From Nautilus pompilius (taxonomy: Eukaryota > Mollusca > Cephalopoda > Nautilida > Nautilidae): a DNA stretch of 64,000 nucleotides. Positions 1 through 64,000 of this stretch are shown in pieces (position 1 is the first letter of the stretch; each line of letters starts with the position of its first letter). Made by a program: the position numbers and the translations under genes. The notes under the pieces were generated by a model, which was given only the letters and a program-made list of their open reading frames with translations, had not been told where the DNA came from and did not search any database. The stretch is taken from contig JACATO010002457.1 of assembly GCA_018389105.1 (NCBI GenBank), forward strand, positions 1-64,000. The letters run 5' to 3'.

Positions 1-401
1 AATGTTGAGCGCATTGTGCAGGCATGGAGTCCTTATTTGAGAAAGGATATCAACTTATTAGACTTCAGCATAAATTTACCATAATGTTCTCAAGCCTTAA
101 GCATTTGGAATATACTAAATGATTAAAAACACTAGATCCTACCTAGTTTACATTTAAGGAGAGGCCTGGCAAATTTTTTTAACAGTTGGCATGCAAGCCA
201 GGTGGGAGGTTGGCGGGGTCTGGAAAATGTCAGAATTTGACTTGAGCGGAAACTACATAAAAGGTTTTGTGTAGGGGTTGAAGTCAAAGTTATAATCATT
301 CTGATCACGCAGATATTTCTATTTTCTCCAGAATAATCCTAGTTATGGAAATATACATTAATCATCATCCATCAAGTAACTTATGGCAAATGAACACCTT
401 T

Positions 402-845
402 TTAACACCTCGTGGCCGGTAGTTCACCTGTTTTCTTGAATTTGGCCTTTAATGAGTTTATTTTGGACATAATTTGGACTTTTGAGGGATAATTTGCTTC
501 CTCAAAAGACAGGTGGTCTTTTTGAAACTCACTCCAGGCTGCATTCCCCACTATGGCCCCATTAGATTTCACAGATATATGCAGCATGGTGGAAGTTACT
601 ACATACTCCTCATCGACACCAAACATCTCTCTCAACAAATTTGATGTGAAAGTTTTGCACATCAAAGCCAGCAATACACACTTTTGAATATTCTGTTTAG
701 GAAAATTGCTGATCAACGTCTTCATGTTCATCGGCAGTTTATCGTTTGAAGCGATCCCCGATGGGTTATTACCTGCCCATGCTTCTTTTTTCAACAAATC
801 AGGATTATGAGGATATATCACCTCACAAACTCTATCAAACAACAA
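402..845 (-). other. Unidentified open reading frame, possibly a repeat-element remnant
   Basis: An uninterrupted minus-strand frame of 147 codons, unusually long for this AT-rich DNA. I do not recognise the translation. About 140 bp further upstream on the same strand (984-1184) a second short frame holds a Cys-rich stretch (CYNCLECSKFARRC) followed by a run of Asp. That loosely resembles a degenerate zinc knuckle of a retroelement Gag. The two frames are not joined by obvious splice sites. A decayed retroelement is one reading and chance is another. No transposase, reverse transcriptase or integrase motif was found. Confidence 0.2.
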
Positions 846-2414
846 TTTTGCATAGTGGATCCTTCCAAATCGTCATTGATATGGTCTCTCTCTTGCTGCT
901 TTGCTGGGCATCCAGAGTTGGCTGCTACTCACAAAAATGATCAAATATTCAATATAGTTGGCATCATTTGCTGCTCCAATTCCTCAAAAGGCTGTTTTGT
1001 TTGTTCTTTTTTTATATTGCCGTTCAGTCTCGTCGTCGTCGTCGTCATCGATTTCTCTGAAAATCAGTTCGGACTGACTATGTCTTGGCTGTTGCCTTCT
1101 GATCGGCTGGCACCTACGGGCGAATTTACTACATTCTAAACAATTATAGCATTTAGCTCTGTGGCAGCTGCATGAGATGGTCATTGCATGATGACTTTAT
1201 TTTACTTCTTGATTCGTAAACAGATAGAGAAGGGGAGGGGTATTTAGCCTTGGCGACGATGGGATGAAGAAAACTCATTGGATTTGGCAATTTCAGGTAC
1301 CAATCAGAATTTAGGAAAATATTTTTTATATCCAATCAGGTAATTCCGTAAATCTCACCAGTTTGGAGTCTCACGTAAACTCCCCAGGCTGGTTTTTGAG
1401 TGAGTAGGCAGGAACAAAGCTGTCTACAGTTACTGATAATAGGGGTCATAATTACAAATTAGCTAAGGTTTCGTCGGTATGGGTTAGGTGTCAGAATATT
1501 CTTTTCATTAATAAAATTGTTGATGAGCAAAATAAGTTTCCATTAAGTGGAGTTAATAGGGAAGAATAGTATTAATCAATTTAAGAATTATGATCATTTC
1601 TTTTCCCTAGAGCCCTGGCTTCTTGCCACCATGTAGGGTACCCTTGATTTGACAGAGAAAGAGAGCAAGCATTGAATTTTTTTCTGGACCCATAGTATAC
1701 AGGGATGTTAGACAAGAGGTTGTGAACAAGCATTTTATGCCGAATGCTCTCTGATCAGCGGCAAGGATGCTGTGTGTCAGGAAGCTGATAAGAGTTTTGG
1801 GGATGTAGCTCAAAGGTCTTGCTATCCAGACTGTACCTTACTAAAGAGAGGAAGCCTCACCTTCCTTGAAATAGTCTGTTTTGTTTTTTGATAATTGTGG
1901 TGGTATAGAAATTTGTCCGATTTTTTTTTTCAGTCTCAAGTTATCTAAGGCCAGAATAGAGCTCAAAATCGAGGTTCTTAGAATAATAAAATAGGGAAAG
2001 CTTATTTTGTTTCTAGGTGCACTTCAGATATGTTCAATATAACAGCTATCCAAATGTCTGGGTGTCAGCTTTAGATCAACAAAAACTCTTGCTCCTGACT
2101 TCATGACGCTGCCCCAAGATAAACTCAGTGTAGCCCAGGTAGTGGTGAGTATTGAACTCTGGACATCAGCTGATCTCCGCCTTCCACTGCTCTCTATTGA
2201 TTCAGGACAGCAAGAGATAGAATTTAATTTTCTGATGATTCTCCCTACTATGACATTGTCATCTAGTTATTGATGAAGCAGTTGCCATAACATCTTGTCC
2301 TAACTAAGCCTTAGAAATCGTATAAGTTGTACGTGTTTTGATTAATTTCCATCCTATTTTTTCATAAGAATAAAAAATTTTTTGCTCCTAGACCAGCTGT
2401 TGTCATAAACTGGT

Positions 2415-2459
2415 CTCTACAGAAGATAATCCCTCTACAGAAGATAATCCCTCTACAGG
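2415..2459. repeat. 18-bp tandem duplication
   Basis: The unit CTCTACAGAAGATAATCC occurs twice back to back (2415-2432 and 2433-2450), followed by the first eight bases of a third copy. It is exact and therefore recent. No function is apparent. Confidence 0.85.
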
Positions 2460-3999
2460 GGCAGCAGCCACGGGTATCTGCTAGAAAGTATTGCCTATCC
2501 TGCAACACTTGGTGTAGGTGGCTCATGGAGGAATGTCATGGGATCAGTTGCTAAAGAAGAATAAGAAGATAACAGGGAAATATGGAAGTATGCCAGACTG
2601 ACCTGACCCTGACAGGAATAAAATAACAAAGTGCAATACAACAATATATCTCCACACAAGCCAGTATTTTACACTTTGCTTAATAACTCTGATATTTATT
2701 AGACCAGTCAGGTTATGCATATGTGGCATTTTTACGTATGAATAACAAGTGATATGCAACTTCAAAATGTTCTGGAATGATGTTAATTGACATTAGCTAT
2801 TAGGTGGTATTTATAGTTCTGGATCTTCATTCTACTGTATGTGGCATTTACTGCAGCCTTTGAACTATTATTTTTGGGCCTTATGTTAGCATAAGCCCAT
2901 AGTCAAAGGAAGTCTTAAAGTGGGAGAATTCGGTATGTTTTTTATTATTAATATTTCCGTTCTTTCAAAAAAAAAAGAAAAAAGATGGAGCAAGGTATTT
3001 TTTTATAGGTCTATTTCTACCCACATTGGATTTCATAAATGATAAATAGGTTACTGAACAAACCTCTGATACACAATAGAATTCTTGTATAAAATCATAG
3101 AAGCATGAATGTTACACGTATTTATGAGGATTAGTTGCACCACCTGTATTAGCAAGTTTTATTAACATTTAATTGGTGGTATAGGGTTGAAAATCCTATG
3201 CAAATTAAGATAAATATACGAAAACAGTATTAAATTAGCCAAAACCTGTGTGGTCAGCATATACTTCATACCAGGTGATGGTATCACCTTGAGAGGTCGG
3301 TCAAGGGACATACATCATCCAGGATGGTAGTGATTCTGTTGTTACCATAAATTAGTTTGGAATTTAAACATGCTGGCAAAGTTAAATCGTCATGTGACAG
3401 TTGGTGCTGATTAAGGTTAAGCTCAGCCACCATAGCAATACTACAGATATGATCTCTTTATTTGTGTGAAAACCCCCGTTCTCCAGTATTGGGTGGATGC
3501 GGCATTCTGCTGGTTGATGCAAATACGTGTAGAATCTCTTCTGGTGCTGGTTTTGGCGCACACTGACAAAAAATAGCAGACTTCCATTTCAGAGTAAAAT
3601 CTGAGGTACCATCTACTACAACCTCCATCTAACTATGGAAGGAAACCAGTAGATCCATACAAATGGACTAGAACAAAAGAGCAAAATGAAACTGAGCTTG
3701 TTCTTGATGGATTGGCATGGATACATCCTAATATTATTCTAAAAGCATATTCCGTTATTGTTATATTTTTATTACTACTTAAAATTTCTAATATAGAGCC
3801 TTAGGAAGAGTTTTACTTAGCTGCTGCATTTCCCAGCTAATATCCTGTTCAAATATTTTCTTTGTTTTTTTTTCAACTAATTTATTTTAAAAATATAAAT
3901 TACTAAATATTTGGAGCTGTGGGAGGCTGAAAGACTGAGTTATGGATGAAAACCAGAGATGGACAGGTACAGAGAGCAAGAAGAAACTCTGTCATGGTA

Positions 4000-4065
4000 A
4001 CTGAATTGATTCCCACTAGGGATCAAACTTGGGCTAGTGTGCTACACACTTGACCATCTACCATC
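4000..4065 (-). repeat. tRNA-like SINE head, degenerate copy
   Basis: Read on the minus strand, the stretch has a Pol III A-box-like segment (GATGGTCAAGTG) followed about 25 bp later by a B-box-like segment (AGTTTGATCCC). Downstream on the minus strand is a GTTTCTTCTTG segment that also follows the head of the copy at 37160. It is shorter between the boxes than the copies at 5485-5745 and 37160-37340. Assignment rests on this similarity. Confidence 0.4.
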
Positions 4066-5484
4066 CTACATTTGGATGCAAATTTGCATATTTATCATTG
4101 TTACACCTGGGCCAGTGAAAAGGTTAAAATAGTCAGGAGCCTCACTAGACTTTAAAGCAACATGGTATGTGTAATAAATGGAAACAGGGATGGTTCTATT
4201 TAGGATCTTGGGCTTATTTCTCGACAAATCTACATAGGGTCTGTGATTCTTAGTGAGCTTTTGTATTTTTGGTGGGGGGAAATATCTTATTACCTAAAGG
4301 AAACCCTTTTGATAATTTTAATCAGAGAATTGAGTTATTTATTATTGTATGATGTAAGGTGATTTTTTAAAATGCGTAACTCGGTGTAAATTGTCTGGAG
4401 AGCAGGGAAAATGATGTCAGCCAGATTGTCAGTTGATTGATTTTTTTTTCCATAGCATTTGTAAATGCATGGCAGTGGCCGGGTTCCTGTAGGAGTGGAT
4501 TATTGTAACACTTTCTGTTGTAGGCTGCTGCTGCTGCTGCTAGGTAGTGGTTGGCATCCATGCAGAACTGATAGATCGTTGCTCATTTCCATGTGAATGT
4601 TGGCTCTTCGTGACACTAATCAGCCATGCATATAATTGATTTGCACACTGTGAGGCAGTTATTTGATATTAATGTTCAAGTTGTGATAGTTTCCTGGATT
4701 GTTACTCTTGTCTGTCTGTCTGTCTGTCTCTTGGTGATGAAGTGATGGAAATTGTTTCAGAAGGATTATACAACTTTGTTATTGTGAAACATAGAATGAA
4801 TATTTCTTGTTTCTTTATGGGGCTGTTATCCTTGTTGTCTAGTGGCTAATTTGAAGTATGAGGGTTACTGTTTAGCCCTCCATTTTGTATATTTCCAATT
4901 TTTGCCCAATTTGGCTTATTTAAGAGATATTAACACCGGCCGACAGGTGAAGGGACGAGTGAGGTTGGGATATCAGGCATGCATGTATGTGCTCAGTGTC
5001 ATGCCTCTGATACAAAAATGTTACTTGCTCTGTTGGAAACAAGACAAGGATAAAAGATTTTTACATAAATTTTTGAGAAAATGCCAAAGTGGCCTTGGTG
5101 GATTTCTTTATCTGCTGATCAAAGAAGATTCTGCAGTTAGATACTCTAATCTACAGTAGGTGTGCGCTCTGGCGACCCCTTTTTAGATCAAAAGTCATTG
5201 TACATTTATTTATTTTTTAATTTGAGGCAGATACAATAAATAGAATTTGTTGCTTCACATTTAAATTTTCACCCAGTTCATTCATATTAAAAGATCTGTG
5301 TTTAAGTCACTTTCACTTTTCCCTCTTGGCATTAAAAAAGATTTTTTTTTTCTTTTAAAATGGGGAAAAAAAACGAAATTAGGGGGCCTTCAAGTGCGAT
5401 GATTGTTCTTCTCATTGAGCCCTGTCCTGACTTGTCAAGGTCTTAAGAACGTCTTGTGGTAACAAGCTAGAGAGGTTAGAGGGT

Positions 5485-5745
5485 ATGGTTTGTGATTTGT
5501 GCAATGATCAGGCTGTGAGCCAGTCAAGAGTTAACTGCAGAACCCCAAGCATTACCCAGAAAACCCTACAGGAACTCTTCATTTTTAGATGTGAGAGGAA
5601 ACACATTTGTCTAGCTGATTAAGAAGAGCTAGAAGAAAACTTGTTAGAGGTATGCCAAACCAAACTGGTCTTGATCAGGAATTGAGTTTGGGCTCTCAAC
5701 CATGGCAGTCCAGTTATTCAATCACTGGACCATCACCTGCTGGTC
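5485..5745 (-). repeat. tRNA-derived SINE, near full-length copy
   Basis: The minus strand starts with a tRNA-like head (GATGGTCCAGTGATTGAAT, then GTTGAGAGCCC and a degenerate B box). A body follows with TTTCCTCT, CATCTAAAA and TGAAGAGTTC. Its tail contains GCAGTTAACTCTTGACTGGC. Head and body line up with the plus-strand copy at 37160-37340 at a similar spacing. The tail matches a fragment at 39925-40060. Copies in different places sharing head and body mark this as a dispersed family. Confidence 0.6.
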
Positions 5746-8700
5746 TTGTCCTTGACATCCTCCATTTACTGTGGCTAATGAATGTAGGTGCTAGTACTGC
5801 ATCATTGAAATTGGGCTCTTTCCATTTAAATGATATTGTGTACACAAAGCACACATGGGGATACTAATGAAGATTTGCATCCTCTTGACTAATTTTGTCA
5901 ACATGTACCTCTCAGTCCCATCTTTATTGGGATGTGGTTAGCTAATCTATTGTTCTATTTGATAAATTAAGAATTTCATTCTTTTTGCAAAATCATAGTT
6001 TGAATTTTAAGTGGGAATGAAATTTAATGTTTTTATCTTAAGTTTCCAAGTCAGTAATTAATACTGCTGCGTTTTGTTGCTTTTTAAGCTCTGTGGGTGG
6101 GAGGGGGGTGGGTGATCTTTCTGAAGATGGTGATGCTTTATTCTAGTTTTGTGAAAACTCAGCCCCTTGAGAGCAGGCTTTATCATTTTCACCTTACTGA
6201 ACATGGTCATCTGAAGTATCATTTTCTTCATCCAACCTATAATAGTAATATGGGATTTCAGTATTGAGAGGGTTAAGATAACCTTTGGGAGAAGCTGTAC
6301 TTTAATTAGTCTGTTTTAAGAGACTACAAAGATAAATGAGCTTGTTTACCATTTTTAGGCAGCCTTTGTTTGTCGGTGGTATTGAATTAAACAGGCGATT
6401 AGTACACCTATCGACTGAGACCTGTATTAACTGTAAGCAGGTTTTGAGGTGTGCAGGAAGTATCTCTAGAAAAGCTTGCTTCTAAAGTTGATGGTGGAGA
6501 GGAACTATAATAGCACCAGCTTGAGATGATGGGGGTAGTAGTTTTGGGTGTCTGAGGAGCAGGGTTTAGTTATGCAGAAGGTAAAATTCTCCACCAGACA
6601 GCCTCTACCAGCAGAGGACATGACATCCTTATTTGGCCTGGGTATGGCTGCAGCCTAGCTATTTCCTGGATATCGAGGTTAGGCTCAGCATCCAAATGAG
6701 GGAGGGGGCAGAGATGTGGTCTGTCTGGGGGTGGGTTTAATAATATACTCTTGTCTTTTTTAGTCACTGGGGATTGGAATCTTCCATTTTTTATTTCCTC
6801 GTTCTCTCTTCCAGCTGACAAATACAAGGTCTGAGGTGTGTGCAAGGATTTCCCTACTCCTACAGCCCTACCCGAGGTGAGTGAGCCAGCAGATACCATT
6901 ATAATTATCATTGTGTTCCTTTACTTAATCGTTGTTTTATACCTGTAGAGAAATTACCAAAACCTGCACATTTTCTAGAACTGATTTTTCACCTGCCATC
7001 TTATTCTCACTAAAGCCAGATTTTACTACTTGCTGTCTAGTAATGTTTTAAATATCTATCTATATTTCTCTAGTCAACCAGATTTAACTTGCTCACAGGG
7101 CACAATTCTAAAATATAAAAACTTTTAAAAAATGCAATTCTCAGTTAAAGAAATGTTTTAGTTTCATGAGAAATCTACAAAACTAAACTGCAGGTAAAAA
7201 CAAACCACTTGCTTGTCAAGTCCCCAGATCAGGCTGGAGCCCACCTGCTTTCCTAATTCTTACAGGTGTCTGATTTCTGTAGACTTGATCCACAACTGTT
7301 GAGGGTGGATGGGGAGAGAAGTTTAGAACTGGAGCCTCAGCTATCCTGTTTACCCTTGCCCATTCAATGCCATTTTATTTTTAACATTTTGTCCCTGTCA
7401 GTACCTGTTAGCCCTTTTAGAAAGGGATATTGTTTTCTTCTGTCACTGGTATTCTGTTAAACAGATGACTTTTTCTAAATGGCTGCTGCTGTAAGATTGA
7501 TGCTTTATAAATTAAGACAGCTGTTGGTAATTCTTTACACTTGTTTCTCCATCTGCTAGCACTGACATCAGATCTATGAAGTCAGACAGCAAAGAAGCTT
7601 CTCAGGCTTGTTAAGTACCCCCTCACCAAAATTAAGGTCTGTTGTTATTGAGTATTCTTTTTCCAGTGCCTGGTTTATTAAAACACTGCATGTAGTAATT
7701 CAAGAAAGAAAAAACGTTTTATGGTAGATACTTTGAATCTTGCCACACAGCTTGTTTTCTCTGGATTAAGTCTGCAGAAAAGTTTTGCATTCTTCTGTGA
7801 GTTCTAAAAAGTCTTGAGATGGAGACGTAGGACAATATCCCATTGAGAACTGTTGCACGTGCTCACCTGCCCTTTTACTGGTTTGTGGTCGCACTTCCCC
7901 TGGAATGTGTTTGGCAAGAAGAGCTGGCGGAAAGTTGCAGAGAGAGAGAACCCAATCAAGGAGCAGAATAGCATTTGTTTGTATAGGCCGCATCATGTTT
8001 TTGAGCATAAAATGATTATGCTTTAAACGCTAGTTCTGTTCAACTCTGTAATCTCTCCCTGCTCACAAACAACCTTCAATGATTGGTTTTTCCCTTTATA
8101 AAAAAAATATAGTATAATGTGATACTGTTAGGAAAGTGAGTAATAGTTTGAGCTTAGAAGTATCATTAGTCATTGAGATTAACATGTGTAATTTAAAGCT
8201 GCACTGTTCACAAATTTAGTGTTTTCTTTTCTGTAAAAGTATGCATCAGAATGTACCAGACTTTATAATTCTCTAGAGATTGTCTGCACGAATGTTAATC
8301 TTATGCGCTCTGCCTACAGTAGAAGCGAGAGAACTCTAGTTCAATTGGGAGTTTTGTTTTAACTACCAAGAAGAAAAGCATTTGTCGCCAGTATTTGATA
8401 ACGAACTTTCATCTTCTAAAAGGTGCAAATGATCCCTCCTGACTATATCATATCTGTTGACATAGTAGCCCCAACTAGAAAAACATGTTCTGTTTTATTA
8501 AACAATGATGGGTTGGTTTGGAATCTGAATCTGGTTTCTTGCTGCTTATTGATAATTCGTATGATGAGCATTATTCTCTGCTGTTTCTTTTGAAGCAACC
8601 TTAGCTTTTAGTATATAGGATTTGCATCAACTCTTGTGAGTGGTTGGTCATTAGTAACATTCTGCTACAGAGTAGAAAACTGTCTGCTTCCATACCATGA

Positions 8701-10440
8701 AATTGTTGGATTAAAAATTTAAAAAGAAAAATTATCATTAGCTAGCAACTCATTTTAGATGTTGTTAATTGTCTTGTGGCTTTTTGTATATTTGGCTTTT
8801 GCTGTTTAAACTTTAGGTTTTGAGATTCATGGTTATCTGAGTGGGCATTTGATCTGTGCAGTGATGGATTAACAAGTTATCTATAGCAGTAACAATGAGT
8901 TTAATTAAATCAGGTTAACAAACCAATAAATTTTTTGAAGCTTAGTAATCAACATTAGTATTTTGTCTACATATTCTTTATCTGTTATAGTGGCTTCCAC
9001 CATCCCTGTCAAGTTTCTGCGGTAACCTTAATCTTCTCTCACTGTGTACATTGTAAAAGCATTAGGTGTTATAGTGCTAAGAGCAAAGCAGAGAGAGAGA
9101 ACACTCTAATCTGAAATTCTTGAATTTTATTAGCCATTTTTTGTGGGTAAACAAATTGTAGGCATGTGATTTTTTAAGTCAACATCACAATTATTGTCTG
9201 CCAACTTAAGGAATGCTAATAATTAAACTAGCCATGGGGAAATGGTGAAATTGAATTTCTTAATTGATATTGTCTACCTGTCTTTGTTTTTATGAACTTG
9301 TATTTTTTTTGTTGTTTTTTGACATTCATGGCTCTGCTGAACCTGAAGTAGCGCAGTAGACAGGTGACAATTTCCAATAAAATCATGTGCAAATTAGAAT
9401 TGTAAGTTGTTGCTTTTCTTTAGATTTTTATGCAGATGATTGTATTTTGTCTTCAGCAATCAGTTTGGATCTTTTTTCAATGATTTCTGAAATCTAAGTA
9501 TATTTTTAAAAAATTTGCCATTCTTCAAGCAAGAAATTGCAGTTTAGTTTGCTGACTTCAGAATGTTTGGAATCACTGCTCTTGCCTTCTGATTACGAAA
9601 ACAGCAGTGATTATAAAATCTTTTGACTAGAAGCAACGGCGAACCGGCCACGAACTTGATGGTTTGTTAATTTTTTTGACAGAAAGGTGGCACCATGTGA
9701 CGCAACAATAGGTGACAGGTTTTAGTTGGTGACGAGTTTGAAGTTTCTCTCGTGTTTCCATTATGTAAAAACTAGTTTTCCCATTTTCTGCTTAGCAAAA
9801 TATTCATAATCAGAAGTTTAAAAATCTGAAAAATTCTGTGGAATTTCTTGGTGTTGCTTCGCATTTTTTGTCAAGTCAACAAACTAAGTCTTCTGGTTTG
9901 GAGTTCACAATAAAAAGCACCTTACTCTCGTTTCTGGTTACTTGTTGTCTGCTGAATCCAGTTATCGCATGGGTACCATAATATGCAGTTTCTTGAGTAA
10001 TCAAATCAAATCAACTGATTTTTTTTTTAAGTTTTAGGACACATGTCAAAAAAAAAACAGGTCAATTGATTAAAATTTACTTCATCAAACAATCTGATTA
10101 TGCAAAAATTATCATTGTTGCATGAAAACAGTCTACATTGGGCTCAGAAGTTGCTATTACATTCTTCTGTCTCTCCTCGCTGAACTGCTGCAAAACTTTT
10201 TACTTTCTGGGTATCTGAGTGATGTGAAAACTTTCTGTAAAATACCTGCTGAAATTATAGTTATTTTTGAAGATATTTAATGCAGAAAGGCAACGTTATT
10301 AGTAATGGCTGTAACTAGGTCTTATTGATAACTACTGGATTTTCTATTGCTACATCTAAAGTATTACGTTGTTACAAACTTTTTGATGGTTTTTTTAACC
10401 ACAACAATGAGAGATTTCATATTGTTGCTAAACGTGAAGT

Positions 10441-11453
10441 TTATTAATCAAATTCAGTTCCATTACAATCAAAACACTTCTACCAACAAGTTACAAGTGC
10501 ATTTATACCATCTTGAAAAAAAAATCTGGATTTCTGGAATCAATAAAGTGTTGGTAGGCAGTTTCAATCGCTGCTTGGTTGGAGAAGGATTTGATACAGA
10601 GGAATCTGTCGAGCTGTTTGAAAAGGTGGGAGAAAGGTCTGGTGAATGGGCTGGTTGAGGGAGAACTTCGTACCCTAACCTGTTCAATTTCTGAAGAGTC
10701 AGTTTTGCAACATGAGGACGAGCATTGTCGTGGAGCAGGATTGGGCCTCTTTGATTCACTGATGCCAGCTGTCGTCGGGAGAGTTTCTGATAAACAACAT
10801 TTAATTCATGACAGTACCTTTCAGATGTGATGGTTTCGCCAGGTTGCAAGAAGTTACTGTATAGTGGATGACACCAGTTACAGTCCACCAGACTGTGACT
10901 ATGACCTTTGGGTGGAGGCTGGATTTTGGAATGTGGTTAGGCGCCATGTCTCTGTTGAGCCACTATGCTGATCGTTTATGATTGTCGTAAAGGATCCATT
11001 TTTTATTATACGTAATGATTCAGTCAAGGAATGGGTTGCTTTTGTTTCTTATGACAAGTGAAGAGCAGATCTCAAATTGATGATTTTGTTGTTGTGCATT
11101 CAACTCGTGAGGTACCCACTTGTCAAGCTTTTTCACCTGGCCAATTGCATCAAGATGCCGGGAAACAGTTGCAGTGTTTGCGTCAAGCTCTCCAGCAATT
11201 TATCACACTGTTTTTCTTGGATCGGCTTCAACTGAGGCTTTCAGACGGTGGTCGTCACAGCTGGAAGGACGTCCGCTACGTTCCTTATGATCGAGGCACA
11301 CATCTCCTGATCGAAACTTTGCAAACCATCGTTGTACTGTGCACTCATTTGCTGTGTCCTCGCCCCCTGCCTGCTTAATGTTACGAGTTGCCTCGCTCGC
11401 TCTGTGGCCTGGTTTGAACTCATGAAGCAAAATGGCACGAAAAATTGTTCCAT
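10441..11453 (-). pseudogene. Mariner-type transposase, decayed copy
   Basis: This is a remnant of a Tc1/mariner-superfamily DNA transposon of the mariner type (DD34D). From the start near 11453 to the end near 10444 it spans about 337 codons, close to the usual 345. Visible conserved pieces, in order, are HEFKPGHRASEATRNI, the WFAKFRSGD and ERSGRPS helix-turn-helix region, VKKLDKWVPHEL, LLHDNARPHV, HSPDLSPT and a C-terminal KCFDCNG. It is dead. There is a frameshift near the N-terminus, stops at 11020-11022 and 10963-10965, and a frameshift near 10630 after SPT. A further in-frame TAG lies just before KCFDCNG. The first catalytic Asp codon reads Asn (11005-11007), the second Asp is kept (10727-10729), and the third is lost at the frameshift. 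I could not define the terminal inverted repeats. Confidence 0.88.
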
Positions 11454-14400
11454 TCCTGCTTCACTCAGAACCTGAAACAAATATCCATTTTATGATTTTT
11501 AGAAAGGTAGATTTGCATAATGTACATCAAAGCTCACACTACAAAACAATATAACTTATCTACATACACCATCACAAGCATTCAAAAAATGAACCCCAAA
11601 TGGCATAATATAGAAACCAACAAAACTTTTGTAATGATCTGTTATCTAATCTTTTCTTGCTATTTGATTATTCCATTCTTAAAAAATTGCCTTAAGGTAG
11701 CTTTGTCTCATTAGTCACTAATATTTGATGAAAGGCCTTGATGAATCCACCATCTGGTTTCTGCAGTAGCAAAGCAAGAGCAATCAAGTTAGTGATTATC
11801 TTAGTGTGAACAATGATAGCTTTTGATTCCTGGATCATAAACTACATTTTTAAGACCACTATAAAGCTATTTCACAAAAGCAGAGCCAATTGTTGCTTTT
11901 TTTCTTTGATATTCTTGGCTGCTTGTCATTTGTGTTGGCTTTTTTCACTTTGACTCCCTGGTTTCACACAGTAAACCAGTGGCTAGGGTGTGATGCTGTT
12001 TGAATTGCATACCCATGACCTTACCATTCTTTGACAAAGTAGATCTGTCCTTATGATGCAATGGCCAGTATCATTTTCTTATAGCAATCATGGTTTTTGA
12101 GACACACTGTCAAAGTGTTAAGGATTTCCACAGCTCCAAAAAATGCTTCTTGTTTCTCATGGAGGGGAGAGTCAGAGCTTTCTGGACAATGTTTACAGCA
12201 ACATCATATGTATCAGTCTAGCCAAATTGATCAGCTTACGAATAAGGTTTTTAGTGGTAGCTTGAAATTCCTTTTTCTTAGTGGTTGGATCTGAAATTGC
12301 TTCTAACTGCTTGTTGGTCAGGCATGTGAAGATTGCAGTAAACCTATACAACTGACATCTGCTATTGGCAAAATGCATTCCTGGAATTTCACAAGGCTCT
12401 TTAAATGCAGCTTCTACAGAACACCTGCCTTTGCCAGTTTTTAAAAAATTTTAACTCCAGTTGAACATTATTGAATAACTGAACAGAATTCGGCATCATT
12501 CACAAGTCATTTAAACTCAGGATCCTTACCCATGTGGTCATTTTCAAAGTCACTGTTGTGTAAACCATCCCATGCAAACAGGATATTGACACTTTCCAGA
12601 ACATCAGGATGAGAGTACTGGTCATCAAAGAAACACCCATTTATTTGAAATGCATAAATATAAAATGAATCAAAAACTCTGTATTCTGTGCAATACCTAG
12701 ACAACTTTTTTGACAATGGTTGTCCCAAACTAATAACATGAATTAGTTAGCTAAATCTGGCGCTACAGTGGCAGCTGATAGAAATTGACAAGTATGCCCC
12801 TTATAGGATGCTTTATCAAGTTTAAAGTTATCTATATGCTTGCTGACAACACCTGTAACATGCAGGTGAAATTTGGCTGGAAAATTGCATACATAATTCA
12901 AACTCACCAATAATAGCTTCTAACTTTTTCACAAAAAAATTCTTCCTCCTCACTTGTAAACTTTGTAGCAATTTTGGGCCAAATTTATTCTTGCCATCTG
13001 GTTATTCTTCATCACTCACACTAATTTCTTCCTCTTTCTTCAGACTTTTGGACACTTCTTGTGATCAGAAAATTGAAATAAATGTTTTTGACAGATTTAT
13101 TCAAGCAAATAATTAGCTTAAAACTCGCCTAGTTCAGCTGTGCAGCACTGCCATTACCATCGTGTCTCTGGTCTGGCATCCTTGGAGCTGACCATTTGCT
13201 GGACCATAGATAATAATATTGCCAAGAGGGCACTTAAATGATTGTATAAGTAATGCACTGATGGGCTCTCTTCTAACTTCTGTAAAATTTCCACTTTCTG
13301 CATAAGTTAGCATAATGCGGTTTCTTTTTGAAATGCTATGAACACTTGTTGGGCAACGTTTTAAGAGTGAAAATCACCAAAATAACAATGGAGATTACCA
13401 CCCTGAACCACCACTAGGTTCAACTATGGCGGGAACGTGGCACGGTCTATGGCAACGCTGTTGCTAAACTAGGTACACTGGACTGGAGGTACTCGGCTGT
13501 GTATAAGATCCGTTCTGAATGAGATGATTTGAGTCTTCTGAGGTAGAATAATTCTTAAGGGTTTTTATAACTTTAACGAACTCAAAAGGTCTGTCTATAT
13601 GGGCTCAAGTCCTTGGAATCTCTGTTTGGATGTATGTTCTTCAAATGAGTGTCAGGTGTTTTCTAAAGGGACTTTCACAGACATGACAAAATTGAGCTGT
13701 TTCTCTGCAATAAGATTGGTTGACATGTACCTTGGAATTTGAAAGCCATTATTTTTAATGTGCCAAAGGATTGTCAAATAAGGTCATAGGTGATGCAAAA
13801 ATAATTATTGGTGTTTAACCACTTAACACACACAGTTGGCATGTGTAAATTTTAATAAATTAATGTTTTTGGTTAATTGATGGAAACTTTTGTGATGAGA
13901 GAGTTTTGGTCAGAAAGCAGAAAATTTTGATTCACTTTTTGGCAGAAAATCTCATGCACAAACTTTTGTTCAGAACTGTTAGACCAAAAACTTTCTGGGA
14001 TCCCGAGTTCACCTACTTGTAGCTCTGCCAAGATGTTTGATAACCTTACATGAAACAGTTTACTTATAGGGACTGTAAATTAATAGGGAATAACAAAGAG
14101 TAAAATTTCTCTTACTTTTTGGAAGGTTATTTGAGATAAATTATATACAGAAAGCTGGAAAGATCTGTTTGTTAACCCTCTCACTGTGTTGAGAATTACA
14201 GTAGATTTGTTATGTTGGCCCAAAACATTTGCATGCATTACTTGTGCCTGGGACACAAAAATAGCTGTTAATGCTTCTAATTGTTACTATAAGATAGGTG
14301 AATTTATTTAATAAAAAGCTTGTTATCCATGGTAAAAAAATTTGTTTGAACATAGTAAAAAATATGGTAGATGCATATAACCAAAAACGTACACACACAA

Positions 14401-17400
14401 AGTTTCTAGTCATGATAAATAATGACAACTTTGCCTAGGATTAAATAGAAAGGCCACGTCTCTGCATTATATATTACTTAGCTTAACAATCTGCCAGGAT
14501 TGTTTTGTTGTTTGCAGAGATTCACACAAGTGATGTTTTTGCCATCTGGTTGGCATAAGTGCAAATATTGAAGAACGAGCTGGGTGACCTTTCATTAGAA
14601 CATCATCCGGTAGCACTCTCTTATTTCTTATCTGCAGCATTGAGAATATTTTCTTGAGAAGTTTGGATCCAAGCAAATACAATGTGGAAAAATTGTCACG
14701 AGTTATATATCTGGGCTGGCTTCCACATTTTAGGGTGGGATCTAACAGTGAGGCCATTCTGGAGAACAATTAAGATCAGGGTATGAAATATTACCCAATG
14801 GCAGATTCATTCTATATGACAAGAAGAAAAAAAATAATAAAAATGCAGTAACAATGGAAATTAAATTGAAGCTGATGTATTTATAACTGAAATTGGTCTT
14901 TCCATTTTGGTTTGAGAGTTTAACCTCCCCCATCTGATTAAGGAAAAGAAACGGCATCAAGCCCTGAGTAACACGCACTTCTTTGAGGGATTATGATCAA
15001 AAAAGAATCTTTGTGCATCTGAAGCAAGAGAGATGTATTTGCTAGCTAGACCCTGTCCACTCCTACACAGGTAGGTACCCTGATACAGATAAACCTTTCA
15101 GTAGTCGTCATGTTGAAGAGGCTGAGAGGGGAACCTGAGGCTACTTTGTAGATTTTTTTCTCCATTAACTTATTTTAATTATGATAATAAAAACTTGAAA
15201 TATTTGGGTCTTTTTTTTATTACAATTTTGTTATCATAAATAAATTGTGCAAATTCTATTGCTAACCACAAAGTACCACTAGCTGCTTTTGCCAGTTATA
15301 ATTCAAAACTAACAGGAAGGAGAGACTGGCAGCAGCATCATGGCCGGCCAGCCATGTATTTTCTGTATATTGATTTCTGGGGTTACCACATCCTGATTAT
15401 TACCCAACGACTAGAATCAGCACAACAAAGCCATTGATTTGTTTTCCTAGTCATCTCTACCATTAGTGTTGCCCAATGATCACCTACTGATAAGGGTTGA
15501 TGAGGATGAGACAGTCTTTGATATTAAAGTAGTTTGGAGCTAATGGCATGCTTTGTTATGGGAAAATCTATTTTTGCAATTGGGACACTGAAGGGTGCTG
15601 CTGCTTGTGACGACAAAACAACTCTTGCCTACTTTGACACACTGGTTTGCTTTTATAATTGTTGTGGATCAGTGAGTGGAGAATGGATAATAAAGAAACA
15701 AAGTAGTACATATCTAGCCAAATATAGTACTGCAGTACCTACTTTTTCCCTCCCACACACCGTCTCTCTTTTCCAACAACTTCAGACCTGTTCCGCCAGT
15801 CTTAGCCACAATGACATGGGGTAATGTTTAATGAGAAAACTCTTCTGTCAGATTATAGCCTTTTATTTTCAATACTGGGTTTGTCCTTGCAAACCCAGTC
15901 AACCCTTTATGAGCTGTTGAATTTTTTTAGCAGCATTTTGCTGACTGAGCACTAGATGAGGTGTGTTCAGACAGTAAATTGATCAACACACACCACTCAA
16001 ATGTATGACGTATGCATTTTCTAAATGAGAAGTTCTGGATTCTTCGCTAATGGGAACTACATACATACATTAAATCTTGTTTAACTGGGATAAGATGTCT
16101 TTTTGTTGCAATATTTTGCTCAACATGTGAAACTGATTTCATAAGTTAATTTTACTGTAAAATAGTGGTCAAACTAAAGCAGATGTGTAGCCAGATTGTA
16201 GAATTTCTTTTTTTTTTTTGGTGTAATTTTATACTGATTAGAAGGAAAGGCATTGGGAAGAACAGCATAGTAACATAAATAGTGGTGTAAATTATTATTT
16301 ATTAAAGATTGGATTCGGCAAACTCCACTAATCAAGGGATTCATTCAGATATTAGTAACATTCCTTGTCACTGTTTGGATATTTCTGACATGAGTGTTAC
16401 TGAGATTTATATTAAAGATGTCTTACACAGCTAAACCATTCTCATGTTCTGGCACACTAGTGATGTCAGGATTTTAGTGCATATACTGCAAATCTTATGA
16501 TTGCTTATAGATGGATAATATTTTGTCATATAGGTTAACCAGTCTGCCAATTGTACAGATTTTGTTTTTACTTTGAGAAGAATTATGGCGACCATTGCAA
16601 CAAGAAGCTGTTGGCCTATTGAATTCAGTAATGTATAAAGGTTGGTTAGTATGCATTTGTTTTCTGATGATTTTGTATTTTTATTTCTTTAATACTTGTT
16701 TCTTTTAAAATTTGTGTACATTGGTGTGAACTTGACCAATCTGAATAAATAACTGCTGTTGGAAGATTATCCACTATAACCAAATCAGTTTGAGTGCCTC
16801 TCCGCCAATGCTGCCTTTCTGTTTGCTTTGTTTCGGTCTGCTCTTTCTGATGAAATGAACCTTTAGCTTACCATTTGTCAAAGGCATACAGATGCTCAAG
16901 GATGTTGCCAACTCATATTTTAAAACAGTAATTGTGACGAAATGGGGGACCCTATTATATCTATCCCACATTGCCAGAGGATTAATTTTGTTTGATCATC
17001 TGAATTGTATTCATTAAAGAGTTACCTTTGCTGGTTCTGAAACACAGGTTTGTGATATATCTTTTGATACAATCTTAATGAATTTTTTTAAATTTCCAAT
17101 AATTTTCAGATGCACGTGGATGATGGCATAACCTTTCTCTCAAGTAGAACACAGTTTTTTTATAGATAGTGAACTGTTTGCTTGGATTTGTTTCTTTAAC
17201 TCTCCCATCGACTCGAAAGTTTGAATCCTGAGTGGTCAATGAGACATTTTGGGATTCTGGTGCTTCATGTATCTGTCTGTTAAGGAGGAGCTAAAGAGTG
17301 GATTCTACTGCTGACCTATATAATTCAGTTTCTGAATTACTGGCAATAACTTAGTTCGGAAAGCCGTTAGTAAGGCAAATGCTAATTATCACTGAATTCT

Positions 17401-20400
17401 AACAGGAGAATTTGTGTATTCAGAATTTTCATTTCAGATAAGTATTTTGATATTTTAAAATTTGGAGTTATCTCTCAAATTTTGTAGAGGAAGTTAAATT
17501 ATGTTTGCTTTTTTTAATTTTATTGTTTTAGTTTAATCCTTTAACTTTTTGAAATTATTAGGTTTACAGCAAAAAAAAATTTTGGAACCCACCAACTTGA
17601 CCCTGACTTTCACTTTAAAAATATGCGATAGGATATTGAAATATTCCTAGATCCATGAAAAAGTTTGCACAATATCATTGCCATAGTTACAGATTGTACT
17701 GGCGACAGTTGTAATACATTTTAACTCTGTGTATAAAAATAAATGATAGAGATAATAAAAATTATTTTATTAGTTCTTCGTTCCCTTTCTAATAGATTTT
17801 ATTGTTGCTTTGCATAGTAAAATTGTATTAGTGTTCATATTTACAACCCATTTTGGCTAAAATAGTATATGTTCTTTTCTCATTTACTGTTTACTATTAA
17901 TGGTTAAAGTAATCCTGACAGACAAATGACATTTACTTTTGTTATACTTCTTGCTCTGTCCTCAGAACGCAAATCAGAGAAATTATCCTTGGAACTCTTA
18001 ATATTCTCTGCTTTGCCTTGAGCTTGGCTATACCCATTTGAGTGCACATATCTTGGTTTGTGTAGTAAGCATAATTTAGAATGAAGTAGAACAAATATGG
18101 AATTAAATTTGCATGAGCTGGAGATCAATAAGCGTTGTGTACATACAGCTTAAAATTCTGATTAAATGGCATCTTTTGATTTTGTACACGCGTAGGATAA
18201 TATATTGACATAATGGGGAACAAGTTTAATGGATCGATACAGCTATGGCTTCTTGTCCCAGATCCGAAGGTGATCTTGGTTCACTCCCTTTGTTGCCAGT
18301 GACTGAAGAGTTTGCATAAAACAAACCTAAGTAGCTTATCCCAATAGGAGAGGGGGGGAGTTTGGTGAGTGCCAGAAGGCACGGGTTGAATAAACTGGCA
18401 AAACTATCCACAAAGCTAGGTATGCTAAAGCAACATAATTATAACTAAATAGATGAAATTGCCATTGTCCTATTGTTATAAATAGTGCTTGCTTGCTTAT
18501 GACTCAAAATACCAGCAGGACGTAATTATATAGTCAGTCCTCTGTTTAATTCTAAACAATCTGACCCAGTTCAAAGACAGTTCAGAAATCTGTCTGTCAA
18601 GCATCCTTGAATTCATTGTAGGATCTATCTCTCCTGATTTATGTCCTTTAATTATTTCAGCAGAAAAATTTATATTGAATATGCTAATTTGAATTATAGC
18701 ATTATAAATATAGGTTAATCTAAATCAGCAAGAATTTTGTTAATTTTTCAAGTTTGTTTGGCTTCATATGCTAAATAGTCATCCTACAGCAGTAGTTCTC
18801 ATTTTTTGAGAAGGATGATACTGTTTTACTCTCACAAGCTCAGAAAAATTAGGTTTGAAGGATGCATCAGTGATTAAAAATTGCTTATCTCATGTCCTCA
18901 CGCCCAGCCTGGAATTCTCACAGGTCTCTCCAGGGAATCACTGACTACCTACAGTCTCATGAAATTGTAAGGCAGAAAAGTAAATCTGCCTATGCAGCAC
19001 AAGCATTCTGATGTTGCCAGACAGTGGGCCTTTGCTTCCACCATCTTTAGTTTACATAGAACAAAAATTGGCATAAAAAGTATCATAGGTGGTTGGAAGT
19101 TGTGAAGTTGACTGCTGCTGTTATCCATGCTACTATTGGTGCTATTCACCTGCTGCCACTATTTTTTATTGGCAGTTCTTAGATGTAATCAGATTGTCTG
19201 GAAATAAGGTGAAGGTAAATTATTCAATGTATGTATTTCATTTAAACATCTTTAAAAAGTAGAGAAAAAATTCTTTTACCATTTACTTTTGTGAAATTTT
19301 CATGAAACAAATTTTGAAATTTCTTTAAACATTTGAAACGAGGAAAATTCTATTGTGAAACCCTCAACTAGTAAGCATCATTCTTATTGGCTGGTTGGAG
19401 ATTTGAAACAAGATTTTCTCTTGCCACTCTTCCTCCTCTCTCTCTCTATATATAATACACACCTGTACATTTAAAGTTGATTATCAGCAGAAAGTAATGT
19501 AGAAGATTTCTGGTGCTCTGTAATAAGTACGTGGACTCATAACTCTGCCAGATAACTTGAATATACTGTTTAACTCAGTGACATAGAGGCTCCAGCAAAA
19601 TGCCTCTATCTCTCATCATAAAATTATGGAAAACTGTTGGATAAGTTGAGGCTTTTTTTATTTTTTTAAAGTGCAATTACGTGTTAATTTATTTCTTTAA
19701 CTCAAAGTTTGTCACTTGACTTTGGATGATTGGTTTTGATTGCAATTTTCCACCATTTGCTAAGAAACTGAATTTTTCATAAGCGACTGATCATCAGCGA
19801 CGCTAATTGCTTTACTAATCTATCAGATATTGAAAGATTATTTGTGATATTTTATTTTGGGGGTTGTGAATATTTGGCTGATTTCTTTTTTATTCTCCTA
19901 TATATGAAGCTTCACAATTCCTATTTTTTATCACTTGTCTTTTGGCGCCACTGCAGTAGCAAAAACTTGTCAGTAACAACTTGTGCATCAATTTGGCATC
20001 ACAAAACCAAATTTCAAACTCAAAATTAAGGCAAAGTATCAGGAAATGCTCAAAGTTGAAAGGAGACTAAAAAGTGAAACAGTTTGACATTCCTCCAAAT
20101 GCTTCCCAAGTGGCTTTAAAATGTCGATATGATCAAAGGCATTTATCTGAACAATGGAAATGCCAGGAATAGAAACCAGTAACAACTTCCTTTTTAAAGT
20201 CAACTTTGGATGTCTTCAGGTATTTTGGGAGGTCCTTGCAATTTTGAGTTATCAGTAGGATGCTGTATGCATACTTGCCATGTTTTTTAATATTGAATTC
20301 TAAGCAGTGTGTACCTTCAATACTAATACACACCAGCCAATCTTTGGCGATGGTTTGTACTTAATGTAGAAAGTTCTCTTACTGTTTGTAGTGTATCTGT

Positions 20401-21128
20401 CCATTTAGGGGTGGTTTCTTGGTATGGTTGTAGCTTTATATTAAATTTCGTATCTGTTGTATTTATTGAGACCAGAGTGATGAGTTTTGTTCTTTTTGTG
20501 AAGGGAGTTTAAGCCTTCCACACTTTGGTACAAGGAAGTTGTTTCCTGTAATTCATGATGGGAGATTTGCTGACCCATTTCTGCTGTAGAATGTTGTCTG
20601 TGGAGACTCTGTGAGGGTGGGGTGATGTTGGTTTAAATGACCAGCAGCTGCTCTGTTAACTTTGTGGTATTGTATAAAGTTCTGTGGACATAATTTGTGT
20701 AGGTGATGTTGATATTATAACTTTTATTGAATGGGTGGATAACTGACAGTTGAGTCGAGTCAAGTTCCCCTGTTATTGAGCTTTTACTATCATGATTAAA
20801 GTGGAAAACAAAACAGGTTGGGGGGGGGGTTGTATCATATTTGCTTAGTGAATGACTGTACTTAGCATACACTCCTGGCATTCAGGTGGATGTACTCAGT
20901 CTGACCCTAATCGAAGAAACAAGGTGCAATAATCAAAATGTAGGATAGGTGAGAGTTGGACAAGGATAGAGATTTTTCTCAGACACTCCTTGGAATGCAG
21001 TCATATAAATCAGAGTTTTTATTATTTTTTTTATTATTACTTAGAACTTTTCTGTGATGTAAAATTGGTCTAAATAAATGCTTTTTCTGGTTTCCATGTA
21101 AGGTCTGATTGAGGCACTTGAATTCTAA

Positions 21129-21250
21129 GCATCAGGGATCTGAGTAATCAGGTTATGTGGGGTAATAGGAGGTAGCGGGCATCAGGGATCTGAGTAGTCA
21201 GGTTTTTTGTTTTTATGCTATGGTTATGTGGGGTAATAGGGGTAGCAGGC
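21129..21250. repeat. Imperfect tandem duplication of about 50 bp
   Basis: The block starting GCATCAGGGATCTGAGTA and ending in GTGGGGTAATAGG plus GGTAGC occurs at 21129-21180 and again at 21180-21250. The second copy differs by an inserted T-rich segment of about 20 bp after TCAGGTT. It is a local duplication with no visible function. Confidence 0.8.
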
Positions 21251-24200
21251 AGGACATTGCAGTGCTGTAGGTTTCTCGGTAGGGACATTTTGCTCACAAC
21301 CTCTGACACTTGAGAAGTGGTTGCATGTCTTATTATGTAAACACATGGCCCCCTCTTGTAACCAAAAATGGGATCTGCAACCCCTGTAACTGGGGAAGCA
21401 TATATAAAGAAGACAATTTGCTAAATAAAATTGCAGTAGAGTGACAGAGCAGCCTAAAGCAAAATCTGAAGTGTTACCATTGTAAGTGTGTAAGCAAGGG
21501 AGGGTTGGGCGGCTCACTAAAATTCTCAATTTTGTACTCATTAATTTGGTTACCTCCCCTTTTAGTCAGAACTGTTGATGAGATCTATGGTAAAATGAAT
21601 GATTCCACAATTATCCAGGCTGTAATTTTCCGTGTATGGTCTCGCCTGTTTCTAGTCTCCCATTCCTTGGTGCGTGTAAAAGAAAGGTTACCACTACTTT
21701 TAAGTGTAATCTGTTGCAGATTTTAGGTGGAGACAAATAGTACTAATATAAGTAATAAATTAGATGCTTTTATTATATATATATAGAGAGGTTTTATTTC
21801 TGACAAATGTTTAAAAAAAACAGCTTTGTTGTATAATTTATTTACTGAGTTGCTTTTTTTCCTTTTTAAATAAAAATTGTTTGATTTACTAACTAACCTA
21901 GCTATGGGCGGGCAGGCAGGCAAGAGACATGGCAGTTGTTACACCTATACATTAGCATAACGCGAACTGTGATAAAGAACTGCTGAAGGTCAGAGAGGGA
22001 ATTTCCCCCCCATATAGCTGTTAGGCCTGTTTTGTTTAGTTTTATGTTCAGATATGTCTATCCCAGGTCATTGTATTGTTCTCTAGTAAGTGGGATTTTG
22101 TTAAATTATTTGTGAATGCGAAGGGGTGTTTTATTTAAAAACTAGCTTAGCTGTATACCTAGGTATTGTGATATTAAATGATATAATCAGGGGGTGATAT
22201 GTAACCTACCTGGTTCTCCAAGTCAAAAGCTGGAAGAATTTATTCAGGTTGCAAGGTCAAGTAGTTGTGCTGTCTAGCTGCCCTGGTAGGATAGACTTAG
22301 TTCAACATAACCCTGATCCACCTTTTAGACACAGATTCATGTATTTAGCATAGCAAGAATTTCTACCTCTCCTGGCAGTTTTATGCCATTGCTTATGTCA
22401 GGATCTGGAGCAAATGCAAAGAAACATTTTGTACCACTAGTTCTTGTATAAACTAGCTGTCATTTTTATTTACACTGTACCTTCATAAATCTATCAGTGA
22501 CCTGTTGTGGATTGTGGTACTTTTCTCTAAATATAGTAGCAGATTTTAATAACAATAGGTTAGTGTGTTGGCGGGTCCATTCTTAATTTTTTCAATTGAC
22601 TCTTGCTATACACCTTTCGTCTTTTCCAGCATATCTGATTTAGGTGTGAACCTAACTGGTGAGGTCATTGGTTGAGCAATATTGGATTTCTTGCTCAGAT
22701 TGACTAGCTTGAGTGAAATAGATTCCTTACCAGGGAAGCTAGTAATTAGGTTACAACAACAGATAACTCTCAGCATAGACAAAATCACCACTTCTAATGT
22801 CTGTTGATGTTAGGACATGGTCTGGATGTTAATTGGTTCCTATTGCTTTCTCCACTCTAGTGTCTTCAATACTTATCCATCCACATTCTCTTCAATTCCC
22901 AACTAAGATTAAATGTTTGTTTCTGGGGCGATATGTAGGTAACTTAAACAGATTTTGGGATGGTGCTTCTGTTCTTAATCCGCAAAAAATATCTTTGCAA
23001 TAACTATCCCTTTCCTGTGTGTTTGTTTCTCTCTCAAAATGGGTTCTTCTACAAGTCAGCAGTAGCATGTCTTAATGCATTGTGGACTCAATACACGCAC
23101 TAATATTAAGTTCTTTTCTATCAGCAACAACTAAACTGTCCATCGCCTGGCTACATGTTTATAAGTAGTGCTACAATTTAGTCATGGTGCTCAAAGAAGT
23201 CATGAAATGGCTATAAAAACGTGTCAGATTAGGTGTTTCATTTATTTCCTTTCAAAAATGCTTTGTCATGTGCTGAAAAATATAGATGTGTAATTGCATG
23301 TGCTGTAGGTCAGTCAACCAATAAGTTGGTAAGTAGAGTGGTGGAATGGTGACAGTGAGAGAAGTGAGTGGTACACATGGCTTGTAGCAGTATTTCTGTG
23401 GATTACAAGTGAAAATCAAGCTGCGACCAACATGTTGATAGCGCTGCTTTACATAAATGAAAGCTACAAGGAGATGCAAATTTGGACCTCATTTCCACTA
23501 CTGTAAGCTTTAAAACTGTTTTGAAGTATAAAATTCCTTTTGATGAAATCACTGCTTACCATGTATGTGATCAAAACCTGGAAAGGGAGTCTCAAAATGC
23601 TTTTTTTCCCCTAAATGCATTGCACATCATTTAAACTTGGATGGCAATATCTTGGGGACAATGTTTGAGAACTCATTCATTGCTGTAAACCTGGTATTTA
23701 CTGCCTGTCATGTCCACAAGGCATGATTCCATTAGTCACTATAAGATAATATAGTAGGTGCTTTTCCCATTTTTACTGATAATCACAAGATAGAACAGCT
23801 GGCTTGAAGGAGCAAGAGCAAAGCTGTAGGTCAGCAGTAGGTGATGTTCTCAAATTAAGTGGATCAGCAGAAATAAGATGTTGCAGCAGAAGAAGCATTT
23901 TTTCCCCCCAAGAATAACGTTAACTCTTATTGCTTGTGAAAAACCAGAAATCAAATTGTACAAGGTGGCTAATGACCTGGCCTGTGTTGCCAGGTGGGAA
24001 GAGATCTTTGTGACGCCTGACAGTATCTTAGCTAAGAAAGCCCTCATTGAAAACTGGTAAAATCAAAACTCACCCACATAGCAGGTCCAACGCCCTTGTC
24101 AACATATTGCCACTTTTTCAAAAGCATGCCAAATGTTTGATCCCAATCAAATTTAGTGATACAAGATCAAGGTATTTAATGTATTTGATTTGATTCCTTT

Positions 24201-27200
24201 GTTAAGATTACACTTTGGCAAAACCAAAATTTAGAAGGCTTCTGAATTAAAGTGCTTGAACATTGGTGAATTTTGGCAATCTCTCTCCAAATTTGGCTGC
24301 ATTTGTTTTGAGGAGTCTTATCAATGCCTGTTAACAGTGTGGGCTGAGAGAGATGATTTTCTTAAAAAGACCACCTATTAAATGATAGATATATTATCAA
24401 GATTGACAACCTCACAATGTATATTCATTAGTTAAAAAAAATGTGAAAACTTAGTTTTCCATGTTACGCTAAGTTTTATCAACAAATTAATTAAACCAGG
24501 CTAGCACACATTAAAGTTGGAAGGTGGAGGCAAACGTGATAAATCTCATAAGGAATCATTTAATTACCCTCTCTCATGCACAACGTGTTTTACTGCAAAT
24601 TTTGGGTGGGCAATTGTACCCTTAGACAATCCCTACCTCAAACCCAGGATGGTAGGTGGAGGCCAACATGAAAATTAACACTGGTATAAGGTTACAATTC
24701 AAAATTTTACAGATTTGAGACTTAAGTTTATCCAAAAACAAAATCCTAATTATTTTTTAAAATTTTAATGTTAGTGGAAATTGAACTTGCCAAATTTCAA
24801 TGTTAACTAATCAATATGGGTGTATTCAAATCAGTGATGCTTAAAGCCAAAAACATCATCAAAATCTCCTACTTGAAATCAGAAGCTGAAAATTCTCTAT
24901 GCTGAACTAATGAACTGATGCCATTCTTAAATCCAGATTAATACATAATTATGTAGAAGCCAAAGTATTGAAAGTAATACTGGTCAACAAACAGATTCAA
25001 AATTGAAAACTCTTGAAAGTCTGAAAAGTATAAGTTAATATTTAGAGTCAATTAGAAACATTAACGTTTTACCACTTACTGGCAGTTTTTGTTGGTTTAT
25101 GTCGACCAGTGCTAAAGACCTGTCCAATGTCTATGGAAGATGGAGGTGTACGGACGTGCCAGCCTTTTCAGCCTTTTGAAATGGAGAGTGATTTTTTGAT
25201 TTTTTTTTCACACTAACAAAGGATCTTCATACCTGGTTAATATAGCAAATTAAGATATTCCTCTCTTTCTGTATTATGGTATTATAGAAGAACTGGCAGC
25301 TAGTTTCCTTGTTCTCAAAGTCTGGGGACTGTCACTGTTGATTCAGAAGCTGAAGTTTGTGGTTTGTTTGGATCATCAAGACATCAACCATTGCTTTTTG
25401 GAACCTCGGTTTAAAGCGAGAGTCTGAACAAGTGGAGATACAGGGTTTCTTGTTTGCCACATACTTAAGTAAAACTCCTGCACAGTTGTCAAAGATATCT
25501 TTGAAAGTAGTATAAGTGGTTGGCCTTGTGTAGAAAGAGTTTGTAGTTAAAATTGATGGAATTATAACAGAAATTGTTGCATTTTTATTTAAGTATCTGT
25601 TTTATCGATCTCTTCAAAGGGTTTTAAAAGGCAAAGATTTCTGCTTGACTCCATTAACAGAAGTAGATTTGGAATATTATGGTCTACTTTATATGCCACA
25701 CGATTGGATGTCTATGTTCAGGATTACTGTTCCGACAGGTGGAAATATCCCGTAGAAGCCTGCGTTTGGGGACCTTTAGCAACAGCTGTTGGTCACTTAA
25801 GTTTGAAGGCGGCAAGAGAATGGTGGAACTGGCCAGCTATCTCTCAATTAATACAAAAGATGTCCTTTGTTGCTTGTTGGCTAAATATGGCATCGTCAAT
25901 GCATAGTTGTAGATTATATATTCTATGATATAGTGAGGGTAATCAGTTTTTGAGAAGTCTAGCAACCACATCAGCAGCATTGTTCCTACAGATCAAATAG
26001 ACTTTGTCCAATGGTATTTCAACTTTCTTCAAATAAGCAAACATTTGCTAACTTGTCCTGTTGGCTGTAAGCGATTTTGGAAATAAGACCACCTTTAAGA
26101 TAGCTTTGTGCCTTTCAGAATCAGGTGGAGGCTAATGACTAGCCATACTACCTGGAATGTTTGTGGAATGGGCAAGCTGTTAGCCATTAATATGCTCACT
26201 GATTCATATGAAATTATTCATTCACTAACAAGTGCATGTTCACCAGTTATGTTAATCTATCATTTTCAATCTTAATTATATCTTTAAGTACTGCCCAACA
26301 AATCCTGTCATCTCAAAATGGCTCTCGTCAAATCTAAGTCGTACATGGCAGCTTTTAAGCTGGAAGTTAAGTTTGTGATGTAGCCATGCGCAGGAAATAT
26401 GGTGTCAGCAAAATGTGTGTTAGATTTGTGTGTTAGGGACTGGCATTAACTGAAGGATACTTTACAGACTACAAAAGCAGCTACAAAGCTAGGTGCACTA
26501 ACATTGAGGATAAGTTGGGGGAATGAGCTAACCAACACTGTGTAGTGTGGAATTTGTACTGTACAGCTGAAACTAAAGGACAAATTGCAGCTGCTGATGA
26601 TCACTGGTGTACAGTACTCGTCATGGTGTTTTCCTGATGTGTATAGCACATAATCCAATTGGAGAACAGCTGATCGAGTTGACTTCACTTGAAACTGAGC
26701 TGAATGTTGAATCTTTGTGTGATCATAAATGAAATTAAGTTGAACTTTTATAATTTGAGTATGCTATAATATCTCAAAATCAAATAAGGGTGTTGAAAAG
26801 ATAACTTAAACTGACATGGTTGGCTTTTTAAAGTAGGAAATTCAACATAGTGTAAATGACCCAGGCTCACCTGAAGATCACTGAAGTCATGCAATGATTA
26901 AAAATATATTCAAGGCTCTCAATACCAGATCCAATGATAACGTTTTCAGTTTCTTTCAGATATCTCTTCATGATTAGAAACATGTTGAAAAACTATTTCA
27001 ATGCCCTATTTATTCAGAAGGTTGTCCCATAAAGCAGTTCAGTGATATGCACAAAGCAGCTCATACCTGGCAGTACCACAGACAGAGATGCCGTGACGAT
27101 GTTATGGAGAATTTAGCACATTGCCCTGACTGGTTGGAAGTTTGGCTGATTGCTGTAGTTGATCTAACTTTGTCTTATGCTCTGCATCGACACGTAGGGG

Positions 27201-29143
27201 GGAATTAGCTTGTTAAGAGTTCTTAGAGTTTGTGAAATGATTATTCAGGTTTCTAGTTTTTAATTTTCGTTAGCAAATGAATTTTTGTTAAGAGGGCGTT
27301 TGAATAACATTTGAACACGCGAAATTTCGTATACCTGCCCAGTGGGAAAGATTGCCATTCGCCCAGACTATTTATTTTCCTGCTTGTGATGATACCATAT
27401 GTACAGAAATAAATATGACTTTTCAGTAGGAGTAGGCCAATTAATATTAATTGGCCATTTTGATAATCGGCACATTTCTGTTTATTTAGTAAAAAAAAAC
27501 ACTAAATTGGAACCATTCCTTGAATTATTGCTTTTAATCCTGCATTTTGGTGGTAAATTTGACTTAAAACTTTAGCCTTATTTATGAGTAATTAATGATC
27601 TCATCAGTCTTACAACTGTGACATCCAGGTGCAGTATAATTTTTGTCCTTATTTGCAGAGATTAACTTGTCTATGAATACTCAACAGATTTTGTGCAGTA
27701 GCATCTTAACTTCAGTTACCCAAAATGCTATGCGCACTACATCATTGGATCATGGTTACATTGCTTCATTTGTTGACTGGGAAAAAATCAGCAGATTAAC
27801 AAACTCTCAGTAATGGAAATCGGTTCAGTTTACCTATAATCATTTAGTTTTGGCTATTACCAGTTTGTATCTCTGAATTATTTAGAATATACCTAAAGTT
27901 CCATTTTCTGAATTCCTTTAGTGTCTTACGGCTAATGGACTCATTCTGTAGATTAACACTGAAAAGTTTAAGAAATTTAAAATGTAGTTATACAATACTT
28001 TTACAAATTACCTTTAGAGTGTTTAACCAGATGTGCTGAGATGGTGATTTACGTATCCTTAATATACACAAATTTGAAGTTACACGAACCTTTTTTATAC
28101 AATATTTTCTTGTACACAGTATGGGTTTAAGATGCACAACTTCATCCTCCTACCAGCTATGTTCACCAGCAACTAAGAATTGGTGACTGATGAGGCTGGA
28201 CACTGCCTGTTTATCTCTGCAAATGTTTCATAAAGCATAATAAAAATAAAATAAAATAAAAATTGTGGTATATGATCAATGTCTTTAGCCTCTTTTTTTT
28301 TGCATAGTTAATATTTATCAACAATATGTAAAAGATGAAGATATGGCCAAGACTCTGTTTTACTATTACCTTTGTGCTCTTGTGTCTGGAAACTGTTGAC
28401 AGACCATCACTATGTAAGGAATATGTACGAATACAGCATATAATTTCTAGAGTGAGTAATGAGTGAATAAATGCATGTGTTTCAGACAACTGAACACATT
28501 TAGTGTTGAAATGAGAGAAGTTTTTGGAGTTAGGAGACAGTTGGTTACCACGAGATGACATGAAGCTGACCTTTTTGATAATGTTACTTTGTGTCTTATA
28601 TGTAAATTTATTTCTTTTAAAGATTTCTTAATAAACAAAGGATACAAACAATTAGATGTTTAGCTGCCAGTCTTTATTATTGGTGTAGTTTCTAATTGCT
28701 TAGTTATTGTACAGGGTTAGAATGAGAGGGAAAGAAACCAAAGTTTTTATTGTATGGTGTTGTAGCTGCGGTAGGGGCTCAGCAGCCAGGCTGGCAGTGC
28801 TCGACCACCATAGATAGCCATGGGGTAGCAGGATCATGGTTTTATTCCAGTGAGGACTCAAAGTATTTAACAGTATGGAATATAACCACTTGTTTACTGT
28901 ATAATAATAGGTTTAAAATACAAGAATTTGACTTGCACCTGGGTATTGTAATTAGTTCCCAAGAGAATTTTAAAGCCACGTTTGCTGGGCAATAATTATT
29001 TGTTAATACTTGGGTTATATGATCATAAAGTTTCACTAGGTTGCTGAATATGTTGGAGTTTTTTAAAATTATACATAATCACTTCCTTAAAAAGAAGTTG
29101 AAAAAATATTTTTTTTTTTGTGTTTTTTGAATATCTGGTGCTT

Positions 29144-29144
29144 T

Positions 29145-29173
<29 letters not shown>
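29144..29173. repeat. TTG trinucleotide microsatellite
   Basis: Roughly ten consecutive TTG units, preceded by a T-rich run. Confidence 0.9.
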
Positions 29174-29175
<2 letters not shown>

Positions 29176-32070
29176 ACTTACGGTGTGATAATACTTAATA
29201 TGCCACTAATGGAAGAAAGGGTCTCTATTTTCTATAGTAGAAAAAATTTATCTGAAGTGCTAGACGAAGCCGCCGCCACATCAGCCTTACTTCTGAGCTT
29301 CTACTCGCACTTTGTTGGCAATAACCCAAAGTTTGTAAAGAGAAGCAAGAATATCTGAAGTTCGATTGTTTATGGATGATGATAAAACAGATTTAATATT
29401 TATGGTTCATTTTAAAAGCTGATTTTTTCCCCGTCATTATAATTGTCAGAATGACACACACACCCCGGCAATATAAGTATCCTGCTTGCGTGTATATTAC
29501 TTGTGTGGTGGAGGCAAGTTTTAGGATCACTATTGCTCATTATATGCCCTTTAACAAGCTTCATTTTATTTTTTTAAAGTATTGTGAATTTTATTTTCTA
29601 ACGTCTTCATGTAAATAATAAGTATCGATCTTGCTGAACAGTAATCTGCGCTTGGCATAACTTTTAATTCATAGCTACTAAAATATCAATTACTAAGCAG
29701 ATTTATTTACTCTGGATGGATCAGAAATTGAGGCAAATCTGGAAGAAATAAGAACAGTGTGCACGCACCAACCTGTTTGGCATTGCACCTTACCTGTCTC
29801 TGGCCTTTTACATGAATGGTTCTGAGATGAAGGGCTTAATTCCTATTCACCTCAAAATGAGAGGGTTGCAAAAGGAGACAGCTGTTAAAATGTCTGTTTG
29901 ACATGAAGTTTATATGGAAATGAGTTTAAATCCTTTCTTAGAGTTCTTTGGGTTTTTGATACCCTCATCTTCATTGACAGACGGTGCAATGATTTATTTT
30001 GGAGACTGTCAACTACCCTTTGGTGAACATCCTGCATGGACGAGTCAACTGGTTAGTTTCTCGCACAGCCTGTGTTCCGAAATCGCTAACTGATGAATGG
30101 ACCTAGCTTGGTGGTCACTTGGTAACGAACTTCTTCCTGAACACTCCTCATGACAGACTTAATTTCAACGAGCCCACTGCTGCATAGCCAGCTTGTGGTC
30201 TGCCATGTTTTCCCACCAGTGGATGACAACTTTAGACTTCTTTCTCTGTTATGGTTCACAGGTTTTGTTTGTATCATTATCAGTTCATTGTTATAATAAA
30301 TGTGTAAAAACCACGGTGGAATGTTATATTATTGTAACTTAATGAGGGAAGATTGGATCCATCGACAGTAACACATGCGTACAAACATCTCATTAATAAA
30401 TCATGCTTATTGTGCTGCATAAGAAAGTAGCCGTATTATGGTTATTTTATTATCATCTTTGTACAAACAATGGTATTTCTGAGATAATTGATTGTAATTA
30501 ATGAAATTTTAGGTTTGGTACTTGCTATTTGCCTTTTTTGGGGTTCATTTACTTATTGTAAGCTTTCCATTTTTGTGGTCCAGTTCACCCTTAAATGTGT
30601 AAATAGTTTTCCTGGCCACATTCATAGATTCCAGCATAGATGGGTATTTTACAACAAAGGTGACTTAAGTGCAGAGAATTCTAACCTTAATGGAAGTAAA
30701 TGCAAATTGAGAAATAAGATTTGCTTGCTTTCCTTCATTTTCAGGAGATAGGTTCTGATATGATTGGGTGTAACATATTGACTTGGGACCCAGTGTGTTT
30801 AAAGCGATTTCTTGGGGTATTTAGCTTTAAGTTTCTGCGATGCTTACAGAATTATTATTATTTTTTTTTAAAAAAAAATTTGTCTGCCTTATGGAGCCGT
30901 AGCGGTATCCGATGGTTTGTCTGAGAGCCAAAGCAACAGTTGGAGAATCAATAGTGGAGCTCTCTGTGACTGGCCAGCCTGAAGCTGGCTGCTTGGTTAT
31001 GGGAATAATTTCATTGGACTGCAGTCCACTGCATTGACTCACAAATATTAGAAAGTCTACATTTAGAGCAGCTGCAGTGTCTAAAAACCATGCTATTCGT
31101 CTGTTTCTTCCAATGAATTTGTGTGAGAATACTAAACTTTGTTAGTTGTGGAGGCTGTTAGATAGCGAGCAGAGAGATACAGCTACAGTAAGTATTGCTT
31201 TTATCATAATCTGTGCACCTGTTTAAATTATTTCTGGATTGCATATATTTGCTTTCTTCTACATCAAACCTTTGTGTGTGTGTTTATGACAACCATTTCT
31301 GACTGATCCCTTAATGGTGTAAACACTAAAGCAATGTATGAATGCAGAAAGAGAAGGCTCCAGAGCTGGTCAGTTAATTTCATCCTTTCTTTGATTTAAA
31401 AATCAACAGTCAAATGGTACGAAGAAGTGCTGACTATAAAATCTTGATAGTGTTAAAAGTATTATCATCATCATCATTTGTTTGACAGGAAGATTGGGGG
31501 GGGGTGGATTTTTAATACCAGTGGCATCTTGGATATTATCAGCGACCATAAGTGATTTCCTTCGTCTTGCTGCAGTAAATACCCAATTTGCAAACAAAGC
31601 TGCTTTCTTTTTTAAGCCTATAAGTTTCAAGAGTTTCTGCTTTCCTGAATATGTAACTACTAACTTTCAGGCTGTTAACTGTTTTGAGCTCTTCATAGTC
31701 GTACAGGAAATATTAACTCTCTACCTCCTGTAAGAAGAAAGGCTTTCGGAAGATGCAAGATCTTTTGGCTAGAACTTGAGAATCTGTGCATTTAATACTT
31801 AAACCTGACTTGGGTGGGAACAGGACTCCATTGGACCATCCTAGAATCTCTACCCAGGTTAATTGAAGAGACTTCTGTTTTTATATTTATCTCATTTCCT
31901 TAGAACGACTAACTCTTGCAATGCCACCTTCTGTTTTTGTATTAGGGCATGCCAAGCTTTAGGAAAGATATGGCTGGCAAATGTGGATGAATTTTCCAAG
32001 TTTGCTAGCCTAACTCTATAGATGCACACAATTTAATGAGGCAATGTTTTAATTTTTCTTATTGTTTCAG

Positions 32071-32116
32071 AGTGATATCCTGGACCTAAGAGAGAGAGAC
32101 AGTTGCTGCTCCTGGT
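32071..32116 (+). other. 5'UTR part of the first visible hillarin exon
   Basis: A strong acceptor (pyrimidine tract ending TTGTTTCAG at 32070) opens the exon. In the coding frame a TAA stands at 32087-32089, so no upstream exon can extend the protein through this acceptor. The ATG at 32117 has G at -3 and G at +4, a good context. At least one further 5' exon and the promoter must lie upstream and were not located. An internal alternative acceptor (CATCCAG ending at 32166) could in principle let an upstream coding exon join the frame. Confidence 0.7.
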
Positions 32117-32239
32117 ATGGAACTCAAAAACGTTCTTAAAGATTCCCTGCCATTCCCTCCATCCAGGTCCCGATTTCGAAAGTTCTATCTCTACTGTGAC
32201 GCTAATGAATTCAAGGAAATTGATGAACATGCCATTGCA
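32117..32239 (+). CDS. Hillarin-like gene, coding exon 1 (residues 1-41)
   Basis: Encodes the N-terminus, including FPPSRSRFRKFYLYCDANEF and ending DEHAIA, then a GTAAGT donor in phase 0. The end corresponds to DDHAIQ at the end of exon 6, so the same boundary exists at the start of module B. Confidence 0.85.
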
Positions 32240-35200
32240 GTAAGTATTAACAGGTCTTATTTGGATGAGGCAGGTAACTTACGTGATGGTGTCTGCGGTG
32301 TTTACGAGACTTGACAGCCTTTATTGTTAGCTTTTATCGATTTGAATGTTAACTCTTGCTTCATTGTCACATTGTCACTCCCGTGCAGTTGTAAATCAGA
32401 TTCCTTCTGTCTGGCAGAACCAATGTTGAAATACTGGAACTAAGTAAACTGTTTGTCCCACAAAGAGAAAATTGTGAGAACTAGAGTGAAAGTAACATAT
32501 TAGAAAGATTGACTGTGTGTGTAGCTAAATGAGCAGTCTTATCACGTTGCCATGGTTGTAGTAGATATGGTATGAGTAGCAGCTGATGCTGTAGTGATGT
32601 GCAGTACCAGGGCTACTGGCTTCATTTAAAAAAAAAACAATGTATTTGATGTTATGAGCTAAATGGTGCACTTATTTTTGGAAGACTTGTTGCTATAGTT
32701 ACTATTCACCTAGATGATTCTAGACACAACTACTGATATATATATATATATATATATATATTTTAGAGCCGAGCAGGTGTTTGTTTTGTGTGATATAGAG
32801 AATATATAGTGGCCCCTTAAGTGTTAGAATTAAGCATGTAATCAGGTCCAGCAATACAGATAAATCCCTACTACACAAAGTGAGTATTTCAATAATAAAA
32901 GAAGAAAAGAAATATCCTCAATCAAAGTTAGTCCCTAGATGCTGTATCAAAGCATCAGTGCAGTGGATGTATATACTTTAATTGATGATGGTTATTGATT
33001 TGTAGCAGAGTTATACTGCACCCAGCTGTTTAATAAATACATAGAAACTGCCAGGGCTGTAGTGGAGGAGAATCAATTTTCTGCATATTAATGTTAGAGA
33101 AAATTAAGCAGGATATGGTTGATAGAAGCTTTAGTCGGTGGAACCCAGCCAATTCTGTAAGCTGAAGTGGTGTTTAGACGACAGGCTAAAGATTTTGTGT
33201 TGGCAGCTCGTACAAATATCATCAGCAACTATAGACTGCATAAGGAAAACTTACACAGATGATCCAAGTCCAGCTGATTTTAAAGTTCAAGATGTTCCTG
33301 TGAAATATAACATCAGATTGAAAGTTTGGACTTGTTTATCAAAGTTAGTGGGATCTAGCAATATAAAGGTCTTCTGTTGGTCCTCTAATTTTCCATTAAT
33401 TGAGAGATCTTCATGATCTTGTGTAATATTTGAATGACATATATATATATATATATAGGTGCTTGCATAGACAAAATTTGAAGGGTGTAGGTTTTTGTCC
33501 TTTAGATGCAACATCCCTGATTTTCTTTGCATTCCATACAAGGCCAACTTAATTTCTCTTATATCTGAAATGCAGTTTATTGTAAAAAATTATGGTGTTT
33601 TGATGACATGTGAAGATATATCATATTGTAATGGAAAAAAAGATTTTGGCTTTGTCAAGTTATAGCAGAACATAGAGGGCTCAAATGATGGAGGTAAGAC
33701 TCATGCTGGCTCTTTTGCTTTTTTGGGGGGTTAAAGTTTGTTGTGAATGTGAGATCTCTGGTCCTTTTACTACTCCCATACAGTTCTGTTCTCTCATATT
33801 CAAGTTTACCTTTTCCAGCTAAGTCACCTGTATGGTGCTAATTTATTTGGATTGTATCACTACTGTGCATGGTTGTGTTAAAAAAGGTAATTTGCTGGCT
33901 TTAAAAAAATTAATTTAAAAAATGGTTTGATATGGTTAAACTCGGATGCTGCTTGAGATGTCTGGGAAGCAACACGAAAACAATAGGCTTTTGAATTTAG
34001 TGTCGACATAAAAGCGTTTATTCAGATGCTTCTGGTTGAGCAAGCTGATTAGATCAAAATCAGTTCATTCTCTGCACAGTGTCAGCATCAAGAATCACGT
34101 GGAATATTAATTAACTGTTAACCATCCTTGAAAAGCTGGTTCGTGAGCTATGCGTCTGTGCCTGTTTGACAGAAATAACCGCTTCTGATGCGATTTATAT
34201 CAAAAGTAACTTAAGCTTTCATTAAATCTCTGCATATAGGATAAGAAATAGTTGAAGCCAATCTATCTGTACATAATTACAGTTATGAGGCGGCAGGAAA
34301 ACAGATGTTTGTATGGGAAAATAGTCTTAGCATTCTGCTTCATATTGTAATTATTAATGGCCACCACTGGCTATTCAACCTATTTCTGATATTTAGGATG
34401 GAGTTGCAAACTGGCTTGTATCATGATAACTTTCATGTACCATTTAATCTTTTGAGTGCTGTCAGTATATATACACACCCATTTTCTGTGGTATCATCAC
34501 CACTTTCCTATGGCCTGCATGATGCCTTTACATGCAGTTATTCTGTGGCCTAGAACACAGCAATTACACTGTTTCTCCTCCCATAGTAGGGTGCCTGGGC
34601 CCCCCCTTTCTGTTATGCTGGAAGTTGTTGATCACAAGAATTTGTCACTGTTAATGTTAATGTGGTCACACAGACAAAGATTGGGGACTGGCGCTTTAGT
34701 TATGCATGAATATGGGCCATAATATTTCAGTGTCGATAATGGGAAGAATTTGTTACATTCCAATTGTTCAGAGACCTTAATTATTATTTTTAAAATGTCA
34801 GGTTTTCCTTTACGCTGTTTTACTTCCCTGAGCAGACTGTGGCTCTAAAGCTAATCCGAATACATCAGCTGAACATTTGGGTGAGTCTGGGCCAATTAGA
34901 ACTTCAGAGAGGTAGCCAAATAAAGAGGTGGTGGTGAGTCTGCAGTAACCATTATTCAGCATAACTATTTCTCTTTTATGTAGCTAGAGCCATTTGATTT
35001 GTTGAATTTTTTTTTGCTTTAATTTTCATTTGAACATCCCTGTTGGTAATGCGGACAGCATTGTGGGTAATTAATTATGCATGCATGTGCAGAGAGAGGG
35101 GGTGTGTGGTGAACCTTTGTGTGGGTAGATGTTATTGAAGTGGCCAGACAAATGCTAATGGTTTCAGCGTTTGGCTTACCCTCCCAGCTCTGTATTGGCA

Positions 35201-38200
35201 GCCTGCTGCTGTGTTTTTTCTGCCACTGATGCCTGGCTCATGTAGCCATTGGTCATGATCGCAAAGTGCAATTATGACCGTCAGCCTGGTCTGGACCTTG
35301 ATTGATTTCTGTTTTTTCTATTCCATATACCATCTGCAAATAAAAGATTGATGCTTATTAAGTAAGTAAATAATAATTCTTCCCCCATCTGCTACTGGAC
35401 AAACAAGACCATTGTGTTCCTTGGGTGTGGTATTTCAAATAAGTAGGGGGAAAAACAAATGAATGGTTGATGAAACTCGCTGAGCAGTGATAACATTGAT
35501 CGGTTGGTTGTGTGTCTCTGGACCTTGATGTCAGGTGACTATTGACTTTCTCTAGATTATTTGAGAACGGAGATAACTTTACACAAAATACATTAGTGTT
35601 TCATTCTAACAGAATATTCAGAAAAGGAAGACCTGGAAATGGGTGAAGAGCTGGCATTCCACTGAATGTGAGGACAGAAACCCCATTGTGCCCCCTTAAT
35701 TGAACATATTCCATTAGGGGGAGACATTTGTTTCAGATCAGATTCATCTTAAAATGTAGGAAAAGAAATAGAAATTAAAAACATTTAAGTGAGATTAAAA
35801 TGTGTTCAGTGATTCACATGCTAGCTTAACAGGCAATAGTACCAGCAGAAGATTGCTTTCTTCCTATGTCATTTAACTTATCACAGGTGATGAATGGAGA
35901 AAGAAAATCATTCTTTCAATGTAAGGGACATAACTCTAGATTTTCTTCAGAAATTTCGTTATTCCCCCTTAGTTGAAAATGTTTGGAAGAATGAAAGATA
36001 AAAGATAGCTTGTACTTACCCAGAGAATAAAGGAAAGTATTCAGACGTTAGATTAATCTTTTTTCTTGGCGAAGCTGGCTGCTGAAATGTGTTTACACAT
36101 GTAAAGTGTATGCCACCTGATGTTTTAAAGTATAAGAAATATTATAGGAGGAGTAGATGATGTAAAATCTCTCCTTCCATACATATTGCTTATTGTGGCA
36201 TGACGATTGCAGCTACATAATCAAGTAGCTGTTTCCAGCATATAGCATGGTGATGTATTTGTTTATTTAATCACTTCTCAGTGCTAATATGAGAACCCCC
36301 CCAAAAGTGCCTTATTAGAGATGATTAGAATGATGTTTGTTTGGTATGAACTGCGGAACATGGACACAATTTTAAGAAATAGTGATGCTGCTGTACAAAG
36401 ACTTGGTTATTTAACCATAACAGCAGTTTTTGCTGACTGATGGCTAGATTTTAGGTAGATCTTAACATTGACTGTGGAAATAACTAAGAAAGCTTCTTTT
36501 GCATGTGCATTAATGTTTCTAAGTTAACAATTAGAATTTTGAGAGAAATGAAGAGGCAGGGTTAAGCAGCCTCAGTAACAGCTTTCATGCTTTTTGGCAT
36601 GTAGGAGAGAATTTCTACAATAGTCAAAGAGGCCTCCATTTTCCACCGGTGATAGTTTTTAACTGATTCTTCTTAATCTTCTTTCCAAGCTGCCTCTAGA
36701 CCAAGCTATACCATCTGATAACAGTATCCAAAAGTTCTGGGAATATTTTATCTGCTCTTTTGCATATTGTAGCCATATTTTGCTTGCTTTTTTTAAAATT
36801 GATGTATAGTTTCTTTCTGGCTATTATGCAGCCAATCTGTTACTACATGGAGACTAATGGCTTTTCCACTCCACTGAAGCTCTTTGGAAATCTTTGCTGC
36901 AGTTTTTCTTCTACCATTCTCATCTTTTTTTTGTCCGTTTTCATCGACTGTTTGTAGACTTAACATAGTTTTAGTCGCTCTGAACTTCACAATACTGTGG
37001 TCTGGCCTTTTTGTTCAAAATGTCTGTGTTCCCATCTGTTTCTCAGTCTCTGAGATTTCCTCGGTGTTAGTTTTCATGGACAGTAACTGAATTGCTTCTG
37101 TTGTAGTTCTTACACAATAAAGATTATTTATATTCATTTATTTAATTAAAATCCATCTAGTGTGGGTGGTACAGTGGTTAGACTACTAGATTGATGAAGT
37201 TGAGGGCTTGAGTTTGAATTCCTGTTATGGTTTCTTCTTACCCAGTCATCAGCACAAGTTTCCTCTGTCATCTAAAATTGAAGAGTTCTGGTAGGGACCT
37301 TCCATGATTTGTTAGGTAACTGATGTCTAAGCACACAGGTATCTTGTGCTGGCTAGTGATACATTGTCTCTGTCTACATTAATGAGAAGGTGCTACAGGG
37401 GATAAGTAAAGGGAACACACATTAGGCATACTCATTTTCTTATCCCATCTGATTCAACTCCAAACATGTCTCAAAATCTGATGGAGTATTTCTTCAGCAG
37501 CAATAAGCTATGCATAACTTAGCATTATCAAAGTGGAATATTCATGATGACTGTTTTCTACTGAATTTGTCATACGTGAAAATATCTGGTGATACTTCAG
37601 ATAGGTAAACACATTTTGGCAGCCAGATTGAGGTTGCTGAATAACTTTGTTGATTCACTGTATGTGTGTGTATTTTTCTTGCTACTCTGACTTTGTTTCT
37701 TACTTCAAAACATTTATGAAAGGAAAGATAAAGGAAAATCAAAATGGCGTCTCATTGCAGGTGAGTCAGAGGAACCATGATACATTTGGAGATCTTATCC
37801 ACGATTTGATCGTCAGACCTGGTTTGCGTAGTGAGCTTGATAAAGCCAGGTACGTACTTGTTTCAATCTGTTTGTTTATTCTGAAGAAAGGAAGTTTAGT
37901 AGGAGGAAAATAAGGTGGTCAGGTGTCAGAACTCCTCGGAAGTAAAACACTAAATGCTTCAACTTCAGTGTTACCCCAAGGATCATTTATCACACCTGTT
38001 TCATTGAATGCAGTCAGAAATCTCAATTTATGCAGGTGATTTACCAAAAAAACAACAACAAAAATAGATCTGAGTTTAAGGTATTGATGGTTTAGTCCTT
38101 TCCACTTCAACTGATTTCTGTGCAATGCCATTAGTTGACTCTCTTATTACAGAATACACTAAAGCAGCTGTTAGCTATCTAAAATGAGAAGTGTAGATAA

Positions 38201-41200
38201 TTGGTGGATCTGGAGATGTGCTTGTGGAATTCTGACTGATAGATGCTGTTTGTCTGTGAGCAGTTAGAAAAACAGTAAGAAATGGATTAAAGATAGGGTC
38301 CATCAAACAGGTTTTTCTTATGAGTTTAAACTCTGATTAATAAGGGTCAGTGCCATTAGACTTATCTTCAGAAAAGGATTAGACAATAGTCTCTGTTCAT
38401 TATTTTTCAAAATTAATAGAGACCTGTTGCTTTACTTTCTTTTTTGTTAAAAGGGTTTTGGGGAATTTTAGATGCTTGTAGGAGTTATGTAAAAGGAGCA
38501 CTAGGTAGTTTGCATGCCAGAGAGTTACTTTTGTAGACAAAAACCAACAAGACGTTATTGGATCTGCATGTGTAATGCTTTACCATATTAATTTGGCCAT
38601 CCCCAGAATGTATTTCAAAATTAACATGTTGGATTCATGATAGTTCGGTCTACCCAAGGTCTTGTTTATAGGCCATTTGGAGTGTAAGCAGAGTCAATGA
38701 TGTTGTAAAGTTTGCTGCCTCGACAAGAACATCACAAATTTTTCTCTCGTACAACAGAAATGAGCCAAGGAAGGACAGTCCAACATCATTTCTACCAGCT
38801 TGACTTCAAAGAGTGTAATGCAGAAGACCCTTCTAACCACTGGTAATAGAATGCTTGGAAAGATCTGGTCAAAGGCTAGGTTCACGACAGTTTTGGTGAT
38901 GTGTAATTTTTTTTTGAGTCAAGGTTTCAGCAGTTCATGTCCCAGGAGACAGACCTGGGTTTGGAAGAGATATTCAGACCAATTATGTCTGCCATGGTGG
39001 AAAGACAAAATTGGCATTGTTAACGGATGTCTGTCTCTTGCCAGAACATTGCCATTGTAAAGATTCAGTGTTTTCAAATTCAGTGATATTCTTCAGGATG
39101 GCGATGCATGGAAAATCTCGTGAAAATCAAGGCATTTGGCTGCTTCCCTGTGTGTACCCTAAAGCTCTGATTTTAATCTACATTTGTGGGTGCATCTGAA
39201 TCTGAGAGCAGTCCATCCATGATGTCCAGTATGATGGAATTAAAGGAAGCTCTCACATGCTAGAGGAAACCTGGAGCGTGCTGTTATACAAAATCTCATT
39301 GATTGAATGCCAAACATGGTAATGACTCTCTGCTGCAAAAGGTAGTTTTGCCAAGTAGTAGTAGTATAAAACATTTTGCTATATTGCTTGTTTTAATTGC
39401 TGTTATCCGCAAGATAATGGATTGTCATATGATTGCTTCGGGCACTGATATATATATATGAAACCAGCTGATTGCTTCCAATTATGTACTTTATCCTCAG
39501 GGCCATTTTCCGATGGATGACTGCCAGGAACATGTATACCCTGTCCTTCCGCAGCTATGAGAAGGGGCGGGGTTTGCCTGAGGAGACCCTTGAAGCTTTC
39601 AAGAACAAGAAGGGAACATATGCAAGGATTTTTGAAACCATGTGTGGGTACGTATCCCTTTAGATTTACTCCAATTTGCTGCTTGGTAAAACAGTTTTTA
39701 ATGTTCTAGACGCAAGACGTGGTGGTTTCTTAAAACGTAGTTTTTTGGTGTTTGAAAGAGAATTCAGTATTGCTACAAAAGATTGAGGGAGATTTTTCTT
39801 TGTGGTGACTTTGGCGAAGCCCTATTTTGACTTTTGAGATCTAAGGACATGTCACAGCAGTGAGCTAGAAGGATGAAGGTGTGGGATATTAGCTTTGGTG
39901 GTCAAGCGAGAAGTCACCTAGGTATGGCTGGAGGTTCTTGACTGGTTGGTGGCCCAGGTGTGAGCCAGAGTTAACTGCTGCATTGCCTGGTGAAGGAGAG
40001 ACTGAAGAAACCATGATGGAGGGAGGATGCTAAACCAAGCTACCCTTGGCCAGTCCCTCAACTGCAGCAGTCCAACCTATCACCATTCTCTATCTTAGGT
40101 ATTCCATCTTCCAAGCAAAGGACCAAACTATTCTGTCTCTGCTTCTTCTGTCATTGTTTACTTATTAATGTGAGAGTGATTGTCAAGCCTCTCTTTGAGA
40201 ACATTAGATTCTCACCCATTGTCTTTTGGAGAAGCATCGCCTGAAAATATAAATAAATTTGATAACTCATCTTTAGTTATTAATACAGGTCATTAGTACC
40301 ATTAGTATTGTCTTTAGCAGCAGCAGCAATATATGTGCATATATCAAGCTTGATAAAATATGCATTTGTGGGCCCATGTAGTTTGTTTTTGCTTTAATTA
40401 CTTTCAGTAGAGTTATCTCCCCTGCATATTATGCCCTCGTGTTTGCTACAATCTTTGATTCCTTCACTTAGTGTTTACTTTAAAATTGTCAACCGCATTC
40501 CACTTTCCTCTCCAAAAAACCCCTGAAATTTTCTTCTGGATTTACTGATGTTCTAAAATTTATTTTTCATTTGAAGCCGAAGTAAAAGATACGGATGGGG
40601 GTGGTAAAAAAACATTTTCCAGATATTCCTTCATTGCTTTGATCCACTGATGCTGGGCATTTATTAGGATAGGTTCATAGTTTGTCCTTTGAGGGGCTTT
40701 GCAGTGACTCCAGGAGTCGCACGCCCATTAAAATATTAAGGAAGTATCCTGTCAGTCGGCTACATTAAAGGCAATAGAAGGGTCAGACTCTCCCAAAATA
40801 TTGATGCTCAGACCAATTGGAAAATCAGGCACCCGTCCAAAATGGACCAGCACGAGATGCCTGTTGATATTTCCTGGGATTTGGAGAACCTGCTGATATG
40901 CAATTTTAACTTGATGCAGAGGTTTGGGTCAGATGGTTGGACCTATCTGCTGTGAAGATTTGATGAAGCATTTCATCTGAAGTGTACCAAACCCATGATC
41001 AAAGGTATGGAGCATGTCCATTATGGTATGGGACTATTTCTCCCGAAAAGGGACAGGCTCTTTTTATTGCATCCAGGGAATGCCAAATCAATTTGTTTAC
41101 CTGAATGTTATCAGCAGTATGCTACAATCGTGATCTGAGGACTGTCGCTCAAAGCCCTGATTTCAATTCAAAAGAAAATCCATTATCTCAGAATTATTCA

Positions 41201-42818
41201 GTCAACCTAGGCCAATATTTGCATAGACCAGTGTATTTGCCTTGTGGATTCCATGCAAAAGTGCTGCCTGGCTATAATTGTTGTTTATGGCTGTGTGACC
41301 AAATACTAAAACTGCAGAACATTCACTACCGACCATGTTGCCGTATGTCAGTAGAAAGTAAAGGAAATTGATTTTCTATCAGTTTTAATGACGATGCTGA
41401 GATGGTTTTTTTTAATATATTTCACGTGTCAATTTACATTCTGCTGTAACTGTAATATTTGTTTTCTATAAAATCTTAGTATTATTTACCACCACCAAAT
41501 TATGAATGCTTTAAATATGACTGCTCATTTTTTGGAATATTTTTTGGTGAAATACCCGATTTTGTAAGCACATTGATTTATCTACATCTGGTATACAAGT
41601 CAAAGAGTTGGGATTGTCTCGGGGAAACTGACCGCCGCTGTGTCAGACTGGCTGACATTTCATTCTCGTCATTTGGTGGTGACTTGCTCTGTCATTTCAT
41701 CCTTGCATTTATCCTCTGCATCTTGGGCAGTATTTCTCTCGGACTGTGAAGCTAATTCGCTTTTTTGTTGTTGTTGCACTACTGACCCTGGGTACTGCTC
41801 GGTGAACTTCTAAACATCTGAGGTTTAGTTTACTCTCAAGAGACTTGGCGTGACATATGGTGTTGCCAGATAAAACTCTGCTCTTTACTGGAAAACTATT
41901 TTTAATACTCTCATTTGCTGTATGACTTCCTTTCAATACTTAGGTGCTAATAGAGCATTGACCCTGATAATTTGGTTTGATTGCTGATTATGTTATCAAA
42001 CACACACACACACAAAATAATGAAATGTTCTCTCCTATCAATGTTTTAGAGGCCACTGTATTGTGATTTTCAGGTGATTAAAAATGGAGTGAGCGCCGTG
42101 TATAGCACACTGTTCATGAATTAGTCACTTTGGTCAAGTCATCTCTAAACTGGTGCCACATGAAGAGTCTGTTTGTAGAGCATAAACTAAGTGTCCCCAC
42201 TAAGACTTAGTAGCCTCATCTGTCCGATCTTTTTGTTTGTATTTTGCAGATACTCTGGTGTCTATGCTGTAGTGATCACTGGTTTTGCAAAGGGAATGAA
42301 CTACCGGCCTGGTGATGTCTTCAAGGGCACTGAATATAACCACAGCTGGAATGCAGTCTTGATCCAGGAGAACTGGCACCTGGTGGACTCGCACTGGGCC
42401 ACTAGATATCTGGTGTCTGAAAAGAATCAGCCTGAGAATTTGGTCAGTGATTAGCTCTTTGACTCCCCCCCCCAAGAATATAAGTCTTTTACCGTGTTAT
42501 AAACTCTGGTGTTTTCACAATGGATTTTACCATCGGGAGACTTAACACCTCTGTTCACAGTAAGATAATGCTGCTTTGGGGGTCTGTTAGACTCGAATGC
42601 AAATCTTGACACTCTTTGGGCTGCACTCTCACACAACTCAGCACTCCACTCTTACTCATCAGCCTGTTAAACTTTCTCTGCAAAGGAGGATTTTGTTTGT
42701 ATCTAGCTGGGAAAATTGAAGATAGTTTTCCACTGTGTCATAAATTCTTGAAGACTTAGTCTCTCTCTCTTTTTTTTTTAAATTTTTGTAATAAGGAAAT
42801 CCACAAGTTAAAGAGATT

Positions 42819-42855
<37 letters not shown>

Positions 42856-45800
42856 CATATTGAAAGAAACTTGTGATATTGTTTTTCTTTCTCCAGGTGT
42901 ATGAGTATGACGATTTTTACTTTCTGACGGATCCTGAACAGCTCATTTATAGCCACTGGGCCCAGAAACCAGAGTGGCAGCTGCTCCACAGTTCAATTCG
43001 TCTTGAAGAGTTCCAGGATCTGCCACTGGTCAAGTCCTACTTCTTCAAGTGTGGCATGTACTTCCAGACTCACCAGACAGGTGTGGTTCGTACAAACAAT
43101 GGCCGCCTGTCTTTGGCTGTGGGCTTCATCAAACCGACCAACTTCAGTTACAAGATTGTGTCAGCTGATACTGGCGAGGAGGTATACAAGGGCCACAAGC
43201 TGAAGAGCTATGCGCTGCAGCTAACCGGCAATGGGAAGGTAGCGTTTCTTTTCCGATCTCCCAAGCCTGGTGCCTACTACTTCACCATCTTTGCTCAGCT
43301 GCTCACTGGAGACCTGGGCATCAAGAATGTGTTCACAGCCTCTGCTGAGTACAAGGTCATTGCTGACCGTGCATCCAGTGATGCATCTCCAATGCCTGTC
43401 TGCTCAGACAGCAACTGGGGTCCGAGTGTCCCTGTTGACCAGCTTGGTCTTGTTCCCACCCAGAGAGACCCTGTTGTCATGACTTCCGACGGACGAGTTC
43501 AGCTGAGCTTTATTAAGACCAGGCCAGCAAACATTCTGTGCCGGCTGCGTAGAAGTGGAATGAAACCTGATGAGTTGGAGCGCTGTGTGTCTGAGAGAGA
43601 TGATGGGGATCGGTTGACTGTCACTGCCAACTTACCAACAGAGGGAGAGTATGGCTTAGAGATCTATGGAAATGATCCAAGTAAGGATGGTGACACATAC
43701 ACCCACATCTGTCAATATTTTGTCCATTATGCCCCCACCAATGAGCAGAACCAGGCTTTCTACCAGGACTCCCCTGAGAGACGCTTAATCTATGCCTCCC
43801 CAACAGCTTCAGTGAACACTGGCAGATATGCACCAGGAACAGCTGAGGTAAGAAATTCATCCATTTGTTGTACTCTCTCCTCCAAACCACCTGGAGCCCT
43901 AGGTGTCTCTCCAGAACTTGAATGGGATAGTGTTTAAATATCTTTGAGAATTATCACCTCTGAGTTAAACAATTATATCTATCATTATTGTAAGCATTAT
44001 CTCACCTGGTGTCCAGGGTATGCATTGTTAACTCTAGATTTATTCTTTTCTTTTTTTAAATCGGGCATCTTTCAGCTGAATTCTACTATGGTTGGTGTGT
44101 TTGTCAGCTTTAATGGCAGTGCATTGTGGGAATGTCTTAATTACTGCTGTCTAGAAATGTTTCAGGTGGGATACATCTGAAGTTTTGTTTGATGGCTGTG
44201 CAATGCATTGGATGACTAGGGCATATTTTATAGTGAAATTGGCCCACTCTCTTGCTGTTGCCAAGGAGATAACATTTTAGGAAAGATGGCCAGCCAACCT
44301 ACTTTGTGTTTTGCCGTTTAGGACACTGGGTGAGACTAGATAGTGTCCACCTCCTTGTTGTTAATCTTTTGTACTATGGAGTCATCATCAGGAAAATATG
44401 TAGATATTGTGTGTTAATGGTAATTATAAAAGTTTAGTTAATTAGTTTCAACCCAGGTAATATCTTAAACTGTGTAGGTGCTTTTGTTTTTCGTTATTAT
44501 ACCAGCTTTTTGAAGATTAAGGGATGATAATATAAAAATTAATTTTCTATTATTTGAAAATGAAAATGAGTGTCTTAACAATCACACATCTGCATTCACT
44601 TGATTCTCTATGAACAATTTTCAGCAGGTCGACTTTGGGGTTGCTAGTGCAAAGTAATGCCCTCCAGAGTTCTTGACTCCTTTATTCCTCAGTGGAAATC
44701 TCCATTTTGGGACCAAAAGAAATTCCTCTGGTGGATGTGTAAATTTGTTGCCTGGCTATAACCTTCAGCTAGTTAAACAAAGTCACCTGACTCATGCAGC
44801 CACACATCTGAAGAAAGGAAACTTGACCAGCCAACCATGTCACCAACAGGTTGATCTTTGTTTAAAAAGAAAATGGACTAAATTCATGTCTGACTCACAT
44901 TAAAACAGTTTGCAATCACAGGTAGCAATGTGTCCTAAGACTGACTGACCAGATGGGGCGGGGGAATTAAATTGGCACAGGCAGACACAGCTAATTTGAC
45001 AGTTCACTCAGACTTCTCCTAAAGATATGAGGATTATCAGATTGTTTTTTGGATAAAAAAGTTCAGAATTTTACTTCAAGTTCTAGATTTTAGTAAAAGC
45101 CTTGTGTGTTTCGGAGAGTTGATCATCATATGTTTGGAGGAAACGGGAAGTTTATAATGAGAAAAATATGAAGATCTCCACTGAGTATGGATAGGGAGAT
45201 TGCTTTGGATGAATATTAGAATTATTTAGAGATCATTGAATCTATACTTTAGAGTAAGTTGGAACATAAGACTGCTAAACAGTTTGCTTTGCAGAATTAG
45301 CAAGTGATCAAGGAGTTGTATCAGTGGTTGGTTGGCTGCTTGTTTTGGATGGCTAGAGACAGTCTGATTTAGTAGACAATGACTTAGAGAATAGAAATGG
45401 TCATTAATACAATTTACTGGTACTAAATTCTACAAAAATTCTGTTACGAAAAATATCTTACTAAATCAACCATAATCCTTTACCTTTGAAGTCACTGGAC
45501 ACAGTTATTTATTGATCACTACTGTTTATACTATAAACAGACAGTACATGTTGTAGAAGGATTAAGTTCTGCATCGTCATTTCCTCTGGCTATTTATTTT
45601 GCTTCATTTTCTCACAGAGTAATTTCACTATTGGAGCTGCTAATGTGAATAATGTGCATTACCTAGTCGGTTTGTTTACACAATGTGTGATGGGATCCAC
45701 CAGTGGACCCTTTCCTCCTGGTGGTGATCTTATCATCTAGCTGGTTGGACAGCTTGGAGAAACTTGGAAGAATGCGTCATGGTAACAATGGCTAGTGGAG

Positions 45801-48800
45801 CGAGGTTGTTGAGTAGAGTTTAAGCTATCTGCCAGCTGATCGTGATGATGGTGGCTGATAGCAGAGGACTTCTTTCACCACATGGTTGAGGAGTCTAACT
45901 GCTATGCCACACTGCAGGCAGGCAAAGCTGACAACACACACACATTGGGGATTATTGGAGTAAGATGACTGATGGGATTTGAGAAAATCTGTGGCAATAA
46001 ATGGGATTTTACTCTATATTTCTTTCTATGCTATGAAGTAAAGTTTTCCTTTTAATTAGGATTACTGAACTGCCTGCTAAGTCATTGGTACTATTTGAGT
46101 GACTTTTTAATAATTTTAATCAGGTAGGTGCATTTTAAGCAGCTATCTGGGAAGTTATGGACATTTGTGCATACTAGATATTGCATTTCCTGAATGGAAA
46201 AGAGTTAAAGACAATGATCATAAATTAGGCGGATGTGAATAAGTATGTGACAAACAGATTTACAGACTTGTGTGGCATGGTGGAGAGAACCTATTCTGCC
46301 TGCCCTAGATATCTACTGACTTGGAAGGTTTTCTAACCTCATTTCCTCCTCTTCCTGATCAGAAGGGAAAAAAAGTTACCCCCTGACCATGCATTTTAAT
46401 TATTTCCTACACAATAGCTCTCAGCCAGTCATCTGACTTGGTTTGTTGTGGCGACAGCTGCATCCTGCAGTATCCATTAGTCAGCCTCTCTTATTGCAGA
46501 GTTTTTGGGTAGGGAAAGAGAATGCGTCGTGTCAAGGTACGTTTAATTAATATTATGGCAGGGTTATTGTTTGTTTTTTTTAAATCATTAAGAAGACAAA
46601 AACAGTATGATGATCAAAGTGTCTGGCTAGAAAATAGGTATGTTATTGCTCTTTGTATTTAAGGGCTATCGTTGGACTCTTTAAATAATGTAAATGTGCC
46701 TTTGCCTTTTGTCAGTCACTATAGGTTCCGAAAATCCTGGACATCTGTGGTGTTGGAGCTAACAGGTGTTGAGATAAATGATTGAGCCATTGATTGTATT
46801 CATGTCAAAGTACCTACATCTCCCTCTTGAAATGGCTAGAAACAGTTGTCTAGTTTGCAGAGACATTTAAGATATTAGCTTTTTAAAGTAATTAAGGTAT
46901 TTATGAGTATATGAATAGGGTAAAAAAAATTTTATGTATAGTTAGCTATACTAAAGCTCATAATTATAAATTATCTAAAGTTTTGGATGATTGATAATAC
47001 AGTAGAAAAAAAAAGAAACTTGTTTAGCGAGTGAATGGAATAAATATTTGCTACTGGAAATTGATAATATGATTTGATTTAAAAATTGCATTAATGAGTA
47101 TTTCTCTTCCTGTGGTATAAGCCATGATGGCAGCTGATTTTCTCATAAAGACTGATAGATTTTAAGAATTGATAGAAGTTTTATCGGTTTGTATCAGGAG
47201 ACCATTTATAACTCGTGTTTCTTGCTTCCATTAAAGAAGTTAGTACAATAAAGCTCTGAAAACTAAAATTTTAGTTTAAAAAATGTCACAGTTCCAACTT
47301 TGCAGAAGAATGTTGTCTGACCACTAAACTCTGGGTCAGTTATGGATACCTGTACAAAAAATGAAAGCTGTACCTGAGCTTCGGGTGTTGGAAGGAAATC
47401 TGAAAATGGGTTAAGGTGACTGTTTCTCTACCTTTTTGCACAAATTTGACATTGTACCTAGAAGGCAGGGTATCAGAGAGAGAGAGAGAGAGGGAACTTT
47501 TAAAGTTGTGTGTCTGTTGTCAGGGTTATGGTTGACTGCTGTAGGACTGACTGGCTTTCCTTGAGGGTGGCTAAAGTGCAAGTATCCTCTGTCTCTTGCA
47601 GCTTGTAGATGGTGTAAGCAACCTTCAGCTAAATGACAATGATGAGGGCTTCCCCCCTCCACCAGCTGAAGTGCTTCAGCAGCAATACCTGTACGGCACA
47701 GTTCCCAACACTACACAGCAACCCTTACTGGGAAATATGGCTCACTCCAGGGGTCAAGGCCATATCGAGTACCGACCCGGCACTGGCCAAACGGTCACAA
47801 AACCAGTGCAACAGGCAGCACTCATCAACATTCCCTCAAGCAAGCCCATCCAAGTGGAGAAGCGGCAGGTTGGCTATGTTCCGCCTCCACCCCCGCCAAA
47901 CTTTCAGCTCCAGCCTGTGAAGATGCAGAATGAGTCAGCCCCAGCTCCAGCTCCAGCACCAGCTCAGAAGCCCACTCTGGATACCATGGACAACAAAGTT
48001 TTGCAAAGTGTAGATGACCATGCTATTCAGGTAAGCACATTTACTACATGGGTTAACTTACCTTGGGGGAGGGAGGGAGATAAGCCATTTGATTATATCT
48101 ATTTCTAGGATTAAGCTGTTGTACTATAGAGAGTAGGGGGAACAACTCTGCATGTTGATTACCTTTTGAAATTATATATTTTTTTGGACATTTTTAATTT
48201 CTCTCTGACTCCATCCATATATATATATTTGAGACATATGCCAGGGGCATTCATATGGAATCTGGACCCCTGAGCTGTTAAGCTACCCCAGCATGTGAAA
48301 AATCCAGATCACAATACTTGTCTCATTCATTTGTTTTTGTTTGTTTTTCATTGTATAATTAAAATCTAAAATTAGTTTTATTCGAAGTGATTCTTATCTT
48401 TTGCGTTCTCACATGCCAGGTGTCTAAGAGTACCCACAACAGCTTCAAAGACTTGGTCTGGGATTTGATCTATGCTAAAAACATCACAAATGAACTCGAG
48501 AAAGTCAGGTAACTATTCTTACCCAGTTTCACTCGTTTGTTGTTGCCCTCATACCCTTGCACCCACCTGAGAGAGAGGAGGAATTGGCAATTTCCAATGA
48601 ATAGAGCAACTTCAGTAAATTCTAAGCCTGTCATAAGAATCTAAGATCTTACTAAATTAAATAGTAAATAGTTTTTACATGACACACCAGAAACATGTGT
48701 TTGTGTTTATAAGTAGATTTCAGGGGATTGTATTTACCTACAGTAAAGTGATAACCAGATAAATGAGAGGTTCAGATTATCATATCTATACCTACACTTG

Positions 48801-51390
48801 AGATTTTTATTTTTGTCTTCTAATGATATGATTGAATATGTTACAATTTTGTTTTTTTATTTTTAAGAGTAATCTTTCGGTGGTTGGCCTCTAAGAACCT
48901 GAAGGAAATGAATTTTGAGCATGTGGAGCCTGGAAGTCCTGAGGAGATACTTATGGGACTGAAGACTGGTAGAACTACATATGCCATGGTGTTTGAAACT
49001 CTCTGCAAGTAAGTGTTCTTGTATATCACCCAAATGGACTTTATACAGTGGTTTATGGAATAAGGCACTATCTAATTAGGTAGTTTTTGCTGCTTCAGAC
49101 ATTAGATATCCCAGAGTTCTAAGTTCAAGAATTCTCTTAAGGAAAACTAGGATTGAAATTAGCTTTATTCCATAATTGTCATTGCACAGGTAATCAATCC
49201 TTTCTCGTACGTGACCATTATGTTTTTGGGTTGTTGTGCTCGTTTATCCCTTTGATAGTAACACAAGTTTCAGACATCTTGAAGCATTTGGATCATGTCT
49301 GCCTGCCTTTTGATGCAGTCTAAATTAGTTTGGCTTCCCTGTGCCATCTCATGATATGGCAGTATATCTCAGCCCAATTCTTGTTGCTGGATGTCCGTCC
49401 CCCCTCAATTATTAAACCGTATATTGTTGCCATGTTTTCTACGAGTCACCATCCTTTAGGTTTTTACATGACTGTGACCAAACTGCCAGTTATTAAGTAT
49501 CACAATTAAGCCATAAACATTAACTTTTTTCTTCTTCCTTTAAATGACCAGTCATGTCGAGTATGTAATATGGATAGAAGTGTGTATGCTGTTGAACAGG
49601 CTTGGTTTTTGTTTTGATGAACTTTCCTGACCACCAATGTTTTTTCTCTCTCTCTCTCTCTCTCTCCCAGCTATGCTGGGCTTCACGGTCAGATCCTGAG
49701 TGGTTATGCAAAGGGAGCAGACTACAGACCCGGGCAGAAGTTCGTGCAGGGAACCAACCAGCACTCATGGAATGCAGTCTACATCTATGGCCAGTGGTGT
49801 CTCATTGATTGCCACTGGGCAGCCCGCCGTATCATCGGCAAGCAGTCTACCGCCGAGGAAGACTTTCTCTACCAGCTTGATGAATACTTTTTCCTGACCA
49901 ACCCACACCAGCTGAAGTACACACACTTTCCAGATAATCCAAAATGGCAGTTGCTGGAGCGCCCAATTCGGCTAGAAGAGTTTGAGAACCAACCACACAT
50001 GAAGCCACAGTTCTTCAAGTACGACCTGGAGCTTGTCAGCCACACAACTGCAGTGATTGAGTCTCGAGGCGAGACCACTATACGCCTGGCCTATCCATCC
50101 AAGAAGCGCCCTCTGGCATTTAATTTTAGTATCCAATTTGAAAGTGGAGAAGAGGAGTTCAGGGGAACAAAGCTGAACAGGTATGGCATGCAAGAAAGCT
50201 CCAACAGTATTGCATCGTTCCGCTTGCGTCTTCCCAAAGCTGGCTCCTATGTCCTATACATCTATGCAAAGGAAGACACACCAGAAAACAAGGAGAACCT
50301 GTATGCACAGGTGTGTGAGTACAAGATACTGCAAGAGAGGCTGAGCTGCGAGCCTGCACCATTCCCACCATGCAGCTACCTGTCATGGGGCACTGGCTCT
50401 GCTTTCCAAAAGTACAACCTTTCTACATACCAGCAGAAAGCTACTATCAAAACACAGGCAGGGAAGGCTGAGCTGCAGATCCAGCGGCCACCAAATGTGA
50501 CAAGGCAGTTTATGGCAAAGCTGAAGCACAACTCGATGAGCGACGATGAGCTTGAAGGCTACATCCTGACTCGTACGGTTGGCTCCACAGAGTACTTCAC
50601 AATATCACTGCCTCAGCGTGGAGAGTATGGACTGGAGCTGTATGCCAATGACCCTACATCTGAAGGAATGACTCTCTACCATGTTGGACAATTTTTGATC
50701 GAGTGTAATGAAGATGTTTATGCTATCCAGCTGCCAAAGCTACCAACAGGTTACCTGGGACCCCAGCCGAAGTTTTCTGAGAGTGGCATGGAGACATTGA
50801 GTCACAATGACAAAGTCATTTACCTGGATTGTAACCATGTTGAGATCCAGCTGACGACTCAACAGCCAATGAGAGTTACTGCAAACCTGATCAGTGTGAA
50901 GGATGAAACAGAGTACCAAGATCTGGTGTTCACACAGTCACAGGGCTCTGTGGTCAGCTTCATTGTCTGCATGCCTGAAACTGGTTTCTACAAGCTGCAG
51001 CTATATGCTGTTGCCTGCAATGATAAGAGCCAGCAGCTCCCTGGTATCTACAACTACCTGATCCATGTGAAGAAGGTCACAAGCACTGTGTGCCCCTTCC
51101 CCAAGCAATATGCCCAGTGGAAGGAAGGTTGCTACATGTGGGAGCCCATGGCAATTTCCCCCAACATGGACCGATCCAAACCCTTGCATTTCAGAGTCTC
51201 TATTCCAGCTGCATCCTCAGTGGCTGCTGTGGCAGATGAAGATTGGACTCTGCTGGAGCAGACTAACCGGGGCTGGGAAGGTGATGTTTCTGTGGGCAAA
51301 CTGTTGGGCACTGGTGCAAAGCTGACCCTCAATGCCAGCATGGGCCATGACAAGAACAGCTACGCCACCCTGCTTGAGTACACACTCTAA
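32117..51390 (+). CDS. Hillarin / kyphoscoliosis-peptidase-like protein, two modules (9 coding exons)
   Basis: Spliced coding sequence: 32117-32239, 37761-37849, 39501-39647, 42250-42442, 42897-43847, 47602-48030, 48420-48508, 48868-49008, 49671-51390 (3882 nt, 1293 residues). All joints are GT-AG and in phase. Module A has a transglutaminase-like core at about residues 35-172 and beta-rich KY/hillarin units at about 185-490. A Pro-rich linker covers 502-640. Module B has a core at about 640-773, beta-rich units to about 1075 and an extra C-terminal unit at about 1078-1293. Core His (151, 752) and Asp (166, 767) are present in NHSWNAV/QHSWNAV and LVDSHWA/LIDCHWA. The position expected for the catalytic Cys is Lys108 and Arg709. 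No signal peptide or membrane segment is seen, so it is presumably cytoplasmic. KY in vertebrates is a muscle Z-disc protein that binds filamin C, and leech hillarin is an axon-hillock protein of similar length as I recall. A scaffold role is inferred. Confidence 0.93.
32736..32761. repeat. TA dinucleotide microsatellite
   Basis: About 13 TA units, 500 bp into intron 1. A second, shorter AT run lies near 33440-33460. Confidence 0.9.
36560..37100 (-). pseudogene. Tc1-like transposase, decayed fragment in intron 1
   Basis: Minus-strand translation gives a helix-turn-helix-like stretch (TAAKISKELQWSGKAISLHV, then WLHNSQK). After a stop come LQYAKEQIKYSQNFW and, further on, a degenerate SDGIAWSRGS segment and VENGG. 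These follow the order seen in Tc1-type transposases: second HTH, then ARLxYAKEH..FW, the SDE catalytic segment and TVKHGGG. Frames are broken several times and no catalytic Asp/Glu set survives. It lies opposite in strand to the host gene. Confidence 0.7.
37160..37340 (+). repeat. tRNA-derived SINE in intron 1
   Basis: The head reads GGTGGTACAGTGGTTAGACT (A box) and TTGAGGGC, with a B-box-like GAGTTTGAATTCC about 35 bp on. The body follows with TTTCCTCTGTCATCTAAAAT and TGAAGAGTTCTGGTAGGG. Head and body align with the minus-strand copy at 5485-5745. This is a clear dispersed repeat with Pol III promoter remnants. Confidence 0.68.
37761..37849 (+). CDS. Hillarin-like gene, coding exon 2 (residues 42-71)
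   Basis: 89 bp between a CTCATTGCAG acceptor and a GTACGT donor. It encodes VSQRNHDTFGDLIHDLIV and ends LRSELDKA plus a split Arg codon. The 89-bp exon 7 encodes the corresponding VSKSTHNSFKDLVWDLIY stretch with identical length and phases. Confidence 0.93.
37850..39500 (+). other. Hillarin-like intron 2
   Basis: 1.65 kb of AT-rich sequence. An ORF at 39011-39199 has no recognised relatives. Nothing else of note. Confidence 0.8.
39501..39647 (+). CDS. Hillarin-like gene, coding exon 3 (residues 71-120)
   Basis: 147 bp opened by TTATCCTCAG. It encodes the start of the transglutaminase-like core, with the family signature RAIFRW and then KNKKGTYARIFETMC, ending in a split Gly codon before GTACGT. 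Canonical family members have a catalytic Cys three residues before the Tyr of the YA-x-[IL]-F segment; here that residue is Lys108. Confidence 0.95.
39925..40060 (-). repeat. Truncated SINE fragment in intron 3
   Basis: The minus strand reads ATGGTTTCTTC, then later GCAATGCAGCAGTTAACTCT and GGCTCACA. These match the middle and tail of the SINE copy at 5485-5745 (GTAATGC, GCAGTTAACTC, GGCTCACAGCC). The tRNA-like head is missing. Confidence 0.45.
40840..41390 (+). pseudogene. Tc1-type transposase, decayed fragment in intron 3
   Basis: Across shifting plus-strand frames the order of motifs is that of a Tc1-family transposase C-terminal half: FGSDGWTYL, RFDEAFHLKCTKP, a VHYG-like remnant of the VMVWG segment, KGTG with CIQG, NQFVYLNV, AQSPDFNSKENPL (family form AQSPDLNPIENLW) and a terminal CCRMSVESKGN. 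Stops and frameshifts separate the pieces. The Asn-Pro-Ile of the third catalytic region has become Asn-Ser-Lys. It is inactive and in the same orientation as the host gene. Confidence 0.78.
42250..42442 (+). CDS. Hillarin-like gene, coding exon 4 (residues 120-184)
   Basis: Starts after TATTTTGCAG and ends ENL before GTCAGT. It encodes YSGVYAVVITGFAKGMNYRP, then NHSWNAV with His151 and LVDSHWA with Asp166, the second and third positions of the transglutaminase-like triad. In module B the equivalent sequence is fused with what follows into the large exon 9, so the intron after this exon has no counterpart there. Confidence 0.95.
42443..42896 (+). other. Hillarin-like intron 4
   Basis: 454 bp with a TG microsatellite (42823-42852) ending about 44 bp before the acceptor of exon 5. 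Length variation there could affect splicing; this is inference only. Confidence 0.85.
42823..42852. repeat. TG dinucleotide microsatellite near a splice acceptor
   Basis: About 15 TG units on the sense strand immediately upstream of the polypyrimidine tract of exon 5. Confidence 0.9.
42897..43847 (+). CDS. Hillarin-like gene, coding exon 5 (residues 185-501)
   Basis: 951 bp, phase 0 at both ends. It encodes the region after the core of module A. FLTDPEQLIYSHW and IRLEEFQDLP are followed by two beta-rich units: one around GGVVRTNN-type strands to PGAYYFTIFAQ, and one from VQLSFIKTRPAN to GEYGLEIYGNDPS. Both patterns recur in exon 9 (FLTNPHQLKYTHF, IRLEEFENQP, GEYGLELYANDPT), showing duplication of the entire module. 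If the following intron were retained, the frame would run 30 more codons to a stop at 43937. Confidence 0.95.
43848..47601 (+). other. Hillarin-like intron 5 (between modules)
   Basis: 3.75 kb of AT-rich sequence without a recognised exon or transposon. A GA repeat lies near 47477-47492. It separates the two duplicated modules. Confidence 0.8.
47602..48030 (+). CDS. Hillarin-like gene, coding exon 6 (proline-rich linker, residues 502-644)
   Basis: 429 bp, phase 0 on both sides, so it could be skipped without a frameshift. It encodes a low-complexity linker: GFPPPPAEV near 517-524, six consecutive Pro at 595-600 (VGYVPPPPPPNF), and an Ala-Pro alternation at about 613-621. It ends DDHAIQ, the start of module B. 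Poly-Pro runs of this kind are typical ligands of SH3, WW, EVH1 or profilin; which partner applies here cannot be told. Confidence 0.92.
48420..48508 (+). CDS. Hillarin-like gene, coding exon 7 (residues 645-674)
   Basis: 89 bp between ACATGCCAG and GTAACT. It encodes VSKSTHNSFKDLVWDLIY and ends NELEKV plus a split Arg codon. It is the exact structural counterpart of exon 2. Confidence 0.94.
48868..49008 (+). CDS. Hillarin-like gene, coding exon 8 (residues 674-721)
   Basis: 141 bp. It encodes VIFRWLASKN and KTGRTTYAMVFETLC, ending in a split Asn codon before GTAAGT. It is the counterpart of exon 3 (147 bp, same phases). The catalytic Cys position is Arg709. Confidence 0.94.
49009..49670 (+). 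other. Hillarin-like intron 8
   Basis: 662 bp. Its 3' end is a TC microsatellite (49645-49667) that forms the polypyrimidine tract directly in front of the CCCAG acceptor. Introns 6 (48031-48419) and 7 (48509-48867) are also short and show nothing else of note. Confidence 0.85.
49671..51390 (+). CDS. Hillarin-like gene, terminal coding exon 9 (residues 721-1293)
   Basis: 1720 bp, ending with TAA at 51388-51390. It encodes YAGLHGQILSGYAKGADYRP, then QHSWNAV with His752 and LIDCHWA with Asp767. The beta-rich units paralogous to exon 5 follow. A third C-terminal unit from about residue 1078 contains GYLGPQPKF, IYNYLIH, PFPKQYAQWKEGCYMWEP, DEDWTLLEQT and the ending LLEYTL. Only this last unit is shared with the free-standing gene at 55692-56375. 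Having the whole of module B after the core in one exon makes the last unit easy to copy without introns. Confidence 0.96.
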
Positions 51391-53100
51391 CTCTTCGATT
51401 TTCCTTCACACTCGTGCTTAAGTAGACCTCATATGCTAGAATCTCTGTCCATCGCTGCAGTGCGAAAGAACTCTACCACAGCTTTCCTATCATTTATTAC
51501 ATCCCCTTTTTGTTTTCCCTTTTGCTGTCATTCTTCACCCAAAGGAGTTCCTGGTGTAACACTGATGGAGCAGCAGCACCACCCACCTGCAGGTTGAAAG
51601 AAAATCAACTTACTGAAACTTTGAAACTTGACTTTTTGTGGCAGTTTCCACACCTGACTTATGCAAGACGCTGCACCCATGAAGAGTGAGTTTCAGCTAT
51701 TTGTCTCTGGTCGAATATTTTCTCTTTCTTACCCACAAAACATTTGTATAGACCATGTCTTTCAGGATACTTAGCCTGATGTTCAAATGGCTTCTGCATT
51801 GACAGCTTTTCTTTCTTTCTTTTAAAAACTATAAAAAAAACTGTGCTCTTCTAATGTACCAGGTTTTATCTTATAACTATATCACCTGCTTTGGTTTGAA
51901 TTTCTCAAATGTGGGTCTGCATGTGAAGCCCTAATAATTTGAAATTTTTGACCAAAAGCACCTTCCATAGGAGAAGAGTTTGATATTTCAGGATGTGTGT
52001 TCGAACAGTACTTCTGTTTTGATGTATACACTTTAAGAGAATGCTGGCTGGTTCTATTACTCTGCAGGCATCTTAAATTCTAGAACTGAAGGGATCTAAT
52101 AAAATCTTATCTTTAAGTTCATGGACTCGGAAAAGAACCAAACAGGTCGATGTTTATAATTATGTAGAGGGACTTTAGTTATGCCAGTGAGAACATTCTG
52201 TGGGCGGTTACGTTGTCCTGTCCTAAGGCCTATCAAGGCAGAACATTGTCAGTACCTGACAACTGAATTTAAGCAGGTGAAGAAGCTGCTTCAGTTTTGT
52301 TGTAAGTGCCTTTCAAAAAGAGAAAAAAGTTCTATATTGTATGTAACTTTTAGTCTGCTTTCAAATTGGTAAATAACCACGTTAAGAATCGTGGTGCATT
52401 TCTCCGTCCTTCCACTGCTGGATGAAACTCTTAGTTATTTACGATAGTCTTAGTTTTCCTTTTGTTCTCTGGACCACTGAGATTATGTCCACCTGTAGGA
52501 AACCAGCAGCACAAGATCCGAAGATGTATGTAATATTAAACTTAAAACAAATAGTAGAAAGAAAAAATGTTATTGTTTTTAAATTTTATTTTGTTTTTCA
52601 AGTTAAAAAAATATATATATATAAAAAGCAACCCTGGGTGGTGTTATGCTGCTATCATTTAAATAGTTATTGTTCCCCTGAAAGGAGGAACTCGATCATC
52701 TATCTAGCCCTGACTACGTGTTCACATCTAAGACACGCATTTTGCTCTCTTGTTTACAGCTTTAATTAGAATGTTTTTGTTGTTAAAGAATATCTTACTC
52801 ATTGCTGTTTGATAACTAACACGATAAATTGCTGCTTTATTGGTTGATTGGGAATTTGAAGGACAGACTGATGCTTGTAGCATTTCGTGCCTTGTTCTCT
52901 CAAGGTCTAAGTTTCTTCACCTGCCGTGTCAACTCCAGTTGATGAGACAAATGCCATACATAAAAGGTGGAAATACCGACTCATTGTGCTTTGCTGCTTT
53001 TCTTTTTTCTTAAATGCAGATGAAAAAATGAAAAGTGACTCATTTTTCAACTGTTGTAGATTATGAACAAATTAAATGCTCTGCTTATTATACCTGTTTT
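51391..53100 (+). other. Probable 3'UTR of the hillarin-like gene
   Basis: AT-rich non-coding sequence after the TAA. Candidate polyadenylation signals are AATAAA at 52098-52103 and ATTAAA at 53071-53076. The latter is followed within 30 bp by a T/G-rich TGTTTTGTCTCTTGTC segment and is the better candidate for the distal end. The exact cleavage site is not determined. Confidence 0.5.
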
Positions 53101-53203
53101 GTCTCTTGTCATTTGTAAATGAGGCTAAGTGGTTGGTACACCTACATTAAAAGATTGTGCACAGTTTCAACTTTGAGAGAGACAGCAGTTGATGATAAAG
53201 TGT

Positions 53204-53297
53204 CATCATCAATCATCAATCATCATCATCAATCATCAATCATCATCATCAATCATCAATCATCATCATCAATCATCATCATCATCATCATCATCAA
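53204..53297. repeat. Compound ATC/AATC microsatellite
   Basis: Runs of ATC interrupted regularly by AATC form a higher-order pattern of about 23 bp, repeated several times just beyond the likely 3' end of the hillarin-like gene. It produces a spurious open frame rich in Ser, Ile, Asn and His. Confidence 0.9.
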
Positions 53298-55189
53298 TCT
53301 CCAACAAAGTGTTTCTGATGAAGACTAGGAACAGCAGTTGCTTGGTGTTTTGCCTTTCCGACTCCCATGTGTGGACATTGAATCCAAGAAGAAAAACAGG
53401 TTTTAATATTTTAAGTTGATTTTTACATCGTCAGCTGAGCTTTCATGATCAGCAGAAAGTAGATTTGTAGCACAGATGGATGAAGCCAAGCCCCTAGCAT
53501 TAGTTTAGGGGCTACAAGATGCTGGGGGAAGAAAAATGGCTGTCAGTTTGATTTTTAAACTTAAATTTTCGCCATCGCTGGAAATCTATTGCTTCCATCT
53601 TCACTACTGTTACTGGAATGATTCCTAGCTATCAAATCACTTAACCCTGTAACAGCAGTAATGCAGTTGGAAATCTGAGTTATTTTAATAGAATGTTGTT
53701 TGAAAGCAGCTTCCAAAATGAACGTTTTATTTAGTTTTGCAGAAAAGTATTTGAAGTAGATATGTGATCAAGTAGAAATAGTCTTTTAAACGAAGACAGT
53801 GATATGAATTCTGTTCAGTACTAAATTTATAAGAAATTTTAAATGCTTATAAATAAAAACAAGTTGATAGATTTCAACTGACCTTTTAAGAGTGGAATAT
53901 GTTTTAGGAAGTCTTGTTCTGACTAGTTCATAAGAAGAAAAGATGGCTGATTCCAAGAAATTAGTTGTAAGGAGAAATTATGGGCTGCTTTGACTATTGT
54001 GTTAGTCAGTAAACAAACAAAGCTAAAATGATTATTAAATAACTAGAAATGGTATTACAAGTTTAAGCATTTGACATTTTGTCAGCAAAAAAAACAAAAA
54101 AATGCAAGGGATACTTACTGCCTGGTTACGGATGTTTCAGATTTAGAATAACATTTGTCAATAATTTTATGAATATCTCTTGAAACGCTCCATCTTTTTT
54201 TTTTCTTTTTTGCAGCAAGAATTACTGATATACATCCATTTGTGGAATTAATTTCTGAGCCATAAAGTAGCTGGGAATTCAAAATTCTAGTGTGGTTTCC
54301 CCTAGCAGCTGCTTTAAGCGAGTTACTAGCAAAGTTTGAACTTGTTGCAAATTTGTAGGGAGATTTTTGAAAAATGAGTTGTATAACTCAGAAGAAATTC
54401 CTTATGGAAGGGGGGAACACCTGTATGTGGCCCCTTTTTAAAGTTTTCTTAGGGGTGGTTTTGCTGCCGATTTAGTACAAAACACGAACAGCAGGCACAG
54501 GGTTACTTCCCTGGATTGCTTGATTTCCTCCTGCTGCCTAGATGGGTTTCTTCCTACATTAAAAAAATAGAGTAGAGACTTTCATTGTGGAAGGAAACTG
54601 ACCACCTTAGCTGGTTATACCTTTACCATGACACCTTGTAATACAAAATCTTCTGATGGTTTTAAATAAAAAAAAAATTAAAGTTGTCTCCCTTGAGTGC
54701 CCTAATTAGGCTCCTATTAGATGGCTTCCACCAACATCAGATTAAAGGTGTTATGGACAGAACAGTAGTAGATTATCTCATCAGTGGACAGTAAGCTATT
54801 TAAAGAGATGGATCTTTAGATCGTGTGACGATAACAGGGATGTCGAGATGGCAGCAGGTTCTCTGAAGGTCTTTGAAAGATTCACCCTAATTCCTCGACC
54901 CCCGCTGCTTCTGACTTAACACCAACAAAATCTGCTCTTTTCCATTAAAATTTCTTGGGGAAAAAAAGGCTTAAATTGTCCACATGGAGACCGGTTAGCA
55001 GCTTGATTTTCCTTAAAGAGAGAGTTCAGTTGGAGGGGGAACCACTCAGTAACACAACCGAGCAGATCTAAAGTACAAACTAAGCGCCATTTTCCTTTAT
55101 TTAGGGTTCTCTCGGGCTACACAGGCGAGATCATTCTTATGTCTGAGGTGGGAGACATTAACTTCCTCGGTGATGCGGTTAACGGGCGG
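53298..55189. other. Intergenic stretch between the hillarin-like gene and its small paralogue
   Basis: AT-rich, with no ORF of note and no recognised repeat family. Base composition becomes more GC- and CpG-rich from about 55.1 kb. Confidence 0.6.
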
Positions 55190-55197
55190 TGACGTCA
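55190..55197. promoter_or_regulatory. Perfect cAMP-response element (CRE) palindrome
   Basis: TGACGTCA, the full consensus for CREB/ATF factors, lies 495 bp upstream of the ATG of the small paralogue at the edge of its CpG-rich start region. A TATA-like TATTTAAAA occurs at 55289-55297. The match is exact; use in vivo is inferred. Confidence 0.45.
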
Positions 55198-55691
55198 TCT
55201 GTCTTAAAGCTGTCAGGTCTCTGTATTGGGGGGGGGGTTGTCTGCCCTTCCTCCTCTTATCCATTAGAAAATCAGATCTCAGAAACTGTATTTAAAAAGA
55301 TGGTGTTATTTATCAGACGAGCCGCTGGGGTGGGTGACGGATAGCAGCTCGTCACGCTGCGTGCAGACCGGATTCCGCAGCTGAAGATGCTGAGGTGTAG
55401 GTGATCAGAGGTTATTCCTTGTTGGGTCAGGAGGAGGATAATCGCGGCTGCCGGAGCAATGCGAGAAGCCGAGACTGGGGTGGAGTCGAAGATTCCCATT
55501 GGGCCCCCGAAAGTCTACACATCCGGCGCGAGTTCTGTCGTCCAAACACTGGAGGGGCTGTGAATCAACAGCGAGGAATGTCTCGGGTCGACAGTGATAA
55601 AGGACCGAGGAAGATTCCGTGTTTGTTTTCTGTCGAGTAGAGAGCCCACCCACCCACACACCAGGCGACGGTCTTTCCGCTCTGCGCAGCC

Positions 55692-56375
55692 ATGGCTCAG
55701 CAGCGATCTCCACTGGACTACCCTAAAATCAGCGACGGGTACCTGGGCCCGCAGCCGAAGTTCGACGTGTACGGCCTGACGGCCCTCACCCACCCGGAAG
55801 CGGTCATTGAACTGGACTCGAACCGCGTGCAAATCGAGATCGGCTACAACCAACCCACCCGCTTCACCAACAAGCTGCTGCTGTGCGGGTCCCAGGGGAA
55901 GGAGCTGCCGGAGAGCGTGATGATCGGGTGCGGGGACGACAAATTATCCTACCTCCTCGTCCTACCCCAGATCGGCTACTACAAGTTTCAGTTGTACGCT
56001 CTGCCGTCCACCGAGGCGGGCCCGAAGATGATCGGGGTGTACAACTACCTCATCCACTGCAGCCAAATGACCGAGGAGTTTCTCCCGTTTCCCAAGCAGT
56101 ACCCCGGGTGGAAAAATGGCTGTTACATGTGGGAACCCCTCGGTCTGGCGAAGAACACGCAGTCCGCGGCCGTGCCCTTTAAAGTCTTCATCCCCAAGGC
56201 GGTACAGGTGATGCTGAAGGTGGGCGACGACTGGACCCCCTTGCAACAGACCTCCCCGGATACCTGGATGGAGACTGTCGACTTCTCCAAGGGCTACCCG
56301 AAGGGAACCAAAGCCCAGCTGAACGTGAAGTACGGGGGACATAACTTCAACACCCTGCTGGAGTACACGCTGTGA
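55692..56375 (+). CDS. Stand-alone hillarin C-terminal-unit protein, single exon, 227 aa
   Basis: The ATG sits in a near-ideal context (GCAGCCATGG), and an in-frame TAG at 55638-55640 rules out an N-terminal extension in the same exon. The protein is one beta-rich unit related to residues 1078-1293 of the neighbouring hillarin-like protein. Shared blocks are GYLGPQPKF, YNYLIH, PFPKQY-x-x-WK-x-GCYMWEP, DDWTPLQQT and the identical ending LLEYTL. By eye about 40 percent of positions agree, so the duplication is old, yet the frame is intact. It has no transglutaminase-like core, signal peptide or membrane segment. Codons are far richer in G/C and CpG than in the neighbour. It was probably copied from the last exon of the hillarin-like gene or an ancestor. 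Its function is unknown; competition for or sharing of hillarin's partners is an inference. Confidence 0.9.
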   Translation: MAQQRSPLDYPKISDGYLGPQPKFDVYGLTALTHPEAVIELDSNRVQIEIGYNQPTRFTNKLLLCGSQGKELPESVMIGCGDDKLSYLLVLPQIGYYKFQLYALPSTEAGPKMIGVYNYLIHCSQMTEEFLPFPKQYPGWKNGCYMWEPLGLAKNTQSAAVPFKVFIPKAVQVMLKVGDDWTPLQQTSPDTWMETVDFSKGYPKGTKAQLNVKYGGHNFNTLLEYTL

Positions 56376-56509
56376 GGAGGATCCGAACCACGGTCTGTAT
56401 GGCTCAATAATAACTGTTATCTTGTTTGTGTGGCCGGCCGCACCCCTCCCTGCCCCATCACCTGTCCGATCACCTGTCCGTCTATTCGTACTTGTCCAGA
56501 AAATGTAAC

Positions 56510-56515
56510 AATAAA
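56510..56515 (+). terminator. Polyadenylation signal of the small paralogue
   Basis: AATAAA 135 bp after the TGA, followed by a T-rich downstream segment. It indicates a short 3'UTR and an independently transcribed gene. Confidence 0.75.
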
Positions 56516-57498
56516 CTTATTCTGCTGATTAACTTCGCATATTTATCTCTCTACATCCCTTTTCTCTCCCGCGCGCCCATTGACAGACCATCATTAAGTC
56601 TGGATACTGCGCCGAAGTAATTTAAGGCTAGGTTATCTCCCCTGCTGTTGTGCCTTCTCCATATCCGAACTGAAATTCCCCGACAGAGGGCGCGTCGTAT
56701 CTCGGAGTTTCTCATTTAGGGAGCTGTTTTCTTTTAAAAAAAAAAAAAACACAGACATTCTCAGCAGATGTTAAAGATCAAAGGGCGCAGTCGGGGTACG
56801 AAAGCGACCCCCTCCTCTCCCCTCCCCAAACTATTCCTCAGCCGCAGCCTCTTCCCCCGGAAACAGAAATATCTACACAGGAACTCTGCAATCAGAATCA
56901 TGGCGGAAACAACTGTAACGCTGCCAAAATCCAGAGGGATGGATCTTTTGTTTATATTAGACGATCTGGGGTTGTTATTTCTCTATTTTTGGTTTTTAGG
57001 GGGTTGTTTGGTGAAGCCAGGATCCGCGCCTCTGTATCTTTGTGATGTGTATAGGAGCTGGGGGAAACTAGAAGAGGTTTAGGACAATAGGTAAAGAAAG
57101 ATAAGTACTTGGCTGAAACCGAAGACTTCGGTTAGTTTATAAACTGACCAAACTTTAGTTAGTCGGGGCTTAATATTAAATATATATATACATAACTTTT
57201 GTTTCTTCCAGTAATTGAATTGTAGAATAAACTGCCAGATGTGGGGCTTAATAGCGGTGCTATGAGGCTGCTCACATCAATGGATTGTCTCCCCTAGGGA
57301 AGTCGTCATTTAGCTGCTAAACTAAAGGTAAACTAAGGTCAAGTTTTTACTGGTAAGTAAATAAATGTTCTGATTTTCTATCATAACCGTTTTTTTAAAA
57401 TCTTCAAGATGTTACTTCATCTTTTTTGTGAATATTTCGATGCAAATAGGTAATGTATTCAACGCACGTGACATTATTGAGAAGGCAATCTCTCTCAT
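56516..57498. other. Intergenic stretch without a supported gene
   Basis: It contains an open frame from 56768 to 57082 with an internal ATCATGGCGG start-like site at about 56899. The translation matches no family I know and no splice donor is evident. A CTCF-like core (CCGACAGAGGGCG, 56680-56692) is present at motif level only. Confidence 0.4.
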
Positions 57499-57578
57499 TA
57501 CATAGTGCGCACTATGTACAGCATCCGAACTGCTGCAGTACATAGTGCGCACTATGTACAGCATCCGAACTGCTGCAG
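57499..57578. repeat. Exact tandem pair of 40-bp units built on a 20-bp palindrome
   Basis: Two identical 40-bp units abut (57499-57538, 57539-57578). Each begins with the perfect palindrome TACATAGTGCGCACTATGTA and continues with CAGCA-TCCGAAC-TGCTG, a 5-bp stem with a 7-nt loop, then CAG. No degeneration is seen between copies. Confidence 0.95.
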
Positions 57579-58347
57579 AATCGGTGTGAAGGAGCGAAAC
57601 CGACTGACATTTTAAAAAATATTCTTCGTTTTTTCCTTTCTTTCTGATAAGAACAGGTAAACTGTTTTAGCATCTGGTTAAAACCGTGAAGGTCATAACG
57701 ATAATGTTACAGTCATTGTCACAAATATAAATATGAGAGAGATTTTAAAAGAATTAGAGCAGGAGGCTGAAGCTGCAGAAGTCTGGTTTCACCCCCAGAA
57801 AACATCGTGGCGCAGAAATCGCCAATATGCCGTATATCAGAAGACTGTAGGGGGGCAGGGATGACACGAGGAACCAGCCTGGCTGATGAGCCGAGCATCA
57901 CTGCAGAAGATGAAGATGATGATGAGTAGATGAACAAAATTTTGTATGAATTGTTGCTACCGGGTCTCCCTTACAAACAGAGTGAAATAACACATTTTAC
58001 TAAATATTATGGATATTTATAAAATAAAAGAAAAATTATATCTGGCATTTTACAGACGTTCTGTGACCGGAGAGTATCTGTGTGTGTGTAACACAGACTT
58101 TGTCCACGATGCACCTTTCTAATGTATCTTTATCGTGTAAAAATCGAGAGAGACTTAAATAAGGTCTACTTATTTAATGTTTCTTCGCAAAAAGGGAAGA
58201 CAGATTTGCCGATTTAATTAAGTTTAAACTATTTATATTTTGCCCTGACACCGGATCCTATCCCTGTCGTTACATTTGTGAGAGTACTGAATTACTCTTG
58301 GCCGACACCACGGGTCCTTCGAAAGTCCCTAATGAGAGCTCTTAAAT
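57579..58347. other. Intergenic stretch, nothing recognised
   Basis: AT-rich, with short ORFs only. Confidence 0.5.
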
Positions 58348-58455
58348 TCTTTTTTTTTTTTTAGATGTTGGAAAGAAACCGGGCCAGGAAGGGGGGTACG
58401 TGAAATCGGGCTGGCCCAGACCGGGACTCGAACTCTGGCGAGACTAACCACTTTA
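58348..58455 (-). repeat. SINE-related fragment with A-rich end
   Basis: On the minus strand a GTGGTTAGTC segment is followed closely by a well-kept B-box-like GAGTTCGAGTCCCGG. A body ending TTTCTTTCCAACATCTAAAA then runs into a run of A (the T run at 58349-58362). The CATCTAAAA ending resembles the body of the copies at 5485-5745 and 37160-37340. The tRNA-like head is shortened between the boxes. Confidence 0.45.
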
Positions 58456-59880
58456 ATTTGTGAAATATATTATACAAAACCCGAGTCTGAGGATTGTAAG
58501 CAAAATACTTTAAATGGCTGATCGACGACGACAGCGACACCACGGCGAACCTCGGGAAAATAGACAGACCGACCCAGCATAGCGACGGTCTTCTTCAGAG
58601 ATAAGCTGAGAGAGGGCACGTCGACTTAGGGCTATAATTGTACCAGGGATGGGACAACTCGGCTGAGTCATGTGGTGGCGAATAGTTCTCGGCCCGTACA
58701 CAGTGCGCGGACGGCAGCCGCGGAGGAGTTTTCAAATACATGAGGCGAGAGAATCCTTGGAGGTCGTAACGAGTTCGGGGTTCTCCAAGAATTACCACCT
58801 AACGTCCCACAGATATTCTTCGCGATTTGCGGGTATTAAATCTAGCTAGACCCGGTGTACGGCGCTTCTCCGAGAGCCAGTGTCTGGGAGTTCTTGGAGC
58901 GTTCTCAGACCTTTACAGAACTCCACGTCACTGATTCTTGGTTTAGAGGGGCAGAGCAAATCCCTCTCTCTTTAAATGGCTTAGAAGTCGGTTGGTAAAT
59001 GCAAGATTTGAGAGCCACCAACGCCTCTCTTGAAGGCAAGCCTTCACGCAAGTCCATCTTTACTGGTGGGTTTGTTCTAACCCCCTGTCATAGCCGGACT
59101 GCTATTTTCAGTAACGTCGCTCGTCCACTAGAACAAACCATTACCAGGCCACAGCTGCTACCTTTCACAACTTGCCTCGAGCACCTTCTCCAGCTGTAAT
59201 GGCTGCTTTAGTAACTATTTTACCAACTTTCGGAGAGAAGGTTCAATTCCCTTTTAGGGGTCCCGGTGTAGCGATTTTCGCAGTCTTCCCCATCTCCACC
59301 CACCACCAGTCGGTTTTCTATCAGTGAACTAAACCCCTCCATCCAGCTTCTAATGTAGTTGTCAGAGATGGCACAGTTTCTAAGGGAGAGACCCTTGCGA
59401 TTGTTCTATCCTATCCAGTTACACATCAGACCTTAGTATTGCTGGTACAAATCTATTTTCACTTGTCTGTACCCGTTAACACTTTCCCTCGCTACCTGGC
59501 GGCCCGGGGTTAGCAATGGGAGCAACTGGTCGTCTTGTTTGCCAAGTAGTTCGCGCAAGGGCCCGAGATTTAAATATATCCCCGTTCGCTTCCTCGACAC
59601 GCGATATCCCCAGCGGGTTGCGCGCGCGTCCTATACACTTTTATGGTCTTTTGGCTGGCTGAGCCCAGATTAGATGGGGGAGAGAAACCCGATATTTCTT
59701 CTGCTCCGCTATTTTCGGCCTGGAAGGAGCTCGTCTCTCGCCAGAACATTGGCTCGCCTCCCACCTGAAGTACGGGCAGACTGTCAGCTTATCCGCCCCT
59801 GACGACGAATCCTCGCCGGGACCCACCAGGGGGCTTCTGCTGCGGAGACTGGCCCTGGAAAGCAACATGGCCGACTGGAC
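58456..59880. promoter_or_regulatory. CpG-rich stretch, possible CpG-island-like promoter region
   Basis: Markedly richer in G, C and CpG than the surrounding AT-rich DNA (for example GCGCGCGCG near 59620). It holds several short open frames with no recognised similarity. Near the right edge AACATGGCCGAC (about 59865) resembles the YY1-type motif often found at start sites, but its frame stops after six codons. A B-box-like GGTTCAATTCC lies near 59240. No convincing exon was found. An unannotated first exon or a non-coding transcript is possible. Confidence 0.35.
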
Positions 59881-60709
59881 TCCTTAATACTGCGAAATTT
59901 TGGCGATTTTAAATTAACGATACATTTGTAGAGGAGTCGAGCAGATTTTAAAAAAAAAGGGGGGGGCTTCTAGTGAATATAATATTTAATTGCTTCACAT
60001 GATATACCTACCAAAATTACAAAAAATCCAGACCGCTGTGCAGGGGCGATAACTCACTAAGATTCAGATGAAGCAGTCACTAATATAAAATATTTATTTA
60101 TTTTTTTTAAGGATGGACGGTAGTTGCTTTCAATTTGTTCATACTACAAATATAATTCAGACTTTAAATGCTTAATATATTTGTCAACTTTGAAGTTTTA
60201 AAAAAATAGGCCTAGACTGAAATATTGGGGAACTCGCGACGACTTATCAATGGGTGCAGCAGACTGCTTACCTGGCTCTCACATTAAGAGAAATTCAAAA
60301 TTATTTGAAAACTTTGTGTAGAAGCAGAAAGTTCTAGAAGGGAAGAAAACATTTTATTTTAAAAACCTATTCAAAAGGAAGAAGGGATTATGCAATACAA
60401 TAACCAAGATACACGACCCTTGATACAAACAAGTTTCTAAATTTAAATTCCATTGAACTTTTCAGAATCTTTTTTTAAAGTCTTCTCCCCATCCCCACAC
60501 CACAGAGAACTGACCTTGTGACTGGTAATTTTAATTACTTTGCAGGTATAGTTAATGCAGCCCAAACTGGTCATTTATTTAGAGAAGAAAATAGCAAAAA
60601 CTGTCCATTTTTTTGTTCCTGATAAATCAGTAACAAAAAGAAAAACAAACTTTAATTATAAAAAAATAAGTAAATAGATAAAAGTTGAGATTTTACAAGG
60701 AAAAACTAT
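59881..60709. other. Intergenic stretch downstream of the PDZ gene
   Basis: AT-rich, no supported gene. It contains further minus-strand AATAAA matches (60353-60358, 60574-60579) that could serve as distal polyadenylation sites of the PDZ gene. Confidence 0.5.
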
Positions 60710-60715
60710 TTTATT
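60710..60715 (-). terminator. Candidate polyadenylation signal of the PDZ gene
   Basis: AATAAA on the minus strand, 304 bp beyond the stop codon at 61019-61021. Alternatives lie further downstream. Confidence 0.45.
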
Positions 60716-61018
60716 AACAGCATAATTGTGTGTCTACTTGGATTCTGATATAGCACATCATAGTGTGGAGTTTTATAAATGACAGAGAGCAGATACAAAT
60801 CGAATAGAGAGACGTCGATATAAAGTACAGCAGTAACCAAGACAGCTTGAGTGTACTAAGAGAAAATCTGAAATTGATGCACGGAAGACAAAATAACATT
60901 TCTCCAAAGTATTCATTATAAAAGAACGTCTGATCTCTGGTACCAGCCAGATAACTGCTACTGTAAGCGATGAATGTTATAAATTGCCAACATAATTTCT
61001 ATAATCTGTCCAGAGTTG

Positions 61019-61180
61019 CTAATGGCTCTTGTAGTAATTGTGTTTGTCCTGTCTTTTCAAAACCATTTTCATGACTGGCTTTCTCCTGTCGGTGAAGGTC
61101 TTCCGAATGATGAACACAGCCTCTCTGTGAGTGGCTCCATCTACAGGCTCATCATCCACAAACAGGATAATCATTCCAGC
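61019..61180 (-). CDS. PDZ gene, last coding exon
   Basis: 162 bp from the acceptor (CATCAG on the minus strand) to TAG. It encodes the second half of the PDZ domain from AGMIILFVDDEP through MKMVLKR and a tail of about 11 residues. Phase 0 entry. Confidence 0.88.
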   Translation of the reverse strand, partial: AGMIILFVDDEPVDGATHREAVFIIRKTFTDRRKPVMKMVLKRQDKHNYYKSH

Positions 61181-63369
61181 CTGATGGAAGGAAGTTTACT
61201 CTTACAATTTGTTTCGCAAATATTCAGTTGACATTTAGAAATAAACTATTTGTTTCATGAAGCATATTTACAGCCTGGAAATTAATTAAACAATAAAATA
61301 AAAAATATACAAACTGTTAAATTTATTATTTTGTCACTGTGCGTGTGTGCGCCATCTCTACCGGCTTCAAGCTAAAACAAAAATTTCTAGAAACTGATAA
61401 ACTGTCTTCTCCGAAGAGTTACTTCCCTTACCTTTGACAATTCTCCGAATAGTTACTTCCCTTACCTTTGACCATTGCAATGTGAAGCCATTTTAAATCT
61501 AGCAACTTTGTTTTTAAACAAGAACAGGTTTTAAAAAAATGGCCTAATCTCCACCAAAACTGCTTCAAAAACTTTACTCACTCCCTCAAATTTCCCAATA
61601 AGTTTCTAAATTCCCCAACTGTTTATTTCTTGGAAATTACTGTAAAGAAAAGTAATTCTCCTGCAAGAAATATGAAAATCTCAGAAGTGGATCATTTCTC
61701 TTTGTCTTTCTTGCAGTGGAATCTGATTACTTTTAAATGCCCGTGTGATTGAGGAAAAACCCTACACTATGTAGGTTACCTGGAGCTTCTTTTCTTCAGC
61801 AGCGGCACCACCAGGGCATATCTCATCGATCCTTACTTCAGTCTGCCGTTTGCAGTCAATGCCACCCGTGATGGTGATACCTGTGCAATACAATTCATGA
61901 AGAAAAGGCAAAGTTATTAAGAACCAAATACAATAATATAACCTTTTGCCACATATTCCAATCTGAGGCAGGGGCAGGGATCCAATGTTTGAGTGAAGTC
62001 TCACACTGAGATTGTCACTCGTATCTACAGAAGGTGACACAGATTGTAACGGTCATAAAATCTTATTCTCACACATCTTACCTGAATGGAAAATTTAAGA
62101 CCATAAAATTTTCTGCGATTTTTAAAGCAGCTATTTACTGCTTAATAAAGTAACTATAAAATATAAATACTGAAAAAGATCATTGTAAAACATAAAAAAA
62201 ATTATTATCTCCTGTTTCTTCTATTCTGTAAGTGTAAGATCCAATTAAAATGTAGCCTTAGGGAGAAGAGACTTTTCTGACAGTTCTTTCCAGTGGCAAT
62301 CTTCATTCCTACTTGAAGTCGTTTAATAATAAATAATAACACTGATTTATGTTGTGTATCTAAGAACTTCAGTATTTCATTTACAACTAGCATGTTAACC
62401 AGTTTAGTTTAACACAGTTTGATCAATAAAAACTAATTCCGACAGAAGCCCATACAGCACAAGAACATGCAGATACTCAAAGAACTATTTTTTCAAACTG
62501 TACTTTACTTCCCATTAATTCCTGCTGTAACAACCTACAGCCATTTTGACTGCTGTTGGGTAAAACAGGTAGATGTAAAAATTGCAGAGATAGAAAAACA
62601 GAAGGTTAGCATGCACACAATACGCAGAATCAATATAAAAACAAAAACTGGTAACAGATGACATGGGGCTGAATTTACAACTCGCTTTATTGCATCCAAG
62701 AGAGTTGGCAACAACATTACCTTGGTGTTCCAAGCAAGGTCCAGAAGATTTGTCAGTAAGAAAACTAACATTTTTATTTTTTGTACTCGGGACTCTGACA
62801 AAACTACATCACCATGATGCTATCTTGCCAGGTTTCATTTGAACATGTCTGGTATTACTTTGGTTAAGAGAAATCAACTTTTCAAGAGACAGACAACCTA
62901 GAATTGCATTGGCAAGCTAAAGCACAGTATCCATCATCTTCTTGTAATGTTTACTTGATAAATAAATTCACGAGCAAAAGAATGCTAATCAAAATTTGTC
63001 CTCCTCCCTTTCATCTTGCAAAGACATGAGCTTAATGGCAAAAACACTGTGGGTATTGTAACAATCAGAAAAATCATAAAATGCCAGCTAAGAAAAATTA
63101 AACTAGGTATAGAATACTGGTACTGAAAATTAATTTCAGTACTGCAGATATCATTGAAGACTCAACTGCTTGCGCTGAACACGGAAAGTAACAATGATAA
63201 TGCTGTTTACGGAAGGAAAACTAAGTTGGATGGTCTGTAAGGCGATCAGCATCAGAGAACTTTCCAGGTTAGTATCACCACGCAGATTTAGCAAACAATG
63301 CACTCACCCAGAGTCCTGATCTGTTTGGAAAGGTAAACTGTAACAATGTCAGAGTCTTCGCTATCATTC
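61019..63369 (-). CDS. PDZ-domain protein, C-terminal part (3 exons, start outside the window)
   Basis: Minus-strand exons 63308-63369, 61780-61880 and 61019-61180 join in frame through GT-AG introns and encode one PDZ domain near the C-terminus. The segments are IVTVYLSKQ, then RTLGITITGGIDCKRQTEVR (carboxylate-binding loop TLGI), VRIDEICPGGAAAEEKKLQ, AGMIILFVDDEPVDGATHRE, then MKMVLKR. A short tail follows, ending YYKSH and TAG. PDZ domains bind C-terminal peptides of partners. The His at the start of helix B (ATHREAV) is the usual mark of class I ligands (S/T-x-hydrophobic). The 62-bp exon begins inside a codon, so more exons lie further right. I cannot assign the family beyond PDZ. The gene converges on the small hillarin paralogue. 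Confidence 0.88.
61407..61473. repeat. 34-bp tandem duplication in the PDZ gene intron
   Basis: TTCTCCGAAGAGTTACTTCC plus CTTACCTTTGAC occurs at 61407-61440 and again from 61441 with one substitution (GAAGAG to GAATAG). Confidence 0.9.
61780..61880 (-). CDS. PDZ gene, internal exon (first half of the domain)
   Basis: 101 bp between a TTGCACAG acceptor and a GTAACC donor. It encodes ITITGGIDCKRQTEVR through AAAEEKKLQ. The opening Gly codon is split with the preceding exon. Confidence 0.9.
63308..63369 (-). CDS. PDZ gene, short exon (first strand of the domain)
   Basis: 62 bp from a TTTGTAG acceptor to a GTGAGT donor. It encodes NDSEDSDIVTVYLSKQIRTL with a split codon on each side. The acidic-serine start lies just outside the domain. 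Confidence 0.8.
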
Positions 63370-64000
63370 CTACAAAAAAGCAAGACAAGATTCAGCCTTT
63401 TGTATACTAGACCGTTTCCAAGGTAAATCTTTAAAGAATAAACTCACTATCAAAAACTTTCTAGATTGTCTATAAGGTTCTCTAGTTCCTTTCTGAAATG
63501 AAATTTAAATTAATGAGAGTAAATAAAGAGATTTAGATTTTCTTATCATTATAACTTGCCTATATATATATATATATACTCCCTTTCACCAGTTAATGTT
63601 TTAGAATTATTTTTAAACATTTACCTTTTTGAACAGATTTTTTTCTTCAAATAAACAAAAGAAAATTTTGATATTTAACAACTGAGAGAATGCCAAACTA
63701 CATTATTTGTGTGTGTGAGAATTGAGAAAAGGTGGTAAGATATCGACAGAGTTAGCTCCTCTTATCTGAAAATCATGTCACTAGATGTACACATGAAAAA
63801 TGAGCCAATGGACAAGTAAAGAAAATTCCATTTACTTAATTTTTATTGTAAGCTAGTTTCATAATCTAAAAACTGGATGTCAATTTAGTATTTTTAAGTA
63901 TCTAAATGAATCTGTATCCATTAACAAGGCTACTAGATATCTAAGTCTGGTTTCAACAGATAATCCATTAAGAACAATTCCCCAAAATATGGAATTCAGC
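63370..64000 (-). other. Upstream intron of the PDZ gene (part)
   Basis: AT-rich sequence with a TA microsatellite near 63562-63579. No further exon in the right phase was found before the window ends. Confidence 0.5.

Follow-up and report, generated by a model that had tools for sequence, protein, structure and literature searches.

KY and hillarin proteins serve muscle maintenance and cytokinesis, and partial tandem duplicates or truncated paralogues that act as competitors of their parent are a known general kind of gene. In the available passages of one report, leech hillarin and D-Hillarin are described as acting with septins (PMC3081291), and the passages of a 2018 paper place KY in a Z-disc network with filamin C and state that KY had not been found to act enzymatically on any endogenous substrate (PMC6078408). 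As far as these passages go, the reported septin and filamin partnerships concern the full-length proteins. A free-standing hillarin/KY tail protein is not described in the portions of the hillarin and kyphoscoliosis peptidase literature that were searched, most subscription journals lying outside the search.

The locus considered here lies in a 64-kb stretch of Nautilus pompilius DNA (the window, 64,000 nucleotides at its full length), in which a short gene, hereafter the small gene, follows a hillarin gene on the same strand. With moderate confidence, we consider that the small gene is functional and independent, that its coding part has no intron, that it arose as an old partial tandem duplicate of the last exon of hillarin, and that its product may act as an adaptor or competitor.

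Architecture of the small gene and its protein

The following features, given in window positions, bear on the argument.

37761-37849, 39501-39647, 42250-42442, 42897-43847, 47602-48030, 48420-48508 and 48868-49008, plus strand: upstream hillarin exons (model)
49671..51390, plus strand: hillarin last exon, with the end of the second transglutaminase-like (TG-like) core, three Ig-like_KY domains, the C-terminal domain and the stop (Pfam, exon model)
50725..51387, plus strand: homologous C-terminal unit in the hillarin last exon, the likely source of the small gene (BLASTP, alignment)
55000..60000, no strand: CpG-rich block, o/e 0.73-1.10 across five 1-kb bins (55001-60000), within which lie the small gene and a putative promoter
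55190..55197, plus strand: TGACGTCA (CRE palindrome), candidate promoter element and sole copy in the 64-kb window
55638..55640, plus strand: in-frame stop 5' of the small gene ATG (sequence, frame list)
55675..55689, plus strand: acceptor-like ttccgctctgcgcag, ending 2 bases 5' of the ATG, a possible 5'UTR splice site (matrix score; in frame for phase-1 donors only)
55692..56375, plus strand: free-standing gene for the KY C-terminal unit, 227 codons plus stop (frame, homology, genome search)
55752..56093, plus strand: Ig-like_KY (PF23265), small protein residues 21-134 (Pfam 68 bits; AF2 model of residues 1-135)
56085..56372, plus strand: KY C-terminal domain without a Pfam family, common to hillarin and two C296 paralogues (domain searches)
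56510..56515, plus strand: AATAAA, candidate polyA signal (motif scan)

Re-reading the sequence recovered the uninterrupted frame of 227 codons with the coordinates and end motifs given in a preliminary description of this DNA, the protein beginning with MAQQRSPLDYPK and ending in LLEYTL. The in-frame upstream stop claimed there is present as a TAG, after which the frame is open from 55641, and the good start context is borne out by an ATG that sits in GCAGCCATGG, a Kozak-type setting. The claimed polyA signal is likewise present 3' of the gene, as one of 59 AATAAA hexamers in the window. The term single exon holds for the coding part and less surely for the 5'UTR, which may be spliced, since the AG 2 bases before the ATG ranks in the top 1.1% of window AGs on a matrix built from only eight hillarin acceptors; a spliced 5'UTR is thus possible. 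The 692 bases upstream of the small gene matched only themselves in a search of the animal's own genome. The protein is probably cytoplasmic, because MAQQRSPLDYPK has no hydrophobic stretch by eye, and no signal peptide is visible by the same inspection.

The N-terminal half of the small protein belongs to the Ig-like_KY family (cut-off 27 bits). An AF2 model of this part, made with an alignment of five relatives drawn from window sequences only, is a beta sandwich with a pLDDT of 85.5 and a pTM of 0.80, and 13 of its Foldseek matches, all to beta-sandwich proteins of different kinds, have E values of 0.001 or better. Folding of the whole protein from a two-sequence alignment gave a pLDDT of 48, and the structure matches obtained with that model were discarded. 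Following the Ig domain is a tail domain that, with its LLEYTL-type end and 46% identity to the corresponding domain of hillarin, places the protein in the hillarin/KY family. The last 92 aa matched no Pfam family (best 0.23), a result obtained with the small protein's copy of the tail alone, and the whole protein had no NCBIfam match. Tail domains of about 92-98 aa occur in four KY-family proteins of this genome (51094-51387, 56085-56372, L025:7098-7379 and L026:8083-8364).

No TG-like (W180/KY) core was found in the small protein, by Pfam or otherwise. Pfam alone would not decide the matter, because the TG-like part of hillarin's last exon also scores below the cut-off (13.5 bits, cut-off 23). 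A tblastn search with the hillarin last exon (E 1) picked up a core relative at 42251-42436, and the interval from 51.4 to 55.7 kb gave no match.

Relation to hillarin and to other KY-family genes

The similarity to the end of the neighbouring hillarin gene noted in the preliminary description was recovered by BLASTP (161 bits, 2e-50, 223 aa aligned at 40% identity). The partner segment is the final 221 aa of hillarin, the stop of which is 4.3 kb upstream of the small gene; weaker matches link the small protein to the other Ig-like repeats of hillarin. With the exception of its first 7 of 227 aa, the small protein aligns with the Ig-plus-tail end of hillarin, and the two have in common the motifs GYLGPQPKF, YNYLIH, PFPKQY, GCYMWEP and LLEYTL. 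Homology begins at the linker before hillarin's last Ig domain, so that the last Ig and the tail were copied together as a whole two-domain unit, and the homology runs to the same stop motif, which upholds the earlier view that the copy includes the natural C-terminus.

The hillarin model begins at exon 37761, the gene's first exons lying outside it, and comprises 1252 codons without a stop over exons 37761-51390; the residue numbers 1078-1293 of the preliminary description are accordingly provisional. The core in the last exon is called TG-like on three grounds: its place among the domains, its resemblance to the first core, and its part in the match to the ciliary protein FAP246 described below. 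Neither of the two cores (NKKGTYA and TGRTTYA) has a Cys among the ten residues that precede the YA motif, the place of the catalytic Cys in active transglutaminase-like relatives; hillarin here may therefore be a pseudoenzyme, that is, a non-enzymatic scaffold.

In the animal's own assembly (728 Mb, 2558 contigs; match counts are lower bounds), the small protein has four matches, namely itself, hillarin and two C296 genes, and is thus single copy. Two contigs of this assembly bear 14 matches to PF14830, a molluscan haemocyanin domain, in keeping with a molluscan source. The same assembly holds 18 PF23265 matches, 17 of them over the cut-off: five in hillarin, one in the small gene, four at C296, three each at C621 and C129, one at C57 and one, below the cut-off, at C924. 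With a one-protein query and E values up to 10, the tail domain was found four times: in hillarin, in the small gene and in each of the two C296 genes. At C296, at C129 and in the C57 copy, TG-like sequence lies, by eye, in or beside the frame, and C621 has the core end only. The small gene is the only carrier lacking TG-like sequence among the KY-family places examined, C924 standing outside this comparison and the counts being lower bounds.

Two candidates for a second free-standing copy were set aside. The short 212-aa frame at C57:35814-36158 has TG-like sequence just upstream in another frame, and by eye looks like a copy of the C129 gene; the C924 match contains stops and falls below the cut-off. 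By eye, the C57 locus (L023, C57:31001-41000) repeats part of the KY gene at C129 (L027, C129:1942001-1952000) almost identically but with the frame broken, apparently through a recent duplication. Searches of prokaryote genomes, viral contigs and phages gave no confirmed relative of the small protein; these collections are non-animal and so have no bearing on its conservation in animals.

Constraint, base composition and independence

Long open frames are not rare in DNA as GC-rich as this, and therefore the evidence for a gene lies in homology and constraint. Of 1000 random 2-kb sequences built with the dinucleotides of the CpG-rich island, 8 contained a stop-free frame of at least 244 codons, all six frames being considered; with the dinucleotides of the small gene itself, the figure was 43 of 1000. 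Across 218 codons aligned with the hillarin unit, identity at codon positions 1, 2 and 3 is 0.56, 0.61 and 0.34, four-fold sites of shared codon boxes match in 15 of 40 cases, and NG86 gives a dN of 0.60 with dS saturated, so that the small gene displays the amino-acid constraint beside saturated synonymous sites that is expected of a coding gene. When the hillarin unit was allowed to drift neutrally in simulation to the same nucleotide identity, it acquired a mean of 8.5 stops, none of 2000 runs remained stop-free, and amino-acid identity reached at most 0.28 as against the 0.41 observed. The codon-position pattern and the simulation support a gene retained by selection.

A maximum-likelihood tree of the four units groups the small protein with the hillarin unit at 100/100 support, and the descent of the gene from hillarin's last exon, as the preliminary description had it, is supported by this tree, by the reading phases and by the CpG compartments. 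The parent stretch is itself intronless, and because the small gene is adjacent and on the same strand, tandem duplication is favoured over a retrogene. Since the C296 genes too have the tail after TG-like cores, it is most likely that the core was lost by the small gene, rather than the tail gained by hillarin.

In the tree, the branch of the small protein is longer than that of hillarin (1.18 vs 0.47), which could reflect partial relaxation or a new function. Counts of unique changes bearing on unequal rates are small (19:10 and 11:20), and the two outgroups disagree. A longer branch would also suit a young pseudogene, a duplicate held under constraint for a long time whose expression was lost so recently that the frame is still intact. 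We regard this as improbable, because the frame has neither stop nor frameshift, because a CpG-rich block, a CRE-like site and a polyA signal are all in place, and because family-invariant sites are kept as well as in hillarin. Hillarin and both C296 paralogues agree at 30 sites; 24 of these are retained in the small protein, compared with 63 of 181 other sites (Fisher 4e-6). The reverse comparison, over 30 sites at which the small protein agrees with both C296 paralogues, again finds 24 retained, this time in hillarin.

The small gene and hillarin differ sharply in CpG content. In the 55 1-kb bins of positions 1-55 kb, CpG o/e ranges from 0.09 to 0.59 with a mean of 0.28, and it ranges from 0.14 to 0.57 in the 14 bins that cover the sequence after 60 kb; within coding sequence, an o/e of 0.83 in the small gene contrasts with 0.12 for the corresponding stretch of hillarin. 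The contrast is strong but not absolute, for at 500-base resolution eight other stretches of the window (550-1050 bases) exceed 0.6, among them 41301-41850, between hillarin exons, and 52301-52850, between hillarin and the small gene. Judged from this composition, the two genes would belong to distinct methylation compartments, a pattern that fits two transcription units. The small gene explains only about the first 1.5 kb of the 5-kb CpG-rich block. By eye, no gene is evident in the frame list for 57-60 kb, and a tandem pair of acatagtgcgcactatgtacagcatccgaactgctgcag lies in the block near 57.5 kb. Elsewhere in the window, an open frame on the minus strand at 10472-10936 looks by eye like a mariner-type transposase.

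Independence from hillarin is well supported by the sequence. One may nonetheless imagine that the small gene is an alternative terminal exon that takes the place of hillarin's last one and yields an isoform with another tail, as its location on the same strand downstream of hillarin would allow. The acceptor-like AG before the ATG suits such an arrangement, and weak phase-0/2 acceptors occur inside the frame, the best of them scoring 3.2 against 9.3-14.5 for hillarin's own acceptors, on which the matrix was trained. However, only a phase-1 donor would bring the strong acceptor into frame, and the phases of the donors in the hillarin model run 2, 2, 0, 0, 0, 2 and 2, an argument that applies to these seven donors and leaves aside unmodelled exons and cryptic donors in the last exon. 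The shift in CpG content between the two genes also speaks against a terminal exon, and the Kozak-type ATG with its in-frame upstream stop fits an independent start. Taken together, these observations make a terminal exon of hillarin very unlikely.

Codon usage offers a weak hint of expression for a separate small gene. Correlation of RSCU with that of one actin is 0.68 for the small gene. Within hillarin, the last exon reaches 0.53, a second exon 0.55 and the homologous unit 0.40, and 23 GPCR matches have a mean of 0.37 (at most 0.60), all against the same single actin. These controls are the 23 stop-free sequences among 24 loci taken from the 150 matches listed. GC3 was considered as a sign of high expression and dropped; it is 0.85 in the small gene, and the GPCR controls, with a mean of 0.74, four of 23 at 0.85 or more and a CpG o/e of 1.03, indicate that high GC3 is ordinary for long single-frame genes here.

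Proposed role and comparison with known systems

We propose that a piece of hillarin's last exon was duplicated in tandem long ago to give a 227-aa protein made of one KY-type Ig and the KY C-terminal domain, and that transcription starts from a promoter of its own in the CpG-rich block, at 55.0-55.7 kb. The product would occupy partners of the hillarin C-terminus, presumably cytoskeletal proteins of septin or filamin type. If hillarin is a non-enzymatic scaffold, a protein that consists only of its tail would be expected to compete for, or to bridge, the partners of that tail, and we infer an adaptor or competitor role from this. Control of the two genes may be separate, the body of hillarin being CpG-poor, as in methylated-type genes, and the small gene having a CpG content near normal.

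A different possibility is that the small gene is functional outside the hillarin pathway, in a secreted, immune or ciliary role for instance. Its CpG content is unlike that of hillarin, and in oyster, according to the available passages of one study, the highest CpG o/e values belong to innate-immune categories, including adhesion and signalling (PMC2996979); the longer branch of the small protein points the same way. A ciliary connection is suggested by FAP246 of the Chlamydomonas central pair, in which the order of TG-like core, Ig and tail may recur. A profile of hillarin and its relatives, running from TG-like core to tail, matched FAP246 at 3.3e-11, the only clearly significant solved structure, the next being gasdermins at 0.03 or more. 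What is strong in this match comes from the TG-like core end; the tail, though correctly placed in the order, contributes just 3.7 bits, and has E 0.33 when taken alone. The FAP246 chain is also Foldseek rank 5 for the Ig model (E 3.5e-4). Against a role outside the hillarin pathway stand the conserved motifs, which are those of hillarin, the lack of a signal peptide by eye, and the weakness of the FAP246 tail match, together with the failure of sequence searches with the small protein alone or the Ig profile to find FAP246. The passages available on FAP246, a protein of central pair C1b related to LRGUK, mention no KY-like region. We consider a role of this kind unlikely.

An independent partial duplicate within the hillarin pathway would have a wider consequence. 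More tentatively than for the small gene itself, we suggest that the hillarin/KY tail is a self-sufficient module that was freed and retained as a gene of its own, a separately regulated molluscan hillarin of dominant-negative or adaptor kind; this is possible, though we lean against it at present. The tail probably works on its own. If a conserved gene for the tail alone exists, the tail would carry function without the transglutaminase-like part, and the small protein offers a handle for finding its partners.

Several described systems resemble the small gene in part. Like competing partial duplicates, it is a fragment gene that lies beside its parent and encodes one domain unit; competition is a feature of those systems and, for the small gene, a proposal. 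FAP246 (PDB 7n6g chain 6E, 7sqc) resembles the KY family in its profile match, in the weak but correctly ordered tail and in the Foldseek match of the Ig model, and differs in being a large protein with other domains, in a tail match that is not significant alone, and in having been missed by the Ig profile. The KY (kyphoscoliosis peptidase) family, with the C296, C621 and C129 paralogues, has Ig-like_KY in common with the small protein, and the C296 members also have the tail domain; unlike it, these paralogues carry TG-like sequence by eye (the core end only in C621), and they are 22-27% identical to it where aligned. The closest relative is hillarin itself (leech hillarin and Drosophila D-Hillarin, W180/KY family), whose full-length copy in the window has the same last Ig-like_KY and C-terminal domain, the same end motif and the 40% identity given above, and from which the small gene differs in having no TG-like core, no other Ig domains and no linker, in its one coding exon and in its CpG-rich surroundings.
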